Origin: a gamma proteobacterium HTCC2207
Lineage (GTDB): Bacteria; Pseudomonadota; Gammaproteobacteria; Pseudomonadales; Porticoccaceae
Assembly (NCBI GenBank): GCA_905182855.1
Contig: CAJJDA010000004.1
Span: 1 to 64,000 of the forward strand
DNA length: 64,000 nucleotides
Reading direction: 5' to 3'
A model generated the notes under the pieces. It saw only the letters and a program-made list of their open reading frames with translations, did no database searches and had not been told where the DNA came from. Below are positions 1 through 64,000 of this stretch, piece after piece (position 1 is the stretch's first letter; every line of letters starts with the position of its first letter). Both the position numbers and the translations under genes were made by a program.

Positions 1-40
1 GAGTGTTATTCAAAGATCATACGCAATCGTAGGCCCCAAG

Positions 41-511
41 TTGAAAACAGCACCGGACATAGAGGCTATTGATATGTTCTGGGCAAAAGCCGTTGCGCAA
101 AACCCCTCATTGGAACGGGATCACCAAGTGAGATGGATCGGTCTCGACGAAGAGACCACAGCACAGATAATCAGGTTCATTCAGTCGGGCGAAAAGACCG
201 CGACGTTTACCTTGCCATGGGTCAATAGCTTTCACAAATGGCCTGATGGCTATCCCGGGCTTCCTATTATTCTTATGTCCTGCAAAGGTGAACCTCTTCT
301 GGTGGTTCAAATAACAGAGGTTCTTGAGACAACCTTTGGGGCAGTAGATTATTCCGTCACCGGCTTGGATGGGCCGCCAGTCAGAGAAACCGATATATGG
401 CTTGCGCTGCACACTCAATACTGGAACGAAATACTCGAAGACCTAGACTTGCAATGCACGAAGGATATGCCAGTGCTGGTAGAGAAATTTGCCGTAAGGT
501 ATCCGCTCTAA
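41..511 (+). CDS. ASCH-domain-like protein
   Basis: Complete 156 aa ORF; pattern TAQIIRFIQSGEKTATFTLPW...GYPGLPIILMSCKGEPLLVVQITEVLETTF resembles ASCH-fold proteins. Confidence 0.7.
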   Translation: MKTAPDIEAIDMFWAKAVAQNPSLERDHQVRWIGLDEETTAQIIRFIQSGEKTATFTLPWVNSFHKWPDGYPGLPIILMSCKGEPLLVVQITEVLETTFGAVDYSVTGLDGPPVRETDIWLALHTQYWNEILEDLDLQCTKDMPVLVEKFAVRYPL

Positions 512-822
512 CAACATCGCAATGCGTTGCCGCAAAATAGAGTTCATATCATGGACTGTTAATGATAAAAATCTATGCTGCTCTAGAAACTGAACTAGCC
601 TATATTTTTATGCCGAGAACTTAAGTATCGAACCATGAAACGGCTTTTTTTATTTGCCGATTCATTCATCGTCGATTCTAACCAGTGATTTTCTCGGATA
701 CCCCCCAAATTGTCCCCTGTCGCCTTAGATGGTTCAGGACTGATCTACGTCAAAACTAGACTTTTCTAGATGATGCTGAAAAATATATAGGTCTATAGAT
801 ACTATCGGTCTGTGATAGGGAC

Positions 823-1530
823 TTATACCTTGTGATCGATGGATTCGTTAATCTGACGCAGTGTTTCTAATGGATTTTCTGACTGCGTAATAGGTCTGCC
901 AATCACCAGATAGTCACTTCCCAGAGCAACGGCATCCGCAGGGCTAACAATCCGGCGCTGATCGTCAGCAACACTTGCCGCCAAGCGTATGCCAGGGGTA
1001 ACTAGCTTAAAGTCAGCGCCTAGACTGGCTTTAAGTACCTCAGCTTCTTGAGCAGAGCAGACGACACCATCGAGACCACATTTTTGACTGAGTTGAGCCA
1101 GATGCATTACCTGCTCACCCGGACTGCGCGGCACACCAACCTCCAATAAATCAGCCTCGTCCATACTGGTTAGCACGGTGACTGCAATTAGCTGCATGGC
1201 CCCGCCCTGCTCGTCCAGCGCTTCCTTAGCCGCTGTCATCATGCGACGGCCCCCAGAGGCATGCACGTTAGCCATCCATGCGCCCAGTTCAGCCGCTGCC
1301 TTTATGGCCTTGGCCACGGTATTGGGGATATCATGGAATTTAAGATCGAGGAATACATCGAAGTTGCGGTCGACCAGCGCCTGAACTAACTCTGGTCCAG
1401 CTGCCGTAAAAAGCTCTTTACCCACCTTGAGCCTACACTGGGAGGGATCTATTTGATCTGCAAACGATAGCGCAGCGTGCTGATTATTAAAATCTAGAGC
1501 GACAATCACACGAGAGGTTGAAGCAGTCAT
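823..1530 (-). CDS. pyrF: Orotidine 5'-phosphate decarboxylase
   Basis: Motifs [42 protein letters not shown]. Confidence 0.97.
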
Positions 1531-1537
1531 ATATTGG

Positions 1538-1786
1538 CTAATCCTTGGTGATGGCGCGAGCCAACTTTCGTCGATAGGAGCCGATAATTAAGGCGCTGGA
1601 AAAAAGACCCAGCACAGTACCTGCGGCTAGAAAAATAATAAGCCACAGCCCCAAACTTATTTCAGGGCTATTGATGAGTACAAAATTGACGCTAAGGGGC
1701 ACACTGTTCTTCAGGGCGAAGACGGCGCCCAATAGAACCAGAGCCAGAAATAATATGCCTTTTAGCAATAACCATAGAGCCCGCAT
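1538..1786 (-). CDS. lapA: LapA-domain (DUF1049) inner-membrane protein
   Basis: 82 aa with two TM segments; [39 protein letters not shown]; adjacent to pyrF. Confidence 0.8.
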
Positions 1787-1955
1787 TAACGCCTCCGCAT
1801 TATAATATTATCAGTGACCGACATTGTACCTGCTGACAATAGCTCGATCCAAATTACAGGCTGTTTTTGTTAATAATCCCCGCTTTGCTTGATCGGTGCT
1901 AAGCTTGAAGAGGACTGTAACAAACTTTACCACGACCGATAAGGAAGTATCTGTG

Positions 1956-2672
1956 ATGAAAAGCCTGCCACTCGCCATTTGTGCCATCGCGTTTATGCTA
2001 AGCTCGCTTAGCACCCAGACGCAGGCATTAGATAGAACTATTATTACATCGGGAACTGGGGAGGTATCTGCTGAGCCCAATATGGCTGAGATCAATCTGC
2101 AACTAGAAGCCATTAATCTTGACGGTAACAGAGCAAAGTCTGATGTCGATAAACGGGTTAATCGTTTTTTAAGCGCGATTAAACGTCTCGATCTAGACGA
2201 CAGCAGCGTGATTGCCTCAACGTTGCAACTTAATCCCAACTACGAATATCGCAATCAGGCCCGCGTGTTTATAGGTTATCGCGCCTCGCGGAATGTTACT
2301 GTTACCCTCGAAAAATTAGATCTTCTCAATCAGCTAATGGACATTGCTCTAGACTCAGGTATCGATCAAATAGGCCATGTTCAGTTTAAGGTAACTGACG
2401 AGGATAAATACCAGCGCCTAGCTCAGCAGCTTGCCATAGCCGATTCTAAGAAAAAGGCCGCTAGATTAGCCACGGCCTATGGCGCCACCCTGGGGCCCGT
2501 AGCACAAATCCAATATCAGGGCGCAGCAACCCACTTACCTGAAGCCCAATTTAGAATGCAGAGCATGAGCCGCAGCGCCATGCAAGACCAGGCTCCCGGG
2601 AAATACCTTCATGATCAGCTTAGATTTAGTGACCACATCAACGTTATATTTGAATTAATCATCGACAATTGA
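1956..2672 (+). CDS. SIMPL-domain (DUF541) periplasmic protein
   Basis: Signal peptide MKSLPLAICAIAFMLSS; ITSGTGEVSAEPNMAEINLQLEA typical SIMPL start; start moved to internal ATG. Confidence 0.85.
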   Translation: MKSLPLAICAIAFMLSSLSTQTQALDRTIITSGTGEVSAEPNMAEINLQLEAINLDGNRAKSDVDKRVNRFLSAIKRLDLDDSSVIASTLQLNPNYEYRNQARVFIGYRASRNVTVTLEKLDLLNQLMDIALDSGIDQIGHVQFKVTDEDKYQRLAQQLAIADSKKKAARLATAYGATLGPVAQIQYQGAATHLPEAQFRMQSMSRSAMQDQAPGKYLHDQLRFSDHINVIFELIIDN

Positions 2673-2706
2673 TCGGTTGGCAGCGACGGATTAAAATACA
2701 GGCAAC

Positions 2707-2743
2707 AAAAAAACGCCACAGAGGTTCCCCATGGCGTTTTTTT
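2707..2743. terminator. Probable bidirectional intrinsic terminator
   Basis: AAAAAAACGCCA...TGGCGTTTTTTT inverted repeat between convergent genes. Confidence 0.8.
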
Positions 2744-2765
2744 CATACCGTCCAACAAACTACAC

Positions 2766-3086
2766 TTAGCTTGCGTCTGGCGTCTCTGTCACTTCAACAG
2801 CGGCTTCTGGAGCAACTTCAACAGCGGCTTCTGGAGCAACTTCAACAGCGGCTTCTGGAGCAACTTCAACAGCGGCTTCCTTCTTAGCAGCACCGAAGCG
2901 CTTGTTAAAGCGATCGATTCGACCACCCGTATCGGCAACTTTCTGCTTGCCGGTATAAAACGGATGACATGCCGAACAAACATCCAAGTAGATGCTCTCA
3001 GCGCGTGTTGAACCAACTGTAATAACATTGCCGCAACTACAGGTAGCCACTAGTTCGTTATAATTTGGGTGAATCTCAGTTTTCAT
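2766..3086 (-). CDS. rpmE: 50S ribosomal protein L31 with repeat-encoded C-terminal tail
   Basis: [28 protein letters not shown]...[29 protein letters not shown]; tail EAAVEVAP repeated. Confidence 0.96.
2791..2880. repeat. 24-bp in-frame tandem repeat (about 3.75 copies) within rpmE
   Basis: acttcaacagcggcttctggagca repeated at 2791, 2815, 2839, 2863. Confidence 0.97.
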
Positions 3087-3252
3087 CATATACTCCAATT
3101 CGCGAGCCGCCACCCTGTCATTGAACTGGTAAACTACTTATCAATCGCTAACAATAAGTATCACAGTTCCCGCAAAGCACGGTAGGCCATTTCCAAAGAG
3201 CGCGGATTCTAGCAGACATTAACCTGGTTACAAAAGGAATTCTCATATTTTT

Positions 3253-5473
3253 ATGGCTGATCTAACGCCTGTAATTGTCCGCGTTGCGGTGCCCTCACCA
3301 CTGCGCCGACTGTTTGACTATTTGGTACCGGCCGAGATGGTCACGGATGCGCCGCCAAGCGCCCTGCAACCGGGCTGTCGAGTCAGGGTAACCTTTGGTC
3401 GTCGAGAGGTCACTGGCCTGATTATTGAATGCGCTGACACCAGTACCTTCGCGCTTGAAAAACTCAAACCTGTCACCCAACTCATTGATGTAGAGCCTCT
3501 CCTGCCGGCCTCGTTGTTTCGTCTGTTTATCTGGGCTTCACGGTATTATCAGCATCCCATTGGCGATGCTTTGTTTAGCACCCTACCAACGCTGTTACGC
3601 AAAGGTGCTTTGCCCCCAGAACAGGGCCAGAAATGCTGGCAGTTGAGCACGTTCGGTAAAGGCTTGGGGCCAGACTCGCTGAAGCAGGCGCCCAAACAGC
3701 GAGCCGTAATAGATAAGCTGTTGGCCGAGGGTGTCGTCAGTGACGAACAGCTTGTCGCGTTGTTTTCTCGCGCTGTATTGAAACCGCTGGAAGAGAAGCT
3801 ACTGATAGAGTCTTCGATCCAGTGCATACCTGAGGTTGCATTGGATAAACTGCTCAGGCAGGACAATCTCACATTGTACCCATCACAAAAACAGGCATTA
3901 GAGGCTATTGATCACCACCACTTTAACTGCTCATTGCTGGATGGTGTGACCGGAAGCGGCAAAACCGAGATTTACCTGCAGTCGATAGAGAAAACCTTAC
4001 GCTATGAACGCCAGGCTCTGGTGCTTATTCCAGAGATAAGCCTGACCCCTCAGACTGAGAAACGCTTTCGCGATCGCTTTCATGTTCCGATAGTGACGTT
4101 ACATTCGGGGCTGACAGACAAACAGCGACTAAATGCTTGGATGCAGGCGCGTTCCGGGCAAGCGAAAATTATTCTTGGCACTAGATCGGCGATATTTACG
4201 CCACTGAAAGCACCCGGCCTGATTATTCTTGACGAGGAGCATGACCCAGTCCTACAAACAGCAGGAAGGATTTCGATATTCGGCAAGGGATCTCGCGGTA
4301 ATTCGTGCGCAACAGGAACATATTCCCATCATTCTGGGTTCTGCTACGCCATCGCTAGAATCATTAAATAACTGCCATGCAGGTCGTTACCAACATCTGG
4401 TGCTCAGCACTCGGGCCGGCAATGCAGTGCAGCCTGACTGGCAGGTTATCGACTTAAAAACCGAGCGCTCCAATGCAGGGATAGCCGCCACCACGCTGAT
4501 GGCCATTGATCAGACATTGAAAAACAACCATCAGGTATTGGTATTCCTAAACCGCCGGGGTTTTGCCCCAGCCATGCTGTGCCATCAATGTGGCTGGACG
4601 GCAGAATGCCAGCACTGTGATTCAAGACTGACAGTGCATCGCGCGCGCGGTAGGCTAATTTGTCATCACTGCGATTTTCAGCAACGCGTCCCGCAGCAAT
4701 GCCCCAGTTGTCGTAGTCGCGAGCTGATTGCCGCAGGCGAAGGTACCGAACGCAGCGAGGCCTTTTTACAGCAATATTTTCCAGATACTACCGTCTTGCG
4801 GGTAGACCGTGACAGTACGCGCAAAAAAGGGGCTATGCAGGAAGTCTTTAATACCGCTGACAGTGGTGAGTCGTGCATTTTGGTCGGCACGCAGATGTTG
4901 GCCAAGGGTCATCATTTTGAAAACGTCACCTTGGTCGCAGTGCTGGACGCTGACAGCGGGTTATTTAGCCCCGACTTTCGCAGCCATGAACGCATGGGGC
5001 AGTTATTAACACAGGTAGCGGGGCGAAGTGGCAGAGGCATCGCGAGAGGACGCGTAATTGTACAAACCCATCAACCCGACCACCCATTGCTGGCGCTATT
5101 AATTAGTCAGGGTTACGGGCATTTTGCCCGCCAGTTACTGCCCCAAAGAGAGCTTTCGCAACTACCACCTTTTCGGCATATGTCTGTTATCAGGGCTGAA
5201 TCTCACCGCCCCGATGAAGCCGACGCTTTCCTGCGATTGGCTCGCAAGATCGCGGAGAAACTGCAGGTGCCAACCCCTGCCTTGAACTATCTGGGTCCAC
5301 TGCCTGCACTGATGGAGAAGCGCGCTGGGCGATTTAGATATGTACTGCGGATTGATGCCGATCAGCGGCCTGCGCTGCAAGTATTACTGTCCGCTGTGGC
5401 TGTCGAGCTGGAGAATCATAAAGACTCTCGGCGCGTGCGTTGGTCGATTGACGTAGATCCCCAAGAGCTATGA
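3253..5473 (+). CDS. priA: Primosomal protein N' (PriA helicase), frameshifted near 4245
   Basis: ORF 3253..4371 has GVTGSGKTEIYL and LDEEHD; ORF 4229..5473 continues QSYKQQEGFRYSARDLAVIRAQ, CHQCGW...C..C zinc motifs, VAGRSGRG. Confidence 0.95.
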
Positions 5474-5545
5474 AAAAATGCAACAAGTGCTTTAGGTCAT
5501 TCGCTGGTTCACCTACAATTCAAGTTCTGACTAGGAAAATGCTAT

Positions 5546-6079
5546 ATGGCTCGAGATCACGCAAAAAAATCTGCAACCCGCTACCCTAAACAGTCAACAA
5601 TTAGACCGCCATCATCGAAACCGGCGTTTATTTCAGGTTTGATTGTCGGTGCTCTGTGTATGCATTTCGTACCCGCATTACTCGAACCGAAACCTAGCGA
5701 CGCGATCACTAAAGCTGACCCTCAGGATGGATCTAAGCTCTCGGGTCTGAAATTTGATTTTTATACTCTGCTTAAAGATTCGGAGATTATTGTCCCGGAC
5801 GGTAATCAATCAATCGAGAGTAAAAATCAGCCCGAAACAGACTATACATACCTACTGCAAGCGGGCTCTTTTAGAAACCCGAGGGACGCGGAAAGTCTCA
5901 AAATTCAGTTACTATTACTTAACCTTACCGCAGATATTGAGACCTTTGAACTGGATACGGGTGAGACTGTCAATCGCGTTCTGGTTGGGCCTTTCGCAAG
6001 CAGGGCCAAAACCGCCTCAGCGAAAACAAAACTGGCTGGAAATAATATCAACAGCATCTTATTGAAGCGTAAGCTTTAG
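5546..6079 (+). CDS. SPOR-domain protein (FtsN-like)
   Basis: Single N-terminal TM, C-terminal YLLQAGSFRNPRDAESLKIQLLLL...RVLVGPFASRAKTASAKTKL. Confidence 0.9.
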   Translation: MARDHAKKSATRYPKQSTIRPPSSKPAFISGLIVGALCMHFVPALLEPKPSDAITKADPQDGSKLSGLKFDFYTLLKDSEIIVPDGNQSIESKNQPETDYTYLLQAGSFRNPRDAESLKIQLLLLNLTADIETFELDTGETVNRVLVGPFASRAKTASAKTKLAGNNINSILLKRKL

Positions 6080-6149
6080 GCCGAGGTGCGCTCTGGGCCG
6101 AGCATGTTCAACACTATCGCCATCTTCGCAACAGCGGCCTCAGGTCTGT

Positions 6150-7497
6150 CTATAAATAGGCGTCGTATTCCATTAAGGTGACACGGCTATCGAATTCATG
6201 CTTTTCCATGCGCTTGGACATGGCAAAGGTTCGCTGCAGTTCCTCGCCCAGATAGTCGCGAACAAACACTGACTTTTCAAAGATAGCCAAGGCATCATTC
6301 CAAAACTGTGGCAACACCGCTTCGGCATCACCGGCGTCACCCACCACCGGGGCGGGCGCAGTCAGTTTATTTTCAATCCCGTAAAGCGCCCCCGCCAGCA
6401 TTGCTGCCACAGTCAAATAGACGTTGGCATCAGCCCCAGCAACGCGGTGCTCAATGCGCATCGCGTTATTGTCACCCCCAGGAATACGGATCGCTGTGGT
6501 ACGATTTTCGTAGCCCCAATTAGGTGCCAGCGGCGCATAGCAACCTGGCACCATCCGACGATAGGAATTAATATTGGGCGCAAAAATAGCCATGCTCTGG
6601 GACATTGTATCTAGGCAGCCAGCCACTGCATGCTTCAGCAGGTCTGAGCCTGTTTCAGTACCATCGGCAAAAACATTATTTCCATCGGCGTCTATCAGGC
6701 TAAAGTGGATGTGCATACCATTACCCACCTGCTCGGCAAAGGGTTTGGCCATGAACGTGGCCACCCGATTGTGGCTACGTGTCACACTGCGAATAGCCCG
6801 TTTTAACATGCTACTCTGATCACAGGCACGCATCGCGCAATCTTGATGGTAGAGGTTAATCTCAAACTGGGAGGGTCCAAATTCGGAAATCAATGTGTCT
6901 ACGGGCAGGTTTTGGATTTTAGCCGTATCAGTAATGGCATCCATTAAGGGTGCAGCCTCACGCATTACATCAACGCTGTAGGCCTGACCACCCAATGACG
7001 AACTACCATTGATTGCCAGCTGACTATGCTGCGGCTGACCAAATTTATCCGCCTCTAACTCAAACAGATGGAACTCCATCTCACTGGCCACGACGGGCCG
7101 AAGTCCGAGTGCCGTGTAGCGATCCAATACAGTTTGCAGCACTACCCGCGAGTCACCTGCATAGGGCTCAGACCCATCAAAACTGCCCATTGAAATAATC
7201 ACCTGAGCGGTCGGTTTATCGGCCCAAGGCACTCGCGCAAGGGTTGTTGGATGCGCGGTACAGACACCGTCAGCATCACCGGTCTGCAGCACTAGCTCCT
7301 CCAAATCTCGACCCCAGCAATCAAGAGAACAGGTAGGTTTGAGGCATTTTATAATCCCCCTTAAACACCTTCGCTATCTGGTCTCTGGGCAACCATTTGC
7401 CGCGCTGTATGCCATTGAGGTCATGTAAAAGTACCTCGAACATTTCGATATCTGGGTTATCATGCAAAAATTGATCAAGCGTTTCTGAGGCTGTCAT
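6150..7497 (-). CDS. Glutamine synthetase family protein (gamma-glutamylputrescine synthetase-like), frameshifted near 7326-7331
   Basis: ORF 6150..7304 carries SEFGPSQFEINLYH, NGMHIHFSL, RIPGGDNNAMRIEHR; N-terminus MTASETLDQFLHDNPDIEMFEVLLHDLNGIQRGKWLP in another frame from ATG 7497. Confidence 0.9.
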
Positions 7498-7652
7498 CGA
7501 CTCTGTTCTCTAAGGTTTCTCTGGTGTACAGTATCTCATCTAAAACAAGAATAAATATCTTTTGGATCTATGCACTACCCTTAGAGGGTATTTTCTGAAG
7601 TACCCTCTGCAGTAGTTTCGCGGCCCATTTAACGATAAGTGAGTTGTCCCAG

Positions 7653-9641
7653 ATGAATACTAGACTACTGCTACTCATCATGACCGCGCTCAGCGGCTGT
7701 TCAGACCATCAAAATCACTATGCCGATCAGATTTTTAAGGCGGGTGTTGTCTATACCGCTGACAGCGATCAGTCTGTGGCTACGGCTATTGCCATTCTTG
7801 GCGATAAAGTCATCTATGTTGGCACTGATGACTCTATGAATGGTTTTATTGGGCCAAAAACCCAGATCACCGATCTACAGGGAAGGATGATCGTTCCCGG
7901 CCTCCATGATGTCCACATCCACCTACCCGGTATTATTGCCAGCGACGGGTGCGATCTAGACAGTGAACCCCTTGCTCTGGCCGCGCTAGTGCCGCGCCTG
8001 CGGCAGTGTATCGTTGACAGCCAACTGCCACCCGGCCAGTGGCTTTCGGTCGATCAATGGTCCTACACCCATGGTAATGACCGCTCAGAGGAATTTCCGA
8101 CGCTTCGGGCTGCCCTAGATGCAGCCTCCAAGCAGCATCCGATTATATTACTGGGAAATGATGGCCATCACAGCGCCGCCAACAGCGTTGCGCTTGCTCT
8201 GGCAACCGACAAAAACGGCCATCGCATCGGTCTCAATAGCGACACTCTTGCTAATCAGTTTGCTCAGTTTGGAGAACTTATTGGTGCCGATGCTACCGGC
8301 GAGCCCAATGGGTTAATTAATGAAGATGCTCGCAAACTCCTTAATGTGCCCAATCTATGGGGTTACCCCAAGATTGATGCAGTGTTAGCGGGTCGCATTG
8401 GCGAACGTTTAGCATCCGTAGGGATCACTTCTGTGCTAGATGCTGCGCTGACCGCAGACGATATCGAGGGTTTTGCTAGTGCAGCAGCCAATAATCCCCT
8501 GACTTGGCGTCTGTCGGCGGCATTTTATGTGGATGTTGACGACTATCGTTCAGCGCCTGATCGCACTATTGATGCGGAGGCGATAGTGGCGGATGTGCTG
8601 GCGGCACAAAAACACTATCAGGACGTGCCTAATCTCAGAGTCGACACCGCCAAGATATTTATTGACGGCGTGATTGAGGGCGACCCATTATCAGACCCTC
8701 CATCGCTACCGAACGCCGCAGTCCTCGATCACTATCTGCAACCGACCTTTGCCATTGACCCAGTCAGCGGTAAGACTGAGGTCACCGGTTATATCAATAC
8801 CGGTTCTGAAGCCTGTGTCGACGCGCGTAAAAAACGATTTGCCATCGATATGGACGCCTTTTCTCGAGACAATGGATTCTTACCAGAACGCTGCAAGCTC
8901 AGTAAAGGCGTCCTTGAGAAAGATGCGACGTTTTTATACGACTATACGCTGGCCCTATTCAGGGTCGGCATTAATGTCCATAGTCATGCGATTGGTGACC
9001 GCGCCGTCCGCTTTGCCTTAGATGCATTTGCCGCAGCCAGAAAAGCGAGCCCGCAATCACAGGCCACCTTATCCATCGCCCATGCACAGATTGTTCATCC
9101 AGATGATATCCCTCGATTTGGTGCGCTCAATGTCCATCCAGCTTTCACCTACGCTTGGATTGAGCCCGACATCGATTACCAGATGACTGTCTCTCCGTTT
9201 ATAGAACAAATCAAATCGGTGGAGGACCTTTTTGATCCACAGGGGTATGTCTACCAATTCAGCTATCCTGCCGCATCGATTAAAGCTGCCGGCGGTATTC
9301 TTACTGCCGGTAGCGACGCCCCAGTGGAAACTCGAGATCCGCGCCCCCTGTATAATCTTGAAAAAGCCGTAACCCGAAAAAATGATACTACGGGGTATAT
9401 TTATAACCCTAGAGAGCGCATTTCGGTTGCCGATGCATTGGACGCCTACACCATTAATGGCGCTATGGCCCTGGGTCAGAGCCAGCTCACCGGTTCTCTG
9501 GAAGTCGGTAAAAAAGCAGACTTTGTTATCCTCAGTACTGATTTATTAGCTCTTGAAGCAGCCGGCAAGGCCGATGAAATTTCTGATACCCAGATAGTCG
9601 CTACCTGGTTTGACGGCCGCCAGATCTACAGTGCCGACTGA
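7653..9641 (+). CDS. Amidohydrolase family (YtcJ-like) lipoprotein/exported hydrolase
   Basis: Lipobox-like ALSGC; MIVPGLHDVHIHLPG; AGSDAPVETRDPRPL; C-terminal ALGQSQLTGSLEVGKKADFVIL. Confidence 0.92.
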   Translation: MNTRLLLLIMTALSGCSDHQNHYADQIFKAGVVYTADSDQSVATAIAILGDKVIYVGTDDSMNGFIGPKTQITDLQGRMIVPGLHDVHIHLPGIIASDGCDLDSEPLALAALVPRLRQCIVDSQLPPGQWLSVDQWSYTHGNDRSEEFPTLRAALDAASKQHPIILLGNDGHHSAANSVALALATDKNGHRIGLNSDTLANQFAQFGELIGADATGEPNGLINEDARKLLNVPNLWGYPKIDAVLAGRIGERLASVGITSVLDAALTADDIEGFASAAANNPLTWRLSAAFYVDVDDYRSAPDRTIDAEAIVADVLAAQKHYQDVPNLRVDTAKIFIDGVIEGDPLSDPPSLPNAAVLDHYLQPTFAIDPVSGKTEVTGYINTGSEACVDARKKRFAIDMDAFSRDNGFLPERCKLSKGVLEKDATFLYDYTLALFRVGINVHSHAIGDRAVRFALDAFAAARKASPQSQATLSIAHAQIVHPDDIPRFGALNVHPAFTYAWIEPDIDYQMTVSPFIEQIKSVEDLFDPQGYVYQFSYPAASIKAAGGILTAGSDAPVETRDPRPLYNLEKAVTRKNDTTGYIYNPRERISVADALDAYTINGAMALGQSQLTGSLEVGKKADFVILSTDLLALEAAGKADEISDTQIVATWFDGRQIYSAD

Positions 9642-9655
9642 ACGGGGCACGGTGA

Positions 9656-9691
9656 CCTCCTTCTGCCAAAGATATTTGGCTAAAAAGGAGG
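9656..9691. terminator. Large imperfect hairpin, possible terminator
   Basis: CCTCCTT-ct-GCCAAA-gata-TTTGGC-taaa-AAGGAGG nested inverted repeat between two + genes. Confidence 0.45.
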
Positions 9692-9831
9692 CTCCAACCC
9701 CTTTGGGTACATGCGCAATGGCATCTTCTGTGGTCAGATAACCCACCTGTGGAGGGGACTTTCAGTACCCTCTCTAAACGGCATTTATTTTGAATAATTA
9801 ACTAATCAGCGGATGATTAGCAGGGCCCATT

Positions 9832-11196
9832 ATGAGCAAAACCAGAACAACCCAACAGTGGCAAGAACTTGACAGTAAAAATCACCTGCATCCCTTTACG
9901 GACTTTGATGGTTACATCAAGAAGCCGGGAAGAATTATTAATCGCGCTGAACATATCTATATTTATGACACCGATGGCACTCAGTTCCTCGATGCTATGT
10001 CGGGCCTCTGGTGCTGCAGCCTGGGATACAGCCAACCTGAGATTGCCGAAGCGGTACAGCGCCAATTTCAGGAACTGCCCTACTACAATAATTTCTTTCA
10101 GTGCAGTAACGCACCGGCGGTTGAATTAGCTGATCGCCTAGTGCAGATGACTCCGGAACAATTTACCCATGTCTTTTTTACCAACTCCGGCTCTGAGGCT
10201 AACGATACCAATATTCGTTTAGTACGCCGTTACTGGGATCTTAAAAATCAGCCTGAGAAGCGTATTATTTTGTCGCGCACTAATGGCTACCACGGCAGCA
10301 CTATCGCTGCGGCCAGTCTAGGGGGCTTTAGCTTCGTCCATAAGCAGTTTGAAACCCTACCCTATGTTGATCATATTGGAGATCCTAACTGGTACTGTAA
10401 TGGCGGTGAGTTGAGTGCCGAAGAGTTTGGTCTGCAGGCCGCTCGTGAACTGGAAAAACGCATTGATGAACTGGGCGAAGAAAATATCGCCGCTTTTATT
10501 GCCGAGCCCATTCAGGGCGCCGGCGGCGTGATTGTGCCGCCAGACAGCTACTGGCCAGAAGTCAGTCGTATCCTTAAAGAACGCGACATTCTATTTATCA
10601 GCGACGAAGTAATCTGCGGCTTTGCCCGCACCGGTAAAATGTTTGGCTGCGAAACTTACGGCACCGAGCCCGACCTGATGACCTTTGCCAAAGCAGTGAC
10701 CAACGGCTTTCAGCCTCTGGGTGGAGTAATGGTTAGCGACAAGGTTGCCAGTGTAATTACCAGTCAGGGTGGTGAATTTGGTCATGGTTTTACTTACTCC
10801 GGTCATCCAATAGCCTGCGCCGCAGCACTGGCAACACTGGATATAATTGAAAGAGAAAATATTGTTGATCGTGTCGCCAGCGATGTTAGCCCGTACCTGC
10901 AAAGCAAATGGATGGCGTTGGCTGACCACCCTATTGTTGGCCATGTGCGTGGCTTAGGAATGCTTGGTTCCATTGAATTGGTGCGCAATAAAGCAACCAA
11001 AGAACGTCTGGCACCAGAGCAGAGCGCCGGGGGGGTCTGTCGTGAACTATGTATTGATAATGGATTGGTGATGCGCGCAGTCGGCGACTCAATGATTATT
11101 TCACCGCAGCTTATTATGAACCATTCGGAAATTGATACTATGCTCGAGAAGGTCATTAGGGCTTTAGACCAAACAGCCGAGCACTACTCGGTATAG
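9832..11196 (+). CDS. Class III aminotransferase (omega-amino acid/polyamine aminotransferase-like)
   Basis: FTNSGSEANDTNIRLVRRYW, YHGSTIAAASLGG, FIAEPIQGAGGVIVPP, ISDEVICGFARTG, FAKAVTNGFQPLGG. Confidence 0.95.
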   Translation: MSKTRTTQQWQELDSKNHLHPFTDFDGYIKKPGRIINRAEHIYIYDTDGTQFLDAMSGLWCCSLGYSQPEIAEAVQRQFQELPYYNNFFQCSNAPAVELADRLVQMTPEQFTHVFFTNSGSEANDTNIRLVRRYWDLKNQPEKRIILSRTNGYHGSTIAAASLGGFSFVHKQFETLPYVDHIGDPNWYCNGGELSAEEFGLQAARELEKRIDELGEENIAAFIAEPIQGAGGVIVPPDSYWPEVSRILKERDILFISDEVICGFARTGKMFGCETYGTEPDLMTFAKAVTNGFQPLGGVMVSDKVASVITSQGGEFGHGFTYSGHPIACAAALATLDIIERENIVDRVASDVSPYLQSKWMALADHPIVGHVRGLGMLGSIELVRNKATKERLAPEQSAGGVCRELCIDNGLVMRAVGDSMIISPQLIMNHSEIDTMLEKVIRALDQTAEHYSV

Positions 11197-11362
11197 GGGC
11201 TTTTTTCACACAGGATTTTTACCATGGCGACAGGTTTAATAAGATTGAGTGGGCAACGGGCCTTTAAAATACGGAGACTAAATGTCCCGCGGAGGGTATG
11301 CCATATTCATGGTCTAATTTTGGGGCGTGCGTTTTTTACCGTACCCGCGTTCGGTTAAGCCT

Positions 11363-12582
11363 ATGTCGGGTCCACTCTCGGGTTATAAAGTATTGGATAT
11401 GAGCCGCGTCTTGGCCGGCCCCTGGGCTGGCCAAATGCTTGCCGATCTGGGCGCCAGCGTGATCAAGATTGAACGACCCAGTGTGGGTGATGATACCCGT
11501 AGTTGGGGGCCTCCCTACCTCAAAGACAAAGCGGGCGACAATTGCGATGATGCGGCCTATTTCTTTTGTGCCAATCGCGGAAAACAATCAGTCACGGTCG
11601 ATATTACGCAGCCTGAGGGACAAAAAATTATCCATCAGCTCGCGGGTCAATGCGATGTTCTTATTGAAAACTATAAGGTCGACGGACTGAAAAAATATGG
11701 TCTCGACTATGAGTCTATCTCGGCCATTAATCCCAAGCTTGTGTATTGCTCAATTACCGGCTTTGGTCAAACTGGCCCCTATGCTAAGCGCCCAGGCTAT
11801 GATTTTTTAATTCAGGGAATGGGTGGCCTGATGAGTGTCACTGGGGCTCCAGACGATGAAGCAGGGGGCCCCGTTAAAGTGGGCGTGGCTGTCACTGATT
11901 TATTTACCGGCCTCTATGCCGCCAATGCCATACAGGGGGCACTCCTAGAGCGTCATCAATCGGGTTGGGGCAATATATTGATTTGGCTCTGCTCGATGTG
12001 CAGACCGCGGTGCTGGCCAATCAGGCTAGTAACTATCTGATTGGCGGCGACGTTCCGAAACGCCTTGGCAATGCCCACCCGAACATAGTTCCTTATCAGG
12101 CATTCGCAACAGCGGATAGCCATGTGATTTTGGCGGTGGGTAACGATGGGCAATTTAAACGTCTGTGCGACGCACTGGAGAAACCAGAATGGGTAACCGA
12201 TGATCGCTACACCATTAATTCAGCACGAGTCGAACATCGGCAGCAACTCTGCGCCGCCATTAGCCTCTGCCTACGTGAGAAAACCAGCGCCGCTTGGCTA
12301 CAGGCATTTCAAGAGGCAAAGGTCCCCTGTGGACCAATCAATAGCATCGACCAGGTATTTAGTGACCCGCAGATACTGGCACGAAATATGGTAGTGAAGG
12401 TTGCGGATCACAGAGCCGGCGAGATTCCTCTGGTGGCTAACCCAATCAAATACAGCCGTACACCCATCGTCTATACCTTGGCACCCCCAGCGTTAGGAAC
12501 CAGCACCGATGATGTTCTTGAGAATGATCTGGCGTACTCTGAATCACAGATAAAGGCACTGCGAGACAAATCAATCATCTAA
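11363..12582 (+). CDS. CaiB/BaiF family CoA-transferase, frameshifted near 11964-11972
   Basis: LSGYKVLDMSRVLAGPWAGQMLADLGASVIKIERP...; second frame GQYIDLALLDVQTAVLANQASNYL continues the family. Confidence 0.93.
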
Positions 12583-12593
12583 GCCGAGCCCGC

Positions 12594-12718
12594 AGCTATT
12601 TAGAGCCCTCAGCAGCCTAGAGCCTAAGTGATTTAGAGCCCTCAGCTATTTAGAGCCATCAGCTGTTTAGAGCCATCAGCCATTAAGAGCCATCAGCTAT
12701 TAAGAGCCATCAGTGATG
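12594..12718. repeat. 17-bp tandem repeat, about 7 copies, intergenic
   Basis: Units AGCTATTTAGAGCC(A/C)TC at 12594, 12611 (16 bp), 12627, 12644, 12661, 12678, 12695, then degenerating. Confidence 0.92.
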
Positions 12719-12763
12719 GTAAAACACCTCAGCGGTCATAAAAGCGTTAACTCGCTATGAACG

Positions 12764-12796
12764 CCCTCAGCCCGATCGTTAAGACCGCCCTGAGGG
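12764..12796. terminator. CCCTCAG...CTGAGGG inverted repeat downstream of convergent genes
   Basis: Perfect 7-bp arms at 12764-12770 and 12790-12796, long loop; terminator role uncertain. Confidence 0.35.
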
Positions 12797-12807
12797 TTGC
12801 AAAGGCT

Positions 12808-14616
12808 TTATTTTTGAGAGGCGACCCAGTCAATAATTGTTGATTCTAGAATGTCCAAAGGCATGGCGCCGTTCGATAAAATCACTTCATGAAACTGTTT
12901 AATATCAAACTTTTCGCCCAGTTCCCGCTCGGCCAGGCTACGAATCTTTAGGATCGCTAATTGCCCGACCTTGTAGGCAGTGGCCTGCCCAGGCCAGACT
13001 ACATAGCGCTCAATTTCACGAACCACTTCTGCTTCAGTCATACCTGTCTTATCAAGCATGTAGGTGATCGCCTGCTCGCGACTCCAACGCTTGTCGTGCA
13101 TACCAGTATCAACAACCAGCCTTACGGCACGGAACATCTCAGCCTGCAGGCGTCCGAGATCACCAAGGGCATAATTGTCATACATACCCATATCCACTGC
13201 AGCTAGGCGCTCTGAATACAGCGCCCAGCCCTCAATATAACCACTAAAAAGTCCCACTGTGCGTAAAAAAGGCACATTGTCTATTAGCTGAGCGGAGGAG
13301 ATCTGAAAATGATGGCCGGGAGCGCCCTCGTGATACATCAACGTCGGTAGTGTCCAGCGCGGATTGTCGGTGGTATTTTTCTGATTGATATAAAAGCGCC
13401 CGGGCACAGACCCATCTAGGGCTGGGGGCATATAGTATCCACCGGGCGATGAGTCCTGTGCATATTCAGGCACCCGCACTATTTCGAGAGACTGTAGTGG
13501 AATGTTAATGAAGTAGTCACTCACCTTAGCCATTAACCTACCATTGATCTCATTGAGATAGGCTATCTGCGCAACACGGCCCTCGCTAGTGTCGGCAAAA
13601 TTATGTTCAGGCAGCCTCATCAAATGCTGGACCCGCTCAACTAATGAGCCTTTGGTAAGACCCGCACCAACCAGTATAAGATCCATATCAATTTCTATAC
13701 GGGCGACCTCAGACAGGCCCAGTTGATGGATCTGTTTGGCACTCAACGTAGTGGAGTTGTTTGACTGTAAGGCATCCCGATATATGGTGGCGCCGTTCGA
13801 TAGCCTCCAAATTCCTGCATCATGGTTGCTGATTAACAGTAACTCGTGAAACAAGGCAATCATATCCTCATAACCGGGAATGATTTTTTCATCTACCACC
13901 GCGCGAACTTCAGCCAGTAGGGCGTCTTTACGTGCTTGAGTCATACTATCAAGCGCCGCCAGCTTAGACGATAGCGTTGACACTAACGGATTGGAATCCG
14001 CGCCATCATCGGCAAAATTGTGCATGCCCAGAAGCGCTTTTTCAATAATGAAATCCGGGGGAACAGTGCCGTGATCACGATCATCAATCACCCGTACTCT
14101 GACCTCATCAATCACCCGAGCAAACTCGTGAAGGCGTGAAATATAGCGGTCTACGCTTTTTTCACTAATAATATTGTGCTTGTCAGTTAGAAACTGCGGC
14201 AGACTAACAATGACACCAGATATCTGGTTAACCCTATAGCCGCCGTACTGGTGCCCTGCCACACGCAACTGATCATCTAAAAACCAAGCGCTAATTTCCC
14301 AACTCAATAGCTCCTGGCCAGTCAAGCCCTCAGGGCCATAGCCGTTCAAGCCCTCGCGCGCATCACGGAGCAGCGCAGTGGCCCTTTCATCGGCCTCTGC
14401 GGTATATGAGTCGAGCTTTCCACTGTGGAAATCAATAATGCTATTATCAATAAAACCCAGTGAAGTGATAAGTTCCGGCGACTCCATCAACATCTGAATA
14501 CTGAATTTATTAATATAATTATTGACACCGACCGGGGAGCCCCAAAACCACAGATAGCCCCCCATAAGGACCACGGACAAACAACCCAACAGGTATTTTG
14601 CTGCGGTCTTAATCAT
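12808..14616 (-). CDS. DUF885 family putative metallopeptidase, membrane-anchored
   Basis: MYHEGAPGHHFQIS and EGWALYSERL motifs; N-terminal TM. Confidence 0.9.
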   Translation of the reverse strand: MIKTAAKYLLGCLSVVLMGGYLWFWGSPVGVNNYINKFSIQMLMESPELITSLGFIDNSIIDFHSGKLDSYTAEADERATALLRDAREGLNGYGPEGLTGQELLSWEISAWFLDDQLRVAGHQYGGYRVNQISGVIVSLPQFLTDKHNIISEKSVDRYISRLHEFARVIDEVRVRVIDDRDHGTVPPDFIIEKALLGMHNFADDGADSNPLVSTLSSKLAALDSMTQARKDALLAEVRAVVDEKIIPGYEDMIALFHELLLISNHDAGIWRLSNGATIYRDALQSNNSTTLSAKQIHQLGLSEVARIEIDMDLILVGAGLTKGSLVERVQHLMRLPEHNFADTSEGRVAQIAYLNEINGRLMAKVSDYFINIPLQSLEIVRVPEYAQDSSPGGYYMPPALDGSVPGRFYINQKNTTDNPRWTLPTLMYHEGAPGHHFQISSAQLIDNVPFLRTVGLFSGYIEGWALYSERLAAVDMGMYDNYALGDLGRLQAEMFRAVRLVVDTGMHDKRWSREQAITYMLDKTGMTEAEVVREIERYVVWPGQATAYKVGQLAILKIRSLAERELGEKFDIKQFHEVILSNGAMPLDILESTIIDWVASQK

Positions 14617-14645
14617 ACGAATACTCCATCCTTGAATTAATCGCT

Positions 14646-15836
14646 TTATCCTACCATGGTCATTCGCGGCGCGGGGAAACCATTAAAAGTAGAGGCGCAG
14701 GGAGTACAGTAGGCCCCAAGATTTGGCATAAAAATTAGATCCTCTACCTCGGTGTTGCGCGGTAGGCTGTATTTGCCTAATACATCAATCGAATCACAGG
14801 TGGGTCCGGCCACAGTCCATATTTCAGTCTCTCCCGTTCTTTGACTGACCATAATAGAAGGGAACCCCTCAGCTAATTCCATCAGACCGCCGTAAACGCC
14901 AGTATCTAAATATAGCCATCTCTGATCATCTCGGGTAGCCAAGCCAACGACCTGAGAAATCAGGCAGCCAGCAGAACCAACAAAATAGCGCCCCGGTTCA
15001 GCCATGACCTGAATAGAATCTGGGATACCGAGTAGCGCCTGATTTATCTCCAGAGCAATCTCATCAATGGTCGGTTCATCACCCGTAAACTGAAGTGGGT
15101 AGCCACCGCCCAGATTCAATAACTCAGGCGAGAAGCCGTGATCATGGAGTTTCTCAAAAAGGCATTTGGCCGAACGAATACCCTCCACCCAATTATTGAT
15201 ATTGGTACATTGAGAGCCCACGTGAAAGGTTACCCCGGCAATCTGCATAGCCTGCTTGCTAGCCATCTCGATTAAGGCATCCACGCCTTTGGCGCTGGCG
15301 CCAAATTTGCCTGCTAGAGGCCAGGCCGAACCTTCGTTACTGACCTCAATCCGAAGATAGAGCTTAGCATCCTGTTTGATGGCGGCAATTTTTATGATTT
15401 CTTCGGGCGTATCAACGGCGAACCAAACAACACCATGAGCTGCAGCATGTTTTATCGATGCAGGGGACTTAATCGGATTGGAATAAAAGATAGTCCCAAT
15501 ATCCACTCCTAATTCAATCATCGCATCGAGCTCTGCTATGGAAGCAATTTCAAAGTAGGTACCCGCCTCCTTAAAAATCCGCAAAATCTCGGCATCGGGA
15601 TTTGCTTTTACCGCAAAGTGCGGTCGCACACGCGGCATTGCCGCCATAAAACCACGGACATTCTGACGCAGGCGTTCCTCAGACATCACTAATACCGGGC
15701 CGCTATATTTGCCAGCCTGCGAGTTACAGCGAGCAATCTGCTGTCGGATTGCGTTTTCGGCAATTAACCGCCTAGCGTCTGGGCCGCTAGTTTCACATTG
15801 TTTTACCGCTAGTTCAGTCATGAAATACCTGCTCAT
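14646..15836 (-). CDS. PLP-dependent type III (ornithine/diaminopimelate) decarboxylase family
   Basis: RPHFAVKANPDAEIL, TFHVGSQC, LNLGGGYP, AEPGRYFVGSAG. Confidence 0.92.
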   Translation of the reverse strand: MSRYFMTELAVKQCETSGPDARRLIAENAIRQQIARCNSQAGKYSGPVLVMSEERLRQNVRGFMAAMPRVRPHFAVKANPDAEILRIFKEAGTYFEIASIAELDAMIELGVDIGTIFYSNPIKSPASIKHAAAHGVVWFAVDTPEEIIKIAAIKQDAKLYLRIEVSNEGSAWPLAGKFGASAKGVDALIEMASKQAMQIAGVTFHVGSQCTNINNWVEGIRSAKCLFEKLHDHGFSPELLNLGGGYPLQFTGDEPTIDEIALEINQALLGIPDSIQVMAEPGRYFVGSAGCLISQVVGLATRDDQRWLYLDTGVYGGLMELAEGFPSIMVSQRTGETEIWTVAGPTCDSIDVLGKYSLPRNTEVEDLIFMPNLGAYCTPCASTFNGFPAPRMTMVG

Positions 15837-15949
15837 TAGGATGCTGTTGGATCGCTATAATAGGCTTATAAGCTGTCGTTTTGTATTGTCAGACCTTACG
15901 ATTTGTGCTTTATTACCTATCACTTTGATATAAATATAAGCGATTTGAT

Positions 15950-16372
15950 ATGACTAAAGAACAGTACCTTCTTAATCTGCTGCGGGAAAATAGTCGGCGC
16001 TCAGTCTCGGATCTGGCTAAAGAAATGGGTTTGAGTCGCTCTACTGTTCAACAGACCATGGAACGATTGGAGCGAACAGGGGTGATTCAAGGCTATACCG
16101 TTAAGGTCAATCCCCACTACGAACAGCAGCGTGTAAGTGCCTACATAATGATTTCCGCGGTACCCAAAAAGACAATCGAGGTTGTGCGGGAGCTAACCAA
16201 GCAGCCTCAATTGGATATGCTTTGCTCTATTAGTGGCCGATACGACCTCATTGCTCAGGTTACCGAAGAAACCACCGAGGCATTAGATAAAATCATCGAT
16301 CTTATCGCAGCCCTTGATGGCGTCGAAAAGACGCTAAGTCACATTGTATTATCCAGTAAAGTCTCAAGATAA
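15950..16372 (+). CDS. Lrp/AsnC family transcriptional regulator
   Basis: N-terminal HTH LLRENSRRSVSDLAKEMGLSRSTVQQTMERLERTGVIQGY; C-terminal RAM domain ISGRYDLIAQV. Confidence 0.95.
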   Translation: MTKEQYLLNLLRENSRRSVSDLAKEMGLSRSTVQQTMERLERTGVIQGYTVKVNPHYEQQRVSAYIMISAVPKKTIEVVRELTKQPQLDMLCSISGRYDLIAQVTEETTEALDKIIDLIAALDGVEKTLSHIVLSSKVSR

Positions 16373-16444
16373 TGCGGCGACAGTCAACTTACCTGCTAAC
16401 ATTGCACACTCAAATAAAAACTAATAAAAAGAACCTGTATCCCT

Positions 16445-17905
16445 ATGCGTAAAATAATATCAAAACCCACTCTTCTCGATGCCCTAGTGCCGGTATTTGT
16501 CTTGGTCTTAATGCTTGGCGGCCTGGTTTATGTTTTTGGCAATGACTCCGCGGGCCCCAATCAGGTTGCTCTAATGCTTGCTGCATCGGTCGCCGCTTTG
16601 ATTGGTATTAAAAATGGCCATACCTGGAAGGATATTGAAAGCAGCATGATAGCTACTATTAGCGTGTCGATGCAGGCCATACTTATTTTGCTAATGGTAG
16701 GTGCATTAATCGGCAGCTGGATGCTGGCGGGGACAGTACCCACTATGATTTATTACGGCGTGCAGTTAATGTCTCCGGACTATTTCTACATGACCGCCTG
16801 TGTAGTCTGTGCTCTGGTTGGGTTTAGTATTGGTAGCTCTTGGACAGTGGCTGGTACCTTGGGGATAGGCTTTATGAGTATCGCTGCCACACTCAATCTG
16901 TCCCTGGGAATAAGTGCCGGCGCGATACTATCTGGGGCTTATTTTGGCGACAAACTGTCACCGCTTTCAGACACCACTAATCTCGCCGCGGCGGTAACCA
17001 GCACGAATCTCTTCGACCATATTCAGCATATGCTGTGGACCACGGTACCCAGTATTATTATTGCCCTGCTAGCATTTTTTGTGTTGGGTTTGGGTAGTAG
17101 CGCCAATGTCGTGGTGGAAGATATAGTGCTATTACAGAATGATTTGGCAGCATCCTTTTTGATAAGTCCGCTGATGCTGGGTCCGCTGCTGCTGCTGCTC
17201 TATTTGGCGCTTAAAAAATTACCTGCACTTTCAACGCTGGTTTTGGGCACCCTGACAGGCTGTCTCTTTGCTGTCGTATTCCAATGGGATGTGATCATTG
17301 CTTTGTCAGACAATCAGAGCTTAGTACCAGCCGCAGCTATTTTTAAAGGCCTATTTCATGCTATGTTTTTGGGCTATAGCTCAGTGACCGGCAATGTAGA
17401 TCTTGACCAACTCCTATCCAAAGGAGGAATGGCCAGTATGTTGACGACCGTGGGCCTGATTATTAATGCTATGGCTTTTGGCGGAGCAATGTCCCATACC
17501 GGGCTGCTGGAACGATTAGTTGAGGGCGCTCTGCGTCGAGTGAAGTCTGCTGGCGGTTTAATTACCGCCACAGTAGGCACCTGCATTGGCACCAATGTCT
17601 TAGCCGCGGATCAGTATTTGTCTATTGCGATTCCCGGGCAGATGTTTGTTAACTCCTACAAAAAATACAACCTCAGCCCTCTAAATCTGTCGCGGACATT
17701 GGAAGACTCAGGCACATTAACCGGGGCGCTAATTCCCTGGAATACCTGTGGTGCCTATATGTCCGCAACACTTGGTGTCAGTACGATGGTGTATGCTCCC
17801 TATGCATTTTTTAACCTTTTGTGCCCAATTATTGCTGTTTTTTACGGTTATTGGCGAATTGCGCTGCCCGCTGCCAACCCAGAGGATGCCTCGACAGCTA
17901 ATTAA
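16445..17905 (+). CDS. NhaC-family Na+/H+ antiporter
   Basis: Many TMs; SSWTVAGTLGIGFM, SGAYFGDKLSPLSDTTNLAA, DSGTLTGALIPWNTCG. Confidence 0.93.
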   Translation: MRKIISKPTLLDALVPVFVLVLMLGGLVYVFGNDSAGPNQVALMLAASVAALIGIKNGHTWKDIESSMIATISVSMQAILILLMVGALIGSWMLAGTVPTMIYYGVQLMSPDYFYMTACVVCALVGFSIGSSWTVAGTLGIGFMSIAATLNLSLGISAGAILSGAYFGDKLSPLSDTTNLAAAVTSTNLFDHIQHMLWTTVPSIIIALLAFFVLGLGSSANVVVEDIVLLQNDLAASFLISPLMLGPLLLLLYLALKKLPALSTLVLGTLTGCLFAVVFQWDVIIALSDNQSLVPAAAIFKGLFHAMFLGYSSVTGNVDLDQLLSKGGMASMLTTVGLIINAMAFGGAMSHTGLLERLVEGALRRVKSAGGLITATVGTCIGTNVLAADQYLSIAIPGQMFVNSYKKYNLSPLNLSRTLEDSGTLTGALIPWNTCGAYMSATLGVSTMVYAPYAFFNLLCPIIAVFYGYWRIALPAANPEDASTAN

Positions 17906-18801
17906 TGAAATATCTAATAAGACTGACACTGGTCGCTACCTTATTGCCCTGTCCAAACGTTCTGTCTGCCCAGACACAGTTTGAAGGCGGCCGTGCCCTG
18001 CAACATATCGTCAATCAGGTCGCGTTTGGCCCGCGGGAACCAAACAACCCTGCCGCCAAGCAGCTGACAGTCGACTATATTCAACAGACTTTAGAGCCCT
18101 TGGCAGATCGCGTCACACTTCAGGAGTTTAGCTACCGAGGCCTGTTTGGGACTAACATTTGGGCGCGAATTAAAAGCCCATCGGGTCACAATGCCCAGCC
18201 AATAATGCTTGGAGCCCATTGGGACACTCGTCCCCAGGCAGAAATGGACCCAGACCCAGCACTGCGTAACAGGCCTATCCTTGGTGCTAATGACGGCGCT
18301 TCGGGTGTGGCTGTACTTTTAGAGATGGCGAGAGTCTTTGCCAATAGCCCACTCCCAGTCGATCTTGATTTGGTGTTTTTTGATTTGGAAGATATGGGTA
18401 ATATCAATAATCTTCCCTATTCCATCGGGGCCAAGCAGTTTGTGACAAAAAATCCCTTTTACCGTCCCAGTGCGGGAATTATTGTAGATATGGTCTGCGC
18501 TAAAAATCTGAGTATCCCACGAGAGCTTTACTCCCAGACTAAGGCCGGCCAATTAATGGACAAAGTCTGGCAGATTGCAAAACAACAAAAAAGTGGCGCT
18601 TTTAAACATCATATGGGTATAAGTATCATTGATGACCATCTACCCTTTTTAAATGCGGGTATTAGTGTGATTGATTTAATCCACTATCCCTTTCCGGATC
18701 ATTGGCACACTACTGCCGATACCGTCGATAAATGCAGCGCCAACAGCTTGCAGCAGGTCGGAGATGTACTGCAGCAATTTATCGCAGCCTACAAACCCTG
18801 A
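17905..18801 (+). CDS. Secreted M28 family peptidase / glutaminyl cyclase-like
   Basis: Signal peptide; LGAHWDTRP, GANDGASGVAVLLEMAR, VFFDLEDMG, DHWHTTADTVDKCS. Confidence 0.9.
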   Translation: MKYLIRLTLVATLLPCPNVLSAQTQFEGGRALQHIVNQVAFGPREPNNPAAKQLTVDYIQQTLEPLADRVTLQEFSYRGLFGTNIWARIKSPSGHNAQPIMLGAHWDTRPQAEMDPDPALRNRPILGANDGASGVAVLLEMARVFANSPLPVDLDLVFFDLEDMGNINNLPYSIGAKQFVTKNPFYRPSAGIIVDMVCAKNLSIPRELYSQTKAGQLMDKVWQIAKQQKSGAFKHHMGISIIDDHLPFLNAGISVIDLIHYPFPDHWHTTADTVDKCSANSLQQVGDVLQQFIAAYKP

Positions 18802-18813
18802 GAGGTATTTAAG

Positions 18814-20142
18814 ATGAATCGCTTAACAATTACAGTCGCTTTGACCGCAGTATTATTCTCGCAACTTAGCCATGGTAATGATTTAGCCCAATCGATCGAA
18901 GCCGATTACAGAGATCGACTTGGCGCTATGTTTAGAGATTTTCATATTAATCCAGAACTCAGTACCGGAGAGTTTAGAACCGCGAAAAAGCTGGCTAAGG
19001 CACTACGTAAAAGCGGGTTTAAAGTCACCGAAGGCGTCGGCGGAACCGGTGTAGTCGCGCTGTTAAAAAATGGTCCCGGTCCACTCGTGATGATGCGCGG
19101 CGATATGGACGGACTGCCTCTGCTGGAAAAGACGGATCTTGAGTATGCCTCCAAAGCAATGCACAAAGACCCGATTACGGGCAATACCGTCCCTGTGATG
19201 CATGCCTGCGGTCACGATGTGCATGTAACCAGTCTGATCGGGACCGCCAAACAGATGGCCGATCGCAAAGATGACTGGTCAGGCACTCTAATGCTTATCG
19301 GCCAGCCTGCAGAGGAACGCGTTATAGGAGCAAGGGCAATGATGAAAGACGACCTGTGGCAGCGTTTTGGCAAACCCGACTATGCTATGGCTTTTCATGT
19401 TGCTGCAGGACTGCCAGCGGGTATGATCAATGTTCAGGAAGGCGCTCCCTATGCTGGCGCCGATACCGTCGACATAATCATTCATGGCGTGGGTGCCCAC
19501 GGCGCCTCGCCCCATGCCGGCAAAGACCCCGTTTTATTGGGTAGTCAGATAGTTGTCGCACTGCAAACGCTCGTTTCGCGCGAGCTGCCACCCCGACAGG
19601 CTGGCGTAGTTACCGTGGGTTCGTTCCATAGCGGAACCAAACACAATATTATTTCGGATCGAGCGCATTTACAGCTCACCGTTCGCAATACTAATCTTGA
19701 TACCCGTCGCACGCTGCTAGAAGGCATAGAGCGCATTGCCGTAAATTTAGGTCGTGTTGCCGGCTTGCCAGACGACAAGTTGCCTGAGGTTATTGTTTCC
19801 GAAGAATCGACTCCGCCAACTGTTAATAATGACTCGATGGTTCGTCGTTTAAAGAAAGTGTGGATGCGTAAACTGGGCGCAGACAAAGTCTCGTCAATAG
19901 TTTCGCAGGGCATGGGTGCTGAGGACTTTCCGTACTTCACCACAGACCCCGCGATTGCCAGTGTTTACTTTTCAGTAGGGGGCACCAGTCTCGAGGACCT
20001 TGCGGCATCAAAAACCGGCGGTGCACCCATTCCATCGCACCATAGTCCGCTGTTCAAGATAGAACCCGAGCCCGCAATAACTAGTGGTATTCAGGCTACC
20101 GTTTTAGCATTGTTTGAGTTAATGCCTAAACAATCGTCCTAA
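18814..20142 (+). CDS. M20-family amidohydrolase, exported
   Basis: FHINPELSTGEFRTAK, MRGDMDGLPL, MHACGHDVH, QPAEE, GMGAEDF. Confidence 0.95.
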   Translation: MNRLTITVALTAVLFSQLSHGNDLAQSIEADYRDRLGAMFRDFHINPELSTGEFRTAKKLAKALRKSGFKVTEGVGGTGVVALLKNGPGPLVMMRGDMDGLPLLEKTDLEYASKAMHKDPITGNTVPVMHACGHDVHVTSLIGTAKQMADRKDDWSGTLMLIGQPAEERVIGARAMMKDDLWQRFGKPDYAMAFHVAAGLPAGMINVQEGAPYAGADTVDIIIHGVGAHGASPHAGKDPVLLGSQIVVALQTLVSRELPPRQAGVVTVGSFHSGTKHNIISDRAHLQLTVRNTNLDTRRTLLEGIERIAVNLGRVAGLPDDKLPEVIVSEESTPPTVNNDSMVRRLKKVWMRKLGADKVSSIVSQGMGAEDFPYFTTDPAIASVYFSVGGTSLEDLAASKTGGAPIPSHHSPLFKIEPEPAITSGIQATVLALFELMPKQSS

Positions 20143-20218
20143 CCGTTGCGGCGGTCTTCCGATATTGGGGGCCTTCCGTGCTAACATGCGTGCTTAAACG
20201 ACTGCCTATAAAAACACC

Positions 20219-21880
20219 ATGTTACGACTCAGTGAAATAAAGTTACCTCTCGACCACACAGACGCTGAGCTGAATGAGGCTATCCTCAAAGCACTCAACG
20301 TCAACGCCGAGGATTTACTGAGTGTTAAGCTCTTTAAGCGTAGTTATGACGCTCGGAAAAAAAGCCAGATCCTGTTGATTTATCAGCTCGATGTTGAACT
20401 GACCGCTTGTGCGGAACAATCGGTACTGGCCATCAGTCCCAGTCTACCCAGAATTGGACCCAGTCCAGACACCCGCTATAAGTTTGCCGCTCAGGCAGCA
20501 CTCAATTTCCCCAGTGGCAGCCAACAGCAACCCATTATTATAGGCTTTGGACCCTGCGGTATTCTGGCAGCACTGGTGTTGGCGCAGATGGGACTCAAGC
20601 CCATAGTCGTCGAGCGCGGGCAAGAGGTTCGTCAACGTACTCAGGATACCTGGGGTTTTTGGCGCAAGCGCAAACTTAATGCCGAATCTAATGTGCAATT
20701 TGGCGAGGGTGGTGCCGGGACATTCTCAGACGGAAAACTCTGGAGCCAAGTGAAAGATCGCCGACATCTAGGTCGCAAGGTGCTCAATGAGTTTGTTATC
20801 GCCGGTGCCCCAGAAGAAATCCTAACGGAGAGTCGGCCCCATATAGGAACCTTTAAACTGGTCACCATGGTGGAAAATATGCGCGCAGAGATCATTCGTT
20901 TAGGGGGCGAAATCCGCTTTGATCAAAAGGTCGAAAGCATCCTGCGGGAAGAAGCGCCGGAGGATGTTCCTGACGGCAAGGGTCAGATCACTGGCATCAC
21001 GCTAACCAGCGGTGAAACCCTCCATAGTCGCCATATTGTTTTGGCTATCGGTCACAGTGCTCGCGACAGCTTTCAAATGCTTATGGATCATGGCGTCTGC
21101 ATCGTGGCAAAACCTTTTTCCATTGGCTTTCGCATCGAACATCCCCAGTCAACCATAGACCATGCGCGCTTTGGTGTCGCCGCAGGGCATCCAATTTTGG
21201 GGGCCGCAGAATATAAATTAGTCCATCACTGCAAGAGTGGTCGCAGTGTTTATAGCTTTTGCATGTGTCCGGGAGGCACTGTGGTGGCGGCAACCTCAGA
21301 AGAAGGCCGTGTGGTGACCAATGGCATGTCACAGTATTCGCGCAATGAGCGCAATGCGAATGCCGCTATCGTGGTGGGTATTACCCCAGAGGTAGATTTT
21401 CCTGAGCATCCTTTGGCAGGCATCGATTTGCAGCGCGACATCGAATCATTAGCCTACCAACTGGGCGGGGGGAATTATAACGCTCCGGCACAGCTAGTCG
21501 GTGATTTTTTAAACAATAAACCATCCACTGAGTTAGGCTCGGTTAAGCCGTCCTACAAACCCGGGGTGACCTTGGGCGACTTGTCCAAAGTTCTGCCAGA
21601 ATTTGCCATCGCCGCGATCCGTGAAGCCATTCCGGAGTTTGATAAACAAATTAAAGGCTATGCTAGTGCCGATGCTATTTTGACCGGTGTGGAAACACGT
21701 ACATCGGCACCCATTTGCATCAGACGCGACAAAGACTATGAGAGTTCCAATACCCACGGTCTATATCCCGCGGGTGAAGGTGCCGGTTACGCGGGCGGGA
21801 TTTTATCCGCGGGAATCGACGGCATTAAAGTCGCAGAAGCTCTAGCGTTAAGCCTTTTAGGTACCTCTGGGGTTTCCTAA
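20219..21880 (+). CDS. FAD-dependent dehydrogenase (COG2509-like)
   Basis: PIIIGFGPCGILAALVLAQMG, ESNVQFGEGGAGTFSDGKLWSQ, YPAGEGAGYAGGILSAGIDGIK. Confidence 0.92.
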   Translation: MLRLSEIKLPLDHTDAELNEAILKALNVNAEDLLSVKLFKRSYDARKKSQILLIYQLDVELTACAEQSVLAISPSLPRIGPSPDTRYKFAAQAALNFPSGSQQQPIIIGFGPCGILAALVLAQMGLKPIVVERGQEVRQRTQDTWGFWRKRKLNAESNVQFGEGGAGTFSDGKLWSQVKDRRHLGRKVLNEFVIAGAPEEILTESRPHIGTFKLVTMVENMRAEIIRLGGEIRFDQKVESILREEAPEDVPDGKGQITGITLTSGETLHSRHIVLAIGHSARDSFQMLMDHGVCIVAKPFSIGFRIEHPQSTIDHARFGVAAGHPILGAAEYKLVHHCKSGRSVYSFCMCPGGTVVAATSEEGRVVTNGMSQYSRNERNANAAIVVGITPEVDFPEHPLAGIDLQRDIESLAYQLGGGNYNAPAQLVGDFLNNKPSTELGSVKPSYKPGVTLGDLSKVLPEFAIAAIREAIPEFDKQIKGYASADAILTGVETRTSAPICIRRDKDYESSNTHGLYPAGEGAGYAGGILSAGIDGIKVAEALALSLLGTSGVS

Positions 21881-22992
21881 AGTACCGCTTTGAGCGAATT
21901 GAGACAAAACGCCACGTTTTTCTCACTGCTACCATGACCCATCAAGCCAATACGCCATACCTTGCCCGCCAGCGCACCCAATCCCGAGCCTATCTCTAGA
22001 TCAAACTCAGTAAGAAGTCGCTGCCGCACCAAAGCGTCATCAACGCCTTCGGGAATATAAATAGTATTTAGCTGTGGCAATCGATCCCGCTCCGGCACCA
22101 GGAAGGAGATTCCCATCTCCTGCAGGCCATCGCGCAGCGCCAAGTGGTTTTTATGATGACGCACCCAAGCATTTTCTAGGCCCTCGTCTTGAACAATAAC
22201 TAATGCCTCATGGAGACCGTAGAGACAGTTAACCGGTGCAGTATGATGATAGGCTCGACGACCCTCACCACCCCAGTAACCCATGACTAAGTTTAGATCG
22301 AGAAACCAGCTCTGCACCTTGCTGCTGCGCTGACGTATTTTTTCTGCGGCACGGGCATTAAAACTGACCGGTGACAATCCAGGAGGTGCAGATAAACACT
22401 TTTGGGATCCAGAATAGATCGCATCGATTTCCCATTCATCCACTAACAGCGGCGTGCCTGTTAAACTGGTCACAGCATCAACAATGGTTAAACAGCCATG
22501 CTTATGCGCCAATGCGACAAGCGTTTTGGCGTCAGACTGGGCGCCGGTGGAAGTCTCCGCATGAACAAAGGCCACGAGCACCGCATCGGGATTTTTCACC
22601 AATGCAGCCTCCAACTTCTCGGGGTCAACAGCCGATCCCCAGGCGTCCTGAACCATGACTGCATTGCCACCGCAGCGCTCAACGTTTTCCTGCATGCGAC
22701 CGCCAAAGACCCCATTTTGACAAATAATGACTTTATCACCTGGCTCAACCAGATTGACAAAGCAGCACTCCATGCCCGCCGAACCGGGAGCAGACACGGC
22801 AAACGTCAGCTCATTTTTGGTTTTGAAGGCGTATTGCAGCAGCGTTTTTATCTCATCCATCATCCCTATGAATGCGGGATCCAAATGCCCGATAGTGGGC
22901 CTCGCCATAGCCTGAAGTATGCGGTCACTTACGTCTGATGGTCCAGGTCCCATAAGGGTACGACGTGGCGGATGAAATGAAGCAATGGTCAT
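21877..22992 (-). CDS. Alanine-glyoxylate/serine-pyruvate aminotransferase family
   Basis: LMGPGPSDVSDRILQAMARPTIGHLDPAF; SGSQKCLSAPPGLSPVSF. Confidence 0.94.
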   Translation of the reverse strand: MTIASFHPPRRTLMGPGPSDVSDRILQAMARPTIGHLDPAFIGMMDEIKTLLQYAFKTKNELTFAVSAPGSAGMECCFVNLVEPGDKVIICQNGVFGGRMQENVERCGGNAVMVQDAWGSAVDPEKLEAALVKNPDAVLVAFVHAETSTGAQSDAKTLVALAHKHGCLTIVDAVTSLTGTPLLVDEWEIDAIYSGSQKCLSAPPGLSPVSFNARAAEKIRQRSSKVQSWFLDLNLVMGYWGGEGRRAYHHTAPVNCLYGLHEALVIVQDEGLENAWVRHHKNHLALRDGLQEMGISFLVPERDRLPQLNTIYIPEGVDDALVRQRLLTEFDLEIGSGLGALAGKVWRIGLMGHGSSEKNVAFCLNSLKAVL

Positions 22993-23002
22993 AATAGGAT
23001 TC

Positions 23003-24223
23003 CTACGTTGGCTTTATATTAGGCGTCGGACACTCACCGCTGAGTTTAAGTTGCGAAATAGAGGCGTCATCTAGGCCTAGGCTATGCAGGATCTCATCAG
23101 TATGAGAACCGACGTCCGGTCCCGGCCACTCTGTACCGCCCGGGGTACCCTGCAACTTGGGCATGATGGCAGGGATTTTAAGTGGTTCGCCATTAATTTC
23201 AACCGTCTCAAATAATTCTCGGTATTTGAAATGCTCGTCTTCAACCATATCGGCAGCGTTGTAGACCGGCCCACAGGGAACACGGTGATCCTCAAGTATT
23301 GTCATGGCCTCAGTTAATGGATAACTGTCGCACCAGTCAGCCAAAACCTCGTCCAACTCGGCCTCATGAACAACCCGATCCGCATTAGTCTCGTACTTAG
23401 CATCGCTCGCCATATCAGCTCGACCCACTGCTGTCATCAGGCGGGCAAAAATAGAATCGCCATTGCCGCCAATGACCAAGAATTTACCATCTGCGCATTT
23501 ATAGGTATTTGTTGGCACAATGCCGGTCACCGTGGTGCCCGATGGCTGACGTATCACTCCGGCACCGTCGTACTCTGGAATAACCGCTTCAAGCAGATTA
23601 AACATCGATTCATAGAGTGCCACGTCGACTACCTGACCACCTGACTTACCCTCTTTGGTGGCCTCATCTCTCGAGCGCAGCGCCATCAAAATACCGATCA
23701 CCGCATGCAGGCCTGAAACTGTGTCACCAATGCTTAGATTCGGGCGCACGGGTGCTTCGCCTGGATAACCATTGACAAACCGAAAGCCACTAATCGCCTC
23801 GCAGGCTGAGGCAAATCCTGCCTTTTCGGAATAGGGTCCTGTCTGGCCATAGCCAGAAATTCGCGCATAGATTAGATTGGGGTTGTCGGCGCGCAAACTG
23901 TCGGGATCAAGCCCCCATTGTTCAAGCACTCCCGGTCGAAAGTTTTCGACCACGATATCGGCAGATTTCAGCAACTGGCGAACTAGATCACGACCCGCCT
24001 CCGTTTTTAAATCCAGAGAGATGCATTTTTTATTACGCCCTAAACTTCTCCACCAAAGCGATGTACCGTCCTTTACTTCTCGCCAATTGCGAATAGGATC
24101 ACCCCCAGGAGGCTCAACTTTGATGACCTCGGCGCCAAAATAGCCAAGCATGCAACCGGCAAATGGTCCCGCCAAAAGCTGACCTAACTCGATAACTCTT
24201 AACCCTTGTAATGGTTTGCTCAT
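23003..24223 (-). CDS. CaiB/BaiF family CoA-transferase
   Basis: LQGLRVIELGQLLAGPFAGCMLGYFGAEVIKVEPPGGDPIRNWR; VENFRPGVLEQWG. Confidence 0.95.
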   Translation of the reverse strand: MSKPLQGLRVIELGQLLAGPFAGCMLGYFGAEVIKVEPPGGDPIRNWREVKDGTSLWWRSLGRNKKCISLDLKTEAGRDLVRQLLKSADIVVENFRPGVLEQWGLDPDSLRADNPNLIYARISGYGQTGPYSEKAGFASACEAISGFRFVNGYPGEAPVRPNLSIGDTVSGLHAVIGILMALRSRDEATKEGKSGGQVVDVALYESMFNLLEAVIPEYDGAGVIRQPSGTTVTGIVPTNTYKCADGKFLVIGGNGDSIFARLMTAVGRADMASDAKYETNADRVVHEAELDEVLADWCDSYPLTEAMTILEDHRVPCGPVYNAADMVEDEHFKYRELFETVEINGEPLKIPAIMPKLQGTPGGTEWPGPDVGSHTDEILHSLGLDDASISQLKLSGECPTPNIKPT

Positions 24224-24390
24224 GCTATTCTCTTTAAATCGGCTAAAACTGGATCAATTCTAACAACTTATCGTATAAAGTAAGTCGAAGAACTGCCTAT
24301 GACAGGTAATTCACGCAAAAATATTGTGTTTTTTAGCCCCGCAGGCGGATTTCGTTAATATATAGCCGTTTTTGAGCGTTGCCAATGCAT

Positions 24391-24405
24391 TGGCACGGAA
24401 CCCGC
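24391..24405 (+). promoter_or_regulatory. Putative sigma-54 promoter (TGGCACG-N4-CCGC)
   Basis: Perfect -24 element TGGCACG with GC at the correct spacing, about 47 nt upstream of ATG 24452; overlaps palindrome GCCAATGCATTGGC (24381-24394). Confidence 0.45.
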
Positions 24406-24451
24406 TGCAAAGGGACTACTCTATATACTAGAGATAATCTAGGAGTTGGTT

Positions 24452-25708
24452 ATGACCCTTCAAAACTTAACGCGACTGCATCCGATCCGCTGGCTCAGTG
24501 GCGTCAGAATTTCTGCGTTACTATTATTAACTTTGATTAGCTCATTTTCAGGCGCCGACTCATTGACTGAACAGCAGGTCGAGTCTGACTCGATCACCGA
24601 TTATATGGAAGCTATCGACAACAGTGAAGGTCAGTTCGGCGCATACGCAACCGAGCTTTCAGAGCTGTATCTAGGCTTAGGAAATGCTCTCTATGCCGGA
24701 GAGGAATACACCGAGGCTCTTGACGCCTTTCAAAAGGGCATGCAGATTGAACGAGTCAACTATGGCCTCAGCAGCCTGTCACAGTCCCCCTATTTGTTTT
24801 CCATCGCCGATACCGAGCGCTATCTTGGTAACTGGGATAAATCACAGCAGGCACTGGAGCGTGTCTATACCATCAACAGTAAAAACTATGGCGAGGTGGA
24901 TGTGCGCATGCTCGGGGTGCTGGACAAAATCCTAGCGTGGTACATGGATAGTTACAAAGATCGCAGGCCAAAGGGCGGCTACGCTAATCTGGTAATTTCC
25001 GAGCGCATAGCCCAGCGCATGTATGAAATCCTGAACAAGGATATGTCGCTGGATGATCCAGAGGCCCCTGATCGCTTTCGTCGCTTAGGTTACCTGCAAC
25101 ATGTTATTGCGGTTCACCTGAAGGAACACGGCGAGCCATCTGAGTCAGGTCTGAGTATTTCTATGTCTGGTTCCTCAGGTCGACCCAGCAAAGCAACTAC
25201 CTCGCATTTACACTTTCGCAGAGGCAAGTTAGCCTTAGAAAAAGTGATTGCTTCTGTGATCCAGCAGCCCAACAGTACTGAAACTGACCAAGCGCTTGCC
25301 ATTGCTGAACTTGGTGACTGGTATTTAGTGTTTGGTCAAAAAGCTCCAGCCACTGCAGCCTATCAGCTTGCTCTAGATGTACTGGAAACCTCCGAGGATC
25401 CCGAGCAAACCCGCGAGGACCTATTTGGCCTGCCTAGGATGATAGAGTTCAGTATGACTAAAAGCCCGCCAATGGCCGCCGGCGACCAGCCTACAGAATC
25501 ACAACTTGAACTAGCAATGATCATATCCACCTACGGAGTCCCCAACAACATTGAGGTAGTCAATCCGCCCGAGAGTCTCAGCAAAGAGGCATTGCGTGAT
25601 ATACGCAGAGACACCCGCGGAAAGCGCTTTAGACCGAAACTGGTTAATGGATTAGCCGAAGAAGCACCCTACCGCATGCTGTATGATCAACCGATACCAA
25701 AAGGCTAA
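24452..25708 (+). CDS. TPR-repeat exported protein
   Basis: Signal-like N-terminus; YLGLGNALYAGEEYTEALDAFQKGMQIERVNYG..., helical TPR-like repeats; RBS aggag. Confidence 0.75.
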   Translation: MTLQNLTRLHPIRWLSGVRISALLLLTLISSFSGADSLTEQQVESDSITDYMEAIDNSEGQFGAYATELSELYLGLGNALYAGEEYTEALDAFQKGMQIERVNYGLSSLSQSPYLFSIADTERYLGNWDKSQQALERVYTINSKNYGEVDVRMLGVLDKILAWYMDSYKDRRPKGGYANLVISERIAQRMYEILNKDMSLDDPEAPDRFRRLGYLQHVIAVHLKEHGEPSESGLSISMSGSSGRPSKATTSHLHFRRGKLALEKVIASVIQQPNSTETDQALAIAELGDWYLVFGQKAPATAAYQLALDVLETSEDPEQTREDLFGLPRMIEFSMTKSPPMAAGDQPTESQLELAMIISTYGVPNNIEVVNPPESLSKEALRDIRRDTRGKRFRPKLVNGLAEEAPYRMLYDQPIPKG

Positions 25709-25711
25709 ATC

Positions 25712-26503
25712 ATGAATACGAAATTTTCTCTTAGAGCCACAGCCCGGCCATCTGCACGATCGATAATCACAGCCCTAGCCGTGCTTTTTTGTTTGAGTGC
25801 TTGCCAAATGCCCTCACCGGCGAGCTCTTCAGGTCAATCAGGGTCGCCAAGTGGCGGCATGCCCTCACCGCCCAGCGGTGGCGGTGCCCCGAGCAGCGGC
25901 TCTCCGTCAACTAGCCCTTCATCACCGAGCAGTTCTGGAGGGAACGAGCCGGCAGAAGGCGGGGCAGAAGCGTCTGGAGACTCAGTAGGCGAAAGCGGCA
26001 GCCCCCAAGGCGGGGATGACGGTGGTATCGATGGCTCAGAGGGTGAAAGCATCGAAGGGCTAGACGCAGAACTGGACGCCTCTTTAGAAGGCTTCGATGA
26101 CAGCGTCGGAGGCAGTTCCTCACAGGGCCCTAGCGAAATAGATATACTGAGTCCCAGTGGCTCGAGCGGTGTTACCTTGGGCACAGATGAGCCACTCTTT
26201 GAGGAAGCTGACAGCGGCATACCTAATGTAGGTAATGCTGAGGCCGAACAGGCCGCTCAAGACAGCCCTGAGTCGCCCGATAGTGCCGAAGGGGCAGCCG
26301 ACCAATCAGACCCGCAAGGTGGAAAAATGGGTGATGGGCAACAACCGGCCGACGCTGCCGTAATCCCGATCCCCGAGGATATAGATGATGGTCAGGGTGA
26401 CGGTATTGTGCTTCGCCAACTCCGTGATGCCGCGATGCGGGAAACAGACCCTGTTCTCCGTGAAAGACTCTGGGATGAATATCGACGAATCAAAAATCAA
26501 TAG
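25712..26503 (+). CDS. Low-complexity Ser/Gly/Pro/Glu-rich lipoprotein with ordered C-terminus
   Basis: Lipobox FCLSAC; long acidic Ser-Gly region; C-terminus IVLRQLRDAAMRETDPVLRERLWDEYRRIKNQ. Confidence 0.75.
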   Translation: MNTKFSLRATARPSARSIITALAVLFCLSACQMPSPASSSGQSGSPSGGMPSPPSGGGAPSSGSPSTSPSSPSSSGGNEPAEGGAEASGDSVGESGSPQGGDDGGIDGSEGESIEGLDAELDASLEGFDDSVGGSSSQGPSEIDILSPSGSSGVTLGTDEPLFEEADSGIPNVGNAEAEQAAQDSPESPDSAEGAADQSDPQGGKMGDGQQPADAAVIPIPEDIDDGQGDGIVLRQLRDAAMRETDPVLRERLWDEYRRIKNQ

Positions 26504-26522
26504 CACAGGCTCGATAACAACG

Positions 26523-27755
26523 ATGATGAAAAAGACCGAATCAATCAGTGCGCGCAATACACTGTTACTAAACGCGCCCAGTCTAGCCGCAGTGCTGCTT
26601 GGACTGCTGGTCAGTGTTGTGACACCCCAAACTGCCACCGCTGGAATCGATAAGGTGACATCGTCGACAGCCTTACCGCTGAAAACACCCTCCGCGCCAA
26701 TTGCCGATGCCGCCTTATTAGATGTCGGCATTACGCCATTGAATGATGGACTAGATCTCACTGATGAAGATGACACGGTATTTCCAGAGGTCCGTTTTGC
26801 CGAGGCCATTTATTTTTCTAACCAGCTGGCTAAAGTGATGGAAAAAAGCGGCGCCTGGGGTGCGATAAGGGTGACACCCAGCGACGACGTTATTACTGAT
26901 GTTTATATCAGCGGCACGATTCTGCACTCAGATGGCGAGACTATGAAGTTACAAATTACTGTCAAAGATAGCCGAGGGCAGCAGTGGATAAGTAAAAAAT
27001 ACAATCAAACCACCGGAAAGTATGCCTACGACCGTCGCCTGAAGAACCTGGCTGATCCCTTTCGAAATCTGTTTGTGCGCATCGCTAATGATATTCTCAA
27101 ATATCGCGAAAAACTAAGCCAAGAAAAAGCATTGGAGTTGCGCACCATCTCTGAACTGCGCTTTGCCAAACAGTTTTCACCAGAGGCCTTCGACGACTAT
27201 ATAGCCGAAAAACGAGACGGCATCCTAACCATTGAACGACTGCCGGCTGAGAACGACAAAATTTTGCAGCGGGTGCGCAAAATTCGTGACCGCGACTATC
27301 TATACATAGATACCATGCAAGATTACTACGACGGCTTCTCTCAACAAATGCATCTAGCCTATCAAGATTTTAGACGCTCATCCTACGAGTCAGTGGTCAA
27401 GGCGAGGCAGCTTGATCAGCAAGGAAACCGGAGAGTAGTGGCGGGTATTGGTGCAATTTTAGCCGGCATCTATGGTCGCACTGAGTCAAACACTCGTATC
27501 GGCAGAGATGCCAGTACCGCCACTGCAGCCACGGGTGGTTTTATCCTCAAATCCGGGCTCGAGAAAAAACAGCAGGCCGCCACCTACAATGAAGCAGTGG
27601 CTGAAATGGGTTCCTCACTAGAAGCCGAGATCGCACCTCAGGTGATAGAGCTCGAGGATCGCACCGTTACGCTCACAGGCACGGTTCAAGGACAGTATGA
27701 GCAGTGGCAGGCACTATTAGATAAGATCTATAAGCAGGAACGCGGTGCGCTTTAA
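26523..27755 (+). CDS. Exported hypothetical protein
   Basis: Signal-like N-terminus; coding frame intact; start chosen at MMKKTES (26475 also possible). Confidence 0.7.
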   Translation: MMKKTESISARNTLLLNAPSLAAVLLGLLVSVVTPQTATAGIDKVTSSTALPLKTPSAPIADAALLDVGITPLNDGLDLTDEDDTVFPEVRFAEAIYFSNQLAKVMEKSGAWGAIRVTPSDDVITDVYISGTILHSDGETMKLQITVKDSRGQQWISKKYNQTTGKYAYDRRLKNLADPFRNLFVRIANDILKYREKLSQEKALELRTISELRFAKQFSPEAFDDYIAEKRDGILTIERLPAENDKILQRVRKIRDRDYLYIDTMQDYYDGFSQQMHLAYQDFRRSSYESVVKARQLDQQGNRRVVAGIGAILAGIYGRTESNTRIGRDASTATAATGGFILKSGLEKKQQAATYNEAVAEMGSSLEAEIAPQVIELEDRTVTLTGTVQGQYEQWQALLDKIYKQERGAL

Positions 27756-27765
27756 GCCAAGCCCT

Positions 27766-29202
27766 ATGAACAAGCATCCAGTACCACCTCATCCACAGCC
27801 GGCTAATACGCAGAAAATTATCATAGGCATACTGCTACTTGTGGCTGGGTTAGTCATCCTAGTATTACCCAATTTAGTCTCTAAACCCTGGATAGCAGAC
27901 ACAAGTGAGTCGGCCACCATAGGTGCAGCCAAAACCATGGTTACCCCGTCCACAGCGGCAGAAAAAACTCAGTATCGGCAGAGCTCGCAAACGGTACTGG
28001 CAACTATTATTGCGGTACGTGATCGTCTTAATAGTCAGGGTATCGAACTCTGGGCAGACTTCGAATATCGCCAAGCTATGGCCTTAATAGAACTGGGTGA
28101 CGAGCAGTATATTCAGGGCAATTACGGTGCATCTTTAGAGACTTACAAGCAGTCGCTAGGGCAACTCAGCAACCTCGAACAGCTTGGTCAGGCTCGCCTA
28201 GCTCAGGCCCTGACGGATGGTCTAAACGCGATTGAAAATGCCTCACCAGCCGACTTAAGTATTGCCGAGGATGCCGCGCAGTTGGCCGTGGCTATTGCAC
28301 CCAACAGCTCGCAGACGCAAAATCTCGCTCAGCGGACCGCCCTATTGCCGCAGGTAATTGAGCGACTTCAGGCTGGCGACAGGCTCCTGGCCAGCAAACA
28401 GTTCGAGGCCGCCAGACGCGCCTATCAGCAGGCCGCAAACCAAGATGGTCAGCATCTCAAGGCTTCTGCCGCACTGGACTCTATTGAAAAGACGATAATA
28501 GGAGAGCGTTTTCGGGACTATATGAGTGCGGGATTCAAGGCGCTGGATCAGGACAAGTTTGTCGCGGCGAATCAGGCTTTTAATAATGCGGGGAGTCTTT
28601 ACAACAGTGACCCCGCCGTCGCAAAGGCGCTGTCCCAGGTTAGAACAAGACGGTCACAGGTTGCTGTAAGCCTGAAAATGGAAGAGGCCATTGGCTATGA
28701 AAAAAAGGAACTCTGGTCTACGGCTCTAGAGATTTATCAATCTTTGTTGCTCACAGATCCCTCATTAACTGAGGCTAAAATCAGAATCATCTCGGTCAGC
28801 GTGCGAGCAAATCTGGATAATCAAATCAATGGAATCCTTGCCGACCCGTTAAAATTGGCCTCATCTAGGGTCTATCGCGAAGCCCAAAAACTGCTGCAGG
28901 ACGCCATGAGTATTAACATGCAAGGCCCCCTGTTAAGTCGCCAAATTACCGATTTAGATACCGTCTTGCGACAGTCAAGAACAGCCGTCAAGGTGGTTCT
29001 GCAGTCAGATAACCTGACCGATGTCACCCTGTTTCGTGTTAAGCAGCTAGGTACATTTGAGCGCACCTCAGTGACACTAAAGCCTGGCCGCTATGTGGCC
29101 GCAGGCAAGCGCCTTGGCTTCAAAGACGTGAGAATTGAATTCACTATTACTGGCCAACCACTGCCAGCACCGATTCTGGTAAGCTGTACCGACGCGATTT
29201 AG
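27766..29202 (+). CDS. Membrane-anchored TPR protein with C-terminal beta-rich (PEGA-like) domain
   Basis: TM IIIGILLLVAGLVILVLP, TPR-like repeats, C-terminal SVTLKPGRYVAAGKRLGFKDVRIEFTI. Confidence 0.75.
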   Translation: MNKHPVPPHPQPANTQKIIIGILLLVAGLVILVLPNLVSKPWIADTSESATIGAAKTMVTPSTAAEKTQYRQSSQTVLATIIAVRDRLNSQGIELWADFEYRQAMALIELGDEQYIQGNYGASLETYKQSLGQLSNLEQLGQARLAQALTDGLNAIENASPADLSIAEDAAQLAVAIAPNSSQTQNLAQRTALLPQVIERLQAGDRLLASKQFEAARRAYQQAANQDGQHLKASAALDSIEKTIIGERFRDYMSAGFKALDQDKFVAANQAFNNAGSLYNSDPAVAKALSQVRTRRSQVAVSLKMEEAIGYEKKELWSTALEIYQSLLLTDPSLTEAKIRIISVSVRANLDNQINGILADPLKLASSRVYREAQKLLQDAMSINMQGPLLSRQITDLDTVLRQSRTAVKVVLQSDNLTDVTLFRVKQLGTFERTSVTLKPGRYVAAGKRLGFKDVRIEFTITGQPLPAPILVSCTDAI

Positions 29203-29291
29203 CCTTAAGCCTAGGTGAAAATTACTCAGTCACTAACGAAAACAGCCACATTATTGAGATAATTAAATACTAACCTAGATACTATAAACCT

Positions 29292-31361
29292 ATGCCCGAC
29301 GATCAAAAACAGCCTATCTTAGCAGCCGAATTCAAGCCTTTGACGGGCGCTGGCAGCAAACGAAGCCTACCCATTTCTTCCGGCATGCTCAGCCTAATAG
29401 TACTTGCCGGTTTCGGCATTATTATTATGGCGTATCTGTTCGTCGCGCGCGCAGTCGTCTTTCAAACAGTCCCTCCCGAGACTCAGATCTCTGTTAGTGG
29501 TCTATCATTTAACATCGGCGACAACTATCTGCTGCTAAGCGGTGACTATGACATTACTGCAACCGCTGACGGCTATTACCCATTAATTGAATCAATCACC
29601 GTGGGCGATGCCGCTAGCCAAGATGTTGGCGTCCAGTTGCTGCCATTACCGGGCAATCTCGCCGTTATCTCAGATTTGGAAGATATACAGGTCACTATTG
29701 ATGATCAGCCGGTCGGTACCGTTCCAGGGATCATAAAAGCTATTAGTCCGGGCATCCGCAAGATGGTCTTTAGCAAGTATCGCTATTTTCCATTGCAGCA
29801 AGAAATTGCTATCGAAGGTCGTGATAGAACCCAGTCGGTGGATATTAGTTTGCGACCCGCCTGGGGCGCAATGCAGTTAACGTCTGAACCCACCGCTGCC
29901 CAAGTCTATATTGACGACCGCCTTGTGGGTCAAACACCCCTAAGTACTGAAGTCTTAGAAACGGGCAGTCGGTTAAAGCTGGTCCTCGCGGGTTATAAGA
30001 CCTACCAGCAGGAGATTTTAGTCAAGGCGGGCACCAGTGTCACACATCCTCCCATTAAGCTAATCGTTGCCGACGGTCTGCTGCAGTTGAGCAGTACGCC
30101 GTCGGGTGCGAGTATCACAGTCAATAATGAATTTGTTGGCAGCACACCAATGACGCTGGCCATGGCGCCATTTAAGCAACATCGCCTGGCGTTCTTTTTG
30201 GAAGGCTATTTAAAAACCACAACAGCAGCGACATTAAAACCGGAGAAAACCACCGTATTAGCTGTTGATCTAGTGCCCAATATCGGCAGTATCGCCTTAA
30301 CTATTAGCCCCAAAGGGGCCCGTGTTTTGGTCGATAATCGCTACCAGGGAGATGGTGACCGCACCCTGTCCCTAACTGCAAAACCCCATCGGCTCAGTAT
30401 TGAAAAATCTGGCTATCAGACAAAATCGCTCTCCGTGATACCTAGGCCCGGACATGAACAGGCACTGAGTATCAAACTGCTAACATTGCAGGAAGCCTAC
30501 TGGGCTTCTCGGCCCCCAGCGATCCAGTCCTCGGTGGGTTCACCGCTTGCATTATTCCGTCCCCAACAGAGCTTTACTATGGGTGCACCGCGACGACAGC
30601 CCGGCCGTCGTGCGAATGAAGTGGAACGCAGAGTGAGTTTGGATAGACCCTTTTATCTCGGTACACGAGAAATCAGTAATGCCGAATATCGCAGCTGGAA
30701 ATCAAGCCATAGCTCCTCAGCACTGCAGGGCCAAACATTGGACAGAGACCGACAGCCTGTTGCCGGTCTTACTTGGGAAGATGCCGCGCTGTATTGCAAC
30801 TGGTTGAGCCGCCGCGAGGGTCTGCCGCTGTTTTACCGCATGGAGAACGGTGTGGTCAATGGATTCAACTGGGACGCTCACGGTTATCGCCTGCCCACCG
30901 AGGCTGAATGGGCCTGGGCAGCAAGAGTTAACACAGACGGCAGCAGTCAGACCCTGCCCTGGGTCAATGGCCTCTATCCACCAACCGATGTCGTTGATAA
31001 TTATGCCGATCGGAGTGCTTCGAGACTCATTCCATTCACTATCGCTAGCTATAATGACCTGACACCCGCGTCAGCAGTCGTAGGTAGCTTTAAACCTAAT
31101 GGCAAAGGCCTTTACAATATGAGTGGCAATGTCTCTGAGTGGGTGAATGACTTCTATGACGTGCGTCCCAATCGCGGTGAATCCAGCGCCGATCCCACCG
31201 GACCAATAACCGGTGTCGCCCATGTTATCCGCGGTGCGAGCTGGGCGCTGGGGTCACGTACTGAATTGCGCCTGAGTTATCGTGAAGCCGGCACCGACAA
31301 ACGTCTGGATGTTGGCTTCAGAATCGCTCGTTATGTTGACAGTCTAGGAGCTAAGCCATGA
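29292..31361 (+). CDS. PEGA-repeat protein with C-terminal FGE/SUMF1-fold domain
   Basis: TM near N-terminus; repeated PTAAQVYIDDRLVGQTPLS / PSGASITVNNEFVGSTPM / PKGARVLVDNRYQGDG; FGE motifs GYRLPTEAEWAWAAR, NMSGNVSEWVNDF, IRGASW. Confidence 0.92.
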   Translation: MPDDQKQPILAAEFKPLTGAGSKRSLPISSGMLSLIVLAGFGIIIMAYLFVARAVVFQTVPPETQISVSGLSFNIGDNYLLLSGDYDITATADGYYPLIESITVGDAASQDVGVQLLPLPGNLAVISDLEDIQVTIDDQPVGTVPGIIKAISPGIRKMVFSKYRYFPLQQEIAIEGRDRTQSVDISLRPAWGAMQLTSEPTAAQVYIDDRLVGQTPLSTEVLETGSRLKLVLAGYKTYQQEILVKAGTSVTHPPIKLIVADGLLQLSSTPSGASITVNNEFVGSTPMTLAMAPFKQHRLAFFLEGYLKTTTAATLKPEKTTVLAVDLVPNIGSIALTISPKGARVLVDNRYQGDGDRTLSLTAKPHRLSIEKSGYQTKSLSVIPRPGHEQALSIKLLTLQEAYWASRPPAIQSSVGSPLALFRPQQSFTMGAPRRQPGRRANEVERRVSLDRPFYLGTREISNAEYRSWKSSHSSSALQGQTLDRDRQPVAGLTWEDAALYCNWLSRREGLPLFYRMENGVVNGFNWDAHGYRLPTEAEWAWAARVNTDGSSQTLPWVNGLYPPTDVVDNYADRSASRLIPFTIASYNDLTPASAVVGSFKPNGKGLYNMSGNVSEWVNDFYDVRPNRGESSADPTGPITGVAHVIRGASWALGSRTELRLSYREAGTDKRLDVGFRIARYVDSLGAKP

Positions 31362-31600
31362 GAGCCTTATTGTTCGTCCTGTTAGTCATGCCCCTAGGGC
31401 TTTTTGCTCAAGAGCAGATTGAGGATATAGAGCCCACGGAGGCTATAAAGCCTGCAGCTAACATGAAACCTCCAGCCACAATTTCACCCGCCGCACCTAT
31501 AGCGCCAATTTCCGAAGCAGGAGCCGTCAGCGATATTGATTTTAAACCCAGCGAGGAAATCTCCGAGGATTTTTCAATAGCACTGCCCTCAGATATTTAA
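31358..31600 (+). CDS. Small exported Pro/Ala-rich protein
   Basis: 80 aa, signal peptide, ATGA overlap with the preceding gene; C-terminus DIDFKPSEEISEDFSIALPSDI. Confidence 0.7.
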   Translation: MRALLFVLLVMPLGLFAQEQIEDIEPTEAIKPAANMKPPATISPAAPIAPISEAGAVSDIDFKPSEEISEDFSIALPSDI

Positions 31601-31630
31601 AGCGATCAAGCAACAGACAGGAATAAGAGT

Positions 31631-32437
31631 ATGAATACTTCAACCAATCGTGCCAGTAACGAGATGTTTTTCCAGTTAACCGCCCTTTTACTGGCTATCA
31701 TTATTGTCCACATTATTTTTGTTACCGTGGTCCGACCCAACGCTGACAGCACCATTCGCCAGCATGCGGAAATGGTCGCAGCCGGTGAAGAATATCAGGT
31801 GCCACGCTCATTTTTTATTGTCATTAAAGATCTAGAACAGGAAGCCTGCTTTATTCTGATGTTTTGGTCGCTAGCCATTATGGGTTACAAAACCCGCACC
31901 ACGATTCGCGAACAACGCATGCTAAATCAACCACTAATATCGATTGCCGAAGGCTCCAGAATACTGCCTGATGATGCATCACAGCTTACACGCCCACTAC
32001 AATCACTAGCCGATGAAGAACGCAGCTATCTGTTACCTAGAGCCTTGAATACCGCCCTTAGCCGCTTTCAGGTTACCGAAAGTGTGCAGTTTGCCACCGA
32101 AGCAGTGAGCAGTGTCTGCGCCACAGAAAATGATCGCCTCGACTCAGAACTCTCCATGGTGCGTTACATTACTTGGGCTATTCCATCCATTGGCTTTATT
32201 GGCACCGTGCGCGGTATCGGTGCGGCATTGGGCCAAGCTCACGAAGCTATTGCTGGTGATATTGCTGGCGTCACGAGCAGTCTCGGCGTGGCCTTTAACT
32301 CGACGTTTATTGCCCTTTTAATAAGTATGGTCGTGATGTTTTTTATGCATCAATTACAGCTCTCGCAAGAACGGCTAGTACTCGACTCTCAGTCCTATTG
32401 CGAAAATAATTTGCTGCGCTTTTTAAAAGCGAAATAG
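31631..32437 (+). CDS. MotA/TolQ/ExbB-like proton channel family protein
   Basis: TMs and AIPSIGFIGTVRGIGAALGQAHEAIAGDIAGVTSSLGVAFNSTFIALLIS. Confidence 0.88.
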   Translation: MNTSTNRASNEMFFQLTALLLAIIIVHIIFVTVVRPNADSTIRQHAEMVAAGEEYQVPRSFFIVIKDLEQEACFILMFWSLAIMGYKTRTTIREQRMLNQPLISIAEGSRILPDDASQLTRPLQSLADEERSYLLPRALNTALSRFQVTESVQFATEAVSSVCATENDRLDSELSMVRYITWAIPSIGFIGTVRGIGAALGQAHEAIAGDIAGVTSSLGVAFNSTFIALLISMVVMFFMHQLQLSQERLVLDSQSYCENNLLRFLKAK

Positions 32438-32440
32438 ATC

Positions 32441-33709
32441 ATGACTATAGCCATCTTGGAATTAAACGATCAGGCTTTGCTGATTCAAACGGAGGAGGGT
32501 CGGTCACATATTGAGCCCGGTTTTGCTAGTGTTACTCCCTCAGGTATTGAAAGTGGCGACAAAGCCTGGGCCATGGCATGGCAAAACCCGCAAGACTGTT
32601 TCAATCAATACTGGCGACAACTGAACCAGCTGCCTCTGCCAAGAAAAACAAACTGGGCGCGGCACCATGGCGACATAGCCTATGCCCAAATCAAGCATAT
32701 GCTCGAAAGTGTTGGTTCCCCCAGCAATATAATTCTGGCGGTTCCCGGCTGCTTTAATGAAGAGCAGCTAGCGCTGCTGCTAGGTTTGGCTCAGGCTATT
32801 CCGGTGCAAGTGGATGCGGTTATCGACAGCGCTCTGGCGATGAGCTTGTATGCTCAGAAGGAAACCCTCCTGCTTGATATACAGCTGCAACAGTCTGTGG
32901 TGAGTCTCATTAGCGAAATCAACGGCAACCTAGTCGTCAGTGAGCAATCAATCATTCCAGATCTTGGGATCCTATATCTCTATAACGGTGTCGCCCGACA
33001 TATTAGTGATCGCCTTATTGATGACTACCGATATGATCCATTGCATACTTCAGAGGGAGAGCAAACCATCTATGATCAGCTGCCCGCTTGGTTAAAACAG
33101 TTCGGATGGCAGAACGAACTTTCGATCAACCTGCCGTCGCCGCGCGGTGATCTACCTATGATATTGCATAGAAAACAAGTCGCCCTAATTATTGAGCAGC
33201 GTCTGGAGAGTCTTAACAACATTATTGAAAAACATCCCAATACGCAAATCACCTTGGCTCATAGCGCCAGTTTATTGCAAGCGATACTGCCCAGGTTTGC
33301 CGGCGCCTTGGTCATGTCACAGACCAGTGGTGTTGATAACTGCCTAACCGCTCGTCGAGAGATTATCGCTAGTAGCGAAACCTTGCACAAAATAATCAGT
33401 TTAGAAAAAGCGGGTGGGAAATCGAATAATCTCCAACCAAAGCCTCGCTGCGCTAGCCACCTGTTGTATCAGAATCAGGCCTGGTCGCTGGACAAGCCGC
33501 TCAGCATAAACCTGCAAGACGGCGAGCTCATTCTGACTAACAGTATTGATAAGAATGCCGCACTAGTGGTGGTTATTAAAGATCAGTCACTGCAGATAAT
33601 CCATCAGTCAGACACCATTGATACGCAGATACCACGGACCTGTGAGCCGGGACAAAGATTCGTATTAGCCGGACATAAACTGAGTTTTATTGAGGTCAGC
33701 AATGCCTAA
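32441..33709 (+). CDS. Degenerate actin/Hsp70-like protein (tentative)
   Basis: SNIILAVPGCFNEEQLALLLGLAQAIPVQVDAVIDSALAMSLY resembles Hsp70-like segment; lacks clear phosphate motifs. Confidence 0.5.
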   Translation: MTIAILELNDQALLIQTEEGRSHIEPGFASVTPSGIESGDKAWAMAWQNPQDCFNQYWRQLNQLPLPRKTNWARHHGDIAYAQIKHMLESVGSPSNIILAVPGCFNEEQLALLLGLAQAIPVQVDAVIDSALAMSLYAQKETLLLDIQLQQSVVSLISEINGNLVVSEQSIIPDLGILYLYNGVARHISDRLIDDYRYDPLHTSEGEQTIYDQLPAWLKQFGWQNELSINLPSPRGDLPMILHRKQVALIIEQRLESLNNIIEKHPNTQITLAHSASLLQAILPRFAGALVMSQTSGVDNCLTARREIIASSETLHKIISLEKAGGKSNNLQPKPRCASHLLYQNQAWSLDKPLSINLQDGELILTNSIDKNAALVVVIKDQSLQIIHQSDTIDTQIPRTCEPGQRFVLAGHKLSFIEVSNA

Positions 33710-34757
33710 GAAGCGCCGCAATATAGCCTTTAGTTTGTCCTTTTTGGACATCATGGCCTGCGGCTTTGGCGCGGTGACTCTGCTGTTTTTAATTCTGCGC
33801 CACAATGCCACCGAAATTCAAACACCTGATGTGAGACTGTCTGCAGAAGTCAATATGCTGCTTATGGATATCCGTCAGGCCGATGCGGAAAAAACTCTGC
33901 TACTAAACAGTCTTGAACAGATAGATTTAGAATTGGTTAAGGCTCAGGGTCTTTCTGATCGAGTACTCACCGATTTACAGGAAACTGAAAAAAGTATCCA
34001 GTCCGATCCCAATGAGATGGATAAGCTGCGACTTCAGGTCGAAAAACTTGAAGATGAAACCGCCCAAATGGAGGAGGTAGAATTCGGCGATAGGGTGAGG
34101 GAGTTTGTTGGTGATGGTAATCGGCAATATCTTACCGGCCTCAAATTAGGCGGTGAGCGCGTCCTCATTTTGGTTGATGGCTCCGCCAGTATGCTTGCCG
34201 ACACTGTTGTAAATGCAGTGCGTAGACGCAATATGGATGACGAACAAAAAAAGCAGTCACCAAAATGGCAGTGGACATTGCGCACGGTAGAATGGTTGGT
34301 CGCGCAGCTTCCCGCGAGCAGCCGCTTTCAAATCTATATCTTTAATATCAGTGCCGAGCCCGCTCTGATAGATTCAAAGGGAGAATGGCTTGATGCGGCA
34401 GACTCGCTAGTCATGGAAGAGGCCATTGCTGGTCTGAGACAGTATTCGCCTGGGTCGGGGACCAGTTTAACCAATGGCTTTGGCGCCATCGCCGATTTTG
34501 AAGATCGTCCAGATAATGTTTTTTTACTCACTGATGGTCTGCCAACACAGGGTAAAAATCCACCGAAGAAATACATGGTTAGCGGTGGCCAGCGACGCAG
34601 TTACTTTTTGGCGGCAATGAAAGAGTTCCCTCGGGGAGTGCCGCTGAATACTATTTTATTTCCCATGGAGGGAGACCCTGAAGCTGCGGCGTTGTTCTGG
34701 CAGACAGCCCTAGACACCGATGGTGCCTTTATTGCGCCATCTAGAGACTGGCCATGA
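33702..34757 (+). CDS. VWA-domain protein with N-terminal TolR/ExbD/MotB-like TM
   Basis: SLSFLDIMACGFGAVTLLFLIL TM, coiled coil, VWA MIDAS RVLILVDGSASM, PGSGTSLTNG, VFLLTDGLP. Confidence 0.88.
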   Translation: MPKKRRNIAFSLSFLDIMACGFGAVTLLFLILRHNATEIQTPDVRLSAEVNMLLMDIRQADAEKTLLLNSLEQIDLELVKAQGLSDRVLTDLQETEKSIQSDPNEMDKLRLQVEKLEDETAQMEEVEFGDRVREFVGDGNRQYLTGLKLGGERVLILVDGSASMLADTVVNAVRRRNMDDEQKKQSPKWQWTLRTVEWLVAQLPASSRFQIYIFNISAEPALIDSKGEWLDAADSLVMEEAIAGLRQYSPGSGTSLTNGFGAIADFEDRPDNVFLLTDGLPTQGKNPPKKYMVSGGQRRSYFLAAMKEFPRGVPLNTILFPMEGDPEAAALFWQTALDTDGAFIAPSRDWP

Positions 34758-35743
34758 GAAAGCAGCGTAGAGAATTACAGGAGGCGAACGTCTCATTTCT
34801 TGATGTTATTAGCTGCGGCTTTGGCGCTATTGTATTACTGTTGATAATCGCTCGAGTCGGTGATCCCGCAGCATTAGAGGAGGCCGACAATCAATTAATG
34901 GGGTCTGTAAAAGAGTATCAGGAGCGACTATTTGAAATACGTGGTGAATCGGTGGTACTTGACGAGCGTTTAAAGTCGCGCCAAGAGCAACTGTCAGAAC
35001 TGACTGAACGCATTGCGCGACTCAAAGCAAAACTCGCCAGCGTCTCGAAGCAGTCCAGTCAGCTATCTCAGTCACAGTCTCGGGAAAAACAGCAGCTCCA
35101 ACTGGTACTACAGGTGCTGTCAGAAGAAATGGAACGGCTGCTGGGACCCGATTTCCAGCGTCAAAATGACCTGGTTGGCGGTATCCCTGCGGACAGTGAC
35201 TATATTATTTTTGTCATAGATACATCTGGTAGTATGCAGATAGCAGCCTGGGAAAAAGTCAAAAAAGAGATGCTCAATATTTTGGATATTTATCCAGAGG
35301 TCAAGGGGATACAGGTACTCAATGATATGGGCCAGTATATGTTTAGCGGCTATAGTAACAAGTGGATCCCTGACAGCCCCGCCATGCGTAAGAACATTAT
35401 CAAGACATTAGCTAGCTGGTCGCCCTTTAGTAATTCTAGCCCAGTGGAAGGTATTAATACCGCTATTCAAGCCTTTTACAAACCAGGCCGAAAAATCAGT
35501 ATTTATACTCTGGGGGACGATTATCAGGGACGCTCCATACGCAGCGTAGTCAAGGCAGTGGATCGACTTAATAAAGCTAACCGAGGCGCTAAACGGCTAG
35601 TACGCATTCATGCAATCGGGTTTCCAGTGCACTTCCCTCCAGGGGGGACACCCAGCGCATCGGCAATAAAGTTTGCCGCACTGATGCGCGAACTTAGTTA
35701 CAACAATGGAGGAACCTTTATCGGCTTAAATAGCCTCAACTAA
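34754..35743 (+). CDS. Second VWA-domain protein with N-terminal TolR/ExbD/MotB-like TM
   Basis: VSFLDVISCGFGAIVLLLII TM, coiled coil, VWA DYIIFVIDTSGSM; ATGA overlap with upstream gene. Confidence 0.88.
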   Translation: MRKQRRELQEANVSFLDVISCGFGAIVLLLIIARVGDPAALEEADNQLMGSVKEYQERLFEIRGESVVLDERLKSRQEQLSELTERIARLKAKLASVSKQSSQLSQSQSREKQQLQLVLQVLSEEMERLLGPDFQRQNDLVGGIPADSDYIIFVIDTSGSMQIAAWEKVKKEMLNILDIYPEVKGIQVLNDMGQYMFSGYSNKWIPDSPAMRKNIIKTLASWSPFSNSSPVEGINTAIQAFYKPGRKISIYTLGDDYQGRSIRSVVKAVDRLNKANRGAKRLVRIHAIGFPVHFPPGGTPSASAIKFAALMRELSYNNGGTFIGLNSLN

Positions 35744-35772
35744 AGGACTAATAACTTATGCTAACGATAACT

Positions 35773-36408
35773 ATGAAATCATTCGCCGCGCTGTTCGCCT
35801 TATTCATCCTTGGTGGTTGTAGTTCCTCGGCCTCGGTGCAGTTAACCGGCGACTTTCCAAAGGTCCTAGCAAAGCCGAAGCCGCTCAGTGCCGCGGTGGT
35901 GTTTGAACCTAGCTTTGCCACCTATATAGCGCAGCCCAATGCTAAAACAGTCATAGATATGGGTGCAGCTCAGGTGCGGCTGCTGCGCAATGCTTTTGCC
36001 GGTTTATTTGGTCGCCTCGAGTTTGTCGGCAGCAGAGAAGAGATTACCATCGATAATGCTATGGTCATTATTCCCTCTGTGCGTGAAGTACAGGTGTCCA
36101 CGCCATCTGAAAACTACCAGAATGTCTTCGAGGTATGGATTAAATATAACCTAGATCTTGAATCCACAGCGGGCGAATCTATCGACAGTTGGTTTATGCC
36201 CGCCTACGGCAAAACACCGGATGCCTTCATGGCCTCAAAGAGTGATGCTATTGAGCAGGCGGCAATCAGCGCGCTGCGCGATGCAGGCGCAAAACTAACA
36301 TTGGATTTTTATCGTATCCCTTCAGTCAACAACTGGGTGACAGAGGAGCAAGAACGGGCTAGACAGGCTAGTCTTCAGCAGTCAGACAAATCAGAGGTGT
36401 CACCATGA
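35773..36408 (+). CDS. Lipoprotein, unknown function
   Basis: MKSFAALFALFILGGCSSS lipobox; ORF intact. Confidence 0.75.
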   Translation: MKSFAALFALFILGGCSSSASVQLTGDFPKVLAKPKPLSAAVVFEPSFATYIAQPNAKTVIDMGAAQVRLLRNAFAGLFGRLEFVGSREEITIDNAMVIIPSVREVQVSTPSENYQNVFEVWIKYNLDLESTAGESIDSWFMPAYGKTPDAFMASKSDAIEQAAISALRDAGAKLTLDFYRIPSVNNWVTEEQERARQASLQQSDKSEVSP

Positions 36409-37076
36409 GCCCTACTAACAAGTTGATCCCAGTGCTATTTGGCGTCTTCTTAGCCGGCTGCAGCGCCACCACCACCATTGATGAATATAGACCTACTGGT
36501 GAAGCCATAGAGTTAAATGTTGCCGAGCAGGTGGTGATATTAGGGCGCAGAGATGCTGGGCACTATGAAACTGACCGTGAGTTTGTTGACTGCGTCGCCA
36601 GCAAAATGCGTGGCGCAGATATTGGCATACTGCCCGAGCAAGAGTTCATCGATGCTATCTATCCCTGGTTTGAACCGCGCACCGCACCCAAGGGTCTTTC
36701 GCGCCTTAAACGCTTAATGCAGGACACCAGTATCAAAGCCGAGGTGAGTAAACGGGCGGTACGCTATCTGGTCTGGTTAGATGGTTCGACCGAAACGCTT
36801 GATTCCAGCGGTTCTATGAGCTGTGCAGTCGGCCCAGGTGGCGGTGGCTGTTTTGGTTTTGCGAAGTGGGACAAGCTATCGGTTTACGAGGCCATTGTCT
36901 GGGACCTACAAGACCTCACTGAAAAAGGGCGGGTGCGCGTCGATTCTGAGGGCACGTCATATCTGATTGGTGCGGTGGCCCCTATTCCCTTTTTATCCCC
37001 GGTAAAAGACGATGCCTGCTCTAGCCTAGGCAACCAGCTCAAGAGTTTTTTCTCTATTACACCGACAACCCAATAA
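36405..37076 (+). CDS. Lipoprotein, unknown function
   Basis: Lipobox FLAGCSAT; 4-nt overlap with upstream gene. Confidence 0.75.
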   Translation: MSPTNKLIPVLFGVFLAGCSATTTIDEYRPTGEAIELNVAEQVVILGRRDAGHYETDREFVDCVASKMRGADIGILPEQEFIDAIYPWFEPRTAPKGLSRLKRLMQDTSIKAEVSKRAVRYLVWLDGSTETLDSSGSMSCAVGPGGGGCFGFAKWDKLSVYEAIVWDLQDLTEKGRVRVDSEGTSYLIGAVAPIPFLSPVKDDACSSLGNQLKSFFSITPTTQ

Positions 37077-37089
37077 TTAGGCCAATACC

Positions 37090-38594
37090 ATGACTTGTAT
37101 TCCTCGCCAGATAATTGCCGCCCTCCTCATCAGCTGTTTTTGGGGTGGTGGACTGGTACTTTCCGCAAATACCTGGAGCGCAGTTTCTGGTGCCGATATC
37201 TACAAGGAGGTACTTGAAGGTACCGCCATTTATGATGACCCAGTGCTGGATGCCTACATTAAGGAACTCGGGGCGGAGATTATTGCAGTGTCCGAAATGG
37301 CCGGCGAAAAATTTACCTTCACATTACTCGACTCACCTGACTTGAATGCCTTTGCCACCCGAGATAACTACATCTATGTCAATCGTGGTCTGCTTAATTA
37401 TGTTAGCAATGAAGCCCAGCTGGTTTCAGTTCTGGCGCACGAGGTAGGTCACATTACCCGAGACCATGTTACCGGCCAGGAGGGTAAAGCCACCGGTGCC
37501 CAGATGCTCTCAGCTATTGCCGCAGTATTATCGGGCAGCAACGAGGTTTATGAGGCCAGTATGGCCTATGCCAACTCAATCATTCGTGGCCACGGTCGGC
37601 GCAACGAACTGGAAGCAGACGAAGCGGGCGCTGAATATATGGCCAAGCTAGGTTACGCGCCTACCGAAATGCTCAGCATGCTGTCCATTATGAAAGACTA
37701 TGAAACCCTGCAAAAGGATCGGGCCAAAGCCAAGGGAGCATCCAAGCAGACCTATCACGGCATTTTTTCCAGTCACCCACGCAACGACAGTCGTCTGCGC
37801 ACGGTAGTCAGCTAAGGCTAACGCCGTAAAGTCCAAGAGAACAAGAGACAATGGGGCCAGTCGCTACCGCGCACTAACCGACGGCTTAGTCTGGGGCGAA
37901 AATTTTCTGGCTAAGGAACAAAAGCCGGAGCGATTCTCGAATATGCGTCTTAGGGTGCGCTTTGACTTCCCTAAAGACTGGGTCAGCAATGCCAACCCCA
38001 GTCCGTTTATGGCCAGTGGTATGCCCGCAGATAAAACCGCTGTATTAACTATGCAGCCCAATTGCTCGTACGAGTCAAAGCCCAGAGGAATACCTTTACA
38101 ATCATCTAAAGGTATCCCAGCTAACCGACGGTAAAGCTATAGCACCAGCTCGACTTAAGGGTTTCAGCGGTATTTTACCTGGCGGCGAGAACCGCTCCGA
38201 TAGCCGTATCGCCGTAATCTATTACAAGCTTAACGCATACCTATTTAGCGGCGAAATCATAGAACAAAACGCCACTGCCGAAACAGACCTCGTTTCGGAT
38301 AAAGACGTCGCAGCCGGCAAAGAGCCTTCAGAAAAACCAAAAACCTTTGCCGAAAGAGACCAGCAGTTCGTTGCCGCTATTAACACCTTTCGACCTATTT
38401 CAAGCCGCGAAATTGCTGGCCAAAAGCCAAAGACAGTACGTTATGTCAAAGCGACCCGCGCGACTACCTTTGCCAAGCTAGGCCCAGCACTTAAGCTCAA
38501 TGCGGTAGACGTGCAAGATCTGCGTATAATTAACGGCCACTATCCCAGCGGTGAGCCCAAGGCTGGGGACTGGATTAAAATATTTAAACAGTAA
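37090..38594 (+). CDS. Exported M48 family metallopeptidase with C-terminal extension, two frameshifts (about 37813, 38057)
   Basis: VLAHEVGHITRDH; ELEADEAGAEYMAKLGY; continuation in other frames DGLVWGENF...MRLRVRFDFPKDW...QSPEEYLYNHLKVSQLTDGK...INGHYPSGEPKAGDWIKIFKQ. Confidence 0.85.
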
Positions 38595-38607
38595 TGAGCT
38601 ATCCACT

Positions 38608-39345
38608 ATGAGTCCTTCGCCGCAACGTCCTGTCCGATTTCTGATTCTCACGGGTACCCTGCTGTTAGCTCTCTTGGGGTCGGGACTTTATGGCCTGTTC
38701 GTGGAGAGGGATGCACCCAGTGATAGGGACTGGGATGCTAACCGTAAAAACCTTCCAGATATCAGCGTTCTGGAACAGCGGATCGAAGCCGATCTATTTG
38801 GGGTGGAAGCGCCATCGTCAGAGGGTATGGGAGCGGATATTTATCAGGTAGTTGACAGTGAGGCCATGGCCGCCAAATTGTCAGGATTAACCAAGCATGT
38901 CACTACTCTCAGGGTACCGACTGAGGCTGAACTAGAGGCCTATTATAATAAGCATGGACCCAGGTACCGTGACACGTCACGTTTTAGCTTTCAGCACGTT
39001 GTCTACACAACTGCCAGACATGGCGGTCAGGCCGATTTAGTGGCTAAGAAGGCGCTGGCCTTGGAGGTAAAAGCGGGTGATCAAACCGCACTAGCCCCGC
39101 GCTATTTTTCAGTGAATTCCAGTAAAGTTGACCGCTTATTTGGCAATGGTTTTGCCGACAAGCTGTTTGAAATGGTAAAAGGTGGAAACCTACCCTGTTG
39201 GGCTGGCCCCATAACTTCCCGTCATGGGGCCCATCTAGTCTGTATCGACAATGCGATTTTGGGCACAGTTCCTGATTTAGCGCAGGTTCGATCTGAGGTC
39301 ATCAATGATTGGCGCTTCTCTGTTGTAGCGGACGCTAAGCCTTAG
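38608..39345 (+). CDS. Membrane-anchored PpiC-type peptidylprolyl isomerase-like protein
   Basis: N-terminal TM; VPTEAELEAYYNKHGPRYRDTSRFSFQHVVYTT; parvulin-like CWAGPITSRHGAHLVCI. Confidence 0.75.
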   Translation: MSPSPQRPVRFLILTGTLLLALLGSGLYGLFVERDAPSDRDWDANRKNLPDISVLEQRIEADLFGVEAPSSEGMGADIYQVVDSEAMAAKLSGLTKHVTTLRVPTEAELEAYYNKHGPRYRDTSRFSFQHVVYTTARHGGQADLVAKKALALEVKAGDQTALAPRYFSVNSSKVDRLFGNGFADKLFEMVKGGNLPCWAGPITSRHGAHLVCIDNAILGTVPDLAQVRSEVINDWRFSVVADAKP

Positions 39346-40110
39346 GCCATCAATGCAGCAAAGAATTTTTTCAGACCTGGAGCGCCTGACTCTTGCCAGG
39401 TTTTAAGCGCCGCAGTGCCAACGATTGCGAGGTCGGCAGAACCCCGTAAAAAGTCCATATCCTCCTTGCCACTGATACCAAAGCCGACACCGATCGGCAT
39501 ATTGGTATGCTGCCGACAGCGCTCAATCAGCGCCAAGACGTCGTCACCCATTTTGGTTTTCGACCCGGTCACGCCCTTTCGCGCGACCACATAAACCATA
39601 CCACGACTCAGGGCTCCCAGTTGCGCCAGACGTTTATCACTGCTCGTTGGAGTCATGAGAATAATCGGCTCAATACCCGCTTTCTCAGACAACTGATGCA
39701 GGTTAGCTGATTCCTCCACCGGCAAATCAGGCAAAATGTAACCGACACCGCCTGCGTCCTTGAGACGCTGCACAAAGCGCTCTTCGCCCATTTTAAAAGC
39801 GGTATTGTAGTAACCCATCATCAACACTTTAAACGGAAACCGGGCACTGACCTCGCGCATAAACTCAAAACACTGGTCTACCGTGGTGCCTGATTTTAAC
39901 GACTGTTCGTTGGCATGGGCAAACAGGGGACCATCGGCACTAGGTTCAGAGAAAGGGAAACTGTAATTCCACCAGATCAACGCCAGCTGCAGCCATTATC
40001 TCTAACGCTTGCATATTAGCCTCAAAGGAGGGGTAGCCACAGACCACATGGGCCATTACCAACAGATCTTTGTCTTTTTTGCGCTCGGCAATAAAATGCT
40101 GTAGACCCAT
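39342..40110 (-). CDS. trpA: Tryptophan synthase alpha chain, frameshifted near 39958-39960
   Basis: N-terminus MGLQHFIAERKKDKDLLVMAHVVCGYPSFEANMQALEIMAAAGVDLVELQFPF and FSEPSADGP...YVVARKGVTGSK...IGVGFGIS in two frames. Confidence 0.95.
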
Positions 40111-41367
40111 TAGCCTCTCTCCGCACGGTATTGATCCGACTTACCTTCAACAAAAGACTTCCATTTGGCATCATCCAGGGCATCAGCAATGGTAAAGATA
40201 TCTTTATCCCCTCGTCCAGACTGATTAATCAAAATAATTTCATCTTTAGCCATAGTCGGAGCCTCTTTAAGCGCCGTTACAAAGGCGTGGGTACTTTCTA
40301 GCGCAGGGATTAACCCTTCGGTACGCATAGTCAACTTTAACGTCTCCTTGACCTCCTCATCGGTTGCCGCTTCAAAACGTACCTTGCCCTGTTCCCAGAG
40401 GTGGCTAAAGATGGGATTAATACCAATATAATCGAGGCCAGCGGCAACCGAATGTGTCTCATTCATATTGCCGTCATCGTTTTGCAAGAAATACGTTTTA
40501 TAGCCCTGAGCCACACCCACTGAGGCGTCGTCATAGGCCAGGCGAGCACCATGCATGTAGGTACCGACACCCAGACCGCCAGCCTCGACACCAATCAGCT
40601 CGACATCATCATCGAAAAAACCCTGAAAAATCCCCATAGCATTAGAGCCACCACCGACGCAGGCATAGACACGATCAGGTAATCTTCCGGTCTGCGTCAA
40701 CATCTGTTCCCGCGCTTCAAGGCCGATAATCGATTGGAACCAGCTAACCATTTCAGGGAAAGGGTGCGGGCCACAGGCGGTACCCAAAATATAATGGGTA
40801 TCTTCCATATTGGTCACCCAGTCACGCATACATTCATTAATAGCGTCTTTGAGCGTCTTCTGGCCATCCTGCACGGCGATAACCTCTGCCCCGAGGTTTT
40901 CCATCCAGAAAACATTGGGGCGTTGCCGCGCGACATCGACGGCACCCATATAGATTTTACAGTCAAAACCAAAGCGCGCGGCCATTGTTGCCGTGGCAAA
41001 CCCGTGCTGTCCGGCACCCGTCTCAGCTATCACCTTGCGCTTACCTAGGCGTCTCGCACAGCAGGCCCTGTCCCATGACATTATTAATCTTGTGGGAACC
41101 TGTGTGATTCAGATCGTCGCGTTTTACATAAATCTGCGCGCCACCCAGTTGCCTAGACAGATTTTCCAGATGCGTCACCGGAGTCGGGCGACCTGAATAG
41201 TTTTGCAGTAGCCTGACATAGTCCTGCCAAAATTTAGGGTCTGCTTTGCATTCACGAAAGCACAGCAGCAGCTCCTCGATCGTTGCATGCAGAATCTCAG
41301 GTAGAAAAACGCCACCGTATTCTCCGTAGTAGCCTTCGCGGCCGTCGGAGAAGTCAAAAATATCCAT
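40110..41367 (-). CDS. trpB: Tryptophan synthase beta chain, frameshifted near 41058
   Basis: YGEYGGVFLPEILH, VKRDDLNHTGSHKINNVMGQGLL and [19 protein letters not shown] in two frames; CVGGGSNAMGIF. Confidence 0.96.
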
Positions 41368-41653
41368 GAAAATCCTCAATAAATCGTGGCAGTTTCCCCA
41401 AAGGAAACCCGTTTGTGAAATAAATAACGTTAAAGGTCTATTTTAGCCAACTCCTTGCATTGGCACAATGTTACCGCTGCGGCGTTCCCTCTAATTAAGG
41501 CAATTTCGGGTGTATACGGCCATAATCTGTAATCGGCTTGTCGCACTAAGAGAGTTATTTGATCAACCCCAGAAGTCACGCTGGACTAGGCCGGGTTATC
41601 CACATGTTTGCCACCGAGTTACCAACGCTTAACGTAGGCAGAATGACAAATAA

Positions 41654-41700
41654 ACACCACATATAGTGCATAAAGACTTGCAAGACACACCATGTAGGAT
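41654..41700. promoter_or_regulatory. Two NrdR-box-like sites, 31 bp apart
   Basis: ACACCACATATAGTGC (41654-41669) and ACACACCATGTAGGAT (41685-41700) versus consensus acacwatatatwgtgt. Confidence 0.45.
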
Positions 41701-41834
41701 AAACTCTTCGCCGTAGTCAAGAATAAAAAAGCATCAAACAAGGGTACATTTAATTATAGGGACGTCTTAAATATACATAAATTTGGCCTCAGAACCGCTA
41801 GGTACCTGAGTTGAAAAAGAAAGAAGGTCAGTCA

Positions 41835-43989
41835 ATGAGCAGTGCACCCAAACTAAAAACCGTTAATGCCGTGAAGAAAAAACCACAAATTCAAATGCAA
41901 CATGCGTCCCTCGATATCTGGGATAAGAAGTATCGTCTCAAGGATAAAGATCAGCGTCCTGTGGATGCCGATATTGATGCAACCTATCAACGGGTCGCCA
42001 AGGCATTATCCGATGTAGAAGATGAAGACAAGCGCGAAGAATGGTCTGAGCGTTTTGTATGGGCACTCAAGCAGGGCGCTATTCCAGCTGGGCGTATTAT
42101 TTCCAATGCTGGAGCTCAAGCCTACAAGCCCGCTACCTCTACAATCAATTGCACCGTTTCAGGCATTGTGCCTGATTCCATGCAAGGGATTCTTGAGCGC
42201 AACCTGGAAGCGGGCCTGACGCTGAAAGCAGGCTGCGGTATTGGCTATGAATTCTCCACATTGCGTCCCAAGGGAGCCTATGTTTCTGGGGCTGGCGCCT
42301 ATACCTCTGGCCCGCTATCTTTTATGGATATCTATGACAAGATGTGTTTTACCGTCTCGTCCGCTGGCGGCCGTCGTGGTGCCCAGATGGCAACCTTTGA
42401 TGTCAGCCACCCAGATGTTTTTGATTTTGTTCGCGCCAAACGTGAAGACGGACGTCTGCGTCAGTTCAACCTTTCACTCCTGATTACGGAAGAGTTCATT
42501 GAAGCGGTTCGCAACGATGGCACCTGGGATCTGACCTTCCCTATCAGTGCCAAGGAAATCGAAGGTGGATTGGACCTCAAGGGTGACAACGTAGTTTGGA
42601 AGCCATTTCCAACCAAAGAGAACTACATTAGCAATGATGAGGGCCTTGTCGCCTGTCGCATCTACGAGACAATCCGTGCACAGAAACTGTGGAATGCCAT
42701 CATGTCGTCCACTTACGACTATGCGGAGCCAGGTTTTATTCTGATCGACCAAGTAAACAAAAATAACAACAACTGGTTCTGCGAAGATATTCGTGCAACC
42801 AACCCCTGTGGTGAGCAGCCGCTACCTCCCTATGGTAGCTGTTTGTTGGGCTCAGTAAACCTGACTAAGTTTGTCCGCAACCCGTTCACCCCAGACGCCT
42901 TCTTTGACTGGGAAGAGTACGCCGAGGTGGTTGCCGTATTCACTCGTATGCTCGACAACGTGGTAGCAATAAACGGTCTGCCACTTGAAGGCCAGCGCAA
43001 AGAAATAGAATACAAACGCCGTCATGGCATGGGGTTTCTAGGGCTAGGATCAGCCATTACTATGCTGTGTATGAAGTATGGTGATGAACAATTCACTAGA
43101 GTTCACGGATCGTATCGCCCGTGACATGGCTGTAGCTGGCCTGAAAGCTGGTCTGGAACTAGCGCGCGAGAAGGGCCCTGCGCCCATTATGAATGATGAA
43201 TTCACCGTCACGGCGGCCATGCTGTTTAAGCAGCCGGACATGGTGAGAGATGGCATTAAGGTGGGTGATAAGTTAAAGGGAAAGGTCCTGATAGCGAAGT
43301 ATAGCCGCTATATGCAGACCGTAGCTCAGGCAGCACCTGAACTCGTTGAGGCATTGATCGAGGAAGGTTGTCGCTTTAGCCACCATTCATCGATAGCGCC
43401 GACAGGTACTATCTCGCTATCACTAGCAAACAACGTCAGTAATGGTATTGAGCCCAGTTTTGCTCATCACTATTCGCGCAATGTCATCCGTGAGGGCAAG
43501 AAGTCAAAAGAAAAGGTAGATGTTTTCTCTTATGAGTTACTGGCCTATCGTACATTGATTAACGAAAAAGCCATGCCCTATGGCACGACAGAAGAAGATA
43601 CGCTACCCGATTACTTTATGAGTTCTGAAAATATTATGCCGCGAGCTCATGTGGATATTCAGGCGGCTGCTCAAAAGTGGGTTGATTCTTCAATCTCAAA
43701 GACAATTAATGTACCTACAGATAGTGACTACGAAGAGTTTAAGGATATTTATCTGTATGCTGCTGAGAAGGGCCTTAAAGGTTGCACGACTTTCCGCTTT
43801 AATCCAGAGGCGTTCCAAGGCGTATTGGTTACTGAGCAAGACTTGGAGAAGACTACCTACAGCTTTACGCTAGAAGATGGCTCCACCGTTGAATTTAAAG
43901 GTAATGAAGAAGTTGAGTACGATGGCGAAACCCATACTGCTGCCAACCTTTTTGATGCATTAAAGGAAGGTTACTACGGTAAATTCTGA
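41835..43989 (+). CDS. nrdJa: Adenosylcobalamin-dependent (class II) ribonucleotide reductase catalytic part, frameshifted near 43092
   Basis: RIISNAGAQAYKPATSTINCTVSG, GCGIGYEFSTLRP, ATNPCGEQPLPPYGSCLLGSVNL; second frame SLEFTDRIARDMAVAGLKAG, APTGTISL. Confidence 0.93.
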
Positions 43990-44028
43990 TCCAATTAATA
44001 AAAGCCGTAGAACGCTAGGAGGACGAAC

Positions 44029-44709
44029 ATGAACAAGAAGATTTCACAAAAAATTGTTTCTTACAAAGTAAGTACAGAAGAACAGATGCAAGAAACTGCA
44101 GCCAAAGAAATAGAGTCTAATATCATTCAGATGCACGAGAAAGTCTCGCGTCCTGAGGAGTTGGCTGGTAGTACGTACAAGATCAAGACACCGATGTCTG
44201 ACCATGCGCTGTATCTGACTATTAATGACATTATTTTGAATCAGGGTACCAATCATGAATTGCGCCGCCCTTTCGAAGTGTTTATTAATTCCAAGAACAT
44301 GGATCATTTCCAGTGGATTGTGGCATTAACACGCGTTATCTCAGCGGTCTTCCGTAAAGGGGGAGACTGTACGTTTCTGGTCGAAGAGCTCAAGGCAGTG
44401 TTTGATCCACAGGGCGGGTATTTTAAGCCCGGTGGTCGATTTATGCCCTCGTTAGTGGCTGAAATTGGATGGGCTATAGAAGATCATTTACAGAAAATCG
44501 GCATGATGACCAAAGCAGAGATCCCTGCGCATCAGCAAAAAATTATGGATGAAAAGCGCGCAGATTTTGAAAATGCTGCCGCCCCCGTAGCTGAGGCCAG
44601 TGATTTCCCACCAACTGCCGAACTGTGCAAAAAATGCAGCGTGAAAGCGACCATACTAATGGATGGCTGCATGACCTGTCTAAACTGCGGCGAGTCTAAA
44701 TGCGGTTAA
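44029..44709 (+). CDS. nrdJb: Class II ribonucleotide reductase C-terminal/NrdJb-like protein
   Basis: Directly downstream of nrdJa; LYLTINDIILNQGTNHELRRPFEVFINSKNMDHFQW; C-terminal CKKCSVKATILMDGCMTCLNCGESKCG. Confidence 0.88.
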   Translation: MNKKISQKIVSYKVSTEEQMQETAAKEIESNIIQMHEKVSRPEELAGSTYKIKTPMSDHALYLTINDIILNQGTNHELRRPFEVFINSKNMDHFQWIVALTRVISAVFRKGGDCTFLVEELKAVFDPQGGYFKPGGRFMPSLVAEIGWAIEDHLQKIGMMTKAEIPAHQQKIMDEKRADFENAAAPVAEASDFPPTAELCKKCSVKATILMDGCMTCLNCGESKCG

Positions 44710-44730
44710 TGGCACAATGAAAGTCGCGAG

Positions 44731-44766
44731 CAGTAAAAAAGCGACCCTAGGGTCGCTTTTTTACTG
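44731..44766. terminator. Bidirectional intrinsic terminator, perfect 36-nt palindrome
   Basis: CAGTAAAAAAGCGACCCT/AGGGTCGCTTTTTTACTG between convergent nrdJb and carbonic anhydrase. Confidence 0.92.
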
Positions 44767-44808
44767 CCTGAATATTCTAAGCACAGGTAGCGCAACCAGA
44801 ATCTCGCG

Positions 44809-45399
44809 CTAATCTTCCACTGCCGAAAGCCTACCGGATTTGACATCAAAAATGAATCCATGAATCTTAATATGGTTGGGCACCAATTCATGGTTGCGAA
44901 TTAGATTCATATCATTCAAAACACTCTCACGCAGATCAGTGAACGTATGCCATTCTATATTTTTGCCCAGCGACGAGCCCGGCTTGGTATTCTCACTCTG
45001 TTGGCGTTCAGGATTTACCCAGCATTCACCGTTGTGAACCGCGGTCTCCAAATCATGCTCAAGCAAATCACCAATCGCCTCATCGGTTACCAATGTCATA
45101 CCGCAGTTAGTATGGTGAATAACAAACCATTCTAACGTACCTAAAAATTTATGCGAGATAACCAAAGACCGAATTGCATCGTCGGTGGCACGGCCTCCAG
45201 CATTGCGAATAATATGCGCCTCACCGTCGTTTAGGCCGGCAAATTTATAGGGATCCATGCGCGCATCCATACAGGTGAGGATGGCAAAATGCTTAGTAGG
45301 GGCCGGCTTTAGCTCAGCCTGATCAAAAGTCTTTGAATAATATTGATTCGCGTCCATCAAGGCCGCTAAGTTTACACTGGGAGGGCTTTTATCTGTCAT
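44809..45399 (-). CDS. Beta-type carbonic anhydrase
   Basis: LTCMDARMDPYKFAGLNDGEAHIIRNAGGRATDDAIRSLVIS; HHTNCGM. Confidence 0.93.
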   Translation of the reverse strand: MTDKSPPSVNLAALMDANQYYSKTFDQAELKPAPTKHFAILTCMDARMDPYKFAGLNDGEAHIIRNAGGRATDDAIRSLVISHKFLGTLEWFVIHHTNCGMTLVTDEAIGDLLEHDLETAVHNGECWVNPERQQSENTKPGSSLGKNIEWHTFTDLRESVLNDMNLIRNHELVPNHIKIHGFIFDVKSGRLSAVED

Positions 45400-45443
45400 G
45401 GTTTAGTCACTTTTTTCTATGCAGTTATCGCGGAATTATAAGC

Positions 45444-46421
45444 TTACTCGCTCCCTTTGTAATGCTCTATCAGTCTCTGGGCGGCCACTGTGGCGGGCAA
45501 TTCACCCTTTAAAACAGCCGACTCCAATGTCGGTACAAGCGACTTAACAGCACTGTGGTTTTTTAACCCTACAATCAATAGCTCGGCCGTTTCAGCCCAC
45601 ATCCATGCCCGGGCCTGTTGAGCGCGCAAAACAGCCAACTCACCAGATTCGGTTAAAGCCCCACGAAAAGCTTTAACTATCGTCCATACCTCATCCATAC
45701 CTTTATTATTTAATGCCGAACAGGATTCTACCTGCGGAGTCCAGCTCGGCGTTCGCGCCTGCATAAAATGTAGCGCGCCGCGATAATCAGCCACCGTTTG
45801 GCTTGCTAGCCTTGCCTGATCGCCATCAGCTTTATTGACTAAAACTAGATCGGCCAGTTCCATAATGCCGCGTTTAATACCCTGCAGATCGTCACCACCG
45901 CCCGGTGACAAAAGCAGTAAAAACATATCAGTCATATCTGACACTGCGGTTTCAGACTGGCCCACACCCACGGTTTCGACAATGATGACATCATATCCGG
46001 CCGCCTCGCAAAGCAAAAGAGACTCTCGAGTACGACGTGTAACACCACCTAAGGTCCTGCCAGCAGGTGAGGGACGTACGAAGGCTTTAGGATTAACTGA
46101 GAGGGTTTCCATCCGCGTTTTATCGCCGAGAATCGACCCACCACTCACCGCAGAGGTTGGATCGACCGCTAGCACCGCGACCTGATGACCCCAATCCGTT
46201 AGGGCGTTACCCAGGGACTCGATAAACGTCGACTTACCCACCCCGGGGGCGCCGGAGACACCCAGCCTGATGGAATTGCCGGTATGAGGCATTATCTGCT
46301 CTAACAGCATCGCAGCTTGCTCGCCATGATCGGCACGGGTCGATTCAACCAAGGTAATAGCCTTAGCCAATGCCCTGCGGTCTCCGTCAAGAAGCCGTTC
46401 TGCTAATGCCCTATCCATCAT
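45444..46421 (-). CDS. meaB: Methylmalonyl-CoA mutase-associated GTPase MeaB
   Basis: GVSGAPGVGKSTFIE, LAVDPTSAVSGGSILGDKTRM, VETVGVGQSE, NKADGD. Confidence 0.95.
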   Translation of the reverse strand: MMDRALAERLLDGDRRALAKAITLVESTRADHGEQAAMLLEQIMPHTGNSIRLGVSGAPGVGKSTFIESLGNALTDWGHQVAVLAVDPTSAVSGGSILGDKTRMETLSVNPKAFVRPSPAGRTLGGVTRRTRESLLLCEAAGYDVIIVETVGVGQSETAVSDMTDMFLLLLSPGGGDDLQGIKRGIMELADLVLVNKADGDQARLASQTVADYRGALHFMQARTPSWTPQVESCSALNNKGMDEVWTIVKAFRGALTESGELAVLRAQQARAWMWAETAELLIVGLKNHSAVKSLVPTLESAVLKGELPATVAAQRLIEHYKGSE

Positions 46422-46446
46422 TTATGCAAATCCTTATGGGAACTCT

Positions 46447-48429
46447 TTACTCGAATTCTAAGATGGTCTGATCCACCATCAAACTGTCGCCCGTCTCAGC
46501 AGAGATTTTCGCCACAATACCATCCTGAGTAGCCCTAAGACTATTCTCCATTTTCATGGCCTCAACCACGGCCAGCTCTTCTCCGGCTTTAACCTGATCA
46601 CCCACTTTAACAGCCAATTTTACCAGCAGCCCAGGCATTGGCGACAGTAAGAATCTGGATAGGTCTGCCGGGATCTTTTCTAACATCAGCTGGTTAAGTT
46701 TAGCCGCTTTCGGCGACAGCACCAGCGCATTTATTTCGGCACCGCGATAAAATAACTTATATTCAGAGCCATTACGAGCCACCTGTACGCAGACTGATCG
46801 ACCGTTAATACTAGCCTGAAACAACGGTTCGCCAAGAGCCCAGTCAGTGGCCACTTCATAGTCTTTGTCACCAATAGACACTAGGAATCCCTGCTCGCTC
46901 AATACCGTCGTGACCGAGGTCTCAGTATCCGAGGCAATAACGACCCAGTCGCATGGCACATCATATTGTTGACCACCTGTCTGTCCAGAGATCAGGGCTG
47001 AACGTTCCCGATATTCTTGATGCACTGATGCGGCAACAACTACTGCCACCGCGGGATCATTCTGCGGCACCAGATCGGCATTAAAGCCATCTGGAAATTC
47101 TTCAGCAATAAAATTAGTGGTAAGTTCACCGGCTACGAAACGTGGATGCACCATTAGCGCATTTAAGAAGCTAATATTATGATTTACGCCGCGTATATAA
47201 TAGGCGTCCAAGGCATCAACCATACGATCAATCGCCTGTGTACGGTTATCGCCATAGGTGATTAATTTTGAGATCATCGGGTCATAGTGCATAGAAACCT
47301 CACCCCCCTCATAGACACCACTGTCAACACGCACCCCTTCACCCTCCGGTTCACGATAACCTGATAGTCGACCAATTGACGGCATAAAATTGCGGAAGGG
47401 ATCTTCAGCATAGACTCGAGATTCCATCGCCCAACCGGTCAGCTTAACCTGATCCTGGGTGATCGAAAGCTTCTCACCGGCAGCAACTTTGATCATCATC
47501 TCGACGAGATCCTGGCCTGTTACCAGTTCTGTCACTGGATGCTCAACCTGCAGTCTGGTGTTCATCTCAAGAAAATAAAAGTTCATGTTAGCGTCGGCAA
47601 TAAACTCCACCGTGCCGGCAGATTGATAATCGACAGCTCTGGCTAGAGCACAGCTCTGCTCGCCCATTTTCTGACGCGTGGCTTCATCCAAAAAGGGTGA
47701 CGGCGCCTCTTCAATGACTTTCTGGTGACGACGCTGAATAGAGCACTCTCGTTCACCCAGATAAATGACATTACCATGAGCATCCGCCATTACCTGAATT
47801 TCAATATGACGCGGCTGCTGAATATATTTTTCAATAAATATTCTAGTATCGCCGAAGCTGGAGCGCGCCTCATTAGTAGCACGTTCAAATCCATCTCGGC
47901 ACTCTTCCTCATTCCAGGCCACACGCATACCTTTACCGCCTCCTCCAGCGGAAGCTTTAAGCATTACCGGGTAACCAATCTCAGCGCAGATTTCCACGGC
48001 ATGGGCTGCATCGCGAACCACATCCGTGTAACCTGGGATGCAGTTCACACCCGCTTTACCTGCGATCAGTTTCGAGGTGATTTTATCTCCCATCGACTCA
48101 ATGGCCTTTTTACCTGGGCCGATAAAGGTAATCCCGGCAGCGTCTAATGCATCGTGAAACTTGCTGTTCTCCGAGAGGAATCCATAACCTGGATGCACGG
48201 CATCCGCCCCAGTATCTCGGCAGGCTTGGATGATTTTATCAATAACCAGATAACTTTCCGATGATGCTGCCGGGCCTATATTGACGGCCTCATCTGCCAT
48301 CATTACATGCATTGCGTCGGCATCAGCATCGGAATAAACCGCCACAGTGGCGATACCCATTTTCTTAGCGGTAGCAAAAACACGACAGGCGATCTCGCCT
48401 CGATTGGCTACTAGAATCTTTTTTAACAT
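46447..48429 (-). CDS. pccA: Acetyl/propionyl-CoA carboxylase alpha subunit (biotin carboxylase plus BCCP)
   Basis: KILVANRGEIACRV, ASAGGGGKGMRV, EMNTRLQVEHPVTE; C-terminal VEAMKMEN. Confidence 0.95.
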   Translation of the reverse strand: MLKKILVANRGEIACRVFATAKKMGIATVAVYSDADADAMHVMMADEAVNIGPAASSESYLVIDKIIQACRDTGADAVHPGYGFLSENSKFHDALDAAGITFIGPGKKAIESMGDKITSKLIAGKAGVNCIPGYTDVVRDAAHAVEICAEIGYPVMLKASAGGGGKGMRVAWNEEECRDGFERATNEARSSFGDTRIFIEKYIQQPRHIEIQVMADAHGNVIYLGERECSIQRRHQKVIEEAPSPFLDEATRQKMGEQSCALARAVDYQSAGTVEFIADANMNFYFLEMNTRLQVEHPVTELVTGQDLVEMMIKVAAGEKLSITQDQVKLTGWAMESRVYAEDPFRNFMPSIGRLSGYREPEGEGVRVDSGVYEGGEVSMHYDPMISKLITYGDNRTQAIDRMVDALDAYYIRGVNHNISFLNALMVHPRFVAGELTTNFIAEEFPDGFNADLVPQNDPAVAVVVAASVHQEYRERSALISGQTGGQQYDVPCDWVVIASDTETSVTTVLSEQGFLVSIGDKDYEVATDWALGEPLFQASINGRSVCVQVARNGSEYKLFYRGAEINALVLSPKAAKLNQLMLEKIPADLSRFLLSPMPGLLVKLAVKVGDQVKAGEELAVVEAMKMENSLRATQDGIVAKISAETGDSLMVDQTILEFE

Positions 48430-48477
48430 AATCTTTTCTTCTCTTTATAACGAGCTAAAATCGAGCATAGAGTGGTC

Positions 48478-50010
48478 TTAAAGCGGGATGTTGCCATGTT
48501 TGCGCCAAGGGTTTTCAATACTTTTATTCTTCAGCATAGCCAGCGAGCGCGCCACACGTTTGCGCGTAGTGTGGGGCATAATCACATCGTCAATGTACCC
48601 GCGCTCGGCTGCGCTAAATGGGTTGGCAAACTTCTGACGATATTCCTCAGTGCGTGCGTTTATTTTTTCTTCATCGCCAATGTCCTTGCGGAAGATAATT
48701 TCTACTGCCCCCTTGGGACCCATGACTGCAATCTCAGCCGTTGGCCAAGCCAGGTTGACGTCACCGCGCAGATGCTTGGACGCCATAACATCATAGGCAC
48801 CACCATAGGCTTTGCGCGTAATCAACGTGACCTTCGGCACGGTACATTCGGCATAGGCGTATAGCAGCTTGGCGCCATGCTTAATAATGCCGCCGTATTC
48901 CTGACTCGTCCCGGGCATAAATCCGGGCACATCCACCAGCGTCAGTACCGGAATATTAAAGGCGTCACAGAAACGGATGAATCGCGCTGCTTTGCGTGAG
49001 GCATCAATATCTAAGCAACCTGCCATAACCATTGGTTGGTTTGCCACCACGCCAACTGTTGAGCCTTCGATACGGATAAAGCCAGTAATAATATTTTTCG
49101 CATAGCTGACTTGGAGTTCGAAAAATTCGCCCTCATCAGCGACTTTGAGAATCAGCTCTTTCATATCATAGGGCTTGTTCGGATCACTAGGAACCAAGGT
49201 GTCTAATGACATCTCGATGCGATCGGCCTCATCTTCCGTTGGCCACACTGGCGGCTTCTCACGGTTATTAGCCGGCAGATAATTCATAAAGCGACGGAGC
49301 TTATGTAGGGCATCAACATCATTATCAAAGGCCAAGTCAGCCACGCCAGATTTTGTTGAGTGGGTCATAGCGCCACCTAGCTCTTCCGCCGTGACGGTTT
49401 CGTGGGTGACGGTTTTAACCACATCCGGCCCAGTGACAAACATATAACTACTGTCTTGAACCATAAAGATAAAATCGGTGATCGCGGGGGAATAGACCGC
49501 GCCCCCAGCACAGGGCCCCATAACCATGGAAATCTGTGGAATCACGCCAGAGGCCATGACGTTGCGCTGGAAGACCTCAGCGTACCCACCGAGTGAGGCA
49601 ACACCCTCTTGAATACGTGCGCCTCCAGAATCATTTAAACCAATCACAGGTGCCCCGACTTTCATCGCCTGGTCCATAAGCTTACAGATTTTTTCGGCAT
49701 GGGCTTCTGAAAGAGCACCACCAAATACCGTAAAGTCCTGACTGAACACAAACACCAAACGACCGTTAATCGTGCCATAACCAATCACTACACCATCGCC
49801 GGGAATATGCTGCTGGTCCATATCAAAATCGGTGCAGCGGTGCTCGACCAACATATCCCATTCTTCAAAGCTATCTTCGTCCAGCAATAGATCGAGGCGC
49901 TCGCGAGCGGTCAGTTTGCCCTTCGAATGTTGGGCATCAATACGTTTTTGTCCACCACCCAATCGGGCGAGGCTACGTTTTTCTTCAAGTTGGGCCAGTA
50001 TCTCTTTCAT
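48478..50010 (-). CDS. pccB: Acyl-CoA carboxylase beta subunit (propionyl-CoA type)
   Basis: [62 protein letters not shown]. Confidence 0.95.
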
Positions 50011-50019
50011 GTTTTTTCC

Positions 50020-52197
50020 TTATGCACCCTGTTCTTTGTCATTTACCGCTTTGTTAATAATGGCTAGCACGTCTTCTGCCGCCTCGGGAATATTGGTGCC
50101 GGGGCCAAAGATCGCGGCAACACCATCCGCCCTAAGCTGTTCGTAATCTTTTGGCGGAATCACACCGCCGCAGATAGTAATAATGTCGTCAGCCCCTTGA
50201 GTCCGAAGGCTTTTGATTAACTGAGGCACGAGAGTTTTATGACCAGCGGCCTGTGAAGATACGCCGACCACATGAACATCATTTTCGATAGCTTGCTGAG
50301 CGGCTTCTTCTGGAGTCTGAAACATAGGCCCCACATCGACATCAAAACCTAGGTCGGCAAACGCCGTTGCAATAACTTTGGCCCCACGGTCATGGCCATC
50401 CTGGCCCATTTTTACCACCAGCATGCGCGGTCGACGACCATGGTCATCGGCAAAGGCTTCTACTTTTTTCTTAATATTCATAAACCCCTCATCCCCTTTG
50501 TAAGCGGAGCTGTATACACCGCTAATGGACCGCTGAGTAGCCTTATGGCGACCCCATTCAGTTTCCAGTGCATCAGAAATCTCACCCACGGTTGCTCGGG
50601 CACGTGCAGCATCCACCGCCAACGCCAATAAATTTCCCTCACCACTTTTCGCAGCTTGCGTCAACGCCTCTAAAGTTTGCTGACAGACATCGCTGTCACG
50701 AGAACTACGCACCTGAGCCAGTCGGGCTACCTGTGATTCGCGCACCGCACTGTTGTCGATATCGAGAACATCGACCTCAGGCTCAACTGCCATCTGGTAT
50801 TTGTTGACTCCAACGATCACCTCTTCGCCTCGATCAATACCTGCCTGTCGCAGTGCCGCTGCCTCTTCAATACGCAATTTAGGCATACCCGTTTCAACCG
50901 CCTTGGTCATACCACCCTGCTCTTCAACTTCATCAATAATCTCACGGGCGGCTTTGACCAGCTGATCGGTAAGCGATTCCACATAATAGGAACCAGCCAG
51001 AGGATCAACCACATTGGTAATGCCCGTCTCTTCCTGAATCACTAGCTGCGTATTACGGGCAATACGAGCCGAGAATTCGGTGGGAAGCGCCAGAGCTTCA
51101 TCAAAAGAATTGGTGTGCAATGACTGAGTGCCGCCTAGAACCGCAGACATAGCCTCGATCGTGGTACGCATTATATTGTTGTAGGGGTCTTTACTAGTCA
51201 GACTCACACCTGATGTCTGACAGTGGGTGCGCAGAACTAGTGAACGATCATCTTGTGGCGCAAACTTCTCTTCCATTAAGGTCGCCCAGAGAATACGAGC
51301 TGCACGTAGTTTGGCAATTTCCATAAAGAAGTTCATACCAATGGCAAAGAAGAACGACAGCCGCGGCGCAAACTTATCCACATCCATACCGTTGTTAATA
51401 GCCGTACGCACATATTCAATACCGTCAGCAATCGTGTACGCTAACTCCTGCACGTTGGTCGCGCCAGCTTCCTGCATATGGTAGCCGGAGATCGAAATAG
51501 AATTGAATTTGGGCATATGGTTGGCGGTGTAACCAATAATATCTGAGACGATGCGCATCGACGGTGCCGGCGGGTAAATATAGGTATTACGCACCATAAA
51601 CTCTTTCAAAATATCATTTTGCAATGTGCCCGCTAGCTGTTCCGGCGCAACGCCCTGCTCTTCCGCTGCAACAATATAGCTGGCCATCACGGGCAGCACT
51701 GCGCCGTTCATAGTCATAGATACAGACACCTTATCCAGCGGAATCTGATCAAATAGAATCTTCATATCCTCGACTGAATCAATCGCCACACCGGCCTTAC
51801 CCACATCGCCCACGACACGAGGATGATCCGAGTCATAACCGCGGTGAGTTGGCAGATCAAAGGCTACCGATAGCCCCTGCTGACCGGCTGCAAGGTTACT
51901 GCGATAAAAAGCGTTGGACGCTTCGGCAGTAGAGAAGCCCGCATACTGGCGAACAGTCCAGGGACGACCTGCATACATAGTAGCCTTAGGGCCGCGCTTA
52001 TAGGGCGCAAAACCCGGTAGGTTATCCATATGATCCAGGCCTACGGTATCTTCGGCGGTATAGATCGGTTTAACCTCGATACCCTCAGAGGTCTGCCACA
52101 GCAACTCATCAGGCGAGGCTCCTTTGCGCTCTTTGATGGCGAGTTTTTCCCAGTCATTAACAGTTTTACTGGCTATAGGTTTTTTAATATCGGTCAT
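50020..52197 (-). CDS. scpA: Methylmalonyl-CoA mutase
   Basis: [45 protein letters not shown]12 domain [27 protein letters not shown]. Confidence 0.97.
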
Positions 52198-52384
52198 AGG
52201 ATTCTCGGCTAAGAACAGCGGCTTAAGTTCATTGTCATCACTATGCCGCACCGCGCGGTGTAATAGTAGGTCTATTTTTACCAGACAAACACACATTTAT
52301 TGCCAAATATTTTCCTTAAATACCCGCTAAATATGCTATAAATCGAACATTAACTCACAAATTATATCTTTTTAGAGGCGGTTA

Positions 52385-53428
52385 ATGGCGACCATCTGTA
52401 ACCACCACGTTATCTCCTGCATGCATGGACTCAGAGAACAGAATCTGCCACAACAGCAGGCGCTGGAACGGGCTGGCATCAATCCTTCGGTGATAGGCAA
52501 CCACAGCCAGCGAGTGCACACAGATCAGGTCGCACGGCTATTTAAGACAGTGCAGGAAACGCTCAACGATGAGTTTATGGGTTTCACTGAAAATCATTGC
52601 AAGGTAGGCCTATTTGCCACCATGGGCGAGCTAGTTAGTCATTGCGGCACTCTGGGCGAATTATTAGATAAAGCAGTCAATTTTTATAATTTGGTGAGCA
52701 ATGATATTCCTATGCGAATGAGTCGATCACGGGGCAATGCAGTCCTCAGCTTTACCATGAGCCGGCCCCAACTCGACCCAGAGCACTTCATGGCTGAGTT
52801 TTGGTTAGTAATTTGGCACCGCTTTCCCAGCTGGTATATCGGTGAGCCCATTCGCCTACAGGAAACCCACTTTACCTTTAGCTCCCCCCAGCACCAGGAC
52901 GAACTTCAGATCATGTTTCCAAGTCAATTACAGTTTAGCCGAACGGCTAACCGGCTGATTTTTGACGCCCAATATCTAGATAAACCTCTGGTCCGCTCAG
53001 CCCAGGAGTTAACGACCTATGTACAGAATGCGCCGGCAGATGTTATGACCATTCCCGGCTCAGGCAGCACCTTAGAAGCCAAGATAGAGCGAATGATTGC
53101 TCAGCGTGATCCAGACCGCTTAGTCTTTGCGCCCATTCACCAGCTAGCGGCAGAGCTTGGCATTAGCAGTCAAACACTGCATCGACGGCTCAAGGAAAGT
53201 GCCACCAGCTATCAAAAGATTAAGGATAACTTGAGGCGCGAAGTGGCGATTCAAAAATTGGTCAATGAGCGTTTAAGTGTCGATCAGGTAGCCGATCTTA
53301 TCGGATTTAGCGAGTCGCGGTCGTTTACACGGGCATTTAAACATTGGACTGGGTTAACGCCGAGCGAGTACTGCAAGCAAAATCAACCAATGACCTCCCC
53401 CGCTAAAACAAGTACATTAGTGCGCTAA
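52385..53428 (+). CDS. AraC family transcriptional regulator (arabinose-binding-like N-terminus)
   Basis: C-terminal HTH LAAELGISSQTLHRRLKESATSYQKIKDNLRREVAIQKL...QVADLIGFSESRSFTRAFKHWTGLTPSEY. Confidence 0.94.
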   Translation: MATICNHHVISCMHGLREQNLPQQQALERAGINPSVIGNHSQRVHTDQVARLFKTVQETLNDEFMGFTENHCKVGLFATMGELVSHCGTLGELLDKAVNFYNLVSNDIPMRMSRSRGNAVLSFTMSRPQLDPEHFMAEFWLVIWHRFPSWYIGEPIRLQETHFTFSSPQHQDELQIMFPSQLQFSRTANRLIFDAQYLDKPLVRSAQELTTYVQNAPADVMTIPGSGSTLEAKIERMIAQRDPDRLVFAPIHQLAAELGISSQTLHRRLKESATSYQKIKDNLRREVAIQKLVNERLSVDQVADLIGFSESRSFTRAFKHWTGLTPSEYCKQNQPMTSPAKTSTLVR

Positions 53429-53451
53429 ATTGACAACCCATAATAAAGCTC

Positions 53452-54498
53452 ATGCCCGCAGATAAAATTAGACTTACCCAATACAGCCACGGCGCCGGTT
53501 GCGGCTGCAAAATTGCACCCAGTGTACTTGAGAGGTTCCTCAAGACTGACTATGTGCCACCGAATGACCCTCGTCTACTGGTGGGAAATAATACCAAAGA
53601 CGATGCCGCAGTCTACGATCTGGGAGATGGTACTGGCGTTATCAGTACCACTGATTTCTTTATGCCTATTGTCGATGATCCCTTTGAGTTTGGCCGCGTT
53701 GCGGCCACCAATGCCATTAGCGATATCTATGCCATGGGCGGTACGCCAATGATGGCGATTGCTATTCTAGGCTGGCCAATCAACCAGTTAGCCGCCGAAG
53801 TTGCACAAAAAGTTATCGATGGTGGGCGTTATGCTTGCGGTGAGGCGGGCATCCATCTGGCCGGCGGTCATTCTATCGACTCACCGGAGCCGATCTTTGG
53901 GTTGGCGGTAACTGGCCGTGTGGCACTTACAAATATGAAACAGAACTCTACCGCCAAGGCAGGTGATCAGCTATTTTTAACCAAGCCGATTGGCGTGGGT
54001 ATTCTTACCACCGCCGAGAAGCAGGGAAAATTGCACCCTGAACATTCGCGCCTGGCTGTCGAGAGTATGATGAAGCTAAATACTATTGGTACCGAACTCG
54101 CTAAAATCGCTGGCGTTACCGCCATGACCGATGTTACTGGATTTGGCTTGCTGGGCCATTTGCTTGAAATCTGTCAGGGAAGTCAGCTAGCCGCTGCGGT
54201 TCATTTAGACCAGATTCCCCTACTTGATAACGCAGTTATTGATTATCTGGAGCAGGGCTGCGTCCCCGGCGGTAGTACTCGGAACTGGGAGAGTATCAGA
54301 CAACATATTAGCGGTACCGACCTACAGAGCCGAACGCTGCTTTGCGACCCGCAAACTAGCGGAGGGTTATTAGTAGCCGTTGATGGCGATAGTGCGAGAG
54401 CGGTCGCTGACCTGTTGAAAGCCTCTGGCTGTTATCACTTACCTATCGGTACCCTTGCGCATCAAACCGATGGACCGTCCATAGAGGTCATCTCGTGA
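53452..54498 (+). CDS. selD: Selenide, water dikinase (Cys form)
   Basis: [53 protein letters not shown]. Confidence 0.97.
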
Positions 54499-55583
54499 AC
54501 TACCCGCTGATCAGCGACTATCGAAAGCTGCTGCTCAATAACACGCCGATGGTTGATGTGCGCGCGCCTATTGAGTTCATCACTGGCGCCCTGCCCTCGG
54601 CAGTTAACCTGCCTTTAATGATTGATGAAGAGCGTCATCAGGTAGGGATTCGCTACAAAAATAATGGTCAGCAGTCGGCCATAGATCTCGGCAATAAGTT
54701 GGTTACCGGCGATATCAAAGAGCAGCGGGTGCAAGCATGGCAGACTTTTATGGCCACCAATCCTAATGCTGTACTCTATTGCGCCCGCGGCGGGCTGCGC
54801 TCACAACTGAGTTGCGAATGGCTGGCGGATATTGGCATTGCCTGCCCAAAGGTTGAAGGCGGCTTCAAATCGCTGCGAGGATTTCTCTACCAATATTTGA
54901 TGGACTACAGCGCCAATCAGTCTTTTAATATTCTCTCTGGCATGACCGGCACCGGTAAAACACAGATCATTCAACAGCTTGCAACCGGCGTTGATCTTGA
55001 GGGTGCCGCCAATCATAAAGGTTCTAGCTTTGGCCGCCCACTGGATGACCAGCCGGTTCAGATTAATTTTGAAAATCGTATTGCGCTGGATATTTTAAAG
55101 CTCGAGACAGAGTTACCCGAGACCAAGATTGTGCTGGAGGATGAGAGCCGTAATATCGGCGCGCGCAATCTGCCCCATTATTTGGCAGACCGTATGGCAC
55201 AGAGTTCGTTCGTGGTCATAGAAATGGATTTTGAAGAACGCCTTGAGCGACTATGGCAAGAATATGTGGTCGAACGCTATCATAAGACAGTGGCATTTTT
55301 TGGTCCCAACGGGGAGGCGGAATTTGCCCGCTATTTGCGCGAGAGTCTGTTGCGCGTAGAAAAGCGTCTTGGCGGCCTGCGCACCCAAGAATTGCTCGCC
55401 TCCATGGATAGCGCTATCGCCGTTCAACATCAGGATAGTTTTGCCAGCCATCGCCACTGGCTCGCCGCGCTGACTCAGGAGTACTACGATCCCATGTACA
55501 GCTATCAACTTGAAAAAAAGAAAGAGCTAGTGGTATTTCGCGGTAATCGTCAAGACGTCACTGATTGGTTGACGAACGCTTAG
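54495..55583 (+). CDS. selU: tRNA 2-selenouridine synthase
   Basis: Rhodanese part [35 protein letters not shown]-loop [12 protein letters not shown]; 4-nt overlap with selD. Confidence 0.96.
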
Positions 55584-55601
55584 CGCCGCAGCGGCGCTTG
55601 T

Positions 55602-56024
55602 CTATTCTGGATATTTGTCGAACTGAGTAGCAGTCTCCGGGATCACTTCCCAACTGGCCTTTGAGTCAACAAAGATATGCTGTGCAATCGCCACCTCGGG
55701 ATCTCCATCAACACAGCCTAGGGTTAGACTATGAATGAGTCCTTGATAAGTAATGCTCAATGTTGAACCGCAGTGCCGACAAAACTGCACACCATAACCC
55801 TGCTCGCCAACATGACTAGTAAGCTGATCTTCGCCCTTAACCCATTGAAATCTCTCAGCATCCACCTCGGCACAAACAGAGGCTTGCGCTGCAAAAATGC
55901 GCCTGCACATTGAACAGTGACAGCTGCGTGCATCGTTTAGCGGGCCCACTAGTGAATACCTAACCGCTTCACAAGAGCAGCCTCCAGAGATTAATTCATT
56001 CATTTTTGCCCATCCGTTCACCAT
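55602..56024 (-). CDS. GFA family (CENP-V/GFA) zinc protein
   Basis: GGCSCEAVRY...CHCSMCRR...QFCRHCGSTL. Confidence 0.92.
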   Translation of the reverse strand: MVNGWAKMNELISGGCSCEAVRYSLVGPLNDARSCHCSMCRRIFAAQASVCAEVDAERFQWVKGEDQLTSHVGEQGYGVQFCRHCGSTLSITYQGLIHSLTLGCVDGDPEVAIAQHIFVDSKASWEVIPETATQFDKYPE

Positions 56025-56034
56025 GATGTTGTGC

Positions 56035-56808
56035 CTAACGGGGCTGCATTCTCACGCCACCATCGAGGCGAATGGTCTCGCCATTAAGATAGCTGTTTTC
56101 CACCATATGCACCACCAGTTGACCAAATTCAGCAGGCTCGCCTAGACGTTTCGGAAATGGAATGTTAGACACAATGCCATCTTGCACCGGCTGCGGTGCT
56201 GCCAGCATTAATGGGGTTGCCATGACACCCGGCGCAATGGTGTTCACACGAATACCGCCATCAGCTAAGTCCCGCGCCATTGGCAGCGTCATACCCACAA
56301 TACCACCCTTTGTCGCGGCATATGCAACCTGACCCATCTGACCATCGAACGCTGCGATCGAAGCCGTATTAATGATTATGCCTTTCTCGCCCTTTGTATC
56401 AGGCTCATTGTTCATCATCGCTGCCGCCGCGCAGCGGGAAACATTAAAGGTGCCTATCAGATTAACTTCAATAACCTTACGATACAGATCAAGGTCATGG
56501 GGCAAGCCTTCACGGGTAACCGTTTTCATGGCAACACCAATACCGGCGCAATTAACACAGATCGCCACATGACCGAACTCGTTGGTAATATCAGCAAAAG
56601 CAGCCTCAACGTCAGGCCCGCTGGACACATCTAACTTAATAAAATGGGCTTTATCGGCACCCAGTTCAGCAACCGCCTTAGCTCCCGCCTCGGCATTCAT
56701 ATCAATGATCACTACGGTTGCACCGCCGTCAACAAGCGCCTGTGATGCGGCGCGCCCAAGCCCTGATCCACCGCCGGTGACGACCGCTACTTTATTATTC
56801 AAATTCAT
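56035..56808 (-). CDS. SDR family 3-hydroxyacyl-CoA dehydrogenase-like oxidoreductase
   Basis: VAVVTGGGSGLGRA, NCAG, YAATKGGIVGMTLPMARDLA. Confidence 0.94.
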   Translation of the reverse strand: MNLNNKVAVVTGGGSGLGRAASQALVDGGATVVIIDMNAEAGAKAVAELGADKAHFIKLDVSSGPDVEAAFADITNEFGHVAICVNCAGIGVAMKTVTREGLPHDLDLYRKVIEVNLIGTFNVSRCAAAAMMNNEPDTKGEKGIIINTASIAAFDGQMGQVAYAATKGGIVGMTLPMARDLADGGIRVNTIAPGVMATPLMLAAPQPVQDGIVSNIPFPKRLGEPAEFGQLVVHMVENSYLNGETIRLDGGVRMQPR

Positions 56809-56942
56809 GTTTAGCTCCTAAAAAATGTCATATAGATCTTCATGGGTATAACAAACTGAATGTATTTCTCTGGCAACCTGTGCGGAAAATTCTGTGCCTT
56901 CGGGGTTGTTGAGGCCCCTATGTTTTTTCCTAGCCTGAGACC

Positions 56943-57251
56943 TCAGACTTTAGGCTCCTGCACCAAGACAAAAGGCGGTATCACCAGAGCCCAGAGAGTG
57001 CTATCGCTTTCATGCCATGCCAACGCCTGTTGATCGGTGACAGCAGCGACTTTGTGATCCTCTAACCATTGTTTTATCTGCTGGCTATTATCTTCCGTTA
57101 ACGCAACAGCGACCTTAATCAAGTCACCATCGGCAGCCACGCAGAGTAAATTGCCCGCTGCATAATGCGTTTGTAACTCATACCAGCCTACTTTAGCCGT
57201 CTCATGATTAAGTCGGGTGACTAGGTGATCTTTATCTGCGAGGTAAGTCAT
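56943..57251 (-). CDS. DUF2288-like protein
   Basis: LNHETAKVGWYELQTHYAAGNLLCVAADGDLIKVAVAL...LWALVIPPFVLVQ. Confidence 0.75.
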   Translation of the reverse strand: MTYLADKDHLVTRLNHETAKVGWYELQTHYAAGNLLCVAADGDLIKVAVALTEDNSQQIKQWLEDHKVAAVTDQQALAWHESDSTLWALVIPPFVLVQEPKV

Positions 57252-57346
57252 GCTTTTATTATGTCAGTGCCATTGGTTGCCAAGGATAATGGTCCCGCGT
57301 GAAGGAATCAATTATAGTCCAAGGCTAAAGTAACGGTTTAGCAGCT

Positions 57347-57802
57347 GTGGTGTATATCAAACAGGCAGGAACAGAGGATATTGCGACTATCATCCCCCTG
57401 TTTGCCGCTTACAGAAGTTTTTACAACCTTGAATCCGATCCCGCTGACCTGCGTGACTATCTTTACGAACGCCTAACAAACCATCAGTGCGTTATCTTTC
57501 TTGCCTTTTCCGACAATATTACCGCCGGTTTCACGCAACTCTATCCCGGTTTCAGTTCGCTGAGTTTGCGCAATAGCTGGGCGCTGAACGATCTATTTGT
57601 GGCGCCAGAGGCCCGCGGCCTGTCGGTGGGTCTGCAGCTGATGGACCGCGCCAAACAGTTGGCAGAGGCAACGGGTGCCTGTGAGATTATGTTGCAGACA
57701 GCAGCGGATAATATGACCGCTCAGGGCCTCTACGAAACGTTGGGCTATCAACGCGATAATGACTTCTACGTTTACACCCTAGCCCTTGGCGAAGTGTCCT
57801 AG
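57347..57802 (+). CDS. GNAT family N-acetyltransferase
   Basis: WALNDLFVAPEARGLSVGLQLMDRAKQLAEATGACEIMLQT...GLYETLGYQ. Confidence 0.93.
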   Translation: MVYIKQAGTEDIATIIPLFAAYRSFYNLESDPADLRDYLYERLTNHQCVIFLAFSDNITAGFTQLYPGFSSLSLRNSWALNDLFVAPEARGLSVGLQLMDRAKQLAEATGACEIMLQTAADNMTAQGLYETLGYQRDNDFYVYTLALGEVS

Positions 57803-58449
57803 ACCATCCACTGACAGAAATTGCGCAACAACTGCAACCAGCATCAGCACTTTTCTCAGGGTGGAACTGCACAGCAAAAAGGTTGTTATGGCTCAAGGCT
57901 GCTGCAAATTCAGAACCATAGCTCGCAGGTGCCAGACACATTGGGGTTATTTAGCGACTCCACATGGTAGCTGTGCACAAAGTAAAAACGACTGTCCTGC
58001 TCAACACCTTGCCACAGCGGGTGATCGATAGTCTGGTGTACGTTATTCCAACCCATATGCGGTACTTTGAGTTTAGCACCTTGCGGATCGATCAAATCGT
58101 CACCAAAAAACCGAACCTGGCCGGGCAATAGGCCCAAACAGTCGACACCGCCATTTTCTTCGCTACGCTGCATCAGCGCTTGCATACCGATACAGATTGC
58201 CAATACCGGTTTGGTTTTCATCGCCTTGCCAACCACATCACCGACGTTTAAACGCTGAATCTCACCCATACAGTCACGAATAGCGCCGACGCCAGGAAAT
58301 ACCACTCGATCAGCATCTTCAACGACGGCTGGATCCGCGGTTACTGAAATCTTGGCACTAGGACAGACATGCTCAAGTGCCTTAGCCACGGAATGGAGGT
58401 TGCCCATTCCATAGTCAATCACGGCAATATGGCTACGAAAATCAGTCAT
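57799..58449 (-). CDS. hisH: Imidazole glycerol phosphate synthase subunit HisH, two frameshifts (about 57921, 57838)
   Basis: [33 protein letters not shown]; other frame [28 protein letters not shown]; third frame [12 protein letters not shown]-stop. Confidence 0.93.
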
Positions 58450-58508
58450 AAATAGGTATCACAAGCTAGCGGTAGGTTAACGGGCTCTCTATGGGCAAGG
58501 ATACTCCT

Positions 58509-59101
58509 TCAAAGAGTTCCTTTTGTGGAGGGCATTACACCGGCCATACGCTCATCGGCAGAGGCGGCCATGCGAAGCGCGCGGCCAAAAGCTTTAAAAA
58601 TAGTCTCGACCTGATGGTGCGCATTGGCTCCACGCAGATTATCGATGTGCAACGACACCAAGGCGTGGTTAACAAAGCCCTGAAAGAACTCACGCACTAG
58701 ATCCACATCAAAACCACCGACGTGGCTACGCACAAAATCGGCCTTCATAATCAGTCCCGGACGTCCTGAAAAATCCATCACCACGCGTGATAACGCCTCA
58801 TCCAAAGGCACATAGGCATGGCCATAACGGGTTAAACCTGTTTTTTCGCCAATCGCCTCAGCAATCGCCATACCCAGAGTTATGCCGATATCTTCAACGG
58901 TGTGGTGATCATCAATGTGGGTGTCGCCTTCGGCGCTGAACGTCCATGATCAATCACCATGCGAGCAATTTGATCCATCATGTGCTCTAGGAACGGTATC
59001 GGCGTGGCAAAGTTTGCCTTGCCTGTACCATCTAGATTTACCGTTACTGTTATCTGAGATTCTAGTGTATTGCGTGTCACTGTCGCTATGCGATCAGCCA
59101 T
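58509..59101 (-). CDS. hisB: Imidazoleglycerol-phosphate dehydratase, frameshifted (58939-58962)
   Basis: [27 protein letters not shown]...[12 protein letters not shown]; other frame [41 protein letters not shown]. Confidence 0.93.
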
Positions 59102-59224
59102 GGGATTCTCCAAGCTAGTCATGTTCGGTCCGCATTATACTGCAAATTAAAGGTTGCTACATTGCAAAATAAAGTTAAACTCCGGTCTAGTTATCCTTCA
59201 AATTTGCTGGGCTGCACATATTCA

Positions 59225-59494
59225 ATGACAAGGTTTCATACCCTATTCGCTATCTCGCTAGCCTTGATTCTCGGTCTCGGTTCGGTGGTGGCTGTTGCCC
59301 ACAGTCATAGCGATCATCAGGATACCAGCTGCTCGGTTTCTGTATTACAAAACGCCTCAGCCTTGGTTGCGGCCGAAGCTAGCAAAGTTTTCGTCAGCAA
59401 CGCTACAACCGCTAAAACCATTCACGTCAAAAAGGTTATCAGCAACCGCATCAGGGGTTGCAAGCGCGCCCGCGCCCCACCTCACAACCTCTAA
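59225..59494 (+). CDS. Small exported protein with His-rich segment
   Basis: Signal peptide MTRFHTLFAISLALILGLGSVVAVAHSHSDHQD, just upstream of TonB receptor. Confidence 0.55.
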   Translation: MTRFHTLFAISLALILGLGSVVAVAHSHSDHQDTSCSVSVLQNASALVAAEASKVFVSNATTAKTIHVKKVISNRIRGCKRARAPPHNL

Positions 59495-59570
59495 ATAATT
59501 TATCCATCCCCGTTGGGACGAATTTGCGTCGGTCACTCGGCGCACCTATTATTTTTTAGAGGAACACCTT

Positions 59571-61845
59571 ATGAAAAAGCTAAATACTGTTAAGTTACCC
59601 TTAGCAGCTGCCCTTGTCAGTTTATCCTGCAGTGCTCTGACGCAGGAAATGGAAGAATTTATCGTTACATCATCGTTGATTGATCCCTCCTCAGAGGCAA
59701 TCGCCAACCCACTGCATGTTATCAAGGGCGAGTCTATTGCTAACGATGCAAGCCAGAGCATTGGTGCCAGTATCGATGGCCTAGTGGGCGTATCCTCTAG
59801 TGATTATGGCGCCGCAGTTGGCCAGCCTATTATCAGGGGCATGTCGGGAAGCCGGGTAAAAATTCTAAATAACGGTGTGGTGGTTAGAGATGTTTCAGGT
59901 TTGGGACCTGACCATGTTAATGACGTAGATTTAAATAATATCCAGCAAATCGAAATAGTTAGAGGCCCATCGTCCTTACTTTATTCCAACGGCACCATCG
60001 GCGGAATCGTCAATGTGGTTGATAATACGATTGCCAGAAAAGACTTTGAAGAGTCAAAGTTGAGGCTCGGCCTTGAGGTTCAGACGGTCAATGATGGTGA
60101 CTCCCACGACTTCTCTTACCAAAATAATATCGATGGCTTGAATATTAGCGCTGCCTACAAAGACTCTAGCTTTGGTAACTATGACATTCCAAATGGCGCG
60201 GTTATTCATCATGAGGAAGAACACCATGACGATGACCATGACAGGCTGATGAGCACGAAGGCGAAGAACATGAAGAAGATCTGGGTTATTTACCCAATTC
60301 TGACTCTGGGTCTACTGCACAAAGATTAGGTCTTTCCAAGGTCGGAGATTGGGGATATGTTGGTGTATCTATTAGCGATACCAAAAATCTTTACGGCATT
60401 CCTTTTCACGGCGATAGTCACGATGCGCATGGCGATGAAGATGATGACGACCATGCAGACGAGGACGACCATGATGATGACCATGCCGATGAAGATGGCC
60501 ATGAAGGCGAAGGCGAGCATGAGGGCGAGAGAATCTTCTCCAAAACTGAATCTAACGTTATCAATGTAGAGGGATCTTACATCGTACCTAATAGCTGGTT
60601 AACAACAATTGATTACCACTTTAGAGACTCCGACTATGCTCACACTGAGCAGCATGCCGAAGAAGAAGGTCATGAGGGCGAGGAGCACGATGACGAGCAA
60701 CACGAAGAGGGGCCAACAACCTTCACCAATGATGCGCAAGAGTATGGTGCCATCTTTAATTTAGGTAATGATTCGCTATCGCAAAAACTCGCTGTTAATT
60801 ATGTGGTCGAGGATATTGCTGTTATTGGCGATGAGGCCTTTATCAACCCCACAGAGAGTAAAGAGCTGACCCTAGGTTATTATCTGAGCAAAGATCTGGA
60901 CCTATTTCATGTGGACTTTGGTATTAGACATGATCAAATTTCCAGAAATGGTTCTGTTAGCCATGATGAGCATGATGAAGATCATGATGAGCATGAAGAA
61001 GATCGAAGCATGATGATGAGCATGAAGCAGAGTTGGAGTATTTTGATCGGGATATTGATACTACCAGTTATGCCCTGACTCTGAGCAGAGACATTAACGA
61101 GTCATTAGAGGTAAGCTTGGGATTCTCCTCTGTAGAGAGAGCCCCCTCAGCGGTAGAGCTGCTAATGAATGGTCCTCATCTTGCAACAGCTAGATTTGAA
61201 GTTGGTAATTTCAACCTGAAGTCTGAAAGAGCAAATAACGTCGACCTGAGTTTTAAGTATAGCAATGATGGCTTTTATGGTGGGCTGACGTTCTTCCAAA
61301 ATGATGTGAATAACTATATCTACCTTATGGATGAGACTGAAGATGATCATGCAGATCATGAGGATGAGGACGATCATGATGGTTTAACCCTTGCCAAATA
61401 TCTTCAGCAGGATGCCGAATTTAAAGGTTATGAACTTGAAGTGGGTAAAACATTTGACCTTGCTCGCGGCGCACTAAGTCTGTCATTTGCAAGAGATTCT
61501 GTTTCAGGTGAGTTCACAGACGGACATAACATCCCACGCATGACTCCAGAAAGAAACTTATATAAAGTTAACTATGTGGAAGATGGGTTGACGTTTACGC
61601 TGATTCTCAAAGACGTATCGGCTCAGAATGATACGGCAGAAAATGAAACGGCCACTAGTGGATTTCAAATGTTGAACCTGAATCTATCAAAAACAATTGA
61701 GACGAGTCCAGGGTCTGAGCTGGTGCTATCAGTGTTCGGTAAAAACTTGCTGGATGAGGCGGCTAGAAACCACAGTTCATTTGTGAAGGACGAGGTACCA
61801 ATGTCTGGCAGAAACCTGGGTGTAAGGGTGAGCTACTCGTTCTAG
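59571..61845 (+). CDS. TonB-dependent receptor (ZnuD-like, His/Asp-rich loops), two frameshifts (about 60240, 61005)
   Basis: Plug GQPIIRGMSGSRVKILNNGVVVRDVSGLGPDHVN...EIVRGPSSLLYSNGTIGGIVNVVDN; HD-rich repeats; C-terminal NLLDEAARNHSSFVKDEVPMSGRNLGVRVSYSF. Confidence 0.92.
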
Positions 61846-61869
61846 ACAGATAGTCGCATGACAATGTTT

Positions 61870-61915
61870 AAGGGTTGCTCTCCTGATCGGATATGAGGTC
61901 TATTGAGCAGCCCTT
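61870..61915. terminator. Hairpin downstream of TonB receptor
   Basis: AAGGGTTGCTC (61870-61880) pairs with GAGCAGCCCTT (61905-61915), one G-T pair. Confidence 0.45.
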
Positions 61916-62076
61916 GAACTTTTCGTAAGCGTAAAAATTCTATTTAAATCATTAACTACTAGCTTAATTATAACAGTGACTTTTAAGTTTCCCCGCAATG
62001 GTTGCACGTTAGATATTGAACCAAATCTTCTACCTTGGTCAAGCATCTGCATTAAGCTCGTTCCCTCGCCTTATTA

Positions 62077-62304
62077 GATTCCCACGCCGGTAACTTCGAC
62101 TAATATAGAAGTAGTGCCTACAATAAAGGTTCTGGCATCAGCTTTATCCAAAGTCAAAATCTGATCAACCAGGACATACGTAACGCTAGCTCCTTTTTGC
62201 GCGATACTGCGCCAGAAGCGGGATACAACTTGATTAATGCGGTAAGCTATCAGTTTACGCATGGGAGGGACCACCATTGGGTAAGATTTTTAAGTTTTGG
62301 ATGA
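62077..62304 (+). pseudogene. Remnant of a second TonB-dependent receptor C-terminus
   Basis: Frame reads LDSHAGNFD*YRSSAYNKGSGISFIQSQNLINQDIRNASSFLRDTAPEAGYNLINAVSYQF; no upstream barrel or plug. Confidence 0.7.
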
Positions 62305-64000
62305 CAACGACACTCACGGTAGTCAGCCTAATAGCGGCGGGCATTTTGTACGTCGTTGTCGTAGTTGATCCCAACGACTATAGGTCAGAGATCCAGGCCC
62401 AGGCGATAGAACAAGGCGTTGCCCTCGAGATTCGTGGGGGTTTGGCATGGCGATTTTTTCCAAAGCCAGGCATCAACATTAGTGACATTCGATTTTCAAC
62501 TCAAAGCACCGAACTGGGTGAGGTGTCTGGTCGCATTGGTCAGGCATCTTTGTCTGGCGATTGGTTGGCGCTATTGGGCTTCGATATTGAGACCACCGAG
62601 CCTGCGTCGTTAATTAGCGGCATAAGCCTGTCAAACTCAAGTTTACGCCTGTCAGCCAATGATGCCTTGCCAATGGAGTTTGACGATATCGAGCTGAATG
62701 CCTCGCAGATATCCTCAACCGGAATTTCTTTTCCTGCCTCTCTATCACTTACAGGCCTCGGTGGCATGCAGGCTAGTGTAGATCTTCATGCGAGTCTCAA
62801 TATCGCGGATAATAGTCTATCGCTCAAACAAATTAGGCTCCGTCTCGATAAGTTGGCGCTTAGCGGCGATGTTGATGTTGATCTGAGAAGTTCAGCCGTC
62901 AAAGGTCATTTGGTTGCTGATGCCTTTAATCTAAAAAGCCAGCTTGAGACGCTGGAAAAGCGCTTCCCTGAGCTTACCTCCCCAAAAATGGCAAGCTCAA
63001 CGGCCATGACGGCAGTCAGTTTCGATAGTCGCTTTGATATTAAACCACTGGGGCATAGCGAAGCTCTTAGCACGGTTAGCTTGGATGGCCAGAAATTTAA
63101 TATGGATCTTCGTGTGGATTATAGCCGCAACCTAATGACATTTAATCTATCCGGTCAGCAGCTGCGACTCGCTGACTATTTACCCGCAGCTGCCAGCAAT
63201 TCTCCGCGTAACACAGCGAGCAATTCAGACAATGCAATATTTGCCCCGCTGGCGATTCCTTTTGCCCTATGGCAAGGACAGAGTCAGGCTGAAATATCCT
63301 TAGGGCGCATTGAACTCAATGGTTATGCAATCAGCAACTTCTATAGCAATATCTTTGGTAACCAGCGGGTATTGCGAGTGACATCATTGAATGCCGATTT
63401 ATTTGATGGTCATATCGATGCCATTGGCAAGTTAGATATGCGCTCCAGTACCCCTAGTTTCACCCTGCAACCCTCTATGAATAATATTAATTTAGCCATC
63501 GCTTTGTCCGCTTTAGCGGACGTGCAGGACGTAACTGGCAGCCTCAGTATGAACGCGTCAGTTCAGGGTTCAGGTAATGGCATTACCAGTCTATTGCAGA
63601 GTCTCGACGGCACCGGGCAATTAGAGATCATTGCGCCGACCTATGCCAAGGTTAATATTGAAGAGACCTTTTGTAGCGCCGCCGCCCTGTTTAGTGGTAA
63701 TGGACAGGGTAGCCAGATTTGGTCTGAAGGCACGCAGTTGGGCGATTTCAAGGGTAAATTCCAACTCGGCAACGGCCGCCTGGTTGTCGAGCCATATGCG
63801 ACCAGCACAGGTAATCTGTCTTTAGAGGGAGGCGCTACTCTGCACATGATCAAGGAGTTTTATACCGTCAAAGCGAACATGGTTTTAGCGGGTATGACGA
63901 CGAGCAGCACTGGGTGCTCCGTTAATAGTCGGCTGCAAAACCGTGTAATTCCGTTTATTTGCAAAGGTCGGCTCGATGATCAGACCAGTGGCAACGCGGT
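62277..64000 (+). CDS. AsmA family protein, truncated by window edge (TTG start proposed)
   Basis: My own read of an open frame not in the ORF track: MGKIFKFWMTTTLTVVSLIAAGILYVVVVVDPNDYRSEIQAQAIEQGVALEIRGGLAWRFFPKPGINISDI... Confidence 0.85.
   Translation, partial: MGKIFKFWMTTTLTVVSLIAAGILYVVVVVDPNDYRSEIQAQAIEQGVALEIRGGLAWRFFPKPGINISDIRFSTQSTELGEVSGRIGQASLSGDWLALLGFDIETTEPASLISGISLSNSSLRLSANDALPMEFDDIELNASQISSTGISFPASLSLTGLGGMQASVDLHASLNIADNSLSLKQIRLRLDKLALSGDVDVDLRSSAVKGHLVADAFNLKSQLETLEKRFPELTSPKMASSTAMTAVSFDSRFDIKPLGHSEALSTVSLDGQKFNMDLRVDYSRNLMTFNLSGQQLRLADYLPAAASNSPRNTASNSDNAIFAPLAIPFALWQGQSQAEISLGRIELNGYAISNFYSNIFGNQRVLRVTSLNADLFDGHIDAIGKLDMRSSTPSFTLQPSMNNINLAIALSALADVQDVTGSLSMNASVQGSGNGITSLLQSLDGTGQLEIIAPTYAKVNIEETFCSAAALFSGNGQGSQIWSEGTQLGDFKGKFQLGNGRLVVEPYATSTGNLSLEGGATLHMIKEFYTVKANMVLAGMTTSSTGCSVNSRLQNRVIPFICKGRLDDQTSGNA

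Follow-up and report, generated by a model that had tools for sequence, protein, structure and literature searches.

Thirteen genes in a single direction

The window, a stretch of 64,000 nucleotides from a SAR92-clade marine bacterium, carries a block of 13 genes (g1 to g13) between positions 24452 and 38594, all on the + strand and all present as open reading frames. From the chosen starts, which for g3 is the ATG at 26523, the intergenic spacings from g1 to g13 are 3, 19, -11, 89, -4, 30, 3, -8, -4, 14, -4, and 13 nt; the tight packing and 89-nt maximum given in the initial annotation were reproduced, but overlaps of exactly 4 nt, which together with gaps under 30 nt it gave as the usual spacing, occur, on recomputation, at only three junctions. 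Promoter and terminator scans returned no signals above those of shuffled sequence.

When we scanned a genome collection, 80 loci were identified, and gene order was identical in 80/80 up to the contig ends, which is more than chance would give. The run of same-strand genes is thus real and conserved, and co-occurrence in other genomes, on which the initial annotation had staked its reading, is found in these 80 loci and in two classes. A smaller backbone, g2-g3-g4-g5-g7-g9-g10, is shared by loci sampled across the class and by another class of proteobacteria, leaving six optional genes (g1, g6, g8, g11, g12, and g13) beside the seven of the backbone. Several related genomes lack the operon, and its function is therefore dispensable. 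A search of 72,556 plasmid and 50,697 phage records found no g10 homologue, and a mobile element was rejected on these grounds. The PpiC gene (38551-39345) suggested as a possible fourteenth member is confined to the genus and was dropped.

Candidate scaffold and envelope proteins of the backbone

The protein encoded by g2 (25712-26503) is a Ser/Gly-rich lipoprotein (lipobox LSAC) with a C-terminal motif resembling QIREAA..DP...LWDEYR, the residues of which are conserved in about 90 sequences. The product of g3 (26523-27755) is exported and, in some relatives, is a lipoprotein; it has no convincing Pfam family. Its AlphaFold2 model (pLDDT 86.8) comprises an α/β domain and a hairpin of two helices of about 80 residues with a Gly-rich tip. 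The α/β domain is possibly TolB-N-like in this model, for which the five best Foldseek matches to TolB are weak (probability 0.92-1.0, E 0.009-0.04, overall TM-score of about 0.2); a weak Foldseek resemblance to LptE was also found. Downstream, g4 (27745-29202) encodes a periplasmic TPR-like protein with a single transmembrane (TM) helix at residues 25-43 and TPR matches that are weak and below the Pfam cut-off. Each of g2, g3, and g4 is present in both classes. The last of these candidate scaffold genes, g5 (29292-31361), encodes a single-TM protein with four PEGA repeats (4.6e-40) and an FGE-fold domain (FGE-sulfatase, 1.1e-36). The active-site segment of this domain is without cysteine in 21/21 homologues, and an active FGE enzyme was rejected because the active-site cysteine pair is missing.

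Putative ring and axle subunits

The channel subunit encoded by the backbone gene g7 (31631-32437) belongs to the MotA/TolQ/ExbB-like ring proteins, matching MotA_ExbB (PF01618) at 1.7e-13 with 50.9 bits against a cut-off of 22.9. Residues T192 and T225 are invariant in 36/36 sequences from the two classes and, judged by motif, would sit at the pore-lining channel threonine positions of ExbB and TolQ. The two other putative motor genes of the backbone, g9 (33702-34757; VWA1) and g10 (34754-35743; VWA2), each encode one N-terminal TM helix, as seen by hydropathy, followed by a coiled coil and a VWA domain. Although the Pfam VWA scores of both window proteins are sub-threshold, the VWA assignment in the initial annotation stands on the metal-binding DxSxS motif, which is invariant in 110-112 homologues. 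With g9 numbered in the frame starting at 33705, D15 is found in 105/105, D158/S160/S162 in 110/110, and D277 in 111/111 sequences; in g10, D17, D156, S158, S160, and D255 are found in 112/112. Both proteins retain an intact MIDAS metal site. The Asp of each helix lies in an SFLDV context with a hydrophobic run, resembling the ExbD helices (TPMLDV...) of the same genome and its relatives, and g9 D15 and g10 D17 would fit the proton-carrying Asp predicted for an axle helix. No ExbD/TolR (PF02472), MotB, or OmpA gene was found among g1-g13 by Pfam; the ExbD/TolR genes of the hosts are located elsewhere.

Optional genes

The first gene, g1 (24452-25708), encodes an accessory, exported TPR protein (TPR_12, 8.5e-13) with a TonB_C-like C-terminal domain that is seen in 9/16 homologues (best 1.5e-6) and was missing from the initial description; backbone-only loci lack g1. 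The small exported protein of g6 (31358-31600) ends in an E..S.D....P.DI motif, with E66, S69, D71, P77, D79, and I80 kept in at least 90 of 93 sequences. The accessory gene g8 (32441-33709) encodes a cytoplasmic Hsp70/actin-fold protein with a C-terminal β-rich part. It has no Pfam match, but its annotation as actin/Hsp70-like is backed by a profile search, which returned Hsp70 ATPase domains (2e-6), and by its predicted fold (pLDDT 90.2; Foldseek against Hsp70s, E 8e-17); the phosphate and adenosine motifs for ATP binding are not recognisable in its sequence. This gene is missing from loci L028 and L054 and from the other class.

Two accessory lipoproteins follow the putative axle genes. That of g11 (35758-36408; lipobox LGGC) gave nothing convincing in comparisons with Pfam and PDB sequences, and that of g12 (36405-37076; lipobox LAGC) has no convincing Pfam family and carries a YPWFEPRTAP-like motif conserved in the alignment. 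The final accessory gene, g13 (37090-38594), encodes an exported M48 metallopeptidase (M48, 5.9e-32) with a C-terminal domain and an HExxH motif present in 83/83 sequences. As with the TPR, PEGA-FGE, and MotA/TolQ-like assignments made initially, its Pfam match lies above the cut-off. The window copy has two frameshifts, near 37812 and 38058, such that the unbroken reading frame stops at 37815 and extends to 38594 only when both are read across; its relatives are about 430-525 residues long. Frameshifts also interrupt trpA, trpB, and the ribonucleotide reductase gene immediately after the cluster, all of which are intact in relatives; those in g13 are therefore very likely assembly errors, and a decaying pseudogene is disfavoured on the same evidence.

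A candidate motor with a VWA heterodimer as axle

We consider it likely that the operon specifies a 5:2 trans-envelope motor powered by protons, with a VWA heterodimer as axle, that applies force to a structure linked to the outer membrane or peptidoglycan; the axle is probably built from two different VWA proteins. In the inner membrane, a g7 pentamer would encircle two TM helices, one from a g9 and one from a g10 subunit, and protons would move between the ring of g7 Thr residues and the membrane Asp in each of these helices. The heterodimer would then turn, or be pulled, in the periplasm, where the VWA heads may grip a scaffold of g4, g5, g3, and g2 through their metal sites and so deliver force to the presumed outer-membrane or peptidoglycan-linked target. 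The g8 protein could serve as a cytoplasmic adaptor, and g1, g11, g12, and g13 as add-on envelope parts in some lineages. Features that may point to the outer membrane comprise the lipoproteins g2, g11, and g12, the TonB_C-like tail of g1, and the weakly matched TolB-N-like domain of g3, and force directed at the outer membrane or peptidoglycan is our best guess for the role of the operon. The ion-driven, multi-part envelope complex first proposed for this cluster is well supported by the invariant g7 Thr and VWA Asp residues and by conserved co-occurrence.

Comparison with known systems and alternative explanations

The features tested place the operon outside Tol-Pal, Mot, Ton, Zorya, and Gld, in line with the initial annotation, which had not recognised it as any of these. 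It shares with Tol-Pal (TolQRAB-Pal-CpoB) a TolQ-like ring, a TPR protein, a TonB_C-like tail, lipoproteins, and possibly a TolB-N-like domain, but by Pfam g1-g13 include no TolR, TolB β-propeller, or Pal/OmpA domain, and relatives encode a separate TolR and TolB elsewhere in the genome. The GldKLMN/PorKLMN systems of type IX secretion (T9SS) and gliding likewise place a proton-motive-force motor next to an FGE-fold protein, and a secretion or surface-movement machine like the Bacteroidota core, in which a GldLM-like motor drives a GldK/PorK-like scaffold for secreted or surface proteins, would account for the comparable part list of motor, cysteine-less FGE domain, and lipoproteins. The best NCBIfam match of g5 is the GldK/PorK equivalog (4.4e-27; 95 bits, well below the cut-off of 350), and it matches PorK chains at 7.5e-13, but true FGE enzymes outscore PorK, and g5 is TM-anchored with PEGA repeats rather than a lipoprotein. 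Moreover, the ring is of MotA_ExbB type and the proposed axle a VWA pair in place of GldM; the NCBIfam models for GldL, GldM, and GldN matched none of the ten proteins scanned, and the cluster showed neither an outer-membrane translocon nor a C-terminal sorting signal. We regard a T9SS-like machine as unlikely. Somewhat less improbable, though still doubtful, is a role in outer-membrane assembly or quality control, in which the motor moves or recycles outer-membrane proteins or lipoproteins and a BepA-like M48 protease is the clearance arm. Such a role would suit the three lipoproteins and the weak TolB-N and LptE likeness of g3, and BepA, with which g13 shares the M48 domain, signal peptide, and HExxH motif, is the best NCBIfam match of g13 (2.7e-27), albeit far under the cut-off. 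However, g13 is optional, and backbone-only loci lack g11, g12, and g13; the protease and those lipoproteins are therefore not the central function.

An arrangement in which the VWA pair binds an outside ligand, gates the g7 ring, and signals to g8 would make the complex a sensor rather than a motor. VWA domains with an intact MIDAS bind ligands, and g8, an Hsp70-fold protein whose nucleotide-binding motifs are not recognisable, resembles a regulatory adaptor; nonetheless, the other class and one SAR92 genome lack g8, while the energy-coupling Asp and Thr are kept throughout, and we judge a sensor very improbable. MotAB and Zorya ZorAB share the MotA_ExbB ring and an Asp-bearing helix with the operon but differ in that its Asp-helix proteins carry a VWA domain, not an OmpA peptidoglycan-binding domain, and the axle consists of two different VWA proteins. 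Zorya-type anti-phage defence was rejected as highly implausible, since the only link is a weak ZorA match of g7 (9.6e-4): ZorB, ZorC, ZorD, and ZorE were unmatched by PADLOC among the ten cluster proteins scanned, and the order conserved across many families and the lack of g10 in plasmid and phage records are unlike mobile defence loci.

Relation to the proposed TPH-vWA motor

The proton-driven motor that we favour has a precedent in Williams-Jones et al. (2025; PMC12204202), who independently proposed, from AF3 modelling, TolQ-like pentamers with heterologous vWA pairs as axle. Their TPH-vWA motor (Fig. 4c,d; Idiomarina query) shares the TolQ-like gene and heterologous vWA pair without tolR, exbD, or motB, as well as the conserved trans-pore helix Asp and Thr ring, and from this description, rather than from sequence, we infer that the Idiomarina cluster is the same operon. 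The available text names no PEGA-FGE, TPR, g3, lipoprotein, Hsp70-fold, or M48 genes for that family. The term "undescribed" in the initial annotation thus applies to the larger operon and not to the motor core, which that paper had already proposed. A literature search under the annotation names found no further paper on the operon and no phenotype, and VWA is unmentioned in a paper on MotAB evolution (PMC12505986) and a review of 5:2 motors (PMC9389320). The partner genes conserved around this core seem, as a set, to be previously undescribed. The new elements are the backbone, the cysteine-less FGE domain, the degenerate Hsp70-fold protein, the TonB_C-like tail of g1, and possibly the TolB-N-like domain of g3.

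If correct, the model describes an ion-driven motor with an axle of two different proteins, in which a VWA domain replaces the ExbD/OmpA module. More tentatively, and with somewhat less than even confidence, we suggest that the backbone represents a distinct class of trans-envelope nanomachine, apart from Mot, Tol, Ton, Gld, Agl, and Zorya. The VWA heterodimer of such a machine would be both proton-driven axle and metal-dependent gripping head and would drive an unnamed outer-membrane process. The seven backbone and six optional genes provide a defined parts list, making force-driven outer-membrane processes beyond Tol, Ton, and T9SS testable in culturable marine bacteria. The marker gene of the operon occurs in about 1/12 of the sampled gammaproteobacterial genera and in part of the second class, and some of its carriers, Microbulbifer and Pseudoalteromonas among them, are genera with species in culture.

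Proposed motor core of the cluster

The thirteen same-strand ORFs listed in the initial annotation (g1 to g13; 24452-38594) are present as claimed, apart from corrections on details. Among them, g7 is a member of the MotA/TolQ/ExbB family (1.7e-13), and its residues T192 and T225, assigned by motif to the channel-threonine positions, are invariant in 36 sequences spanning two classes. The VWA proteins g9 and g10 each contain one hydrophobic N-terminal helix and a complete metal site (DxSxS...T/S...D), and the helix Asp is invariant in both (105/105 and 112/112 sequences, respectively). The Asp helices of the pair are SFLDIMACGFGAVTLLFLIL and SFLDVISCGFGAIVLLLII, compared with TPMLDVVFIMLIFFIVTA in ExbD from the window's own genome. 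No ExbD/TolR, MotB or OmpA domain was found within the cluster; relatives carry ExbD-type genes and TolB away from it. The economical reading of these sequences is that the VWA pair would itself be the motor axle.

The initial annotation regarded the cluster as a candidate undescribed envelope machine. Williams-Jones et al. (2025; PMC12204202), with Idiomarina as the query genome, describe in the available text a family of membrane-tethered vWA proteins encoded as heterologous pairs adjoining tolQ-like genes, without tolR/exbD; these proteins bear a trans-pore Asp and enter a TolQ-like pentamer in AF3 models. Compared by description, g7, g9 and g10 match this TPH-vWA family in every feature given there, so the claim of novelty does not hold for the core. 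It stands for the other genes of the operon insofar as the available text makes no mention of them for the vWA family. A search of the open-licence literature found no further papers on the operon.

Conservation and distribution

We scanned the GTDB genome collection with a g10 alignment; at least 557 places related to it were found, and 80 of them retained. In all of these best 80, the order and strand of the cluster genes found are preserved as far as the contigs extend, so that the genes do co-occur across genomes. The window belongs to the SAR92 clade / Porticoccaceae, and its closest named records are genomes of these groups; its relatives include HTCC2207 and MOLA455. The labels of the 80 loci comprise Porticoccaceae, Porticoccus, Microbulbifer, Exilibacterium, Pseudomaricurvus, Thalassotalea, Thalassomonas, Pseudoalteromonas, Halieaceae and Lysobacterales. 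Two genomes from other families of the order retain the gene order of the window, one over g1-g11 (locus L033) and one over g1-g13 (L034), where the short g6 has no BLAST match yet is visible as an ORF. The flanking CoA-transferase, trp genes and PpiC-type protein (38551-39345) are not shared beyond the SAR92 genus and its closest relatives, which removes PpiC as the suggested fourteenth member. In MAGs labelled Lysobacterales or Xanthomonadales (L057, L058, L063, L065), g10 is 67-76% identical to that of the window, near Porticoccaceae values; misbinning, mislabelling and transfer are possible alternatives.

In genome samples, g10 was present in 30/369 evenly sampled gammaproteobacterial genomes (23/271 genera), 44/196 genomes of the window's order (22/97 genera) and 13/78 genomes of a second class of the phylum, at a guess Zetaproteobacteria. 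Loci taken from these samples, independently of the best 80, keep a backbone of g2-g3-g4-g5-g7-g9-g10 wherever the contig is long enough. This backbone is the entire cluster in the second class and is joined by g6 and/or g8 in intermediate loci, while g1, g11, g12 and g13 are variably present or located elsewhere. L166 and L177 have the gene set in a rearranged form, with g7 following g10 rather than preceding g8; g3 was not seen in L166 and L180. Two genomes of the order (G859 and G907) each have an additional, diverged copy of g10 (E about 1e-68), which may belong to another backbone-type operon.

Partner proteins

The product of g5 combines four PEGA repeats with an FGE-fold domain. The FGE cysteines are absent from all 21 homologues examined, and solved relatives by sequence include both FGE enzymes and PorK; a structural or binding role is therefore probable. 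An Hsp70 fold is assigned to g8 (profile match, 2e-6; model pLDDT, 90; Foldseek, 8e-17); nucleotide binding is doubtful because the phosphate-loop and adenosine motifs were unrecognisable by eye. The SAR92 genome BACL16 (L028/L054) lacks g8, with g7 directly adjoining g9, and the Hsp70-fold protein is therefore dispensable.

The g3 product (26523-27755) lacks a lipobox in the window, although its counterparts in L033 and L034 are lipoproteins. In the predicted model, an alpha/beta domain precedes two helices, 76 and 83 residues long, that form a hairpin with a Gly-rich tip and a weak SlyB-like match (0.24). Foldseek gives the alpha/beta domain a high probability of resembling the TolB N-domain, but the E-value is poor (at best 0.009). 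TPRs occur together with a TonB_C-like tail in g1, and the short, strongly conserved C-terminal motifs of g2 and g6 could be docking peptides. No convincing family was found for the lipoproteins g11 and g12; the M48 protease g13 shows a relationship to BepA that scores below the BepA cut-off.

Proposed mechanism

The best-supported reading is a proton-driven motor spanning the cell envelope, in which the VWA heterodimer would serve as an axle acting on an envelope scaffold. Its energy-coupling part is supported by the invariant residues and by a model published independently; we infer the stoichiometry, the rotation, the contacts and an outer-membrane target. Alternatively, the genes could encode a T9SS-like machine for secretion or surface movement, a quality-control system of the outer membrane, or a sensor; they are unlikely to form a Zorya-like defence system.

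Source genome

The assembly is partial (1.64 Mb, 76% complete). In it, g13 is split by two frameshifts, and one further frameshift each occurs directly downstream in trpA, trpB and the ribonucleotide reductase gene, all at 37812-43090. The same genes are intact in relatives, against which genes before 37.8 kb are clean; this stretch is thus likely a sequence or assembly error. Several genomes within the genus lack the operon, which is therefore dispensable. These are chiefly small: most genus genomes of 1.2-1.4 Mb are without it, a possible loss by genome streamlining, and most of 2 Mb or more carry it.

Follow-up and report, generated by a model that had tools for sequence, protein, structure and literature searches.

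In ExbBD, TolQR, and MotAB, the shaft of the motor is a homodimer that carries either a TolR-like or an OmpA-like head. A family of vWA proteins tethered by a TM segment has been described that co-occurs very tightly with tolQ homologues and has no tolR or exbD neighbours (Williams-Jones et al., 2025, PMC12204202, Fig. 4c,d). The vWA proteins are found mostly as heterologous pairs with a conserved Asp in a "transpore helix" (TPH), and AF3 models place the two vWA TMs inside a TolQ-like pentamer beside a Thr ring (PMC12204202). Idiomarina is given there as the reference organism of the TPH-vWA system, for which no deletion phenotype is reported (PMC12204202).

The locus considered here lies in a 64,000-nt window (the whole stretch of DNA that was analysed) of a 1.64 Mb genome assembly, 76% complete, whose nearest named relatives are SAR92/Porticoccaceae. 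As in the TPH-vWA family, genes for TM-tethered VWA proteins adjoin a tolQ-like gene in Proteobacteria, without tolR, exbD, or motB, and heterologous pairs, a TM Asp and a Thr ring can be found. Since all tested features agree, the locus is taken as a member of this family, judged by its features and not by a sequence match to Idiomarina. The idea that heterologous VWA proteins act as B-type pore subunits is already published, in print by June 2025 (PMC12204202). What is added here is a conserved operon, in which a seven-gene core can be told apart from accessories (a pseudo-Hsp70-like protein and lipoproteins), whereas the available part of the published account names no further operon genes for the family (PMC12204202). 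Also added are the presence of the system in another proteobacterial class and the occurrence of the Asp-bearing TM beside MotA-like genes with non-VWA partners. Our main reading, to which we give a probability of roughly 0.78, is that the operon encodes an ion-driven 5:2-type motor of the inner membrane with the helices of two different VWA proteins, VWA1 and VWA2, in its pore.

With TolQ-TolR and ExbB-ExbD, the locus shares the channel family, the two pore Thr, and a single-TM B subunit whose Asp lies towards the cytoplasmic side of its TM. Unlike in these systems, a coiled coil and a VWA domain replace the TolR/ExbD domain, two different B proteins are present, and the A subunit has four TMs by eye and lacks a counterpart to TolQ E173. 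A four-TM A subunit and an Asp-bearing TM are also features of MotA-MotB, but here there is no OmpA-like peptidoglycan-binding domain by Pfam and no flagellar context; a flagellar stator was dropped as a candidate because the VWA proteins have a VWA domain instead of any OmpA-like Pfam match. GldL-GldM with GldK (T9SS/gliding) resembles the locus in having a 5:2-family motor beside an FGE-fold partner, although the anatomy is only analogous, as GldM-type domains are missing here and FGE domains are common. Regarding ZorA-ZorB (Zorya), the MotA-family channel is shared and weak ZorA matches are obtained (E = 0.001, PADLOC), whereas no ZorB or effector genes were matched and the operon is conserved within lineages. 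Zorya defence was dropped, the weak PADLOC match being to the channel only, with no ZorB match for the VWA proteins.

Gene organization and conservation of the operon

The genes form a tightly packed operon on the + strand, from 24446 to about 38591, with the following features:

24446..25708, + strand: TPR protein, probably where the operon starts, not present in all loci (TPR profile match, locus comparison)
25712..26503, + strand: low-complexity Pro/Ser/Gly-rich protein with a lipoprotein-like N-terminus and a conserved C-terminus, core operon (ORF, locus comparison)
26385..27755, + strand: exported protein of ~430 aa, core operon, no family match (ORF, locus comparison)
27745..29202, + strand: single-TM TPR-like periplasmic protein, core operon (Pfam, locus comparison, TM alignment)
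29292..31361, + strand: single-TM PEGA/FGE protein, core operon (Pfam, profile match, locus comparison)
31358..31600, + strand: small exported protein of 80 aa, poorly conserved (overlaps the end of the PEGA/FGE gene)
31631..32437, + strand: A-type subunit, channel of the MotA/TolQ/ExbB family, 268 aa (Pfam, TolQ profile match)
32441..33709, + strand: Hsp70/actin (ASKHA)-like protein of 422 aa, accessory (AF2, Foldseek, motif columns)
33702..34757, + strand: VWA1, candidate B-type subunit, 351 aa (ORF, AF2 model, TM alignment)
34754..35743, + strand: VWA2, second and different candidate B-type subunit, 329 aa (Pfam VWA, TM alignment)
35758..36408, + strand: lipoprotein-like protein, accessory (ORF, locus comparison)
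36405..37076, + strand: lipoprotein-like protein, accessory (ORF, locus comparison)
37090..38591, + strand: gene of an M48-type peptidase, interrupted and spread over three frames (tblastn with an intact relative)

The exported protein at 26385..27755, for whose type csgG3 is a working name only, has a lipobox-like N-terminus in many relatives, and its true start, inside the ORF, is uncertain. In the PEGA/FGE protein, four PEGA repeats are combined with a C-terminal FGE/SUMF1-like domain that matches the GldK profile with E = 4e-27, below the cut-off of that profile; the FGE alignment has one conserved Cys column and no C-terminal Cys pair. The gene at 32441..33709, between the channel and VWA1, was absent from a preliminary description of the region. 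Its product gives an AF2 model with a pLDDT of 93 that matches Hsp70, DnaK, and Ssz1 in Foldseek (E about 1e-16), while a Pfam search returned no match. Its phosphate-binding motifs are degenerate by motif columns, with ELND in place of DLGTT; the protein also has a C-terminal beta region and, over its whole length, no evident TM. From the model, the protein is an apparent pseudo-chaperone or pseudo-actin. Judging from the ORF list, four more genes seem to be interrupted like that of the M48 peptidase, namely those of PriA, a CaiB-type CoA-transferase, TrpB, and ribonucleotide reductase (3253-5473, 11327-12582, 40110-41379, and 41811-43989), which suggests indel errors of the assembly and not real pseudogenes.

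The usual gene order, namely exported protein, TPR, PEGA/FGE, channel, Hsp70-like, VWA1, VWA2, lipoproteins, and M48, is kept in most of the ~110 loci compared. The core consists of seven genes, encoding the low-complexity lipoprotein-like protein, the exported protein, the TPR and PEGA/FGE proteins, the channel, VWA1, and VWA2. These seven alone, with the accessories missing, can be found in one family belonging to another class of Proteobacteria (loci L182-L187 and L201), whose minimal operons lack the Hsp70-like gene; an old transfer between lineages is a possible origin of the core operon in this second class. Within the marine Gammaproteobacteria the system is widespread (SAR92, Porticoccaceae, Halieaceae, Microbulbifer, Colwellia), with relatives at 49-53% identity in Colwellia, Thalassotalea, and Pseudoalteromonas.

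The channel subunit

The protein encoded at 31631-32437 matches Pfam MotA_ExbB (PF01618) over TM3-TM4 with E = 1.7e-13 and 50.9 bits, the cut-off being 22.9, and a profile built from 25 of its relatives finds solved TolQ in the PDB (E = 0.0044). Four TMs can be delimited by eye, at about residues 14-36, 66-88, 176-200, and 219-245, of which just TM1 and TM4 passed the threshold of a hydropathy script. Two Thr residues, both invariant in 122 aligned rows, correspond to those of TolQ: T192 (codon 32204-32206) aligns with T145 and T225 (codon 32303-32305) with T178, positions which we take to be equivalent to Thr148 and Thr181 of ExbB. Essential residues of the ExbBD system include Thr148 and Thr181 in ExbB and Asp25 in ExbD (PMC12905483). 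TolQ E173 has no counterpart in the same 122 rows, where the column holds V, I, or L (V220 in the present protein).

Two VWA proteins with an Asp-bearing transmembrane helix

The likely start of VWA1 is the ATG at 33702, the ORF list giving a TTG upstream at 33690, and VWA2 starts with the ATG at 34754. VWA1 displays a short basic N-terminus, one TM, a coiled coil, and then a periplasmic VWA domain with the MIDAS motif DGSAS; VWA2 has one TM, a coiled coil, and a VWA domain with DTSGS, the MIDAS Asp and Ser being essentially invariant in both alignments. While VWA2 matches Pfam VWA directly (E = 8e-4), the match of VWA1 as a single sequence is weak (0.078); all 44 aligned VWA1 sequences, however, match Pfam VWA_2, the best with 3e-9. 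The AlphaFold2 model of VWA1 has a mean pLDDT of 78, about 90 in the VWA part and low at the TM. It aligns with solved VWA domains in Foldseek with E down to 1.2e-6 and has a helical, coiled-coil-like stretch between TM and VWA (H44-99, H103-127). As modelled, the VWA1 head is a VWA fold. PDB sequence matches of the VWA1 and VWA2 profiles were set aside as mostly coiled-coil noise.

The preliminary description had proposed a MotA/TolQ-like channel paired with two VWA proteins, each with an N-terminal TM followed by a coiled coil and a VWA domain with MIDAS. This gene content is confirmed by the Pfam match of the channel, that of VWA2, and the VWA_2 matches and model of VWA1; the domain order and the two MIDAS motifs were likewise correct, and the TM strings it quoted for both proteins are exact.

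Each TM contains an Asp, at position 16 in VWA1 (codon 33747-33749) and 17 in VWA2 (codon 34802-34804), within a motif that is roughly [SA]-[FL]-[LI]-D-x3-[CG]-[GA]-x-G-A. This Asp is invariant in 121/121 rows of VWA1 and 129/129 of VWA2, rows in which some genomes were entered twice, so that independent cases are fewer. In alignments of the two other single-pass proteins of the operon, TPR and PEGA/FGE, no conserved acidic residue is found in the TM. VWA1 and VWA2 are distinct proteins that are paralogous in the TM, as a profile comparison of the two segments gives a probability of 99.5%. Neither protein matches ExbD (PF02472) in Pfam at E up to 1; hhalign of the VWA TM against ExbD/TolR gives a probability under 1%, like the controls, and the best ungapped register, when the Asp is excluded, is shifted by 3. 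Judged by sequence, the likeness to ExbD/TolR is limited to a single N-terminal TM and its Asp.

A different arrangement could be considered, in which the VWA proteins stand outside the ring as TolA/TonB-like force transducers while another protein fills the pore. vWA transducers encoded next to TolQR genes do exist as a separate family, marked by an SHLS motif whose His lies in the TM and by two accompanying tolR-like genes (PMC12204202). Here, by contrast, neither VWA1 nor VWA2 has a TM His (H34 of VWA1 follows the TM), no operon gene is tolR-like, and each TM has its invariant Asp, which makes this arrangement highly unlikely.

Co-occurrence of the VWA pair with the channel

Both VWA genes are present in 44/194 genomes of the order, which are related and do not represent 44 independent events. 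By a manual match of the VWA and channel tables, these are also the 44 genomes in which a channel homologue scores over 300 bits, here called strong. In the remaining 150/194 genomes, neither the VWA pair nor a strong channel homologue was detected. An apparent VWA2 match in one further genome (G125) was rejected as a false match to the coiled coil. The association does not depend on strict adjacency: the channel gene lies downstream of VWA2 in G298 and is unlinked, on another contig, yet kept, in G419. By Pfam and locus comparison, the operon contains no TolR, ExbD, or MotB gene, and the only ExbD genes nearby are those of five Microbulbifer loci, on the opposite strand and about 8-9 kb away. 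The earlier suggestion that the VWA proteins are B-type pore subunits is supported by this shared distribution, by the lack of TolR, ExbD, and MotB, and by the invariant Asp and the pore Thr.

Plain membrane-anchored adaptors of the BatA/BatB kind, in which the Asp would be structural and unrelated to ion flow, have in their favour that BatB is among the Foldseek matches of the VWA1 model and that a number of the partner genes (TPR, PEGA) resemble scaffolds. This explanation appears very improbable, given that the VWA pair always comes with a MotA-family channel and with no further B subunit, that the Asp is invariant, and that this Asp-TM turns up again next to additional MotA-like genes.

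It could also be argued that one VWA protein forms a homodimer in the pore, the other being a peripheral partner or part of a second, alternative motor on the same ring, as the two are distinct, TM-paralogous proteins each with its own Asp. This is unlikely, since VWA1 and VWA2 occur together in 44/44 genomes, almost all of these have as many ring genes as VWA pairs, and the published vWA pairs are predominantly heterologous (PMC12204202). In the loci inspected, VWA1 and VWA2 are two different genes side by side. Two genomes harbor, in addition to the standard operon, another and divergent one (L051 and L053) with the channel and both VWA genes, with 32-35% identity in VWA2 and without the Hsp70-like gene.

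The proposed heterodimeric motor

The motor would be proton-driven (or sodium-driven), located in the inner membrane, and of the 5:2 type. Five copies of the 31631-32437 protein would make up the ring, whose pore would hold a single VWA1 and a single VWA2 by their N-terminal helices, each offering one Asp as ion-carrying group that faces the T192/T225 ring. Ion flow would turn or pull the stalk, a coiled coil of two strands. Gripping a ligand via their MIDAS metal sites, the VWA heads would hand force on to partners in the periplasm or outer membrane from the same operon, i.e., the TPR, PEGA/FGE, and lipoprotein-like components. The placement in the pore, the stoichiometry, and the ion coupling are what we infer from the channel family and the published AF3 models. 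The force-transducing role of the heads and its target are a guess, based on the exported or single-pass nature of most partners and on the force transduction across the envelope by related motors. Covariation between TM3/4 of the channel and the VWA TMs was not clearly above expectation by MI or mean-field DCA, and coiled-coil by coiled-coil pairs numbered 66 vs. 12 expected, without a parallel register; with an Neff of 20-77, too low for a telling result, this apparent enrichment is not used as evidence. Points that weigh against the proposed motor are the VWA TM matching ExbD/TolR no better than controls do, the missing counterpart of TolQ E173, the lack of a clear covariation signal at this low Neff, and the two non-VWA Asp-TM loci without a MotA-like gene in their vicinity.

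If true, a shaft that is an obligate heterodimer and ends in adhesion-type, metal-dependent heads would set this motor mechanically apart from ExbBD, TolQR, and MotAB. The operon also supplies a definite gene set for the study of a motor for which no deletion phenotype is reported (PMC12204202).

Asp-bearing helices without a VWA domain

A profile of the 42-residue N-terminus, built from the VWA proteins alone and scanned over 274 genomes, finds the VWA pairs and also a second family, which lacks a VWA domain, has helices of the SALDLFASAMGAFIL type, and is encoded in clusters together with FHA and PP2C proteins and Ser/Thr kinases. A MotA-like gene is close by in 2/4 of the non-VWA loci found with this profile; in the other two, one of which is cut by a contig end, there is none nearby. 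Two more non-VWA loci were met from the MotA side. Since the same Asp-TM can be found near MotA-like genes in proteins without a VWA domain, the comparison supports the TM, and not the VWA, as the putative motor-coupling part. More tentatively, and with a chance that we put clearly below even, the Asp helix, which differs in sequence from ExbD and MotB, may serve as a transferable shaft that proteobacteria have joined to different periplasmic heads in a whole class of 5:2 motors. The present locus would then be a seven-gene trans-envelope machine of this class that includes PEGA/FGE and TPR components and whose shaft is an obligate heterodimer.

The SALDLFASAMGAFIL clusters (L202:7040-11621, L204:6360-11942, L209:5516-8750, and L210:1078-10949) comprise an FHA protein, a MotA-like channel, a PP2C phosphatase, exported proteins, a Ser/Thr kinase, and the single-TM Asp-TM protein. 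With their FHA, PP2C, and kinase genes, they perhaps encode a phosphorylation-regulated 5:2 motor. At L206:6002-9226 and L207:5537-8689, another MotA-like gene (345 aa) precedes genes for a short protein with a single TM and for a protein of 517-561 aa with an Asp-bearing TM (ALVDILANGVAVLIIVIV).
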